This document shows, in pieces, positions 1-38,979 of a DNA stretch of 38,979 bases. Each line of letters begins with the position of its first letter. Positions within the stretch are counted from its first letter, which is position 1. The notes beneath the pieces are model-generated. The model made no database searches and had not been told where the DNA came from. It worked only from the letters and a program-made list of their open reading frames with translations. Both the position numbers and the translations under genes were made by a program. Where the stretch lies: contig CAJOFY010000015.1 in NCBI GenBank assembly GCA_905233945.1, positions 1-38,979 of the forward strand, in the 5' to 3' direction. The stretch comes from an uncultured bacterium. GTDB lineage: Bacteria > UBP6 > UBA1177.

Positions 1-59
1 TGCATGTATTAAGCACGCCGCCAGCGTTCGTCCTGAGCCAGGATCAAACTCTCCAGTTA
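1..59 (-). rRNA. rrs: 16S ribosomal RNA, 5' end only (partial)
   Basis: Read on the minus strand, this is the conserved start of bacterial 16S rRNA: the AGAGTTTGATCCTGGCTCAG primer site (complement of 33-52), then GACGAACGCTGGCGGCGTGC and a TTAATACATGCA block. Position 52 matches E. coli position 8, so the mature 5' end should lie near 59. The rest of the rRNA operon runs off the left edge. The visible part is too short to place the organism. Confidence 0.97.
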
Positions 60-86
60 AATCCTTTTCTCATTTCTCAAAGGTCT

Positions 87-98
87 ATTTAAAGACCC
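87..98 (-). promoter_or_regulatory. boxA-like antitermination element in the rRNA leader
   Basis: The leader transcript contains GGGTCTTTAAAT about 28 nt before the 16S 5' end. It resembles the NusB/NusE boxA consensus (TGCTCTTTAACA) in its TCTTTAA core. It also forms one arm of a near-palindrome (82-97), so a processing or structural role is possible. Confidence 0.35.
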
Positions 99-165
99 AA
101 TTTTTCGCTGTGTGTCTCATTTCCTGCTGCTCAGTTTTCAATGACCTCTCAAAAAAGCGTCGCGT

Positions 166-194
166 ATCTTAGAGATTCCAAAACAAAAGTCAAA
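166..194 (-). promoter_or_regulatory. rRNA operon promoter
   Basis: On the minus strand, TTGACT (189-194) and TAAGAT (166-171) are separated by 17 nt and followed by a GC-rich discriminator (ACGCGACGC), as is usual for stable-RNA promoters. The predicted start near 158 would give a leader of about 100 nt before the 16S 5' end. The -10 matches consensus at only 4 of 6 positions; position and discriminator make the case. Confidence 0.6.
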
Positions 195-264
195 TTATTT
201 TTTTCATTTTTTTCACTTTTTTGCATAACTGCAAGATTTTATTGAGAAATTTTTTTTGTTTTTT

Positions 265-2595
265 TTACGATATGCGGAACCCGACCCTGCTTTTATCCGG
301 TTTTACGCAGACATTTTTCTCATCCTGTATCCTGCAGAGTTCACCGATTATAAACTCCGGCTCTATATCCGACCGTTTCATGAAACGCATTCTCTGCGCA
401 AGAACGCCGAAATCACCTGGTGTTACCGTACCGTACGCCGTCACTCTCTCCAGATCACGTTCTGAAAAAGTGTAACTTCCGAAATAGCGTTCCGTCATGC
501 AGCGTATCCCGTCGGCGGAGAGCGGCCTGAATTCGACAATTATGTGAAAACGGCGGTTCATCGCAGGATCCATGATTTTTTTAAGGTTGGTAGTGCAGAT
601 CATGATTCCGCTATATTCCTCCATCTGTGTCAAGAGCTCGTTGACCTGAGTTATCTCCCAGCTTTGATGCGCGTTTTCACGGTCTCTGAAGAAAGAATCC
701 GCCTCATCCAGCAGAAGTATGCTGCCGGTGCGCTCAGCCTCGTCGAAAGCGGACCTGATATTCTTTTCTGTTCCGCCCACCCACATGCTGAGAAGATCTG
801 ACGCGCGTTTCAGGAGGATTTTCTTTCCGAGTTTTTCCGCAATAAAGCGCGCGAACTCGGTCTTTCCAGTTCCGCTGAGCCCGTAGAAAAGCATTCTGAC
901 GCCGTTTTCCGGGGAACGTTTCGCCATGGAGGCCGCCTCGGCGTTGCCGATCATATCCACTATCCGCGCAGCATCCACCGACGTGTTTAAGGCCCTCATA
1001 TCGTAGGCTGCGTTGACATTTTCCCTCATTTTCGCTTTTCCGTGCAGCAGCAGCGAATTTTCCTTGAGGATCCTCTCGACATAGCCGATCAGCATGTCAG
1101 GTTCCGCACTGCCGAGACTTTTTACCGTTCCGACCACATTGTCGACAGAAGATCCGGTGATGTTGTATTTCTCGACAAGTCCCAGAATTTCAGACTCGAC
1201 CGCTTTGTCAATGTCGAGACCGGCAAGTTTTGAAGCGGCGATGCTCCTGAGCTGCTCCCTCGGCATTTCATCGAATTTCAGCGAGAAATTGAACCGGCGC
1301 TTTGTTGATATGTCGATCTGCGAAGTGTAGTTCACGATCCACACGACCTTGTTACGGTTGTTCTCGAGCATTTTGTTGACAACTCCTTTGGATCGCGAAG
1401 GAAGCTCTGTGCCGAAAAACGACATAGCCGTTGTCTCAAGAAGAGTGTCGGCCTCATCCACAATTATCACCGAATCCGGATGTCCGACAGCAAGAAGGAG
1501 ATTCAGCCTGCAGAGCACGGTCCCCTCTTTTCTCCCTTCAGCCTCCGCCTCGTTTTTGAAAAGAAGCGCCTTCAGCCCTGAGGCTTTTACAAGCGATTTG
1601 ACATATTCTGTTTTGCCGCTGCCGGGCTTGCCGTAAAGCAGAACTGAAAAATTCCCCTCTCCGGCAAGCATTTTCCTGACAATGGCATCTGACTCCCTCT
1701 CTACATTGAATGAATCCGGTGCATACGCTGCCGAGCAGTCCCATTCCCTGACAAGATCGGTGAAGAATTCGTCCAGGTTCCGCATTGATATGCTCGAGAC
1801 CGCATCATCCTCTATTTCGCCGTTTTCGTCTATGAAACCGAACAACGAGAGCGTGCCGTTCCTGCTGACAAGCGAAGTGTACTCCCTGGAACCGATACCG
1901 AGCACCTTCTTGGTAAAAGCATCGTCCGGACCGCAGCGGAAAATATCGTCAACAAGTCCTTTCAGACCGGGCAGAGTTTTGCAGCGATACAGAAACGAAA
2001 TATATTTGCGTTCCAGTGCGCTTAACGGCAGCGATTCCGAAAGAAAAGCGGTATAGGAGTCGTCATCGAGAGCCTTTTCGATGCGGGAAGGCACTTTTTC
2101 AAGAAGCCTGAAACTTCTGCACGGCGCCTTTTTAATAAGGAACGAGGCGACAAGACGCGAAAAGAAACGTTCATCATGGTCGGCAAGCCAGCAGCAGCGG
2201 AAAAGGTTCACAATGTCTTCGTTCAGAGAGATGTCGCAGCTCATATTGCGGTCGACATCGTGATCTTCCTTATATATATATTGGATTTTAGAGTCGCAGA
2301 AACAATATTCCTGCTCCTTTTCACCGGCAACCGGATTCAACTTTTTCTTTTTCACAGCCGAAAGGACCCTCTCTTTAAGGAACCTGCCGGCCTCATCGGC
2401 TCTCCCGAACAACTTCGACAGCCTGAAAAAAAGTGTAATCATACTGCCGGACGGATAGTTTCTGACATACATTTCCGACGCGCAGTACAGACAGTAAGCC
2501 GCGAAACAGCTGTCATCAACCGACAGGTTTTTAAAATCCGTGCCTTTGTCCGATGTGCCGCCCAGCTTCATTCCCCTTCTCCGTCTCCCAGCCAT
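265..2595 (-). CDS. tandem AAA-domain ATPase
   Basis: This 776-residue protein has two AAA modules. Module 1 has Walker A GKPGSGKT (about 322-329) and Walker B VIIVDEAD (376-383). Module 2 has Walker A GLSGTGKT (572-579), Walker B ILLLDEAD (626-633), a CTTN sensor-1-like stretch and an NRRF putative arginine finger. Both modules look catalytically complete, so it is probably an ATP-driven remodelling or unfolding machine in the cytosol. Residues 1-300 match no domain I recognise and contain several Cys. No protease domain or ClpP-binding loop is apparent. The start at 2595 is chosen over an upstream ATG at 2655 because a GGAGGTG ribosome-binding site precedes it. The gene reads toward the rRNA promoter with no clear terminator between. 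Substrate and pathway are unknown. Confidence 0.85.
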   Translation of the reverse strand: MAGRRRRGMKLGGTSDKGTDFKNLSVDDSCFAAYCLYCASEMYVRNYPSGSMITLFFRLSKLFGRADEAGRFLKERVLSAVKKKKLNPVAGEKEQEYCFCDSKIQYIYKEDHDVDRNMSCDISLNEDIVNLFRCCWLADHDERFFSRLVASFLIKKAPCRSFRLLEKVPSRIEKALDDDSYTAFLSESLPLSALERKYISFLYRCKTLPGLKGLVDDIFRCGPDDAFTKKVLGIGSREYTSLVSRNGTLSLFGFIDENGEIEDDAVSSISMRNLDEFFTDLVREWDCSAAYAPDSFNVERESDAIVRKMLAGEGNFSVLLYGKPGSGKTEYVKSLVKASGLKALLFKNEAEAEGRKEGTVLCRLNLLLAVGHPDSVIIVDEADTLLETTAMSFFGTELPSRSKGVVNKMLENNRNKVVWIVNYTSQIDISTKRRFNFSLKFDEMPREQLRSIAASKLAGLDIDKAVESEILGLVEKYNITGSSVDNVVGTVKSLGSAEPDMLIGYVERILKENSLLLHGKAKMRENVNAAYDMRALNTSVDAARIVDMIGNAEAASMAKRSPENGVRMLFYGLSGTGKTEFARFIAEKLGKKILLKRASDLLSMWVGGTEKNIRSAFDEAERTGSILLLDEADSFFRDRENAHQSWEITQVNELLTQMEEYSGIMICTTNLKKIMDPAMNRRFHIIVEFRPLSADGIRCMTERYFGSYTFSERDLERVTAYGTVTPGDFGVLAQRMRFMKRSDIEPEFIIGELCRIQDEKNVCVKPDKSRVGFRIS

Positions 2596-2831
2596 AAAAC
2601 ACCTCCGTTCCGTATTCTTTATATTATTTTTCGACTTTCCGGAAACAGCGCACAACTATTGGATTTCACAATGTTTTTTGACGCTCAGTTTTTCCGGAGC
2701 GTTTATTTTTTCAAAGCGACGGCATTATATGCTATTCCGATTTTAAAAGCAAGTATTTTCGGAATTTTTTTTTGCTTTTTTCGACACATTTCCTAAAAAT
2801 GCCGCGGTTTGTTTTTTTTATGAGGAATAAA

Positions 2832-3404
2832 ATGGCGAAAAACACGATAATTTCAGAAAAACAGGTCGCTGACATGCGGGTTTTCACGGTGTCGGAAGTC
2901 GAGCTCGACAAGTCGGGAAGGCACGTTCACCATTCGGTCGTCAGATTCTGCGGAACAGCTTCGGTGCTGGCGATAACGAAAGAAGGGAATATCCTTCTCG
3001 AAAAACAGTACAGAACCCCTATCGACCGCTGGATTTATGAGATTCCAGCAGGAAAAATCGACAAGGGCGAAGATCCGACGCACTGCATAATCAGAGAACT
3101 CGAGGAAGAGACAGGCTACCGCCCGATAAAGATCGTAAAAAGCTTTGAAGCCTACACCTCGTGCGGATGCAGCGACGAATACATGCACTACTTCACAGCA
3201 GTCGTCGAGAAAATCCCCGAAGGCGAGCGGAAACTTTTTCCCGAAATCGACGAAGATCTTGAGATAATCGAGGTTTCTCGTGACACAGCCGAAAAAATGA
3301 TTGCCGAAAAACAGATCGTCGATGCCAAGTCAATAATGCTCCTTACAGCTCTGAAAGCGGGTACGACAGGAATTGAAGAGTACATTTCAGACAAAACAGA
3401 CTGA
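2832..3404 (+). CDS. Nudix hydrolase, ADP-ribose pyrophosphatase type
   Basis: A cytosolic hydrolase of 190 residues, probably cleaving ADP-ribose or a related nucleoside diphosphate sugar to AMP and a sugar phosphate. The Nudix box is complete: G74, E80, then R88-E89-L90-x-E92-E93-x-G95, supplying the metal-binding glutamates. The upstream IPAG motif and length (about 180-210) fit the NudF/YqkG ADP-ribose group. The start at 2832 follows GAGGAATAAA; the frame is open further upstream, but those codons lack a ribosome-binding site. It is divergent from the AAA ATPase gene and followed by the separate S1 promoter. Exact substrate cannot be read from sequence. Confidence 0.88.
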   Translation: MAKNTIISEKQVADMRVFTVSEVELDKSGRHVHHSVVRFCGTASVLAITKEGNILLEKQYRTPIDRWIYEIPAGKIDKGEDPTHCIIRELEEETGYRPIKIVKSFEAYTSCGCSDEYMHYFTAVVEKIPEGERKLFPEIDEDLEIIEVSRDTAEKMIAEKQIVDAKSIMLLTALKAGTTGIEEYISDKTD

Positions 3405-3425
3405 ATACTACAATCTTATTTTTTA

Positions 3426-3453
3426 TTGACAAAAAGTAACTTATTCTTATAAT
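3426..3453 (+). promoter_or_regulatory. rpsA promoter (consensus sigma-70 type)
   Basis: A perfect TTGACA (3426-3431) and a perfect TATAAT (3448-3453) are separated by 16 nt. The start site would be about 50 nt before rpsA, whose ribosome-binding site AAAGGAGGT lies at 3495-3503. This is the strongest-looking promoter in the window, as expected for a ribosomal protein gene. Confidence 0.85.
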
Positions 3454-3511
3454 ACCGCCCGCACTTTGCCGTATAAGCGGCGGTGACGAAAAACAAAGGA
3501 GGTATTTTCGT

Positions 3512-5176
3512 ATGTCACAGGAAAATTTTGAAGAGCTGCTTGAAGGTTATCTTCCGAAGAAAGAAGAAATCTCTAGCGAAGAAATCCGCAAAGGTATCGT
3601 TCGCGCCATCAGAAAGGATGTAATCATCGTTGATGTCGGCCTGAAGAGCGACGGCGTTATTTCGGCAAGCGAATTCACGCCGGAAGAAATTGCGAATCTT
3701 AAAGTCAACGACGAGATCGAAGTCGTTGTCGAAAACTGGGACGGTGACAGAGGCATGTCGCTTTCCAAAGAAAAGGCTTCCAAGCTCAAAGTCTGGGAAG
3801 TTGTTGAAAAAGCGTTCCAGGACGGCACTCTCGTCAACGGAACAATCGTTGCAAAAGTCAACGGCGGTCTTGCTGTTGATATCGGCGTAAAGGCATTCCT
3901 TCCCAATTCGCAGGTTGCTTTGAGACCGATCAAAAACGTCGATGACCTCATCGGCAAAACCTATGATTTCAAAGTCATCAAATTCGACAAGAAGAAAGGC
4001 AACATCGTCATTTCGAGAAGAGACCTTCTTGAGAAAGAAAGAGAAATTCTCAAGACCACGACTCTCGAGAAACTTCAGGAAGGCGCTATCGTCAAAGGTC
4101 TTGTCAAGAACATCACCTACTACGGCGTTTTCGTTGACTTGGGCGGTATCGACGGTCTTCTTCACATCACCGATATGTCATGGGGCAGAGTAAACCATCC
4201 GTCCGAAATGTTCAAAATCGGCGACGAAGTCGATGTCAAAGTCCTCAAATATGACAAAGACTCCGAAAGAGTCAGCCTCGGCGTAAAACAGATCACGGAC
4301 GATCCGTGGATCCACGCGACTGAAAAATACGCAGCCGGCAAAACGGTCAAAGGCGTTGTCGTTTCTCTTGAAGACTACGGCGCTTTCGTCGAACTCGAAA
4401 AAGGCGTTGAAGGTCTCATCCACATTTCCGAAATGTCCTGGACGAGAAGGATCAAACACCCTGGCAAAATGGTTGCTATCGGCGACGAAGTCGAAGTCAA
4501 GATCCTTGAAATCGACGTCGAGAACAGAAGAATCTCCCTCGGCATGAAACAGATCGAGCCGAATCCCTGGGAACTTCTCAAAGACAAATATCCGGTAGGA
4601 ACGATCGTTAAGGGAACAATCCGCAACATCACCGATTTCGGTCTTTTCGTAGGTGTTGAAGAGGGTATCGATGGTCTCGTAAGAACCAGCGATATTACCT
4701 GGGACAGAAAACTGAAACACCCGTCGGAATACTACAAGAAAGGCGATGAAATCGAAGCTGTCGTTCTCAATATCGACTCCGAGAAACAGAGATTCTCTCT
4801 CGGCATCAAACAGCTTACCGAAGATCCTTGGAAAATCTTCAAAGATCAGCACAACGTAGGCGACAAAATTGAAGTCGAAGTCGTAAAAGTAGCTGAATTC
4901 GGCGTTTTCGTAAAAGTTTTCGACACGATCGAAGGTCTTGTCCACAAAACCGAGTTCGAAGACAACAAAGAATACCAGCCAGGCGACAAACTCGAAGTCA
5001 TCATCAAGTCGATCTCCGACACTGACAGAAAGGTTTCCCTCAGCATCAAAGCTGTAAGCGACGAAGAAAACCAGAAGATCGTCGAAGAAGCTGAAGCTGT
5101 TACGGAAAAAGTTCCGGAGAAACTCGGCTCGATGGCAGACGCTTTCAAAAAAGCTGAGGAAAAAGCAGAGGAATAA
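3512..5176 (+). CDS. rpsA: 30S ribosomal protein S1
   Basis: This 554-residue protein has six S1 RNA-binding repeats at about 26-88, 105-170, 191-259, 276-346, 363-434 and 450-514. Both length and repeat number match proteobacterial S1 (E. coli 557). The four central and C-terminal repeats carry the typical GxFV core and the G(I/V)(D/E)GL motif; the first two are more diverged, as in other S1 proteins where they anchor to the ribosome through S2. S1 helps load mRNA onto the 30S subunit. The gene is monocistronic, with its own consensus promoter and a strong terminator. The last 40 residues are a charged Glu/Lys tail. Short-chain codon choice is highly biased, consistent with high expression. 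Confidence 0.97.
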   Translation: MSQENFEELLEGYLPKKEEISSEEIRKGIVRAIRKDVIIVDVGLKSDGVISASEFTPEEIANLKVNDEIEVVVENWDGDRGMSLSKEKASKLKVWEVVEKAFQDGTLVNGTIVAKVNGGLAVDIGVKAFLPNSQVALRPIKNVDDLIGKTYDFKVIKFDKKKGNIVISRRDLLEKEREILKTTTLEKLQEGAIVKGLVKNITYYGVFVDLGGIDGLLHITDMSWGRVNHPSEMFKIGDEVDVKVLKYDKDSERVSLGVKQITDDPWIHATEKYAAGKTVKGVVVSLEDYGAFVELEKGVEGLIHISEMSWTRRIKHPGKMVAIGDEVEVKILEIDVENRRISLGMKQIEPNPWELLKDKYPVGTIVKGTIRNITDFGLFVGVEEGIDGLVRTSDITWDRKLKHPSEYYKKGDEIEAVVLNIDSEKQRFSLGIKQLTEDPWKIFKDQHNVGDKIEVEVVKVAEFGVFVKVFDTIEGLVHKTEFEDNKEYQPGDKLEVIIKSISDTDRKVSLSIKAVSDEENQKIVEEAEAVTEKVPEKLGSMADAFKKAEEKAEE

Positions 5177-5197
5177 CGCTTTCCAGCATGATTTTAC

Positions 5198-5223
5198 GGG
5201 GCACTTCGGTGCCCCTTTTTTTT
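5198..5223 (+). terminator. intrinsic terminator of rpsA
   Basis: GGGGCAC (5198-5204), tetraloop TTCG and GTGCCCC (5209-5215) form a perfect 7-bp stem with a stable UUCG loop, followed by eight T residues. It lies about 20 nt past the rpsA stop and ends that transcript before mtaB. Confidence 0.95.
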
Positions 5224-5237
5224 ATCCGGAGTCAAAA

Positions 5238-6458
5238 ATGGATCCTTTCCAGAAGCCGCTGAAAGTTGCCTTCTACACTTTCGGATGCAAGGTGAACCTT
5301 TTCGAGAGCGACCAGTTGAGAAAATCGCTCTCAGGCATCGAAATCGTAAGCTGCGACGATGAAGCAGACATTTTTGTGATAAACAGCTGCGCCGTAACCG
5401 CGACCGCCGAAAGCCAGGCGAGAAACATGGTGAGACGCCTTTCAAAACGCGGCAGAGTGATTCTCACAGGCTGCTATGCAAGAAAAATAAAGGGGGAAAT
5501 CAGCTTCGAGAACACCGAAATCGTTCCCGACATTTCCGAAGTCGCAGAAATATTGGGCTCGCACCTGAAATACGACGCCTTTTTCACGAGGAGCCGCCCT
5601 TTCATTAAGATCCAGAGCGGCTGTGACCAGTTCTGCGCATACTGCATAATCCCCTATCTCAGAGGGCCGCTGAAGAGTGTTCCGCTGCATGAAATCAGGG
5701 CTCTGATGCAGAAAATCGCGGATGAAAATTTCAAAGAAGTCGTACTCACCGGGATCCACATAGGAAAATACGGAAAAGATCTGAGCGACGGCTCGACTCT
5801 TGCCGATGTCGTCAAGGCCGGATACGAAACTGTCGGACGAGTCCGCATGGGTTCGCTTGAATCGCCTGAAATCGACGAAAGGCTTTTCGAATACGCGAAA
5901 AACGGAATGATCCTTCCGCACTGGCACATTCCGCTCCAAAGCGGCTGCGACAAAACTCTGCACGACATGAGGCGGCCTTACAAAACGGATGATTTTAAGC
6001 GCTCGATCGACAAAGTTATCGGCAATTGCAAAGAGTTTCCCGCTTTCGGCACGGATGTCATAACCGGTTTTCCCGGCGAAACAGATTCGGATTTCGCCGA
6101 AACGGCAAAATTCATAGAGTCGCTTCCTTTTGCATACGGCCACGTCTTCCCCTTCTCCGCCCGTCCCGGAACTCCGGCAGAGAAAATGGAGAAGGAAAAC
6201 CCGGTTCCGAAACAGGTGAAAAAAGAGCGCGCCGCAATACTCCGCGATATTTTTCAGGCAAAAAAAGAGGCTTTCCAGAAGTCGCTCGAAGGCTCGACTG
6301 ACGAAGTAATAATCGAAGAAAAAATCGATGAAGCCGTTTTTGCCGCAACATCGTCAAAATATCAAACTGTGAATGTACGCGGCAGTTTCAAGCCGAGAGA
6401 ACTTGTAAAAGTCAGACTTTCTTTTGAAAAAGGACGGCTTTCCGGCACAGAATGCTGA
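5238..6458 (+). CDS. mtaB: tRNA t6A37 methylthiotransferase MtaB
   Basis: A 406-residue radical-SAM enzyme that adds a methylthio group to t6A37 of ANN-decoding tRNAs. The N-terminal UPF0004 domain has three cluster-binding Cys in the expected contexts: TFGC17KVN, INSC51AVT and LTGC85YA. The radical SAM cluster motif CxxxCxxC lies in SGCDQFCAYC, followed by IPYLRG as in the MtaB branch. The FGCKVN signature favours MtaB over MiaB or RimO. The C-terminal TRAM-like tail is short. A GGAG site precedes the ATG at 5238. The gene sits between the rpsA terminator and the pil promoter; I see no clear promoter of its own, so it may depend on read-through past the terminator or on a weak promoter. Confidence 0.93.
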   Translation: MDPFQKPLKVAFYTFGCKVNLFESDQLRKSLSGIEIVSCDDEADIFVINSCAVTATAESQARNMVRRLSKRGRVILTGCYARKIKGEISFENTEIVPDISEVAEILGSHLKYDAFFTRSRPFIKIQSGCDQFCAYCIIPYLRGPLKSVPLHEIRALMQKIADENFKEVVLTGIHIGKYGKDLSDGSTLADVVKAGYETVGRVRMGSLESPEIDERLFEYAKNGMILPHWHIPLQSGCDKTLHDMRRPYKTDDFKRSIDKVIGNCKEFPAFGTDVITGFPGETDSDFAETAKFIESLPFAYGHVFPFSARPGTPAEKMEKENPVPKQVKKERAAILRDIFQAKKEAFQKSLEGSTDEVIIEEKIDEAVFAATSSKYQTVNVRGSFKPRELVKVRLSFEKGRLSGTEC

Positions 6459-6495
6459 AAAATTGATTGAATTTCACAAAAATGCACGCCATTTC

Positions 6496-6523
6496 TTGAC
6501 GTTATAAATTATAAAAATATAAT
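6496..6523 (+). promoter_or_regulatory. pil operon promoter
   Basis: TTGACG (6496-6501) and TATAAT (6518-6523) are separated by 16 nt, upstream of pilB. The spacing equals that of the rpsA promoter. It is of housekeeping type; no -24/-12 sigma-54 motif is evident here although the operon encodes a PilR-type activator. Confidence 0.75.
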
Positions 6524-6560
6524 GCCGCCGTTGAATTGCTAACCGCTTGTGGAGTCGCTT

Positions 6561-8306
6561 TTGAACAACCGACAGTTAACAGGAATGCTGATAAAGAGAG
6601 GAATCATCTCTCTTCCGGAACTCAAATCGCTTGAAGAACTTTCGATCGAATCAGGCGAAAGTATAAAAGATATCCTCTTTAAGGAAAACCGGCTCGACGA
6701 AAATCAGCTCGTCGACATTCTCAGCGAACAGTACAATGTTCCTAAAATTGATCTTTCGGAGCTTGAAATCCAGCCCGAAGTCATTGCCCTGCTTAACGAG
6801 CAGATTGTTACGCGTTACAATGTCATTCCGATTTCGAGAATCGGAAACACGCTCACAGTCGCTATGGCAGACCCTTCGAACATGAACGCGCAGGACGACA
6901 TCAAGTTCCTGACAGACTACAATGTCGAAGTCGTCATCGCGTCGGCAACCGACATTGAAGAGGCGATCAAGAAATATTACGGCGAACAGGCTAAAAAGGA
7001 CGATAAGAAATACGGCGACATCAGCTTCGACATGGAAACGCTCCTGAACGAAGCCGACAATGTCGAGCTCTCGACCGAAAGTTTTGATGAAAGCACTTCC
7101 CTTGAGGATATGATCAGAAACTCCGAGGAAGCTCCTGTCATCCGTTTCGTCAACATGGTCCTCCTTGACGCAATCAAGAAGAAAGCGTCCGATATTCACG
7201 TCGAGCCTTACGAAAAAAGCTTCAGAATCCGTCTCAGAATGGATGGTGTCCTTTACGATGTCGTTCATCCGCCGAGAAGCACGATGGATGCTATCGTCGC
7301 AAGACTCAAGGTCATGGCAAACCTCGATATCGCGGAAAAACGTATTCCTCAGGACGGTCGTATCAAAATCAAGATCGGCCAGGGCGAGGATATGGACTTC
7401 CGAGTTTCGGTTTGCCCCGTAATTTTCGGCGAAAAAGTCGTTCTCCGACTCCTCGACAAGAGCAACCTTCAGCTCGATATGACCAAGCTCGGCTTCTTCC
7501 CCGACCAGCTCGAAATTTTCAAAGAAGCGATATACAAACCTTACGGAATGATGCTCGTTACCGGACCTACCGGTTCCGGAAAAACGACGACCCTTTACTC
7601 CGCGCTTTCCGACCTCAACAAAACAGATGTCAACATTTCGACGGCTGAAGACCCGGTCGAGTTCAACCTTGAAGGTATCAACCAGGTTGCGATCCGAGAG
7701 CAGGTAGGTCTTACCTTCGCTTCGGCGCTCCGTTCTTTCCTTCGTCAGGACCCCGACATCATGATGGTCGGTGAAATCCGTGACTTTGAAACTGCCGACA
7801 TCGCGGTAAAAGCGGCTATCACGGGTCACATGGTTCTTAGTACGCTTCACACGAACGACGCGCCTTCGACCATCACCCGTCTTATCAACATGGGTGTTGA
7901 AAGTTTCCTTGTCACATCTTCAGTCAACTGCATCATGGCTCAGCGTCTCGGCAGAAAAATCTGCTACAACTGCAAAGAACCGGTAGATATTCCGAAATCA
8001 GAGCTTCTGAAACTCGGAATCAAGGAGGAGCAGATTAAGGACGGCTACCAGATTTACCAGGGAAAAGGCTGCGAAGTGTGCAACGGAACGGGCTACAAAG
8101 GCCGTATCGCATTCTACGAAGTAATGAAAATGACCGACCCGATAAAAGACGCCATTCTTAACGGCGCAAGCTCGATGGAACTCAAGGAACTCGCTATAAA
8201 ACTCGGAATGAAAACCATGAGAATGAGCGCAAACCTGAGACTTCTCGAAGGAACAACAAGTATAGCCGAGGTTTTGAGAAACACGGCTCCCGATGAAAAC
8301 GCATAG
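6561..8306 (+). CDS. pilB: type IV pilus extension ATPase PilB
   Basis: PilB is the hexameric cytoplasmic motor that powers pilus extension. The N-terminal MshEN/GspE_N domain (about 1-150) is followed by the secretion ATPase core: Walker A GPTGSGKT (about 335-342), Walker B region QDPDIMMVGEIRD (about 397-408), a His box STLHTND, and a tetracysteine zinc site (CYNC near 467, CEVC near 503). The zinc site is typical of PilB/GspE and absent from PilT. The start is unusual. A GTG at 6549 opens the frame but has no ribosome-binding site, while TTG at 6561 sits 6 nt after GGAG, giving 581 residues; I prefer the TTG. First gene of pilBTCSR. Confidence 0.95.
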   Translation: MNNRQLTGMLIKRGIISLPELKSLEELSIESGESIKDILFKENRLDENQLVDILSEQYNVPKIDLSELEIQPEVIALLNEQIVTRYNVIPISRIGNTLTVAMADPSNMNAQDDIKFLTDYNVEVVIASATDIEEAIKKYYGEQAKKDDKKYGDISFDMETLLNEADNVELSTESFDESTSLEDMIRNSEEAPVIRFVNMVLLDAIKKKASDIHVEPYEKSFRIRLRMDGVLYDVVHPPRSTMDAIVARLKVMANLDIAEKRIPQDGRIKIKIGQGEDMDFRVSVCPVIFGEKVVLRLLDKSNLQLDMTKLGFFPDQLEIFKEAIYKPYGMMLVTGPTGSGKTTTLYSALSDLNKTDVNISTAEDPVEFNLEGINQVAIREQVGLTFASALRSFLRQDPDIMMVGEIRDFETADIAVKAAITGHMVLSTLHTNDAPSTITRLINMGVESFLVTSSVNCIMAQRLGRKICYNCKEPVDIPKSELLKLGIKEEQIKDGYQIYQGKGCEVCNGTGYKGRIAFYEVMKMTDPIKDAILNGASSMELKELAIKLGMKTMRMSANLRLLEGTTSIAEVLRNTAPDENA

Positions 8307-8315
8307 AGGTAAAAA

Positions 8316-9413
8316 ATGGAAAATCCAAATGCTACGGTTTCTTTGCAGGATCTGCTCTCGCTGATGATTGAGCAGGGAGCATCAGACCTTCACATCACAA
8401 GCGGTTCGCCGCCTCAGCTCAGAATCGACGGAAACCTGCGCCCGGTCAACGTACCGCCGCTCTCTCCGGTCGAGACGAAAAGGCTGGCTTACAGTATTCT
8501 GACTGAAAAACAGAAAAAGGCTTTTGAAGAGAAAAACGAACTCGACCTCAGCTTCGGTGTCAAGAATCTGAGCCGTTTCAGAGCGAATGTCTTCATGCAG
8601 AGAGGCGCCGTCAGCGCGGCAATACGTGTAATTCCCTACAAAATTCTTGATTTCAGGCAGCTCGGTCTTCCGCCGATAGTCGAAGAACTTGCTAAAAAAC
8701 CGAAAGGTCTCATTCTCGTAACAGGTCCGACAGGAAGCGGAAAATCGACGACTCTTGCTTCGATGGTCGACTACATCAACCGCAACCGTCACGGTCACAT
8801 CGTCACGATCGAGGATCCTATCGAGTTTATCCACTCGCATAAAAACTGCATTGTCAACCAGCGAGAAGTCGGCGCCGACACAGGCTCTTTCGCATCGGCT
8901 CTCCGCGTTGTCCTCAGACAGGACCCCGATATCGTTCTCATCGGTGAGATCCGTGATATCGAGACCATGTCAACGGCTCTCAGCGTTTCGGAAACAGGCC
9001 ACCTTGCGCTTGCGACACTCCACACAAACAGCACGATCGAAACGATCAACCGTATCATCGACATGTTCCCGGTAAACCAGCAGAATCAGGTCAGAGCTCA
9101 GCTCAGCTTCGTTCTTCAGGGCATCGTCGCACAGACGCTCATCCCGAAGAAATACGGCGGCGGCCGTGTCATTGCATGTGAAGTCATGGTTCCGAACGCT
9201 GCTATCAGAAACCTTATCCGTGAAGAAAAACTTCAGCAGATATACTCCAGTATGCAGTCCGGTCAGAACGACAGCGGAATGCAGACTATGACCCAGGATC
9301 TGGCCAGACTGGTCAAGAACGACATCATCAGCATGGAAGAGGCTCTCACCCTCGTTCCGCACCTTGACGAATTTCAGGCTATTCTGGCAAGAACCAACCC
9401 AACAAGGAGGTAA
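8316..9413 (+). CDS. pilT: type IV pilus retraction ATPase PilT
   Basis: A 365-residue hexameric ATPase that depolymerises the pilus for twitching motility and DNA uptake. It shows Walker A GPTGSGKS (137-144), the Asp box ending in TIEDPIE, Walker B RQDPDIVLIGEIRD, His box ATLHTNS, and the PilT-specific AIRNLIRE segment followed by a QTMTQDLARLV helix. The tetracysteine zinc site of PilB is absent, which separates the two paralogues. An AGAGGT site lies just before the ATG, 9 nt after pilB. Confidence 0.95.
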   Translation: MENPNATVSLQDLLSLMIEQGASDLHITSGSPPQLRIDGNLRPVNVPPLSPVETKRLAYSILTEKQKKAFEEKNELDLSFGVKNLSRFRANVFMQRGAVSAAIRVIPYKILDFRQLGLPPIVEELAKKPKGLILVTGPTGSGKSTTLASMVDYINRNRHGHIVTIEDPIEFIHSHKNCIVNQREVGADTGSFASALRVVLRQDPDIVLIGEIRDIETMSTALSVSETGHLALATLHTNSTIETINRIIDMFPVNQQNQVRAQLSFVLQGIVAQTLIPKKYGGGRVIACEVMVPNAAIRNLIREEKLQQIYSSMQSGQNDSGMQTMTQDLARLVKNDIISMEEALTLVPHLDEFQAILARTNPTRR

Positions 9414-9416
9414 AAT

Positions 9417-10610
9417 ATGCCTTTTTACAAGTATGCCGGTGTCAACAAGAAAGGAGAAACAGTCAAAGGCTCGATCGATGCCGATGACGAAAAAGGAGCA
9501 AGACAGGCCTTGCTGGCGCAGGGTGTCAGAATTGATTCCCTGAAAAAAGACTGGACAAAAATAGAGCTCGGCGGCGGTGGAATGAAGCCGAAAGAGCTTG
9601 TTATCTTCACGCGTCAGTTCGCTACGATGATAAACGCCGGTCTTTCGATCATCCAGGGTCTCGAAATCCTTGCCGCCCAGTCCGAAACGCCTTATTTCCG
9701 CAGCATTCTGAGAAAAGTCAAAAATTCGGTCGAAGAAGGTAAGTCGCTCAGCGATTCACTCAAAGACCACAAAGTTTTCTCGGATCTGTACGTCAACCTT
9801 GTCGCGGCAGGCGAAGTCGGCGGTATCTTGGATACGATTCTCGACCGTCTTGCGATATTCCTTGAAAAGAACGCTGCAACCACGGCAAAAATCAAGAGCG
9901 CGATGAAATATCCGGCAATCGTTTTGACTGCAACAATTTTGATTACGATCGTCCTTCTTTACTACGTTGTTCCTACCTTTGCTCAGCTATTCATGAGCAA
10001 CGGTCAGCAGCTTCCCGGACTTACCCAGGTCATCGTTGACATGAGTGAATGGGTCCAGGAAAACATCCTTTTCATCATTATCGCCCTTGTCGGTATCGTC
10101 ATCGGATTCAAAATGCTTATGAAAAATCCGAAATTCCGTTTCGCTTTCCATAAATATGCACTGAACGCCCCGATAGTCGGCGACCTCATCAGAAAATCAG
10201 CCGTTGCAAGATTCACGCGAACCCTGGGAACTCTCGTAAGTTCTGGTGTTCCGCTTGTTGACGGACTTGAAGTCGTTTCGAGAACTTCAGGTAATCTGAT
10301 GATCGAAAAAGCTATCATGTACGTCAGACAGAAGGTTATCGAAGGAAGCGACATGACGACCCCGCTCACAGACGCAGGCGTTTTCCCGTCGATGGTCGTC
10401 CAGATGATCGGCGTCGGTGAAGCAACAGGTGCGATGGATACAATGCTCAACAAAATCGCCGACTTCTACGAAGAGGAAGTTGACGTCGCGGTCGAAGGTC
10501 TGACCTCCATGATCGAGCCTATCCTCATGGTCGTAATCGGCGGCATCGTCGGCACAATGATGGTTGCGATGTACCTGCCGATGTTCAGTATGGGTAAAGC
10601 TGTCGGATGA
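9417..10610 (+). CDS. pilC: type IV pilus inner-membrane platform protein PilC
   Basis: A 397-residue polytopic protein that couples the PilB/PilT motors to pilin insertion and removal. It has the two GspF/T2SSF repeats: the first contains FTRQFATMINAGLSIIQGLEIL and the second FTRTLGTLVSSGVPLVDGLEVV. Hydrophobic segments lie at about 165-190, 215-235 and 365-390. AAGGAGGT precedes the ATG, 3 nt after the pilT stop. Length matches the family (about 400). Confidence 0.95.
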   Translation: MPFYKYAGVNKKGETVKGSIDADDEKGARQALLAQGVRIDSLKKDWTKIELGGGGMKPKELVIFTRQFATMINAGLSIIQGLEILAAQSETPYFRSILRKVKNSVEEGKSLSDSLKDHKVFSDLYVNLVAAGEVGGILDTILDRLAIFLEKNAATTAKIKSAMKYPAIVLTATILITIVLLYYVVPTFAQLFMSNGQQLPGLTQVIVDMSEWVQENILFIIIALVGIVIGFKMLMKNPKFRFAFHKYALNAPIVGDLIRKSAVARFTRTLGTLVSSGVPLVDGLEVVSRTSGNLMIEKAIMYVRQKVIEGSDMTTPLTDAGVFPSMVVQMIGVGEATGAMDTMLNKIADFYEEEVDVAVEGLTSMIEPILMVVIGGIVGTMMVAMYLPMFSMGKAVG

Positions 10611-12181
10611 ACCTTCTCACGGCGGATGAATTCCGCAATCACCTGAACTACTACCTCATAATCCGTTTCTTTTTCATTTTCACAGTCATCTTTTCGTTTT
10701 TCCTCTTCCCTTTCATACGCGAAAATACGGATATTTTCTCATTTGCAAACAAATTTTTCCTGCTTTCGGCATTCTTCATGCTTGTTTTCAACATAGTTTC
10801 GCTTATAGCCAGCCGTTTCATCCGGGAAAAATTCCTGACATTTTTCGCATATTTACAGTTCATCGTGGAAATTTCGTTCTGGGTGATTATTTCCTACATA
10901 AGCGGCGGCATAAGTTCTCCCTACCTTTACGTCATCATCATAAACATTATTTACGCAGGCATTCTGATGCGTGAAAAAGGGGCGATAATTACAACTCTTT
11001 ACGCCTTTTTTCTTCTGCTGTTGCAGGGTGTTTTCGTCAAATTCTCGATTCTCCCCCTGATAACATCCGAACTCATAAAAATTTATTCCGCATCGTGGGA
11101 ATCATACTTTTCACGCCTTTTCACCTACCTTCTCTTCTTCTCGTTCACAGGTTTCGTGGCAAGCAGAATAACGAAAAGTTTCAGGCAGGCAAACAGTTCC
11201 CTTATCGAGTCGACGCGGATCAACAGAGAAATGCAGAAGCACTTCTTCGCGATTTTTTCGCAGATAAACATCGGAATTGTAATTCTCGACGACAAGACAA
11301 AATTCTATGTCAACAGATATGCCGAAGAGTTTGAAGAAATTCTTGACAAATTTCTTGCCGAAGTAACCAAGGATGCAGCTTCAAACGGAGCATGGTCGGA
11401 GAAAAAATTCGGAGACTTCTGGCTTTCATACACCGTAATGCCCTACATTGACAATCAGAAAGTCGTAATATTCTCGGATCTTACCGAAACAAGAAAGCGC
11501 GAAGAAAGTTTCGAGCTGCAGCAGAAACTCGCTTCAATCGGCAAACTCACGGCAACAATCGCCCACGAAATCAAAAACCCGCTCACGAGCCTTATCGGGG
11601 CGAGCGAACTTATGTTTTCGGAAATAAAGGAGATTCAGCCGGAATCGGAAACAGAAGAGCTTATCGAGATTGTCCGCCGCGAGGGAACACGCGTAAAAAC
11701 GCTGCTCGACTCACTTTTCAGATACACCGAGGAAACTTCATACACAATCATGGAATGTGATCCGAGCTCGATTCTCTCCGATGTAGTCACCCTTTTCAAA
11801 GTCGGGCATCCGAAAGTCAGAATCACATGCAACGTCGAGGAATTTTCCGTTCTCGGAGATGCCGAAAAGCTGAAGCAGGTTTTCTGGAACATCATGACAA
11901 ACAGCGCGGAAGAGATGAATGACGAAGGCGAAATCGACATCTTTTCCGAGCACTCAGACAACTCTTTCAAAATTTATTTTGACGACACAGGCCCCGGATT
12001 CATAGAAAAAAATCTGGACAAGATTTTTGACCCGTTTTTTTCGACGAAAAAGCGAGGAACAGGCCTCGGACTTGCTCTTGTTTACCGCATAATAACAAAG
12101 CACGGAGGCAAGATAAAAGCTATGAACACCGAAAAAGGAGCCAGAATTATTATTGATTTCGGAATCAAGGTTAAACAATGA
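10607..12181 (+). CDS. pilS: sensor histidine kinase PilS
   Basis: A 524-residue membrane histidine kinase. About 180 N-terminal residues form roughly six hydrophobic helices, as in PilS, where they sense pilin in the membrane. A PAS-like segment follows (about 205-290, with INIGIVILDD). Next are the HisKA dimerisation box with phospho-acceptor H320 (AHEIKNPLTSL) and a HATPase_c domain with N-box FWNIMTNSAEE, G1 DDTGPGF and G2 GTGLGLALV. It overlaps pilC by 4 nt (ATGA) and pilR by 4 nt, so the three are translationally coupled. It probably phosphorylates PilR. The sensed ligand is inferred from the family only. Confidence 0.9.
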   Translation: MNLLTADEFRNHLNYYLIIRFFFIFTVIFSFFLFPFIRENTDIFSFANKFFLLSAFFMLVFNIVSLIASRFIREKFLTFFAYLQFIVEISFWVIISYISGGISSPYLYVIIINIIYAGILMREKGAIITTLYAFFLLLLQGVFVKFSILPLITSELIKIYSASWESYFSRLFTYLLFFSFTGFVASRITKSFRQANSSLIESTRINREMQKHFFAIFSQINIGIVILDDKTKFYVNRYAEEFEEILDKFLAEVTKDAASNGAWSEKKFGDFWLSYTVMPYIDNQKVVIFSDLTETRKREESFELQQKLASIGKLTATIAHEIKNPLTSLIGASELMFSEIKEIQPESETEELIEIVRREGTRVKTLLDSLFRYTEETSYTIMECDPSSILSDVVTLFKVGHPKVRITCNVEEFSVLGDAEKLKQVFWNIMTNSAEEMNDEGEIDIFSEHSDNSFKIYFDDTGPGFIEKNLDKIFDPFFSTKKRGTGLGLALVYRIITKHGGKIKAMNTEKGARIIIDFGIKVKQ

Positions 12182-13608
12182 CAAGCTCCGAAAAAGCTAA
12201 GATTCTAGTAATTGACGACGAACTCAGTATGCGTCAGTTTTTACAGATTCTTCTTAAAAAAGAGGGATATGACGTTACAACAGCCGAGAACGGCGAAATC
12301 GCGCTGGGCAAGCTCAAAGAAGAAAAATTTCCTGTAATTCTAATGGATTACAACATGCCTGAGGCGATAGACGGCATAGATCTGCTGAACGAAATGCTGC
12401 ACAGAAGCCCGAAATCGCAGATAGTCGTCATCACAGCATATGCTTCGACCGAACAGGCGATAAAAGCCATAGAACTCGGCGCGGTCGATTATGTCAGCAA
12501 ACCCTTCAACGTGGCTGAAATACGCGACATCGTAAAAAAATGCGTCACTGCGGCTGAACAGCTTCAGACAAAAACGGAGCCGGTCAGAACAACAGCGGCA
12601 AAACAACCCGCAGATCAGAAAAACGGCACCGAAACAGTTGATTTTGTCGCAAAAAGCCAGCAGATGCGGCAGATTCTCGAACTCGCGCGGCGCATCGCTC
12701 CTACCGACAGCACAGTTTTGATCACTGGTGACAGCGGCACCGGAAAAGAGGTTCTCGCCAACTTCATCCATAAAAACAGCGGCAGAGCAGATCTTCCGTG
12801 GTATCCGATAAACTGCGGCGCAATCCCCGAAAATCTTCTCGAAAGCGAGCTTTTCGGCCACGAAAAAGGCTCTTTTACCGGCGCATACCAGACAAAAAAA
12901 GGTTATTTTGAAGTAGCGGGAAACGGAACACTTTTCCTCGACGAAATCGGTGAACTCGGCGAAAACATGCAGGTCAAACTGCTCCGAGTCCTGCAGGAAC
13001 GCGTTTTCACCCGTGTCGGCGGCACCGAAAAAATCCCGACAGGAGTGCGCCTTATCGCCGCGACTAACAAAAATCTCCAGGAACAGATAAAAAAAGGGAA
13101 ATTCCGCGAGGATCTATACTTCCGCCTCAACGTAATCGAGCTTTACATTCCGCCGCTTGCAGAAAGGCGCGAGGACATTATGCCGCTTGCAGAAATGTTC
13201 CTAAAACAGTTTTCGGAAAAGGCTGGGACAGAATTTAAATTTTCAAACGAAATTCTTGAATTTCTGAGGACTTATGATTTTCCTGGCAATGTCAGGGAGC
13301 TCAAAAACATTGTCGAGCGCGGAACGATTTTCGCAACCGACGGTTTAGTTACACTCACAAATTTCGACAGGAACTATCCTGAACCAAAACAGTCAAATCA
13401 GCAGGTTCAGACAAATCCGTTTGAAATCGATCTCTCGCACAACATCGACCTTGACGAAATTCTGGCCGGAATCGAAAAACAATACATCGTCGCGGCACTC
13501 AAAAAAACCGGCTACAACCGCCACGACACCTGCGTTCTCCTTAATCTAACCGAGAGAATGCTCCGCTACCGCATGAGCAAGCTCGGAATAAAAGACGACA
13601 AGGAATAA
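12178..13608 (+). CDS. pilR: NtrC-family response regulator PilR
   Basis: A 476-residue sigma-54 activator. The receiver domain (about 8-125) has the acidic pair D13-D14, phospho-acceptor D57 (LMDYNMP) and a conserved Lys in SKPF. The AAA+ domain (about 155-385) has Walker A GDSGTGKE (184-191), Walker B LFLDEIGEL and the sigma-54 contact loop GSFTGA (231-236), with Ser for Ala at the second position of the GAFTGA consensus. A Fis-type helix-turn-helix ends the protein (TGYNRHDTCVLLNLTERMLRYRMSKLGI). Known PilR proteins drive pilA, but no pilA lies next to it here and no -24/-12 promoter is apparent downstream, so its targets are elsewhere. Confidence 0.92.
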   Translation: MTSSEKAKILVIDDELSMRQFLQILLKKEGYDVTTAENGEIALGKLKEEKFPVILMDYNMPEAIDGIDLLNEMLHRSPKSQIVVITAYASTEQAIKAIELGAVDYVSKPFNVAEIRDIVKKCVTAAEQLQTKTEPVRTTAAKQPADQKNGTETVDFVAKSQQMRQILELARRIAPTDSTVLITGDSGTGKEVLANFIHKNSGRADLPWYPINCGAIPENLLESELFGHEKGSFTGAYQTKKGYFEVAGNGTLFLDEIGELGENMQVKLLRVLQERVFTRVGGTEKIPTGVRLIAATNKNLQEQIKKGKFREDLYFRLNVIELYIPPLAERREDIMPLAEMFLKQFSEKAGTEFKFSNEILEFLRTYDFPGNVRELKNIVERGTIFATDGLVTLTNFDRNYPEPKQSNQQVQTNPFEIDLSHNIDLDEILAGIEKQYIVAALKKTGYNRHDTCVLLNLTERMLRYRMSKLGIKDDKE

Positions 13609-13663
13609 CTCCTAAAACTTTTCAAAAAATTTTTACAGGTATTTCTTTATTGTCCGGAAAAAA

Positions 13664-13690
13664 TTGACCGTTATATATTCAAAATGTAAT
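13664..13690 (+). promoter_or_regulatory. possible promoter of the giant lipoprotein gene
   Basis: TTGACC (13664-13669) and TGTAAT (13685-13690) are separated by 15 nt in the 175-nt gap after pilR. Spacing is one base shorter than at the better promoters here. The rest of the gap is AT-rich with no terminator that I can see. Confidence 0.35.
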
Positions 13691-13783
13691 ATGCCGCGGT
13701 TTTTGATTATTTTATTTTTTGAATACATTATGAAAGCAAACGACAAAACAGATACTTTTATCAACTTTTTCAAAGGTAAAACC

Positions 13784-16700
13784 ATGAAAAAATTCTTTTT
13801 GTGCTTTGCTGTAAGCTTGCTTTTCGTGATTGCAGGCTGCGGCGACAGCTCGACAAGCAGTAATGAAAAACCCGATTCGGGTGACACCGTGAACGATGAA
13901 GACACGGCTGACACCGAACCAACCGGCGATACAGAACCGAGCGGTGATACTGAACAGGCTGGGGATACAGATAGTGATACAACACCTGACAATCCCGATA
14001 CAACGCCGGAACCGAAACCGGACGATGACGCTGACACGACACCTGCACCGAAACCGGATGATGATTCCGATACGACTCCGGAACCCAAACCTGATGAAGA
14101 TGCTGACGCTGACACAACTCCTGAGCAGAATGACGACGATGCTGACTCAACACCTGAGCAGAATGACGACGATGCGGATTCAGAACCTGAGCAGACCGAC
14201 GACGATGCGGATTCAGAACCTGAACCAAGTGATGACGATGCAGATTCGGGTGAAACTCAGCCTGATGAAGACGCCGACACCGGCATTATTGAACCCACAG
14301 AAGCTGAAAAATGCGCTGCGGCTCATGGAAATTGGAACGCGGGAACAGGCAAATGCACAAAGACTGTCGACTGCTCAAATAAACCCGGCAACAGTGAATG
14401 GAACGGTCCTTCATCATATACGCAGACTTATGCCGACGGCACATGGACTCCAAATAATGTAGCGACTGAATACAGCGAGACTGAGGGAGAGTGCCGCTTC
14501 AAATGCGCTGAAACCTACTATTGGTTCAACAATTACTGCACAAACGGCTGCGAAGGCGATCCGTGCAACGGAAATCACGTTGTTTCGGGCAGATGCACTC
14601 CGACCGGAGCAGAAACTTTTTACTGCGACTGCGAAAACGGTTATGTGTGGAGCAATAACGCGTGCAATCCGCTCTCGGAAACAAGCTGCACTCTTGCCGG
14701 CGGAACATGGCAGGCAGACACAAACAAATGCACAAAAAGCTGGGATTGCAATGAAACTTCTCCGCTTGGTGAGCATGCTGTCTGGAACGGCTCGCATTTC
14801 TTTACTCAAGAATATACTGCAGATACCGGATGGAGCGGCTGGGTAAGCAAAGAATACAACGAAACGCCAGGTGAATGCCATTTTGTATGTGAGGACAACT
14901 ACTACCCGGATCACACCTATAATCCGGCAATTTGCCGAAATCCTTGTGAATCAGGCGGCAATGAATGGTGTCAAAGCATTCGTCATGCCGTCGAAGGCAG
15001 CTGCAATGCAACAGATGCGACAACCTACACATGCGACTGTGAGGACGGTTATGTCTGGGCACCTGATAAACCGGTCTATGATGCAGAGAAATGCGAACCG
15101 ACTCTCGAAACAAAATGCACTCTTTCAGGCAGAATTTGGGATGCAGAACAGAACAAGTGCAGGAAAGAGTGCGATTATAAACCTGAAAATACTGTATGGA
15201 ACGGCTCAGAGACTTATGTGTCAACATATTCGGACGAAGGAACATGGAGCTATGTCGGGACAGTTCACAGTGATGAGCCGGGAGAGTGCCATTACAAATG
15301 CGCTGAAAACTACTATTGGAACGATGAGAAGTGTGTAAATCCGTGCGAGGAGTATCTTTCTGAAGAAATACCGGGGAGCGGATCATATTCCTACACCCCT
15401 TGCAACAAATGGTTTGTTGATGAACACACGGACCATTCGTGCACTCCGACCGGAGCAACGACCTACATCTGCGGCTGCGTTGAGTATTATGAGTGGAACG
15501 CTGAAAGCAGAACCTGCGACCTCATTCCTTGCGAAATCGACGATTCTTTCACAGTTTCTGCTTACGATGAGCACTTCCTGATCAACAGAAGTTTACACAT
15601 ACCGCGCTTAATAGACATCGACAATGCTTTACTCGATTTTGCGACAGACGATTACGATTTCATTTTTGGAGATAGTGATTACGATTGGGCTTATACTCAT
15701 GCATTAGTTGAAGACGGAAATCTTGTTTTTCATATTACACATTATATGGATCAGGATTTTAATAATTCTCTGTCCCTTTATTCGGTTGTTTCACCGGAAG
15801 TTCTGGAGAGTGCGCTTCCTAACGGAAAAATCTCCCTTGATGCCGCTCCGCAGACTTATGTGTTGTCTTTTGAGACTCTGTACTCCGATGAAGAGAGTGT
15901 CACTAAAATATGCACGGCGGCTCTGAACCAGTTCACAGGAAACGATTTCTCAACCGGAACAGGAAGGATGCAGATTTGTCTTGGCGACAACAGAGACTTC
16001 TCCGATGGAGAGGAAATCAGAGTTGCTATAGACGCCAAACTCGTTTCTGACGAAGCGTATCTCACCGATGTTTTTTCGGATTTCAGAAACGCCCTCTTGT
16101 TTGATGATTCCGAATATGAATGGCTCGAATTAAACGACATATGCGAATTCAGATGCAATAGGCAGAACACTGAAGTAAAAGATCCCGTAACAGGCAGATG
16201 CGGCTGTATCGACGGATACACTTGGGATGGCAATGCACACAAATGCGTTGAGATCGTCAACGATCCGTGCGACCCGAATCCGTGCGTCGGAGAAACAAAT
16301 TCAACCGAAGTATGCACCGCTGACGGTGAAAACTACACCTGCGGATGCATCGACGGATATTACTGGGACGGAAATTCTTGCGAGCCGACAAACGCTACAA
16401 TATGCGCTGACCTCGGTGACGGAGCGCAGTGGAGCGGAGATGCTTGCATAAAAGAAAATGTTCCGTGCCCCGAAATAAATATCGCTCATTCTGGTAATGC
16501 AGAATGGAACATGAGCGGCGTTTACACTCAGGAATATGATTTTGCGGCAGGACAATGGAACGAGCTTGAAGCATCGTCATACAGCACAACAGCCGGTATA
16601 TGCCGCTTCAAATGCGCTTCCGGCTACTACTGGTATGGTTCCGACTGCGTAAACGGCTGCACAGATGATCCGTGCAGCGGAGAAGACAATACTGTTCCTG

Positions 16701-18469
16701 ACAGCTGCGTTTCTCAGGGATCTTCAGCTTATACCTGTGAATGCAGTCCGAATTATTTCTGGGATTCCTCCAGCAAAAGCTGTGTAAATCCGTGCGACAG
16801 TGATCCGTGCGGTGAAAATTCCACATGCACTCCGACAGCAATTAACGACTATGAATGCGGTTGTATTGAAAATTATTTCAGGTCTCCGCTCGGCAACTGT
16901 GTGAACCCGTGCGACGAAAATCCGTGCGGCGAGCATTTCATAAGCTGCACTCCGAACAGCACAAGCTCTTACTCATGCGAATGTGAAGAAGGTTATGTAT
17001 GGGAGTATACCGGGTGCAAAGAAAGCAACGATACAATATGCAACGGTCTCGGCGACGGAGCAACCTGGGACGCGGAACATAACAAATGCATAAAAACTTT
17101 TCCCTGCGAGGACAAGCCTGAAAACACTATATGGAACGGCAGCGATTTCTATACTCAGGAATACAATTATAACAGCAGCTCGTGGAGCGACCCCGGAGTT
17201 ACGCAATACAGATCCGTCCCTGGAGACTGCAAGTGGATATGCGATGACGGCTATATGCTGATGCAGGGCGCTGTCGGATGCATTGACCCGCTTCTGAACT
17301 ACTGCACGCCTGACAACAAAACGACATGCATTGATCCGGAAACCGGTTTGTTCTGGTCCGACCACCATTTTGAAGATAACGAAAATTGGGAAACTGCTTA
17401 TGAATCCTGCGAAAATCTTAATGACGGCGTCTTCGATGACTGGCATCTGCCGACGGTAGGTCAGCTCAGAACACTTATTCAGGAGTGCGAACCTACTGTG
17501 CTCGGCGGTTCATGCAAAGTTTCAGACACATGTCTCTCCTCGTCAATTTCCTGCTATTATGATGCAGATTGCAGATGCGAAGGTGACTACTCGACCGGAA
17601 AATACAATAAACTGGGAAGTTATGTGCATTTCTGGTCTTCATCTTTGGATGCTGACAATTCAGATAAAGCCTGGTATGTCCATTTCGCCTACGCCGGCTT
17701 CACAAATTCATACAAAACACAGAAAGCGTTCAGGATCTGCGCAAGATGCAAAGACGGCACGGCTTGGAATCCATGGACAGCGACATGTGTCGACACATCT
17801 GAAGAAATCGAGTTTGACTGCGCTGACACCAACATAGAGCATACAGTCTGGAACGATAACGGCGCAAACGGAAAGTTCACGCAGACTTGGAACGGATCGC
17901 AGTGGACTCCGGCTGTTCCTGAAACGACATACAATACGGAACCAGGAATCTGCCGTTTTACCTGTGAAGACGGCTACACATGGGACGGAGAAAAATGCAT
18001 GAACAACTGTTCGGCTTCGAGTGATTTCCCGTGCATTGATCCTGAAACCAGTCTGATCTGGTCATCCAAGGCAACCGAAATAACAGGAGAAAACATTGTT
18101 TCCCACTGCGACAATCTCTATGAAGGTAATTTTAACCACTGGCAGGCACCGACAATCAGCCAGCTCAGGACTCTTGTTCAAAGCGGATACTGCGTCAATC
18201 TGGAACCCGGCGGTTCATGCGGCGTTACCGACACTTGTCTCAATTCAGCGGCATGCTTTGATACTGATGCTTGTAAATGTCATTCTGAGGAAACCAATAA
18301 GTTGGGAGATTACGGATTATTAAGTTCTTCCGCTGATAACGGAAATTATTATTCCATAGCTACAATTTGGGCCTATGTAATCCTTTCCAACACTCTTTCG
18401 ATAACTGACGCACGCTGCGTAAGATGCGCTGACGGCAAAGTTTGGAACGGAACAAAATGCCTTCCGTGA
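13784..18469 (+). CDS. giant Cys-rich mosaic lipoprotein with two Lcl_C (DUF1566) domains
   Basis: A predicted secreted lipoprotein of 1561 residues; function unknown. The signal peptide ends in lipobox VIAGC (C19). Residues 24-170 form an acidic Asp/Glu/Thr/Pro linker. A composite Cys-rich unit then recurs: a short C-xx-xx-G-x-W-x-C motif (about 177, 302, 445, 874, 1086); a WNG...YTQ.Y...W...PG.C.FKC module (about 187-252, 322-394, 463-517, 895-955, 1108-1153, 1346-1405); and EGF-like repeats (about 256-294, 388-437, 520-578, 829-866, 957-1078). A roughly 200-residue Cys-poor insert (583-790) is unfamiliar. Two Lcl_C domains lie at 1182-1322 and 1417-1549. The start follows a weak AAAGG site; the open frame upstream lacks a signal peptide. 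Lying where pilA would be expected, it may be an adhesin; that is inference. Confidence 0.88.
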   Translation: MKKFFLCFAVSLLFVIAGCGDSSTSSNEKPDSGDTVNDEDTADTEPTGDTEPSGDTEQAGDTDSDTTPDNPDTTPEPKPDDDADTTPAPKPDDDSDTTPEPKPDEDADADTTPEQNDDDADSTPEQNDDDADSEPEQTDDDADSEPEPSDDDADSGETQPDEDADTGIIEPTEAEKCAAAHGNWNAGTGKCTKTVDCSNKPGNSEWNGPSSYTQTYADGTWTPNNVATEYSETEGECRFKCAETYYWFNNYCTNGCEGDPCNGNHVVSGRCTPTGAETFYCDCENGYVWSNNACNPLSETSCTLAGGTWQADTNKCTKSWDCNETSPLGEHAVWNGSHFFTQEYTADTGWSGWVSKEYNETPGECHFVCEDNYYPDHTYNPAICRNPCESGGNEWCQSIRHAVEGSCNATDATTYTCDCEDGYVWAPDKPVYDAEKCEPTLETKCTLSGRIWDAEQNKCRKECDYKPENTVWNGSETYVSTYSDEGTWSYVGTVHSDEPGECHYKCAENYYWNDEKCVNPCEEYLSEEIPGSGSYSYTPCNKWFVDEHTDHSCTPTGATTYICGCVEYYEWNAESRTCDLIPCEIDDSFTVSAYDEHFLINRSLHIPRLIDIDNALLDFATDDYDFIFGDSDYDWAYTHALVEDGNLVFHITHYMDQDFNNSLSLYSVVSPEVLESALPNGKISLDAAPQTYVLSFETLYSDEESVTKICTAALNQFTGNDFSTGTGRMQICLGDNRDFSDGEEIRVAIDAKLVSDEAYLTDVFSDFRNALLFDDSEYEWLELNDICEFRCNRQNTEVKDPVTGRCGCIDGYTWDGNAHKCVEIVNDPCDPNPCVGETNSTEVCTADGENYTCGCIDGYYWDGNSCEPTNATICADLGDGAQWSGDACIKENVPCPEINIAHSGNAEWNMSGVYTQEYDFAAGQWNELEASSYSTTAGICRFKCASGYYWYGSDCVNGCTDDPCSGEDNTVPDSCVSQGSSAYTCECSPNYFWDSSSKSCVNPCDSDPCGENSTCTPTAINDYECGCIENYFRSPLGNCVNPCDENPCGEHFISCTPNSTSSYSCECEEGYVWEYTGCKESNDTICNGLGDGATWDAEHNKCIKTFPCEDKPENTIWNGSDFYTQEYNYNSSSWSDPGVTQYRSVPGDCKWICDDGYMLMQGAVGCIDPLLNYCTPDNKTTCIDPETGLFWSDHHFEDNENWETAYESCENLNDGVFDDWHLPTVGQLRTLIQECEPTVLGGSCKVSDTCLSSSISCYYDADCRCEGDYSTGKYNKLGSYVHFWSSSLDADNSDKAWYVHFAYAGFTNSYKTQKAFRICARCKDGTAWNPWTATCVDTSEEIEFDCADTNIEHTVWNDNGANGKFTQTWNGSQWTPAVPETTYNTEPGICRFTCEDGYTWDGEKCMNNCSASSDFPCIDPETSLIWSSKATEITGENIVSHCDNLYEGNFNHWQAPTISQLRTLVQSGYCVNLEPGGSCGVTDTCLNSAACFDTDACKCHSEETNKLGDYGLLSSSADNGNYYSIATIWAYVILSNTLSITDARCVRCADGKVWNGTKCLP
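14120..14251 (+). repeat. 33-bp tandem repeat, four units, encoding an 11-residue acidic linker
   Basis: Units start at 14120, 14153, 14186 and 14219. Units 2 and 3 differ at only a few bases; unit 4 is more diverged. Each encodes a variant of PEQNDDDADSE. Near-identical units in frame suggest the linker can lengthen or shorten by slippage or recombination without breaking the gene. Confidence 0.85.
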
Positions 18470-18499
18470 TGCATCCAAAACGTCCGCTGCGTCAGATAG
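18470..18499 (+). pseudogene. 3'-end remnant of a DUF1566 gene
   Basis: Directly after the TGA of the giant lipoprotein gene, and in the same frame, the codons read CIQNVRCVR and then TAG. The block ACGTCCGCTGCGT-AGATAG matches the 3' ends of the DUF1566 genes at 33507 and 34452 at nearly every base, and NVRCVR/YVRCVR is their conserved C-terminus. It is most simply the tail of a lost or fused DUF1566 gene. It is short, so chance similarity cannot be fully excluded. Confidence 0.55.
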
Positions 18500-18661
18500 G
18501 CTTATTAAGAGCGCGCAAAAAACAATCGTAAAATTCAAACCTCGGCTGATTGCCGGGCTCAAAAAAAATTTGACCATTCCTATTTCAAGATGTTAGAGTG
18601 CCCCGCGTTTTTTAAGTTGGTTCAAGTTTCGGTTTATTTTTTTGATATTCTGGAGGTTATC

Positions 18662-20266
18662 GTGACTAAGAAAAAAATGATGATTCTCGGCGATGAAGCT
18701 ATCGCCCAGGCGGCTCTTGATGCCGGTATTTCGGGATTTTACGCTTACCCCGGCACTCCTTCGACAGAAATCATGGAGTATGCGCAGGCTTCCAAAGCCG
18801 CAGCTGAAAGAAACGTTCACAGAACATGGTCGGCAAACGAAAAGACCGCTGTTGAAGGCGCTCTCGGAATGAGCTATGCAGGCAAAAGAAGCATGGCTAT
18901 GATGAAGCATGTCGGCCTCAACGTCGCAATGGATCCGTTCGTAAACTCCGGCGTTACCGGCGCAAACGGCGGCTGCATCGTAACTGTTGCTGACGATCCG
19001 AGCATGCACTCATCCCAGGACGAGCAGGATTCGAGAATACTCGCGAAGTTCGCTCTTCTTCCGATCCTTGAACCGTCGAACCAGCAGGAAGCTTACGACA
19101 TGGTTTTCCACGGATATGAACTTTCCGAAAAATACAAAACTCCGGTCCTTATGCGTGTCACGACACGTCTTTCGCACTCCCGTTCCGGCGTTGAACTCAG
19201 AGATCCGATCGCTCCGAAAGAACTCAGGCTTCCGGAAGACAAACGCCAGTTCGTCCTTCTTCCGGCACTTGCGAAAAAGAGCTACAGAAGAACTCTCGAA
19301 AACCAGAAAAAATTCATGGAAGAGTCCGAAAACTCTCCGTGGAACAAATACATCGACGGCGCAGACAAGTCGCTCGGCATCATCGCATGCGGTCTTGCGT
19401 TCAACTACCTCATGGAAAATTTCGACGGCGTCTGCCCCTATCCGGTAGTCAAAGTCTGCCAGTATCCGGCTCCGAAAAAACTCATCGCACGCCTTGCTTC
19501 GGAATGCGAGAAAGTTCTCGTTCTCGAAGAAGGTATGCCGATGGTCGAAGAAGCTCTCCGCGGCCTTCTCGACAAGGATGTCAAAGTTCAGGGAAGAATG
19601 TCGGGCGAACTTCCGCGTGACGGCGAGCTCAACCCGAACCTCATCGCTGAAGCTCTTAAACTCAAGGAAGCTGTCGGCAAACCGGTTCCGGCACTTGTTG
19701 CAGGAAGACCTCCGAAACTCTGCCCCGGCTGCAGTCACGCTGACTTCTATGCGGCTTACGTTGAGGCAGTAAAAGACAAATACGGCGACGGACACCTTTT
19801 CGGCGATATCGGCTGCTACACGCTCGGCGCACTTCCGCCTTTCCAGGCAGTAAACAGCTGCGTTGACATGGGTGCAAGCATCACGATGGCAAAAGGCGCG
19901 GCTGATGCCGGAATGTTCCCTGCTTGCGCTGTAATCGGCGACTCGACCTTCACCCACAGCGGCATGACGGGCCTTCTTGACGCAGTCATCGACAAGGCCA
20001 ACATCGTCGTTTTCATCAGCGACAACTCGACCACCGGTATGACAGGCGGCCAGAAATCGCACGCTGAAGGAAGACTTTACCAGATCGTAAAAGGTCTCGG
20101 CGTTGACGAAAACCACATCCGCATAGTTGTTCCGACCAAGGCTACCCACGAGGAAATGGTCAAAGTCATCACCGAAGAGATCGAATACAACGGCGTTTCT
20201 GTCATCATTCCGCAGAGAGAATGCATGCAGACTTTAAGAAGAAAAACCAAAGCGGCAAAGAAGTAA
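18662..20266 (+). CDS. iorA: indolepyruvate:ferredoxin oxidoreductase, alpha subunit, lacking the ferredoxin domain
   Basis: A 534-residue thiamine-diphosphate enzyme subunit for oxidative decarboxylation of aryl-pyruvates to aryl-acetyl-CoA with reduction of ferredoxin, used in amino-acid fermentation. The N-terminal pyrimidine-binding domain has YAYPGTPSTEI. The later domain has the CPGC motif (C354, C357) and the diphosphate-binding GDS (426-428) with SDNSTTGMTGGQ. Typical IorA proteins are about 600 residues and end in a two-cluster ferredoxin domain with eight Cys. This one stops after IPQRECMQTLRRK and has no such domain, yet the stop is followed at once by iorB, so it seems intact. GTG at 18662 follows GGAGG by 5 nt and is preferred over the open frame upstream. 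Confidence 0.88.
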   Translation: MTKKKMMILGDEAIAQAALDAGISGFYAYPGTPSTEIMEYAQASKAAAERNVHRTWSANEKTAVEGALGMSYAGKRSMAMMKHVGLNVAMDPFVNSGVTGANGGCIVTVADDPSMHSSQDEQDSRILAKFALLPILEPSNQQEAYDMVFHGYELSEKYKTPVLMRVTTRLSHSRSGVELRDPIAPKELRLPEDKRQFVLLPALAKKSYRRTLENQKKFMEESENSPWNKYIDGADKSLGIIACGLAFNYLMENFDGVCPYPVVKVCQYPAPKKLIARLASECEKVLVLEEGMPMVEEALRGLLDKDVKVQGRMSGELPRDGELNPNLIAEALKLKEAVGKPVPALVAGRPPKLCPGCSHADFYAAYVEAVKDKYGDGHLFGDIGCYTLGALPPFQAVNSCVDMGASITMAKGAADAGMFPACAVIGDSTFTHSGMTGLLDAVIDKANIVVFISDNSTTGMTGGQKSHAEGRLYQIVKGLGVDENHIRIVVPTKATHEEMVKVITEEIEYNGVSVIIPQRECMQTLRRKTKAAKK

Positions 20267-20278
20267 GGAGGTGCTCTT

Positions 20279-20869
20279 ATGAAATGTGATATGATTCTTG
20301 CAGGTGTAGGCGGTCAGGGCATTCTTTCGATCGCGCAGATCTTCGGTTATGCCGCAGTTGAAAGCGGTCTTTACCTCAAACAGGCCGAAGTTCACGGCAT
20401 GAGCCAGCGCGGCGGCGACGTTCAGAGCCACTTCAGAATTTCCGACAAACCGATCTGGAGCGACCTCGTTCCGATGGGAAAAGCTGACATCATCATCAGC
20501 GTAGAGCCGATGGAATCGCTCCGTTACCTTCCGTGGCTCAACCCGGAAACAGGCTGGATCGTAACAAACACGAACCCGTTCATCAATATCGACAACTATC
20601 CGAACGTTGACGAGCTTATGGCTGAGCTCAAAAAGCAGCCCCGCTGCATCGCAATCGACGGCGACGGCATCGCGAAAGAAGTCAACAACGCACGCGGCAT
20701 GAACATGGTCATCGCAGGCGCTGCAAGCCTTTTCACCGGCCTTGACATCAACATCATCAGAAAAGGCGTCGAAGTCATTTTCGGAAGCAAAGGCGAAGAA
20801 ATCGTCAAAGCAAACCTCGCAGCGATCAACGCAGGCTGGGAATTCGCCGAGAAAAATTCGAAAAAATAG
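20279..20869 (+). CDS. iorB: indolepyruvate:ferredoxin oxidoreductase, beta subunit
   Basis: A 196-residue partner of IorA belonging to the pyruvate/ketoisovalerate oxidoreductase gamma-like domain family. It shows the glycine-rich start AGVGGQGILSIAQIFG, the EVHGMSQRGGDVQSHFR signature and ADIIISVEPMESLRYLPWL. GGAGGT precedes the ATG, 12 nt after iorA. The pair should form one enzyme in the cytosol. No ferredoxin gene lies nearby to replace the domain missing from IorA. Confidence 0.92.
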   Translation: MKCDMILAGVGGQGILSIAQIFGYAAVESGLYLKQAEVHGMSQRGGDVQSHFRISDKPIWSDLVPMGKADIIISVEPMESLRYLPWLNPETGWIVTNTNPFINIDNYPNVDELMAELKKQPRCIAIDGDGIAKEVNNARGMNMVIAGAASLFTGLDINIIRKGVEVIFGSKGEEIVKANLAAINAGWEFAEKNSKK

Positions 20870-20881
20870 TTCTTCAAGTCA

Positions 20882-21559
20882 ATGATCGATCTTCACTCAC
20901 ATCTTCTTCCGGGGCTGGACGACGGCCCCGAAGAAATTTCAGAAACGCTTGAAATAATTAAAGAAATGTCATTTCTTGGTTACATCGAGATCGTTCCGAC
21001 TCCGCACAAATTCCATGCTCTTTACAATCCTGATCCGAACATCGTAATGGGGCGCATTTCCGCTCTCAACAAAACGATGGTCAGGCGTTTCAGCTTCGAA
21101 TACATGTGCAATATCCCGAAAATAAAGGAACTTTCCGATCACCGCGAGTTCTCGAGGACAAAAAACGGCTACAAAATAATCATGGTCGAATTTTCGCCGT
21201 TTGTCGGCAAAAAAGAGATCGAAAATTCCGTTTTTTCACTCAATGCAGGCGGTTTCATCCCGCTTCTCGCCCATATCGAAAGGTATCTGAAGGATGACGA
21301 GTTCTGGCTTGAACTCAAGAAAAAATACAAAGTTTTTTTCCAGTCTTCGGTGCGGACTCTGGCAAAAGCCTCTTTCCACATAAAGAAAAAGCAGGTCATC
21401 CGCTTTCTGGAAAAGGAGATCATCGACAATCTGGGGACTGACCTTCACCGCGCCTCGCAGCTTGAAAGCGTCGACAAAGGGCTCACTTTCCTCAAAAACA
21501 ACTTCTCCGGCTACGGAAAGGATCTGTTTTCTGACAAATTCCTGTTTGAAAACTCTTAG
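20882..21559 (+). CDS. PHP-type tyrosine-protein phosphatase, CpsB/YwqE-like
   Basis: A 225-residue predicted metal-dependent phosphoesterase. The N-terminus IDLHSHLLPGLDDGPE carries the HxH motif (H5, H7) and DDG of the CpsB/CapC/YwqE group, which dephosphorylates bacterial tyrosine kinases in capsule regulation. A PTPH motif follows near residue 40, and the C-terminal GTDLH takes the place of the usual GSDAH. The middle is diverged, so a different phospho-substrate is possible. It starts 12 nt after iorB with no clear ribosome-binding site, suggesting co-transcription, and its stop overlaps the convergent protease gene by 4 nt. No kinase or capsule genes are visible. Confidence 0.75.
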   Translation: MIDLHSHLLPGLDDGPEEISETLEIIKEMSFLGYIEIVPTPHKFHALYNPDPNIVMGRISALNKTMVRRFSFEYMCNIPKIKELSDHREFSRTKNGYKIIMVEFSPFVGKKEIENSVFSLNAGGFIPLLAHIERYLKDDEFWLELKKKYKVFFQSSVRTLAKASFHIKKKQVIRFLEKEIIDNLGTDLHRASQLESVDKGLTFLKNNFSGYGKDLFSDKFLFENS

Positions 21560-22902
21560 AACGTATAATCGATTTTTCCCATTCCTTTGAGTTCGCGCGG
21601 AATGATATCTTCTATTCTTCTGTAAGTTTTGGGTCCGCGTTTAGCCGCTTTCTCCGGACATTTTCCGCTTGAAAGGCGTGTCAATGCAACAGAAAGCGCC
21701 TCTTCGCGCTCGTCACCGAAATCGTGCTTGAAATCGTCTCCCGCGTCGCAGTCAGGCTCCATCCCCAGAAAGAAATCCCCGTAATCCTGAGAATTTGCGT
21801 ATTTGAAAGTAATAGGAACTATCGTCTGGTCGCATATATCCTTTGAATTCATTCCTACCGGCTTTCCGTAAGTCGTTTTGCCTATCAGTACAACATCGGT
21901 GTAGGGAGTAAGCGAGTTTATCACCATTTCGGAAGCGCTTGCAGTTCCCGAAGAGACGATAAAAGCCACTTTTCCGATGCCTGAAAGCGAATTCTTCAGT
22001 GTTTCCCCTTTGTAGGAAGTATTCTGCTCAGGATGTTTGTTGTTGTAAATCAGTTTTATGATGTTGTCCCCTTTCACTTTGTCTCCGGCGACAAGATTTA
22101 CAAGCTGCTTGGCGATTCTCACGAGCCCGCCGCCGTTGTAGCGCAGATCAATGACAAGCTGCTCGACCTCAGCCTCTTTGAATGCCGCAAAGACCTCGTT
22201 AAGCTCATCTTCCGAAGAGGTTATGAACGATTTGAAGTGGATGTATCCCGTTTTTACGCCGTCATGTTCCAGAATTTTGTACGCAAGGACCGAAAGTCCG
22301 ATGTAGTCGTCAAGAACGACTGTCGTTTCAATCTCCTCTCCTTCCTCAAGAACTTTAAAAACAACAGCTTCACCCTTGTTTTCAGCGTTATAGACATTGT
22401 TCCAGTCGGTTTTTTCCTCAAAACCGGCCTCTCCTCTGTGTTCCTTGTTGTATTCACCGTTCTCGTCAAGCTCTTCGACCGTGACTCCGTTCAAAGAAAG
22501 CACTTTCTGACCGCGCTTGAGCCCTGCAACGCCGGCAGGACTTCCCGGATAGACCAACGAGATATAAACATTGTTTTCCTCGTCGCGCATCGTCGACATT
22601 CCCATTCCGTAGCGTTTTCCGGCATAGTAATCGTCGTGCTCAGTCTTTTTTACAGCGTATGAAAAACGGTCGATCAGCTTGTCTCCTTCACGGTATTTCA
22701 CAGCCGCAATCAGCTTGTCGAGCGATTCGTAATCAGCCGGATTTATCACCGGAAGATGCTCGTACCAGAGATACCACTCCTTGAGATATGCGAACGCGTG
22801 TCTGTTGACACTTGCCTGCGAGCACTCTGTCACGACCTGGTTTTCGCACGAAATCAGAAGAAAAAAAGTGGCCAAAAAGAGAAAAATCGATGTTTTTTTC
22901 AT
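21556..22902 (-). CDS. S41-family C-terminal processing protease, lipoprotein
   Basis: A 448-residue periplasmic serine protease on a lipid anchor: the signal peptide ends in LLISC (C19). A PDZ-like segment (about 98-195, with YPGSPAGVAGLKRGQKVLSLNG) precedes the S41 domain. The catalytic pair is probably S322 (SSGTASASE) and K347 (TTYGKP), 25 residues apart as in plant and cyanobacterial CtpA. The substrate-pocket stretch LVIDLRYNGGG is present. Two Cys near 356-385 and C415 are unusual additions. GGGGAGG precedes the ATG. It is divergent from ribF and convergent with the PHP phosphatase gene. Substrates are unknown; these proteases usually trim or clear periplasmic proteins. Confidence 0.88.
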   Translation of the reverse strand: MKKTSIFLFLATFFLLISCENQVVTECSQASVNRHAFAYLKEWYLWYEHLPVINPADYESLDKLIAAVKYREGDKLIDRFSYAVKKTEHDDYYAGKRYGMGMSTMRDEENNVYISLVYPGSPAGVAGLKRGQKVLSLNGVTVEELDENGEYNKEHRGEAGFEEKTDWNNVYNAENKGEAVVFKVLEEGEEIETTVVLDDYIGLSVLAYKILEHDGVKTGYIHFKSFITSSEDELNEVFAAFKEAEVEQLVIDLRYNGGGLVRIAKQLVNLVAGDKVKGDNIIKLIYNNKHPEQNTSYKGETLKNSLSGIGKVAFIVSSGTASASEMVINSLTPYTDVVLIGKTTYGKPVGMNSKDICDQTIVPITFKYANSQDYGDFFLGMEPDCDAGDDFKHDFGDEREEALSVALTRLSSGKCPEKAAKRGPKTYRRIEDIIPRELKGMGKIDYTF

Positions 22903-22948
22903 AGCTGCCTCCCCAAAAAACGTAAAATTTTACTCACGAAGCAAGATT

Positions 22949-22976
22949 TTGCTATTTTTCCGGTTTTCCCTAAAAT
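22949..22976 (+). promoter_or_regulatory. ribF promoter
   Basis: TTGCTA (22949-22954) and TAAAAT (22971-22976) are separated by 16 nt, in the divergent gap with the S41 protease gene. The start site would be about 25 nt before the ribF ATG. Confidence 0.55.
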
Positions 22977-23008
22977 TATCAGTTTTTTGTTTTGACCGGA
23001 GAGTTCAG

Positions 23009-23959
23009 ATGGAAGTTTTCAAATCTTTGGAATCCGTTCCGAAGGAGACAGCTATTTCCCTTGCGATAGGCAATTTCGACGGAGTCCACCTGGGACATGC
23101 CGAAATAATCAGGCGGTGCCGCTCGGACAGTTCGTGCAGGCCGGCGATACTCACATTCGACATTCACCCCAGAAAGTTTCTCTACCCCGAATTTGCGCCG
23201 AAATCACTCACGCTCCCGTTTGAAAAATACGCTTTTTTCAAAACTCTGGGGGTCGATTTCGTTATAGAACTCCCCTTTGCAGACTATTTTTCAATGGATC
23301 CTCTGAAATTTCTCGACACTTTGAAACAAAATCTAAATCTGAAGCACATAACAATCGGTTTCAACTTTTTCTTCGGAAAAAATCAGAAAGGAAATTCGGA
23401 ACTTGCATTCTGGTGGGGGCGTTCCTCCGGCGTCAGAATCAACGTCGTCGAACCTTTTCTCAAAAACGGAACGCGTGTCAGCTCGACAGCAATACGCGAA
23501 CTTATCCTCACCGGCCAGATGAAAAATGCCGCTTCGCTTCTTGTATATCCGTTTCTAATCAGCGGAACGGTTCGTCGCGGCAAACAGATAGGTAGAACGC
23601 TCAACTTTCCCACTCTCAACCTTGAAACTCCCGACAAAATCATGCCGCCGGACGGTGTTTACATCACGCAGACTGTTTTTGACGGTCATCAGTTCACTTC
23701 CCTCACAAACATCGGGACAAACCCGACAATAGACGCCGAATCAAAGCAGAAAATCATCGAAACATGGGTCGATTCAGACGAAATCGGCGAGCTTTACGAC
23801 AGAAAAATTTCAGTTTATTTCCTGAAAAAAATAAGGGACGAAATCAGATTTTCATCGAAAGAGAAACTTGCTGAAACGATTTCTCACGATAAAGAGATAT
23901 GCCGCAAATTCATGGAATCAAATAAAATCGAAAAACTGCCTGATATTTTTAAAGATTAA
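23009..23959 (+). CDS. ribF: bifunctional riboflavin kinase / FAD synthetase
   Basis: A 316-residue cytosolic enzyme making FMN and then FAD from riboflavin. The N-terminal adenylyltransferase has IGNFDGVHLGH and, later, a VSSTAIRELI stretch in place of the nucleotidyltransferase ISSTxIR motif. The C-terminal flavokinase domain has GRTLNFPTLNL and the TNIGTNPTI motif. Length agrees with the family (about 305-320). The ATG at 23009 follows GGAG and fits homologue length; the frame is open 76 codons further upstream but that part overlaps the divergent protease gene and its regulatory gap. Convergent with a lipoprotein gene. Confidence 0.93.
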   Translation: MEVFKSLESVPKETAISLAIGNFDGVHLGHAEIIRRCRSDSSCRPAILTFDIHPRKFLYPEFAPKSLTLPFEKYAFFKTLGVDFVIELPFADYFSMDPLKFLDTLKQNLNLKHITIGFNFFFGKNQKGNSELAFWWGRSSGVRINVVEPFLKNGTRVSSTAIRELILTGQMKNAASLLVYPFLISGTVRRGKQIGRTLNFPTLNLETPDKIMPPDGVYITQTVFDGHQFTSLTNIGTNPTIDAESKQKIIETWVDSDEIGELYDRKISVYFLKKIRDEIRFSSKEKLAETISHDKEICRKFMESNKIEKLPDIFKD

Positions 23960-23970
23960 GATTGATTCAG

Positions 23971-24238
23971 CTACTCACAAGCAGGATAAGGAAGATATGC
24001 AGCTCCTGCTGCCGGATCAAGAAGATCACCGTTTGCAGTCATTGTCATGCTGCTACCGTCGTTTGCAGTAACTTCATAGTTCCCGACATTGGTTACAGTA
24101 CGGACACAGTTTATTTCAAACTGACCGCCGGTAATATTGACTGTCATATCACCGTAAAAAGCATACATATTTACGTTAGCCATATTCCCGGAACCGATTT
24201 CAATATTCTGCGGAACGCTGATTCCGAAAACCTGTTTT
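23971..24238 (-). pseudogene. frameshifted 3' part of the adjacent acidic lipoprotein gene
   Basis: This reading frame continues the protein of the lipoprotein gene at 24171-24749 after a single-base shift near 24235-24238. From that point it reads KQVFGISVPQNIEIG, then a Thr/Asn-rich beta-type sequence ending DPAAGAAYLPYPACE. It has no ribosome-binding site of its own. An added A in the A4 run (coding strand) would join both frames into one protein of about 259 residues. Either the gene is truly broken or the base was lost in assembly. Confidence 0.65.
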
Positions 24239-24749
24239 GTGAAGCACCGGAAATATCGCCTGCGCCGAAGCTGTCAAGCCATACGATAATAATGTTTCCG
24301 CTGTTGAGCATCGCAAGCGGGAAAAGCGTACCGACCATCGGAATAGTTATTTCGTTGAATGTATTCGGCATTTCGTTATAGGTAAACTCAACCGTTCCGT
24401 TGCCGCCGCGGCTCTGCAGATCAACAGTTGTATTTATCTTTCCGGAATAACTGAGGTTGAACGTGCCGATCACATCAAATTCAGGATTTACAGGATCGTT
24501 GTTTTCGTCCGGTTCTTCAGTATTTCCCGGATCGTCGTCACTGACTGTTTCTTCATCGGCAACAGCTTCATCAGGCTCTGCAACTTCGCCGTCATTCGCT
24601 GTTTCGCCGTCTTCTGCAGTCTGGTTTCCGCCTTCGTCGGAAACTTCATTTTCTTCATCTCCGCCGGTAATTTTCGGATCTTCGTCTCCGCACCCTGCAA
24701 AGATAAAAGCCAGCAAAACAACCAGAACCAAAAAGAAAACTTTTTTCAT
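24171..24749 (-). CDS. acidic-linker lipoprotein (probably frameshifted)
   Basis: A 192-residue lipoprotein as it stands. The signal peptide ends in lipobox IFAGC (C20); residues about 23-90 are an acidic Glu/Asp/Thr linker like that of the giant lipoprotein, and a beta-rich segment begins near 92 (FDVIGTFNLSYSGKINTTV). About 21 residues after Q171 look like out-of-frame sequence (NRFSESAFRRILK...), and a better continuation lies in the next frame. GGAGGTG precedes the ATG. It is 54 nt downstream of mreC on the same strand, where mreD is often found. I recognise no family; function unknown. Confidence 0.75.
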   Translation of the reverse strand: MKKVFFLVLVVLLAFIFAGCGDEDPKITGGDEENEVSDEGGNQTAEDGETANDGEVAEPDEAVADEETVSDDDPGNTEEPDENNDPVNPEFDVIGTFNLSYSGKINTTVDLQSRGGNGTVEFTYNEMPNTFNEITIPMVGTLFPLAMLNSGNIIIVWLDSFGAGDISGASQNRFSESAFRRILKSVPGIWLT

Positions 24750-24763
24750 AATTCACCTCCAAA

Positions 24764-24808
24764 AAATCTAAATTTCCTAAACTCCCTAAATTCCATACAC
24801 TCCCTAAA
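24764..24808 (-). repeat. 9-nt degenerate tandem repeat between mreC and the lipoprotein gene
   Basis: Five successive 9-nt units on the coding strand read TTTAGGGAG, TGTATGGAA, TTTAGGGAG, TTTAGGAAA, TTTAGATTT. The first unit includes the mreC stop codon and the last runs up to the ribosome-binding site of the lipoprotein gene. Units 1 and 3 are identical. Confidence 0.6.
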
Positions 24809-25631
24809 ACAGCGACTTACTTTCGCCTGTGTTCGCGCCGACAACAATGAAAATGTGGTTCAGCTTTCCCTTTTTGAAAAGCGGGATCGCCTCACCTTTC
24901 ATGAAAAGAATGTTACTTTCGTCCTCTTTCAGGTTGCCGATTATCGCTATCGGAATATATGGAATCGTGTAGTTTTCGCTGAGATTGGCACTAAGTACCT
25001 TTTTGCCGTCGGCTCCGGGTGAATTGCAGAGTTTGTCAAGAAAAAGAACCGAAAGCGACTGGCCGTTTCCGCGCAGAATCGCAGTACACTCCTCTCTGTT
25101 TTCAAGAACAGCGGGAATAGTGAATTCTTTCGATGTGATAAGCTCGACTTCCGCTCTCGAACCGTGAAACGACGTAACGAGCCCGACAAGTCCCATGCTC
25201 GAAATTACTGTTGATTTTTCAGCCATGAGCTTGGCATACTGCTCTTCGTAGCTTATTGAAATCATATTAGGGTTAAGTTCCGAATAATTCAGTATTTTTG
25301 CCGGAATAATCGTATATTTTCCGTAGCTGTCCTTGAGTTTCAGCAGTTTTGAAAGCTCCTCGTTCTCCTTTCTGATCGCGTCGTTCATAAGGAGCCGCAC
25401 TTTAAGTTCGGAAACTTCCTGCTCGAGAATCCGGTTCTGTTTTCCGACGTTTTTAAGGTCTCTGATTATATTGAAAGTTTCGCGGATGTCCTCGATACGG
25501 GCGTGAAGGATCATCTGAAGGTCGTCGATAAAATAAAACCGCGAATTGTATTCGAGAAAAAACTGCGGAACAATCAGAACAAGAATGAAAGATGCGATAA
25601 AAATATAGCGTACAACTTTTTTTCTGTTCAA
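24804..25631 (-). CDS. mreC: rod shape-determining protein MreC
   Basis: A 275-residue membrane-anchored periplasmic scaffold linking MreB to the cell-wall elongation machinery. One transmembrane helix near the N-terminus (about 8-27) is followed by a coiled coil (about 45-95) and a beta-rich domain with VISSMGLVGLVTSFHGSRAEV, the segment most typical of MreC. Translation starts at TTG, 2 nt after the mreB stop, with no clear ribosome-binding site, so it probably depends on coupling to mreB. The start is supported because the membrane helix follows at once. Confidence 0.93.
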   Translation of the reverse strand: MNRKKVVRYIFIASFILVLIVPQFFLEYNSRFYFIDDLQMILHARIEDIRETFNIIRDLKNVGKQNRILEQEVSELKVRLLMNDAIRKENEELSKLLKLKDSYGKYTIIPAKILNYSELNPNMISISYEEQYAKLMAEKSTVISSMGLVGLVTSFHGSRAEVELITSKEFTIPAVLENREECTAILRGNGQSLSVLFLDKLCNSPGADGKKVLSANLSENYTIPYIPIAIIGNLKEDESNILFMKGEAIPLFKKGKLNHIFIVVGANTGESKSLF

Positions 25632-25633
25632 GA

Positions 25634-26674
25634 TCAGTACAAGGATACAGTTTTCAAAAGATCAATATTTTCAAGTATTTTTCCTGTTCCGACGACAACT
25701 GACTTGAGCGGATCCTCGGCAATTATAACGGGAAGATTCGTCTCTTCGCGGATAAGAATGTCAAGATTCTTGAGAAGCGCGCCGCCGCCGGCCAGAACGA
25801 TTCCCTTGTCAACAATGTCGGCTGCAAGTTCAGGCGGAGTGTTTTCAAGAACAACTTTTATTGCCGAAACTATCGCTTTGACCACTTCCGAAAGGCTTTC
25901 ACGGATTTCGTCGCTGTGGATTTCTATCGTTTTCGGAACACCTGCGACAAGGTCAAGTCCTTTGACTTCCATAAAATCACGGTTTTCGTCGGGATAAGCG
26001 TTGCCGATAGTCCATTTTATCTGCTCGGCCATCCTTTCGCCTATCGCCAGATTGTATTTTTTCTTGATGTAGTCGATGATGCTTTCGTCCATTTTGTCGC
26101 CGGCAGACTTTACCGACTTTGAATAAACGATCCCGGCAAGGGAAATAACCGCAACCTCAGTCGTACCTCCGCCGATATCGACAATCATGTTGCCTGTCGG
26201 CTCAGTAACCGGCATGTTTGCTCCGACTGCCGCCGCCATCGGCTGTTCGACAAGGAAAACCTCTCTCGCACCAGCTCCCAGAGCCGCTTCGCGCACAGTC
26301 CTTTTCTCGACTTCAGTAATTCCGTACGGAACACCGATCGCGATTCTCGGTTTGATGAAACTGCCGCGTTTGTAGGCGTGTTTGATGAAGTAGCGCAGCA
26401 TCTGGCTCGCGACCTCGAAATCGGCGATAACACCGTCTTTCAACGGCCTGATAACGCTGATGTTGACAGGCGCCTTGCCTATCATCTCCTTAGCTTCCTT
26501 GCCTACTGCGCGGACCGACTTTGCACCTCTTGAATCCTTTTCTTGAACGGCTACGACACTCGGCTCATTGCCTACGATTCCCTCGCCCTTGACGTATATC
26601 AAAGTGTTTGCCGTTCCCAGATCTATCGCTATATCGCTAGTAAAAACCGATAAAACATTATCAAGTTGAAACAT
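25634..26674 (-). CDS. mreB: rod shape-determining protein MreB
   Basis: A 346-residue bacterial actin that forms filaments under the inner membrane and directs lateral wall synthesis. Visible signatures are phosphate-1 IDLGTANTLIY, KEAKEMIGKAP, the phosphate-2 IVDIGGGTTEVAV, and the adenosine-site LAGGGALL. Length is typical (about 345). AAGGAAGG precedes the ATG. First gene of an mreB-mreC pair; mreD, a PBP2 gene and rodA do not follow within the window. Confidence 0.97.
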   Translation of the reverse strand: MFQLDNVLSVFTSDIAIDLGTANTLIYVKGEGIVGNEPSVVAVQEKDSRGAKSVRAVGKEAKEMIGKAPVNISVIRPLKDGVIADFEVASQMLRYFIKHAYKRGSFIKPRIAIGVPYGITEVEKRTVREAALGAGAREVFLVEQPMAAAVGANMPVTEPTGNMIVDIGGGTTEVAVISLAGIVYSKSVKSAGDKMDESIIDYIKKKYNLAIGERMAEQIKWTIGNAYPDENRDFMEVKGLDLVAGVPKTIEIHSDEIRESLSEVVKAIVSAIKVVLENTPPELAADIVDKGIVLAGGGALLKNLDILIREETNLPVIIAEDPLKSVVVGTGKILENIDLLKTVSLY

Positions 26675-26713
26675 TTTTCCTTCCTTAAAAACAACAAAAC
26701 AAAAAAACGCGAA

Positions 26714-26741
26714 AGTATAGTCTCGAAAATTTCAAAGTAAA
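26714..26741 (-). promoter_or_regulatory. mreBC promoter
   Basis: On the minus strand, TTTACT (26736-26741) and TATACT (26714-26719) are separated by 16 nt. The start site would be about 35 nt before the mreB ATG. Confidence 0.55.
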
Positions 26742-26823
26742 GAAGTTTTAACTATTTACCTGCACAAAAAATCAAAAAAATTTAGGCACAAACCGGCATT
26801 TTCCCGAAAAATCGATTTTTTTA

Positions 26824-26851
26824 TTGACTTTTGAAAAAAAACTTCTACACT
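26824..26851 (+). promoter_or_regulatory. tRNA promoter
   Basis: TTGACT (26824-26829) and TACACT (26846-26851) are separated by 16 nt and followed by a C/G-rich discriminator (CGCCGTCC). The predicted start is about 10 nt before the tRNA 5' end. Confidence 0.65.
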
Positions 26852-26867
26852 ATTCGCCGTCCTGTGT

Positions 26868-26944
26868 GGCGGGATAGCTCAGGTGGCTAGAGCAGCGGAC
26901 TCATATCCCGCAGGTCGAGTGTTCGAATCACTCTCCCGCTACCA
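26868..26944 (+). tRNA. tRNA with anticodon CAU (elongator Met or Ile2)
   Basis: A 77-nt cloverleaf with encoded CCA. Acceptor stem GGCGGGA/TCCCGCT, D-arm GCTC/GAGC, anticodon loop CTCATAT with CAT at 34-36, variable loop AGGTC and T-arm GAGTG-TTCGAAT-CACTC all fit. The initiator's C1:A72 mismatch is absent, so it is not the initiator type. Telling Met from TilS-modified Ile2 is not possible by eye. Two oddities: a G1:U72 end pair, and an anticodon stem GCGGA/CCCGC whose closing pair is A31:C39, with U at position 38. Confidence 0.93.
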
Positions 26945-27094
26945 TTTCTGTTTTTTCCCCTTCAGCTTATTCTTTTAGATAAATTTTTTAACAATTATTT
27001 TTGCATTTTTTCTTGTTAGAATCTTCTTTGTGTGCTATTTTGCGCCGTTTTTCGGTTTTTCTGTTTCTACAGTTGATAATTTGGAACGCAGATA

Positions 27095-30000
27095 ATGAAA
27101 AAAATTTTCTGGTTTTTATTTCTTTTTGTTCTTTGCTTTCACATATATCCGGCATCAGAAGATGAAAACTGCGAACGCTACACTTTCGACTGCTATGATT
27201 CATCGCAAAATCTTCCGCAGAATCAGATAATTGCATTTTCCGGAACGCATGACGGATATATGTTTGTCGCAGGCAGGAATTTTCTCGCCAGATTTGACGG
27301 GAACGAATTCGTCCTTCCCGGCAGAGGCAGACTTGAAGGAATTCCGACAAGCACGATAAACGATTTTGTCATTGACGACAACGGTACCGGCTACATCGCG
27401 ACCGATCTCGGACTATGGACCGTAAATCTCACCGCTTCCGGCAGGATTTCGTTCAAAAACGTTGACAAAATCGGAAATTCCACTGTCACGTCACTGACTT
27501 ACAGCAAGAAAAAAGCCCTTATCTACGGGTTTGTCCGCGGCAAAGGTGCCTTCGTCCTTTCGGCAAAAGGCTTCTTCGACTGGTTTTCTCCGGAAAATGC
27601 GCGTCTCAGCACAAGAAATGCGGAAAAAATCTATGCCGCTGAAAACGGTACAGTCTGGCTCGGTACCCGGAACGGCATCTATTTCATGAAAGAAAACGGG
27701 GAAAAATTCATCCAGCTGGATGATGTCGAAGATTCAGTCACAGCTTTTGCAGAAAGCAGCGGCAGCGAGCTTTTCGCCGGAGGAAAAAACGGTCTCTATA
27801 TCCTGAACACCGAAACCGGCGAAACGGAAAAAACATATACCGGCGCGGATATTCCTTTCTCCGGCATAACAGCGCTGGAAAGCGAGAATCCAGACACACT
27901 CTGGATAGGAACGGAAAATTCCGGCGGATTTATTTTGAGTTCAGGTGAATACTTCAAAAAAATCTGCGGAACAAAAAATACCGGGCACATCACTTCTTTC
28001 GCCCGGGACAAAGACGGTTCCCTCTGGTTCGGAACCTCTGCCGACGGCTTCTGCATCAAAAAAGAGAGCGCATTCGGCGGTGAAATCTACCAGGATAAAA
28101 TTGTCAGGAACATTGCAGCCGGCAAAGAAAGAGGCTTCTGGATAAACACGGCATCGGGCATTATTTTTTCGTCATATTACGGAGACAGCGAGGAAAACAT
28201 ACCTGATTCCGGCAATTTCAACAGAATATTCGTCGATTCCTCCGACAATCTTTGGGCTTCCGACAATTCAGGACTTTATATCATGCAGCCCGATATGAAA
28301 TTCAAACCGGTGAAAGAAATCTACACAAGCGAAGAAGACCTCTTCCCTGCCTCATCGGAAGTCTTTTTCAGCGATTCCGACGGAAATGTGTGGGTAAACG
28401 ACATATCGTCTCCCGGCGCTCTCTTTCTCTTTAGGAACGACAGAACCGCAGAGAAACTCATACTTCCCGATACTGACGCGGAAATAGTGGATATTATCGA
28501 GCATAACGGCAAAATCTTCGCAGTCACGAAAAGAAACGGTGTTTTCGGGCTTGAGGAAAACGGCACCCTGCAGCCTGTGACTCTGTGGAAAAAGGATATT
28601 TTTGTAAAGCGCGCCTTTACCGATTCAAAACAGAGGATCTGGATAGTGACCCTTTCCGACGAGATTTTTGTCGATATCGAAAATGACGCAATCGCCTTTC
28701 CGCTGCACGGAATCAGCGGCAAAGCCGCAGTCAATTCAATAAACGAGGACAGGAACCATAATCTGTGGATTGCGACCGGTATCGGAGTAGCCGTGATAAA
28801 AGGCGAAGATGCGGACTGTTTTATCAGCGGAAACTGCGCACAGGTGCCTGTCGTGGTTTACGGCAAGAAAAACGGCATGAGTTCATGGGAATCAGCTGAA
28901 GGAAGGGCTGCTGACGCAGCAGAAAGTCCCGTAAACGGATCGATCTGGATACCGATGACAAAAGGGATAGCCGTTTTCAGCACCAGCCTCACCGGTTTAA
29001 TGAATGCCGAAGGGAAAAGCGGCTCTCATCCGGAAATCATTGTTGAACGCATATTTTCGGATGACAGCGGCGAAAGCTACTCTCCGGACTACAGCGGAAA
29101 AATAGTTGTTCCGCACTCAGTGAAAGAGCTGAAGATTTCCTACTCCGCACCTTTCTTCTCAGGAACCGGTCACATTCTTTTCGACTACTCTTTCGATAAG
29201 GAAGAGGTTAAAGGCATAACGGAAAGGACCGTTTCGCTTCCGAATCTTCAGAGCGGCCAGCATGAATTTTCCGTCCGCGCATACAGTTCCGGCAATCCGT
29301 CGGAATTCTCTGAAAAGAAGCTGATTTTAAAAGTGACGCCGGCTTTTTACGAGAACAGATGGTTCATAATAACAGTTCCGCTTTTTCTCATCGTTTTCGC
29401 AATCATTGTCACATTCCTGAACAAACGGATAAAAGCGATACACAACGCCGAAATCAAGCGGCTTATCGAAGAAAAGACGGCTGAACTCCAGCTGAAGAAC
29501 AACACCCTCAAGGAGGCGGTAATGAAAGATCCTCTGACAGGGCTTATGAACAGGCGTTTCCTCTTCGAAGTCGAAGAACGCAAAATCAAACGTTTTATCG
29601 AGTCGCGCGACCTCAAGATGCATCTCCGCGACAACCGCGGCACAACCGAAAAAAACGACATTGTATACGGTCTCATAATGATGGATATCGACCATTTCAA
29701 GCGTGTAAACGATCTTTACGGCCACGATGCCGGAGACATGGTGCTTAAAGGAGTTGCCGAAATCATGCAGGATTCCGTCCGTGCCGACGATATCCTTATA
29801 CGCTGGGGCGGTGAAGAATTTCTTATCGTGCTGAAAAGCATACCGATAAGAAAGATACTTGAGGTAGCAAAAAAGATAAGAAAAGCTATTGAAAAACATC
29901 CTTTCGAGATGCACGGCGGCACCACTGTCTGGATCACAGTCTCGATGGGAGTCATCTTCCTGCCGTTCTTTGCACAGGAACCGAAACTTATGACTTTTGA

Positions 30001-30208
30001 AAACATCATCACTCTGGCGGATACGGCTCTATACCATTCGAAAAAATGCGGACGCGACATGGCTACATTTGTCATTCCAGGCCAGAACATACCGGAAACC
30101 GCGGAAGATACAGCCGGAATGCTCAGCAGCAGCGAATTTGCCGAAGTGAACGGTTTTTACACTTTTGAAAAAATCGAACCGGACAACTTTTCCGAGTTTG
30201 AAATTTGA
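27095..30208 (+). CDS. diguanylate cyclase with periplasmic propeller sensor
   Basis: A 1037-residue membrane protein that likely makes c-di-GMP from GTP in response to an external signal. A signal peptide (about 1-20) is followed by about 620 residues of two-component-propeller type repeats (recurring DGYMFVAG, DNGTGYIATDLGLWTV, NGTVWLGTRNGIYF, DGSLWFGTSADGF). A Y_Y_Y-like beta domain lies near 660-745, a transmembrane helix at 756-778, a short coiled coil, and a GGDEF domain with active site GGEEF (905-909). The inhibitory-site motif RADD (896-899) is present five residues before it, so product feedback is expected. The histidine kinase domain often found with this sensor is absent. Heads a same-strand run with the next three genes. 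Confidence 0.9.
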   Translation: MKKIFWFLFLFVLCFHIYPASEDENCERYTFDCYDSSQNLPQNQIIAFSGTHDGYMFVAGRNFLARFDGNEFVLPGRGRLEGIPTSTINDFVIDDNGTGYIATDLGLWTVNLTASGRISFKNVDKIGNSTVTSLTYSKKKALIYGFVRGKGAFVLSAKGFFDWFSPENARLSTRNAEKIYAAENGTVWLGTRNGIYFMKENGEKFIQLDDVEDSVTAFAESSGSELFAGGKNGLYILNTETGETEKTYTGADIPFSGITALESENPDTLWIGTENSGGFILSSGEYFKKICGTKNTGHITSFARDKDGSLWFGTSADGFCIKKESAFGGEIYQDKIVRNIAAGKERGFWINTASGIIFSSYYGDSEENIPDSGNFNRIFVDSSDNLWASDNSGLYIMQPDMKFKPVKEIYTSEEDLFPASSEVFFSDSDGNVWVNDISSPGALFLFRNDRTAEKLILPDTDAEIVDIIEHNGKIFAVTKRNGVFGLEENGTLQPVTLWKKDIFVKRAFTDSKQRIWIVTLSDEIFVDIENDAIAFPLHGISGKAAVNSINEDRNHNLWIATGIGVAVIKGEDADCFISGNCAQVPVVVYGKKNGMSSWESAEGRAADAAESPVNGSIWIPMTKGIAVFSTSLTGLMNAEGKSGSHPEIIVERIFSDDSGESYSPDYSGKIVVPHSVKELKISYSAPFFSGTGHILFDYSFDKEEVKGITERTVSLPNLQSGQHEFSVRAYSSGNPSEFSEKKLILKVTPAFYENRWFIITVPLFLIVFAIIVTFLNKRIKAIHNAEIKRLIEEKTAELQLKNNTLKEAVMKDPLTGLMNRRFLFEVEERKIKRFIESRDLKMHLRDNRGTTEKNDIVYGLIMMDIDHFKRVNDLYGHDAGDMVLKGVAEIMQDSVRADDILIRWGGEEFLIVLKSIPIRKILEVAKKIRKAIEKHPFEMHGGTTVWITVSMGVIFLPFFAQEPKLMTFENIITLADTALYHSKKCGRDMATFVIPGQNIPETAEDTAGMLSSSEFAEVNGFYTFEKIEPDNFSEFEI

Positions 30209-30236
30209 TGAAATTGTTGATTTTTTGGAGAATATT

Positions 30237-31652
30237 ATGAGCAAAATGCGCAAAGTGCTTCTCTTTTTCCTTCTTTTCGCATCTTTTTCAGCCTTGAGCG
30301 CGGTCGATTTCGATCCGAACGAGGCTTACGCCAGATTCAGGCGCGGAATAAGCGTCGGTGGCGCGCTTTACCCGACTTACCAGGGTAAATCTCTTCTGCT
30401 CGAACTTGACCTTTACGGTTCTTTCGAGTTCTCCGCTCTCGGTTTCGGTGTAGGTCTTCCGGTAAGATTCATTCTGAAAAACGGCAAGGGCGAGGACAGA
30501 ATCGAACCGGTTGCCGAAATTTTTCCGAAAGAAGACTGGGACGATGCGCGTGACTGGGTTGCGATTCTCAATTATTTCCACTACGGTCATTCCGGAGATA
30601 TGTTCTACTTCTACTTCGGTGAGCAGAGGAACCGCTATGTCGGCAACGGCTCGATCGTCGGTGCGTATTTCGGCGACCTCAGGCTGTTTCATCCGCAGCG
30701 CGGAGTCAACCTCGAAATAAACACAGATTACGCCGGAATCGACTTCTTCATGGATGATGTCACCCCGCCCAACGTCATCGGCGGACGCTTCTACCTCAAG
30801 CCGATAAGTTTTTTCAGCAAGGAAAGCTACGCCAACAACCTTGAGATCGGCGCGTCATACTTTGCAGACATCTTCGCTCCGGAAGAAATCAGGGGAAAAA
30901 GCGACAACGATTACGGCCGCGAAATCATCGATTCCGACTTCCAGATTTTCGGTTTTGACCTCTCTTTCCGCCTTCTCGCGATGAAATACTACCAGTTCAC
31001 TTTCTACACCGACATAAACAAAATCGTTGATGCCGGAACTGGAATGCACTTCGGCGTAAAACACAAACTCATGCTTCCAGGCAGCACAGACATGCAGATT
31101 CTGAGCAGATGGGAAGCCCGCGCCATGGAACCGGACTATATCCCGTCGTATTTCAACACCTTTTATGACATCGACCGTGAATATTACAAAGGTCAGAATC
31201 CCAAGGAGCCGTGGCAGCCGACAACAAAATCGCAGTACATCAAAAGTTATGCCGGTAAAGGGGAAAAATGGACAGGCGGATACTATCTGGACCTCGTTTT
31301 CGACATAACGGGAACTTTTTCCGTCGGCGGTTCGTTCGAGCACAACAAACTCTACAACTACGAAGCAAAGAAGTATGACAACTACCAGATAAACGTCTTC
31401 CTTGACACATTCCTTTTCGACGCTTTGTCAATCGACCTCGTTATGACTTTCCAGTCTCTGGGCGAACACGGAAAGGAACTCAGGAACAGGCCGTATTACA
31501 GCGGTTCGATAACATACTACATCAACAGATACTTCAGTATCGGCGCGAGAGCGGCATCGAAGTGGTATCTTGTCGAGGCGCGCGATTATGTAGGTTCATA
31601 CAGCTACTACAACTGCTTCTCGGTAGGCGGTTTCGCAGGATTCAGGTTCTAA
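30237..31652 (+). CDS. secreted protein, probable outer-membrane beta-barrel
   Basis: A 471-residue protein with a signal peptide (cleavage likely ALSA/VDF). The rest alternates polar and aromatic residues in strand-like stretches (KSLLLELDLYGSFEFSALGF, YYQFTFYTDINKIV, LSIDLVMTFQSLGEHG, YSGSITYYINRYFSIGARA) and ends in a phenylalanine (GGFAGFRF), the usual C-terminal signal for barrel assembly. I know no named family for it. ATG at 30237 follows TTGGAG; the frame is open upstream but that part overlaps the cyclase gene. It lies 28 nt after the cyclase and 3 nt before the amidase. Confidence 0.75.
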   Translation: MSKMRKVLLFFLLFASFSALSAVDFDPNEAYARFRRGISVGGALYPTYQGKSLLLELDLYGSFEFSALGFGVGLPVRFILKNGKGEDRIEPVAEIFPKEDWDDARDWVAILNYFHYGHSGDMFYFYFGEQRNRYVGNGSIVGAYFGDLRLFHPQRGVNLEINTDYAGIDFFMDDVTPPNVIGGRFYLKPISFFSKESYANNLEIGASYFADIFAPEEIRGKSDNDYGREIIDSDFQIFGFDLSFRLLAMKYYQFTFYTDINKIVDAGTGMHFGVKHKLMLPGSTDMQILSRWEARAMEPDYIPSYFNTFYDIDREYYKGQNPKEPWQPTTKSQYIKSYAGKGEKWTGGYYLDLVFDITGTFSVGGSFEHNKLYNYEAKKYDNYQINVFLDTFLFDALSIDLVMTFQSLGEHGKELRNRPYYSGSITYYINRYFSIGARAASKWYLVEARDYVGSYSYYNCFSVGGFAGFRF

Positions 31653-31655
31653 CCG

Positions 31656-32525
31656 ATGAAACAACTTCTCTTTTTTCTCGTTTTTCTCTCTTTTTTCGCT
31701 GTTTCCGCACAAAATTCGCTGAGCGATTCCGACATGGATTCACTGGATCAGCTCATTTCAGACATTATTGAAACCTCAAAAAAGGAACAAAAGAAGGAAA
31801 AACCGGCAGCAAAACCCAAAGAAACGCCGAAAAAGCAGAAACAGGAAGCCGTACCTGCCAAGACGAAAGGAAAAAAACTCATCGTCATCGATCCGGGGCA
31901 CGGCGGCAAGGATCCCGGCGCTGTTTCAGGAAAACTCAGGGAGAAGGACGTCGTTTTCAAACTCGCCAGAAAGATGGAGAAACTTGCTGCAAACTACAGC
32001 AATATCGAAGTCAGACTGACACGCAGCAAGGATATTTTCCTCCCTCTTGAAAAACGTGCCGTGATAGCCAACAAAATGAACGGAGACCTCTTTATTTCGC
32101 TTCATGCAAACTCTTACAAAGACAAAAACACCGGCGGAATGGAAATATACCATCTCGACAACACGCGCGACGAATACGCCAACAAACTGGCAAAGGTCGA
32201 GAACAGAATTTCAGAAAACACAACGCCGCTCGACACTATTCTGGTTGATATGGATATAAGCTACTATGTCGGCGACAGTCTTGACTACGCGAAGGAAATC
32301 GGAACGGGAATGAAAAACGGCCTAAAAAAATATGGAACGAAATTAAGGAGTTACAATAAAGGAGCTCTTTTTTACGTTCTCGTCGGAGCAAGAATGCCTT
32401 CCCTCCTTTTTGAAATCGGTTACCTTACCAACAAGGAAGACAGAGAACTTCTCCAGAAAGACGAATACCTTGAGGCAATAGCGAAATCACTCCTTGACTC
32501 GCTTTCAAAATCGAAGGTTCAATGA
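31656..32525 (+). CDS. N-acetylmuramoyl-L-alanine amidase (Amidase_3)
   Basis: A 289-residue zinc amidase that cleaves the bond between MurNAc and the stem peptide of peptidoglycan in the periplasm. A signal peptide (about 1-18, AVSA/QN) and a Lys/Pro-rich linker (about 42-72) precede the catalytic domain. Zinc ligands and catalytic residues are all visible: H82 (DPGHGG), E96 (LREKD), H150 (SLHANS) and E253 (LLFEIGYLTN). It lacks LysM and AMIN domains. In AmiC-type enzymes the insertion after residue 180 forms a blocking helix; here that region (about 178-215) is present, so activation by a partner is possible. Confidence 0.93.
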   Translation: MKQLLFFLVFLSFFAVSAQNSLSDSDMDSLDQLISDIIETSKKEQKKEKPAAKPKETPKKQKQEAVPAKTKGKKLIVIDPGHGGKDPGAVSGKLREKDVVFKLARKMEKLAANYSNIEVRLTRSKDIFLPLEKRAVIANKMNGDLFISLHANSYKDKNTGGMEIYHLDNTRDEYANKLAKVENRISENTTPLDTILVDMDISYYVGDSLDYAKEIGTGMKNGLKKYGTKLRSYNKGALFYVLVGARMPSLLFEIGYLTNKEDRELLQKDEYLEAIAKSLLDSLSKSKVQ

Positions 32526-33499
32526 TGTCCGTAACGAAAAAAACCGCAGGAATCGCCGCAGTCGCACTGTTCACGCTCGCACTTCTCGCGGTTCTCCCCT
32601 TTTTCGGATATGTAAAAATGCCTTTTTCCGGAATTTTCACCGAAAGCGCCGAGTCAGGAATTTTCTGGAGCATAAGGGTTCCGCGCACACTCGGAGCCTT
32701 TGTATGCGGAGCGACACTGGCACTCTGCGGAATGGTTTTCCAGTCGATGTTCCGGAACGATCTTGCGACTCCGTACACACTCGGAGTCAGCAGCGGCGCA
32801 GCTTTGGGGGCTGTCTGCGCGATAAAGCTGTTTGCCTGGTTTCCCACGTTTCTTCCGCTTACACAGACCGCAAGTTTCATGACAGCGCTTATCACTGTCC
32901 TTTTCATCTATTCGGCAGGACGTCTGAAAAAACGTTTTGACACAGGTTTTCTCCTTCTTGCCGGTGTCGCCGTCAACTTCATATGCAGCGGACTTATTCT
33001 TTTCATACAGTATTTGGCAAACGGAAGCGAAAGTGCGATGATGATCCACTGGATGATGGGCAGCTTCGATTTCACAGGCTTTTCGACCGTTCTGAAAATG
33101 CTTCCGGCATTTGTCACAATGACTGCGGTCTCGTTTTTCTTTCACCGCGAACTTGATTTAATGCGGATAGATTCTGATATTGCGGCGACACGCGGCGTAA
33201 ACACTGACACTGCTGGAACGATTCTTCTTTTCACAGTCTCGTTTGCGGTCGCGCTCGTAGTCTCCCAGGTCGGTCCGATAGGCTTCGTGGGCATGGTTGC
33301 ACCGCACATTGCCGGAAAAATCGCAGGGAAAAAGCACCTGACGCTAGCATTCACATCACTTTTTGTCGGAGGTGCGCTTCTTATGCTTTCGGATGCAGTT
33401 TCAAGGACAGTCATCGCTCCGTCGGAAATCCCGGCAGGAGTTGTGACATCGCTTCTCGGCGGTCCCTTCTTCCTGTTTATTCTGATAAAATCGAAATAG
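32522..33499 (+). CDS. FecCD/BtuC-family ABC transporter permease (orphan)
   Basis: A 325-residue inner-membrane permease of the siderophore, haem or cobalamin import family, with roughly nine to ten hydrophobic helices. Family landmarks are RVPRTLGAFVCGATLALCGMVFQSMFRNDLATPYTLGVSSGAALG, an ATPase-contact region near DSDIAATRGVNT, and GPIGFVGMVAPHIAGKI. It overlaps the amidase stop by 4 nt (ATGA). The partner ATPase and binding protein are not present; the next gene is convergent and unrelated. Substrate cannot be assigned. Confidence 0.9.
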   Translation: MMSVTKKTAGIAAVALFTLALLAVLPFFGYVKMPFSGIFTESAESGIFWSIRVPRTLGAFVCGATLALCGMVFQSMFRNDLATPYTLGVSSGAALGAVCAIKLFAWFPTFLPLTQTASFMTALITVLFIYSAGRLKKRFDTGFLLLAGVAVNFICSGLILFIQYLANGSESAMMIHWMMGSFDFTGFSTVLKMLPAFVTMTAVSFFFHRELDLMRIDSDIAATRGVNTDTAGTILLFTVSFAVALVVSQVGPIGFVGMVAPHIAGKIAGKKHLTLAFTSLFVGGALLMLSDAVSRTVIAPSEIPAGVVTSLLGGPFFLFILIKSK

Positions 33500-33506
33500 C
33501 CCGGCG

Positions 33507-34445
33507 CTATCTTACGCAGCGGACGTATTTCAAGTGAATACAGCCGGAATCACCGTAGAAATAACCGACATGGCCGTCGGCAAAATTCACGCCGCAAAAA
33601 TAATGCCCTTCTTCGTCAATTCCTGAAGTCGATGTCCAAAACCAGTATGTATCTCCGAATCTGCCGGAATCGACACCGGCAAGAGTCATCAGCTTGTCCA
33701 GTGACGGAAGACGCCAGTCGGAATATCCGCCCTCGCTCAGCTCACTGCAATAATTTTTAGCCTGTTTGCAGGTCATCTTCCTTACAGCGGCTTTTGACCA
33801 CATAAACCCTGTATCAGGATCTATGCACGGGAATTTTCCAGGTGCAGCGTCACAGCTCTGACGCTGCGCTTTTTCAGCCATGCGGGCAGCTTCGGCCTTA
33901 CGGAATGCTTCCGATGCTTCTACAGTCTCTCTAGCCTCTTTCGCGCATTTTCCGTGCGGAAATTTATCTAAATAATTATTCCATGCTTCAGTTGTCCGTT
34001 CTTTTCGAGCCGAATCACATGCTTTTTTATCGTTCGGATCGGCTTTCCTACGCGGCACAACCGGTGACACAACTACAGTCTGCGCCTGTGCGGAAGCATT
34101 TCTCACGCAGACAACTCTAAGATGCGCTGAAACAAAGGAGCTTTCCTTCTTCCCTGCAGAAAAATCATAGAACCAGGCCTTCTCCTCGTCATTTACATAT
34201 TTCTTTTCGATTTTTTCCCTGTCTGAAGACCAGTAGTTACCGCTGCTTTTATTCAAACCTGAAAGCTCCGATGTGGTCGGAAGACGCCAGTTGTCATGCC
34301 CGTCTTCTGTCAGAAAAGAACAGTAGTCACCAGCCTCAAGCCTCGTCATCGTTTCTTTTGCATCGCTGCTGAAGACACACCCGGCCTCCGCCAGAAGCGG
34401 AAAAAACATTAAAATCGAAATCATAGAAAGAATCAGTTTTTTCAT
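33507..34445 (-). CDS. secreted double-DUF1566 (Lcl_C) protein, array gene 5
   Basis: A 312-residue secreted protein, last gene of the five-gene array. A signal peptide (AEA/GC) is followed by a first DUF1566 module (about 30-115: DYCSFL..G.DNWRLPT..EL, YWSSD, AWFYDF, LRVVCVRN). Next is a linker with the helical motif AWNNYLDKFPHGKCAKEA, and a second module (about 205-312: CIDPDTGFMWSKA, YCSELSEGGYSDWRLPS, WFWTSTSG, VRCVR). The second module lacks the Cys-rich insert of array genes 2 and 4 but shares the CIDP.TG opening of the giant lipoprotein. Starts 6 nt after the previous stop. Function unknown; DUF1566 proteins are mostly cell-surface proteins, and Legionella Lcl is an adhesin. Confidence 0.85.
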   Translation of the reverse strand: MKKLILSMISILMFFPLLAEAGCVFSSDAKETMTRLEAGDYCSFLTEDGHDNWRLPTTSELSGLNKSSGNYWSSDREKIEKKYVNDEEKAWFYDFSAGKKESSFVSAHLRVVCVRNASAQAQTVVVSPVVPRRKADPNDKKACDSARKERTTEAWNNYLDKFPHGKCAKEARETVEASEAFRKAEAARMAEKAQRQSCDAAPGKFPCIDPDTGFMWSKAAVRKMTCKQAKNYCSELSEGGYSDWRLPSLDKLMTLAGVDSGRFGDTYWFWTSTSGIDEEGHYFCGVNFADGHVGYFYGDSGCIHLKYVRCVR

Positions 34446-34451
34446 TTCTAT

Positions 34452-35534
34452 TTATCTTACGCAGCGGACGTATATACCTTCTTTTTTCTCAGGATAGAAA
34501 CCTATATGACCGTTTCTGAAATCAATGCCCCACGGAAGAGTTGATTTCTCCTGCGAACCTTTACAGGATGACCAGAGCCACACGGCGTCTCCCAGTCTGC
34601 TGAACCTGCCGTCTTTATAATTTTTGCAGTCAAAATTTGCCTGACAATCCTGGGCACAGGTTTCCAGTGTCCAGCAACCGCTCTCCTTTCCATCCAGACA
34701 TTTGTTTTTCTTGCTCACCTTGCAGGCTCCGCCGCTTGCAGTCTCTCTGTCTTTGACAAGCATTCTGAGTTCATCTATGTCCGGAAGTTTCCATCCGGAA
34801 CCGTTTTCCTTCAGATTCCTGCAGTAATTTTCAGCAGCACTCCACTTCATTCTGTTCGGGGAACGGTCTGACCATTCAAGATTGCCGATCCTCTCATTCT
34901 TCATTTCGTCATATCTGCTTCTCGCTTCGAATTCATAGATACCTTTCGGGAAAATACGTAAATATTCCTCCCATGCCGCCCGTGTGTTAAGTTTCTTCAG
35001 GTGCTGGAATACCGCATCCTCGGCTTTTTCAGTACACATTCCGTCGGAAAACTCTTTGATGTACTTTATCCAAGGCTCAGTATCATCACTCTTTTTCGAT
35101 TCCTCCTGCGCGAACTTGCATGCTTTTTCGTCTTTCTCTGCGTTATGGCGCATCTCTGCCGCCTGCTTCGCGTCTACATTTCGCACGCAGACAACTCTGA
35201 GGGGCGAAAAGACCAATGATTTATCCTTTTTTTTAGCGGAAAAATCATAATACCATGCCTCCTCCTCCTCGTTTGCATGTTTATTTTTATTCAGTTTCTC
35301 CATCGGATCGGAAGCCCAGTAATATCCGCTGTTTTCATTTAAAGCTGAAAGCTCGCCCGTTGTCGGAAGCCGCCAGTCCGATACGCCGTTTTCCTTCAGA
35401 TTGGAGCAGTAAATCAGAGCCTCCGTGAATTTCTTGCCGCCGACAGGTCTGCTCCACACAGTTTCTTCTTCCCAAAAACAGCCCGACAAAAAAAGCACAG
35501 GAACAAAAACAAGTAAAAGAATCAGTTTTTTCAT
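34452..35534 (-). CDS. double-DUF1566 lipoprotein, array gene 4
   Basis: A 360-residue lipoprotein: the signal peptide ends in LFLSGC. Module 1 (about 28-118) has GGKKFTEALIYCSNLKENG, DWRLPTT, YYWASD, AWYYDFSAKKK, VVCVRN. The linker holds two copies of the helical motif (WIKYIKEFSDGMCTEKA, AWEEYLRIFPKGIYEFEA). Module 2 (about 240-360) has YCRNLKENGSGWKLPDIDELRMLV, then a Cys-rich insert (GGACKVS...CL...GCWTLETCAQDCQ..FDC), RFSRLGDAVWLWSS and YVRCVR. Two in-frame ATGs occur; the second (35534) has AGGAG six bases upstream, while the first abuts it. Its N-terminal half is very close to array gene 3 in DNA sequence. Confidence 0.85.
   Translation of the reverse strand: MKKLILLLVFVPVLFLSGCFWEEETVWSRPVGGKKFTEALIYCSNLKENGVSDWRLPTTGELSALNENSGYYWASDPMEKLNKNKHANEEEEAWYYDFSAKKKDKSLVFSPLRVVCVRNVDAKQAAEMRHNAEKDEKACKFAQEESKKSDDTEPWIKYIKEFSDGMCTEKAEDAVFQHLKKLNTRAAWEEYLRIFPKGIYEFEARSRYDEMKNERIGNLEWSDRSPNRMKWSAAENYCRNLKENGSGWKLPDIDELRMLVKDRETASGGACKVSKKNKCLDGKESGCWTLETCAQDCQANFDCKNYKDGRFSRLGDAVWLWSSCKGSQEKSTLPWGIDFRNGHIGFYPEKKEGIYVRCVR
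35386..35442 (-). repeat. 57-bp identical block, copy 1 (in array gene 4)
   Basis: These 57 bases are identical to 36368-36424. They encode the stretch from GGKKFTEAL through CSNLKENG of the first DUF1566 module. A second shared block of over 25 bases lies near 35213 and 36200, in the DFSAKKKDKSLV region. Confidence 0.9.
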
Positions 35535-35559
35535 TTTCATCTCCTGTTATTCAACAACT

Positions 35560-36510
35560 TTATTTTATGTCACGTATACAGCGGACGAAATCCTTGTCAT
35601 CCTTGCTGCCGCTGTCAGCGCCGGCTGCATCATCGAATTTCAGCTCGAACGCCCTGCCGGGATCTGCGCTGTCTTCCTGTGATGACCAGAACCATCCGGC
35701 ATCTCCGAACCGGCTCTGAGAGGCATGGAGTCTTAAAATTATCAATTCGGAAAGATCCGGGAGCCTCCAGCCGGACAAACCGTTTTCCTTCAGATTCAGG
35801 CAGTAATCCATCGCGTCATACCAGCTCATCTGACGAGCGGCGCGTTTTGAATACTGCAGAGTTCCAACCGTCCTTTTTTCAAGATCACGTTTTTCATCCA
35901 GTTCTCTCTGTTCCCGTTCTATCCGCTCTTTTTCAGCACGCTCCTTTTCTGCCCTTTCTTTTGCAATGCGCTCCTCTTCCCTGCGTTTTTCAGCCTCTTT
36001 GATTTCCAGCTTTTCAATTTCCGCCTTTGCTTCAAACGCACATTCTCCTTTCGGAAAGTTTTCAAGATACATTTTCCATGTGGTCAGAGACTGATCCTTT
36101 CTCGCGAACCCGCATGCTTCCCGGTCACGTTTGTCAAACTTAGGCTTTGCGGCGGCATTTTTCACACAGACAACTCTAAGGCGTGCCGAAACCAATGATT
36201 TATCCTTTTTTTTAGCAGAGAAATCATAATACCAGGCCTTGTCCTCGTCGTTTGCATACTGTTTTTCCCTATTCAGATCGTCTGCCGTATCGGAAGCCCA
36301 GTAATATCCGCTGCTTTCATTGAAAGCGGAAAGTTCGTCCGTTGTCGGAAGCCGCCAGCCAGAGACACCGTTTTCCTTCAGATTGGAGCAGTAAATCAGA
36401 GCCTCCGTGAATTTCTTGCCGCCGGCAGAACTGCTCCACCGCAGTCCCGCAGCCGCACAAAGCGGAAACAGCAGAAACACGAAAAGCAGTAAAAAAATCA
36501 GTTTTTTCAT
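35560..36510 (-). CDS. secreted double-DUF1566 protein with coiled-coil linker, array gene 3
   Basis: A 316-residue secreted protein with a signal peptide (likely CAAA/GL). Module 1 (about 23-118) nearly repeats that of array gene 4. A helical motif (TWKMYLENFPKGECAFEA) leads into a strongly charged coiled coil (about 165-212, runs of KERAEKER type). Module 2 (about 218-316) has YCLNLKENGLSGWRLPDLSELIIL, RFGDAGWFWSS and a diverged ending FVRCIRDIK; it lacks the Cys-rich insert. Its ribosome-binding site GAGG is made from the last codons of array gene 2, 5 nt upstream, implying coupling. Function unknown. Confidence 0.83.
   Translation of the reverse strand: MKKLIFLLLFVFLLFPLCAAAGLRWSSSAGGKKFTEALIYCSNLKENGVSGWRLPTTDELSAFNESSGYYWASDTADDLNREKQYANDEDKAWYYDFSAKKKDKSLVSARLRVVCVKNAAAKPKFDKRDREACGFARKDQSLTTWKMYLENFPKGECAFEAKAEIEKLEIKEAEKRREEERIAKERAEKERAEKERIEREQRELDEKRDLEKRTVGTLQYSKRAARQMSWYDAMDYCLNLKENGLSGWRLPDLSELIILRLHASQSRFGDAGWFWSSQEDSADPGRAFELKFDDAAGADSGSKDDKDFVRCIRDIK
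36368..36424 (-). repeat. 57-bp identical block, copy 2 (in array gene 3)
   Basis: Identical to 35386-35442 in array gene 4, 982 bp away in direct orientation and at the same place in the first DUF1566 module. Confidence 0.9.
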
Positions 36511-36515
36511 TTTAT

Positions 36516-37598
36516 TTACCTCACACAGCGGACATTTAATTTATAACTGCCGGAATCGGATTTTCCGTAACTCAGAAGGCCGTTGCTGAAATCAATATAC
36601 CAGTACCAGCTGGTGTCATCTGATACAGATGTCGAAGACCATAGCGCAATTTTGTCACCGAGCTTACTGTATCTGCCGTCAGTATTATCCCTGCTGCATT
36701 TATCCAAACTATGCTCACATGCTTCGGCACAGGTTTCAAAACTCCAGCAGCCGTTGTAAAGTTTCGATGAGAGGCAGCCGCTCATTGCGCTGACTCTGCA
36801 CTCACCTCCGGCGGCGGTTTTTCTCTCTTTGACAAGTGTCCTCAATTCATCGATAGTCGGAAGCCGCCAGCCTGTATATCCGTCCAGCCTCAGATTTCTG
36901 CAATATTTCTCAGCATCACGGAAGGAAATATTTGTAACTGGTATCCCCGACCATTCCAAGCCTTCTGCCATCACTCGGACTTGAGACTCCGGTACTGGTC
37001 GGTTATCAGGCATACTGTCGGGATTTTCCGGAGCAGTTTCCATAGAATTTTGTTTATTTAAAGCCGTTCTTGCTTCATTTGCACAGGCACCGTTCGGATA
37101 CATTTCGAGATAGAATTTCCATGCATGTTCGGTTTGTGTCTTTCTTGCGTGAAGGCAAACCTCTTCGACACCAGCAACCCCCGGTTCTTCCGGAATATCA
37201 GACACAGCACCTCCGGGCATGTTCCGGACACAGACTACATTCCTGGCTTCGGAAACAGGCGCCGGGAATCGTTTTTCTCGTTCAAAATCATAAAACCAGG
37301 CACGTTCGTTTTCATTTTCCTGACTTTCAGAAACGGCTTTCACCTTATTCGACGACCAGTAGCGGCCTTTTTTTTCACCCTTTAACACCTCGAAATCGTG
37401 GATTTTCGGAAGTTTCCAGTCGCTGTGACCGTTCTCTTCCAGCTTCTGGCAGTAATCAAGGGCATTCTCCCATCTCATTGATTTTCCTTCAACTGAGCTC
37501 CATTCAGGGCTATAGTCTTTCAATTTATAGTACTTGCCGTGAATCAGGACTGCAGCAACAGCCAGGAGACATAAAACTAAAACTATCCCTTTTCTCAT
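36516..37598 (-). CDS. secreted double-DUF1566 protein, array gene 2
   Basis: A 360-residue protein with an N-terminal hydrophobic segment (about 5-21) that may be a signal peptide or an uncleaved anchor; there is no lipobox. Module 1 (about 30-125) has YCQKLEENGHSDWKLPKIHDF, YWSSNK, AWFYDFERE, VVCVRN. The linker has AWKFYLEMYPNGACANEA and a Pro/Glu-rich spacer. Module 2 (about 212-360) has YCRNLRLDGYTGWRLPTIDELRTLV, the Cys-rich insert (GGECRVS...CL...GCWSFETCAEACEHSLDKC), RYSKLGDKIALWSS, a WYWYIDFSNG strand and NVRCVR. GAGGAAG precedes the ATG. This module is the closest in the array to the Lcl_C domains of the giant lipoprotein. Confidence 0.85.
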   Translation of the reverse strand: MRKGIVLVLCLLAVAAVLIHGKYYKLKDYSPEWSSVEGKSMRWENALDYCQKLEENGHSDWKLPKIHDFEVLKGEKKGRYWSSNKVKAVSESQENENERAWFYDFEREKRFPAPVSEARNVVCVRNMPGGAVSDIPEEPGVAGVEEVCLHARKTQTEHAWKFYLEMYPNGACANEARTALNKQNSMETAPENPDSMPDNRPVPESQVRVMAEGLEWSGIPVTNISFRDAEKYCRNLRLDGYTGWRLPTIDELRTLVKERKTAAGGECRVSAMSGCLSSKLYNGCWSFETCAEACEHSLDKCSRDNTDGRYSKLGDKIALWSSTSVSDDTSWYWYIDFSNGLLSYGKSDSGSYKLNVRCVR

Positions 37599-37644
37599 CC
37601 GGCTTCCTCAATACTCGAAACACAAACTGCTGCAGAAAAAACCG

Positions 37645-38427
37645 TCAGTTTTCAGAAACACAAACCGAATCACACAGAGTGTCAGGTCTCGACTGTCCTC
37701 TCAGTTCGTAGTTCGCAGGGTCATTCCCGTATTCTACATAATCCCAGTAATATTCTCTACTGTTTATCCATAACCTCTGCCGCGAATCCGGAAGATATTC
37801 TTTAAATTCTCCGCTGTCGTACAGCTTTTTAAACTCATCGACAGTAGGCAGACGCCATTTTTTGCCGTCCTTGTTCAGTTTTCCGCAGTCACTATCCGCT
37901 TCTTTCCAGAGCTTCTCCTCTTTTGTAAGGCGGCACCACGTCCTATCTGAGTTTGAAGTAAAAGATATCAGACACTCTTTATTATCGGATCCGTCAGTTT
38001 TTTCCGGTAATTCAGTTTCTTTGGCCCAAACATTCACCGCGGCTTTTGGTTTATGGTTTGGGGGTCTTTTACCGTTCCACCGGATGCAGACGACACGCAT
38101 AGGCTCGGAAACCGGTGCCTCGCCTTCTTCTCTGCTGCCGGCATCATAAAACCAGGCCTTGTCCGCATCAGATGAAGAATCGGATGTCCAGTATTTCCCT
38201 TCTTTAAGCTGCCCCAGCATTTCCCAAGTCTCAAGTTCGTTGGCATATGGAAGTTTCCAATCATTGTGTTCTGCGTGACCTGGTTCTTGCAGATTCTGAC
38301 AGTAAAGAATGGCGTCAGCCCGTTTCATTTCCATGTCAGAGGCACGGCTCAATTCCGGCAGATAATATCCGGAAAAAATACATCCCAAAGCTATTAAAAC
38401 GGCTGCTAAGTATATTAAGACTTTCAT
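37645..38427 (-). CDS. secreted double-DUF1566 protein, array gene 1 (most diverged)
   Basis: A 260-residue protein that opens the array. The N-terminal hydrophobic segment ends in IALGC, a poor lipobox, so anchor or signal peptide are both possible. Module 1 (about 35-118) keeps YCQNL, NDWKLP, YWTSDSS, AWFYD and VVCIRW. The second half (about 155-260) keeps the W..A...C..L..DG..WRLPT.DE core but ends DSVCVSEN instead of the RCVR signature, and the linker lacks the helical Y.L..FP motif. It is thus a shorter, partly degenerate version. AGGGAT precedes the ATG. The gap to array gene 2 is 46 nt. Function unknown. Confidence 0.8.
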   Translation of the reverse strand: MKVLIYLAAVLIALGCIFSGYYLPELSRASDMEMKRADAILYCQNLQEPGHAEHNDWKLPYANELETWEMLGQLKEGKYWTSDSSSDADKAWFYDAGSREEGEAPVSEPMRVVCIRWNGKRPPNHKPKAAVNVWAKETELPEKTDGSDNKECLISFTSNSDRTWCRLTKEEKLWKEADSDCGKLNKDGKKWRLPTVDEFKKLYDSGEFKEYLPDSRQRLWINSREYYWDYVEYGNDPANYELRGQSRPDTLCDSVCVSEN

Positions 38428-38581
38428 TTTATCCCTAAATAATAAAAAGCAACAAGCGCCTTTTCATACATCTTTCAGCAGACCTAATCAACAAAAATAA
38501 CGTTTTGATTCAACAATTTTCCGCATCCTCCACAAACTCTCAGGCGATGCAATTTTTTATGCTGACAAGGAGGGATTTTTT

Positions 38582-38609
38582 TTGACTTCAAACTTTTTAT
38601 GGATACTAT
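38582..38609 (+). promoter_or_regulatory. promoter of the right-edge secreted protein
   Basis: TTGACT (38582-38587) and TACTAT (38604-38609) are separated by 16 nt. The leader of about 50 nt contains the palindrome GGTTAACC (38628-38635), a possible operator, before the GGAGG site at 38656-38660. The gap 38428-38581 shows nothing else I can name; the array promoter on the minus strand must lie there but is not obvious. Confidence 0.6.
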
Positions 38610-38665
38610 CTCGCGTTTTTAGTTTTGGGTTAACCAATTTTTGTTATTTTATTTTGGAGGAAGTT

Positions 38666-38979
38666 ATGAAAAAATTTTTGGTTCTTGCAGCTGTTATTTG
38701 CTGCACATTCGGTCTTTTCGCAAAGATCGGCGATCCTACACCTGAGATTATCCAGCTCACTTTCGGTCTCGGTGCTGCCGATTTGGACAATGAAAGCTGG
38801 AATGAACTTGGCTTAACAGTCGGTGCAGACATTGACTGGAATGTTTGGGAAAAAGCTACAACAAAAGCTCACGACGGCAGCGGCAAAATGTATGCAGGTC
38901 TTGATCTTGCGGCTCAGTGGTGGATTCCTACAAGACATGCTGACGGTTTCAAACGTCACATGATCATGATCCCTGTTCA
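38666..38979 (+). CDS. secreted protein, partial; probable outer-membrane barrel
   Basis: The first 104 residues of a protein cut by the window edge. It starts MKKFLVLAAVICCTFGLFA with likely cleavage after LFA, then KIGDPTPEIIQLTFGLGAADLD and alternating strand-like segments (LGLTVGADIDWNVWE, MYAGLDLAAQWWIPTR). That pattern fits a porin-like or other barrel protein, but too little is visible to name a family. TTGGAGG lies 5 nt before the ATG and a strong promoter precedes it, suggesting an abundant protein. Confidence 0.75.
   Translation, partial: MKKFLVLAAVICCTFGLFAKIGDPTPEIIQLTFGLGAADLDNESWNELGLTVGADIDWNVWEKATTKAHDGSGKMYAGLDLAAQWWIPTRHADGFKRHMIMIPV

Follow-up and report, generated by a model that had tools for sequence, protein, structure and literature searches.

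The window analysed here, 38,979 nucleotides long, makes up all of contig C15; the assembly, from an uncultured UBP6 bacterium, totals 2.65 Mb and is 99.7% complete. At 33507-38427 it carries five minus-strand open reading frames, which we refer to as A1-A5 and which encode proteins of 312, 362, 316, 360 and 260 aa, respectively. An earlier note, made from the sequence alone, had described this locus as a five-gene tandem array of proteins that each combine an export signal with two DUF1566 modules, and the open reading frames, profile searches and alignments confirmed this description. The gaps from A1 to A5 measured 6, 19, 5 and 46 nt, matching the approximately 5-50 nt first given, and ribosome-site-like sequences (AGGAG, GAGG or AGGGA, read from the sequence) lie upstream of the starts of A2, A3, A4 and A5, one of them overlapping the preceding stop codon. 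The spacing supports an operon-like layout, and the five genes would be co-transcribed. The presumed site of the array promoter is the divergent intergenic region (38428-38665) that separates the array from an outer-membrane-protein-like gene. Promoter and terminator scans gave matches within ~1.2 sd of the shuffle means, and a promoter-like match on the minus strand of the intergenic region (38467-38439) was weak and not above chance. The intergenic DNA is kept in congeners only from 38574 rightwards. The outer-membrane-protein-like gene at 38574-38979 encodes a protein 88-100% identical to those of congeners G005, G006 and G011, whose permease is only ~77-80% identical; the end of the contig overlaps contig C20 by 99 bases.

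On the other side of the array, A1 and a FecCD-like permease gene are convergent and lie 7 nt apart. The permease belongs to a conserved left anchor on the plus strand (27095-33499), which also includes genes for a Reg_prop/GGDEF protein, a membrane-protein-like product and an N-acetylmuramoyl-L-alanine-amidase-like product, the amidase and the permease being named by eye. Elsewhere in the window, a gene at 13664-18469 encodes a protein of 1601 aa that contains a Thr/Asp-rich region, Cys-rich repeat modules and two Lcl_C modules bearing a Cys insert; type IV pilus-like genes (6549-13608; of PilB/PilT/PilC/two-component type, named by eye) lie immediately upstream of it.

Using the Pfam profile Lcl_C (PF07603, DUF1566), we found two stretches in each of the five array proteins, all of which passed the gathering cut-off of 34.9 bits with scores of 57.1-96.1 bits (E = 1.9e-25, 1.3e-22, 2.8e-20, 2.2e-27 and 2.8e-15 for A1-A5), and the two halves proved related both to each other and to Lcl_C. 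Within one protein, module 1 and module 2 aligned at ~25-40% identity, which indicates that they are homologous but distinct, in line with the earlier view that the two are unlike. All five first modules end in VVC(V/I)(R/K), also as described. The second modules are less uniform than had been claimed, as a Cys-rich insert, said to occur often, was found in two of the five (A2 and A4), and the exact ending RCVR is present in three. The linker motif AW..YL..FP.G.CA.EA, reported for four of the five linkers, does occur in A1-A4, loosely matched; A2 has two copies of it and A5 none.

In A1 (33507-34445), module 1 (approximately residues 22-116) is followed by a hairpin linker, AWNNYLDKFPHGKCAKEA, and by module 2 (approximately residues 205-312), which ends in YVRCVR. 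A2 (34452-35540), whose start is likely the second ATG at 35534, has the lipobox FLSGC and places two hairpin motifs, PWIKYIKEFSDGMCTEKA and AWEEYLRIFPKGIYEFEA, between module 1 and an insert-bearing module 2 that also ends in YVRCVR. A3 (35560-36510) has a module 1 nearly in common with A2 (74% amino acid identity), a hairpin (TWKMYLENFPKGECAFEA), a 55-residue charged helix and an insert-free module 2 ending in RCIRDIK. A4 (36516-37598) joins module 1 to an insert-bearing module 2, ending in NVRCVR, through a hairpin and a flexible spacer. A5 (37645-38427), the first gene in the reading direction, encodes a normal module 1 and a strongly diverged module 2 that ends in VCVSEN. These assignments draw on open reading frames, profile and alignment, and for A3 and A4 also on AlphaFold and Foldseek. 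By eye, the N-termini of the array proteins are hydrophobic export signals, among which only that of A2 has a clear lipobox; the signals of the others are less clear and could be membrane anchors instead.

A sequence search of the PDB reached the Legionella pneumophila adhesin Lcl only at E = 0.3-0.6. Since this match is weak by sequence, structure comparison was needed, and A3 and A4 were modelled with AlphaFold2 (mean pLDDT of 86 and 74, respectively). Both models show, in order, a signal helix, head 1, a helical hairpin, a spacer and head 2, the spacer being the charged helix in A3 and a low-confidence coil in A4; how the two heads are placed relative to each other is uncertain (pTM 0.43-0.47). 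Both models matched the C-terminal domain of Lcl best among PDB entries (8q4e; E = 2.3e-4 for A4 and 4.2e-6 for A3), which the A3 model matched with a TM score of 0.63 over the target and an rmsd of 2.3 Å, and the next matches were snake-venom and mammalian C-type-lectin-like domains. A3 and A4 are thus predicted to contain an Lcl-CTD / C-type-lectin-like fold, and the Lcl-like family named in the earlier note is supported by profile and predicted structure alike.

Lcl itself resembles C-type-lectin-like domains without their calcium and carbohydrate motifs, and its trimeric C-terminal domain binds sulphated glycosaminoglycans via R342, K369, K380, K385 and K391 (PMC11162425). The array proteins share with the Lcl domain (8q4e/8qk8) its Pfam family and export, and the A3 and A4 models also its fold, but they differ from Lcl in having two heads rather than one, a helical-hairpin linker and, in two members, the Cys-rich insert; by eye, no collagen-like GXX repeats, which in Lcl precede the C-terminal domain along with an N-terminal amphipathic helix, were found in any of the five. 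The array does not have the architecture of an Lcl-type adhesin. At the position of Arg342, numbered as deduced from PMC11162425, A1-A5 carry T/T/T/I/A in module 1 and L/I/L/I/V in module 2. As this residue is conserved in none of the 10 array modules, the glycosaminoglycan site has not been preserved at this position; the other Lcl binding residues aligned unreliably. With at least one binding residue of Lcl not conserved, the adhesin role proposed in the earlier note stays conjectural.

Two further groups of proteins show weaker likeness. To our knowledge, no operon of paired modules has been described for the Leptospira Lsa25 / LIC_10572 family of DUF1566 surface proteins. These proteins (NCBIfam NF047850, NF047763) share weak similarity with the array in the Lcl_C part (E = 6e-3 to 7e-7), but the array falls far below the curated cut-offs of 260 and 200 bits. 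Module 2 of A4 weakly matched FISUMP / Fib_succ_major (TIGR02145, PF09603) at 36.9 bits, although this is below the cut-off of 41.65 bits and the architecture differs.

We next consider the distribution of the array. Rumen UBP6 MAGs have been placed in the genus UBA1177 (PMC7820578), and the named relatives of the permease gene come from UBP6 and other ruminant-gut MAGs, so this is the most likely source group of the window. The GGDEF - membrane protein - amidase - permease block is kept in the genus, with the genes past the permease varying by species. When we looked for the five-gene order past the permease in the 12 congeners with enough contig there, it was found in none of them; congener G010 has two other Lcl_C genes close to the site. 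Outside the array, the closest homologues reach 40-51% identity, compared with 58-81% for the permease. Searches with an array protein returned no match in a collection of genome contigs, consistent with lineage specificity, and only two remote matches (32-37%) among viral contigs.

The genome as a whole is rich in this domain. We counted 90 Lcl_C open reading frames with 179 modules, which occupy 5.9% of the genome length (fetched stretches). Congeners carry comparable numbers, the rest of the order has fewer (6-48 matches), and beyond the order loads of this size are rare. For all five array genes the best genome-wide match lies inside the array, so the array is not a product of chance. Across the genome, the best paralogue lay within 12 kb for 21 of the 90 Lcl_C genes, versus 1.4 expected by permutation, with further arrays on contigs C2 and C46. 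On C46 (L099, 980-7137), three adjacent genes for proteins of 645-694 aa share an identical three-module Lcl_C layout and have their best matches inside the cluster. The five first modules of our array form one group among 208 modules (SH-aLRT 91), and a single origin of the second modules of A1-A4 was not rejected (AU p = 0.83). A quick tree had scattered the second modules, as if recruited from unrelated loci; as the AU test does not reject a single origin, we do not claim such recruitment.

Such a load of Lcl_C genes might reflect selfish or neutral expansion, in which copies accumulate by recombination and decay and the array has no specific role. The degenerate second module of A5, the absence of the array from the testable congeners and the differences between species past the permease are what this reading would lead one to see, and the members of the array need not all be functional. 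Against it, none of the five reading frames is interrupted, scaffold residues (W-[RK]-L-P and VxCV) are largely kept, and dN/dS for module 1 of A2 and A3 is 0.15/0.33, below 1. We consider neutral expansion improbable.

The same pair of genes shows how the array varies. Module 1 of A2 and A3 has a dS of 0.33 and includes an identical run of 57 bp, versus a dS of 2.3 for module 2, and synonymous codon identity differs between the modules (Fisher p = 7e-4, for one of six pairs, picked after inspection). A recent 5' half joined to an old 3' half implies either that the former was overwritten by gene conversion or that the latter was exchanged.

Among the annotated Pfam domains of DGR targets, DUF1566 is the most frequent (PMC4159848, PMC6642488), and we found DGRs acting on it in relatives of our genome. 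Seven intact template/variable repeat (TR/VR) pairs were identified, in congeners G002, G003 (two loci), G004, G005 and G009 and in G023, which belongs to another family of the same order. The repeats of 89-132 bp lie beside a reverse transcriptase and differ by 7-22 mismatches, all at template adenines. By coordinates, each placeable VR lies at the 3' end of an Lcl_C gene; the VR of G009 runs into the contig end. The seven loci (L125-L131) all have Lcl_C-type targets, and in G023 one template serves two of them. Translated congener templates read WSSS..NNTNNAWNVNFNNGNVNNNNK. The reverse transcriptase of one G003 locus (L127) carries the DGR-typical motifs IGNLTSQ and YVDD. In the literature searched, we found no paper linking UBP6 with DGRs.

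In our own genome the DGR is broken. The counterpart locus on contig C1 (L052:4895-8186) retains a target gene whose end is VR-like and, beyond a transposase-like ORF (by eye), a C-terminal reverse transcriptase remnant that corresponds to residues 325-458 of a relative's enzyme, and neither a template nor the catalytic part of the reverse transcriptase was found there. Approximately 20 of the genome's Lcl_C genes have a 3' end that matches a congener template; in the candidates examined, agreement was 0.76-0.95 at non-adenine positions and only 0.34-0.53 at adenine positions, the pattern that frozen variable repeats would show. The only Pfam-detectable reverse transcriptase, which lies beside Lcl_C genes on contig C21 (L002:5660-6931), was considered as a DGR enzyme and rejected, as it is a UG26 (PADLOC RT_UG26, E = 5e-154) without TR/VR; it sits inside a cluster of genes for zinc-ribbon, Sel1-repeat-like and Lcl_C proteins. 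Apart from this enzyme and the C-terminal remnant, a search of the genome for a DGR reverse transcriptase found none, and at 99.7% completeness a missed contig is possible.

These findings bear on whether the array genes are themselves DGR targets whose variable repeats are rewritten in trans. Their domain is a DGR target in the genus, the genome holds the frozen repeats described above, and the C-terminal W..[VI].F..G layout of the array modules coincides with congener variable repeats. However, the array 3' ends reached at best 0.62 of non-adenine positions against congener templates, where the background is ~0.5 and frozen repeats score far higher, which indicates that they are not DGR targets. 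No TR/VR pair was found at 30001-38979, and the only DGR-type reverse transcriptase trace in the genome is the remnant on C1. The array also differs from DGR targets in having two heads per protein, second-module ends that are only weakly VR-like, and neither a template, a nearby reverse transcriptase nor an adenine-specific repeat pair. The array is kin to DGR targets yet is not a set of them, and rewriting in trans appears very improbable. The suggestion in the earlier note of a variable set is supported between species, given the absence of the array from congeners, and for the domain, which congener DGRs hypermutate.

The positions specified by AAY codons of the template are the most variable among the ~179 modules of the genome (mean entropy 3.66 vs 2.53, p = 2.5e-5). 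In A1-A3 these positions are 62% identical in module 1 and 11% in module 2, a contrast drawn from few sequences and due in part to overall faster divergence of module 2. The array could represent a DGR-independent repertoire with a constant head, a rod and a variable head, in which DGR loss was followed by tandem duplication and modular gene conversion, with head 1 staying uniform and head 2 diverging at the face that relatives hypermutate. We regard this specific history as rather unlikely.

The heads might instead act within the envelope, as periplasmic or membrane-tethered recognition or scaffold proteins that bind one of the cell's own parts, for example peptidoglycan, a pilus or an outer-membrane protein. 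The linker unit (ACE-A ... W..YL..FP.G.CA.EA) with an insert-bearing Lcl_C module recurs in our genome and in congeners behind several types of N-terminus, and in the genus it is fused to Sel1-like repeats, a thioredoxin-like domain and zinc-ribbon membrane proteins (named by eye), so use of the Lcl_C domain is not confined to the surface. The targeting of Lcl_C by DGRs in congeners suggests, on the contrary, that the family in general recognises a ligand that changes and is probably external. An envelope-resident role is possible, though we think it doubtful.

Overall, the five genes form a lineage-specific, operon-like array, and their exported products, with two heads of lectin fold, most likely bind ligands. 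In the explanation that we prefer, and to which we give an even chance, tandem duplication would have built an operon whose five paralogous products are exported and bind ligands. Each product would have a more conserved and a more variable Lcl_C head of C-type-lectin fold, linked through a helical hairpin and a spacer that varies in length. The proteins would be exposed at the surface and bind ligands there, and we infer a division of labour between the heads. Of the two, the N-terminal head is the more conserved and probably contacts an unchanging partner (an envelope component, a sister subunit or a common ligand), and the more variable C-terminal head probably meets a changing ligand (a glycan, a surface protein or a neighbouring cell surface). 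The array would have arisen or arrived in a lineage whose genome was already rich in Lcl_C genes, and would now diversify via duplication, partial gene conversion and point mutation rather than by DGR. The candidate phylum UBP6 inhabits ruminant stomachs, and this member devotes ~6% of its genome length to genes with one recognition domain. For ligand tests, the array offers five pairs of heads, and the intact, frozen and apparently untargeted natural copies of one domain within one genus would allow what a DGR gains over duplication and drift to be compared.
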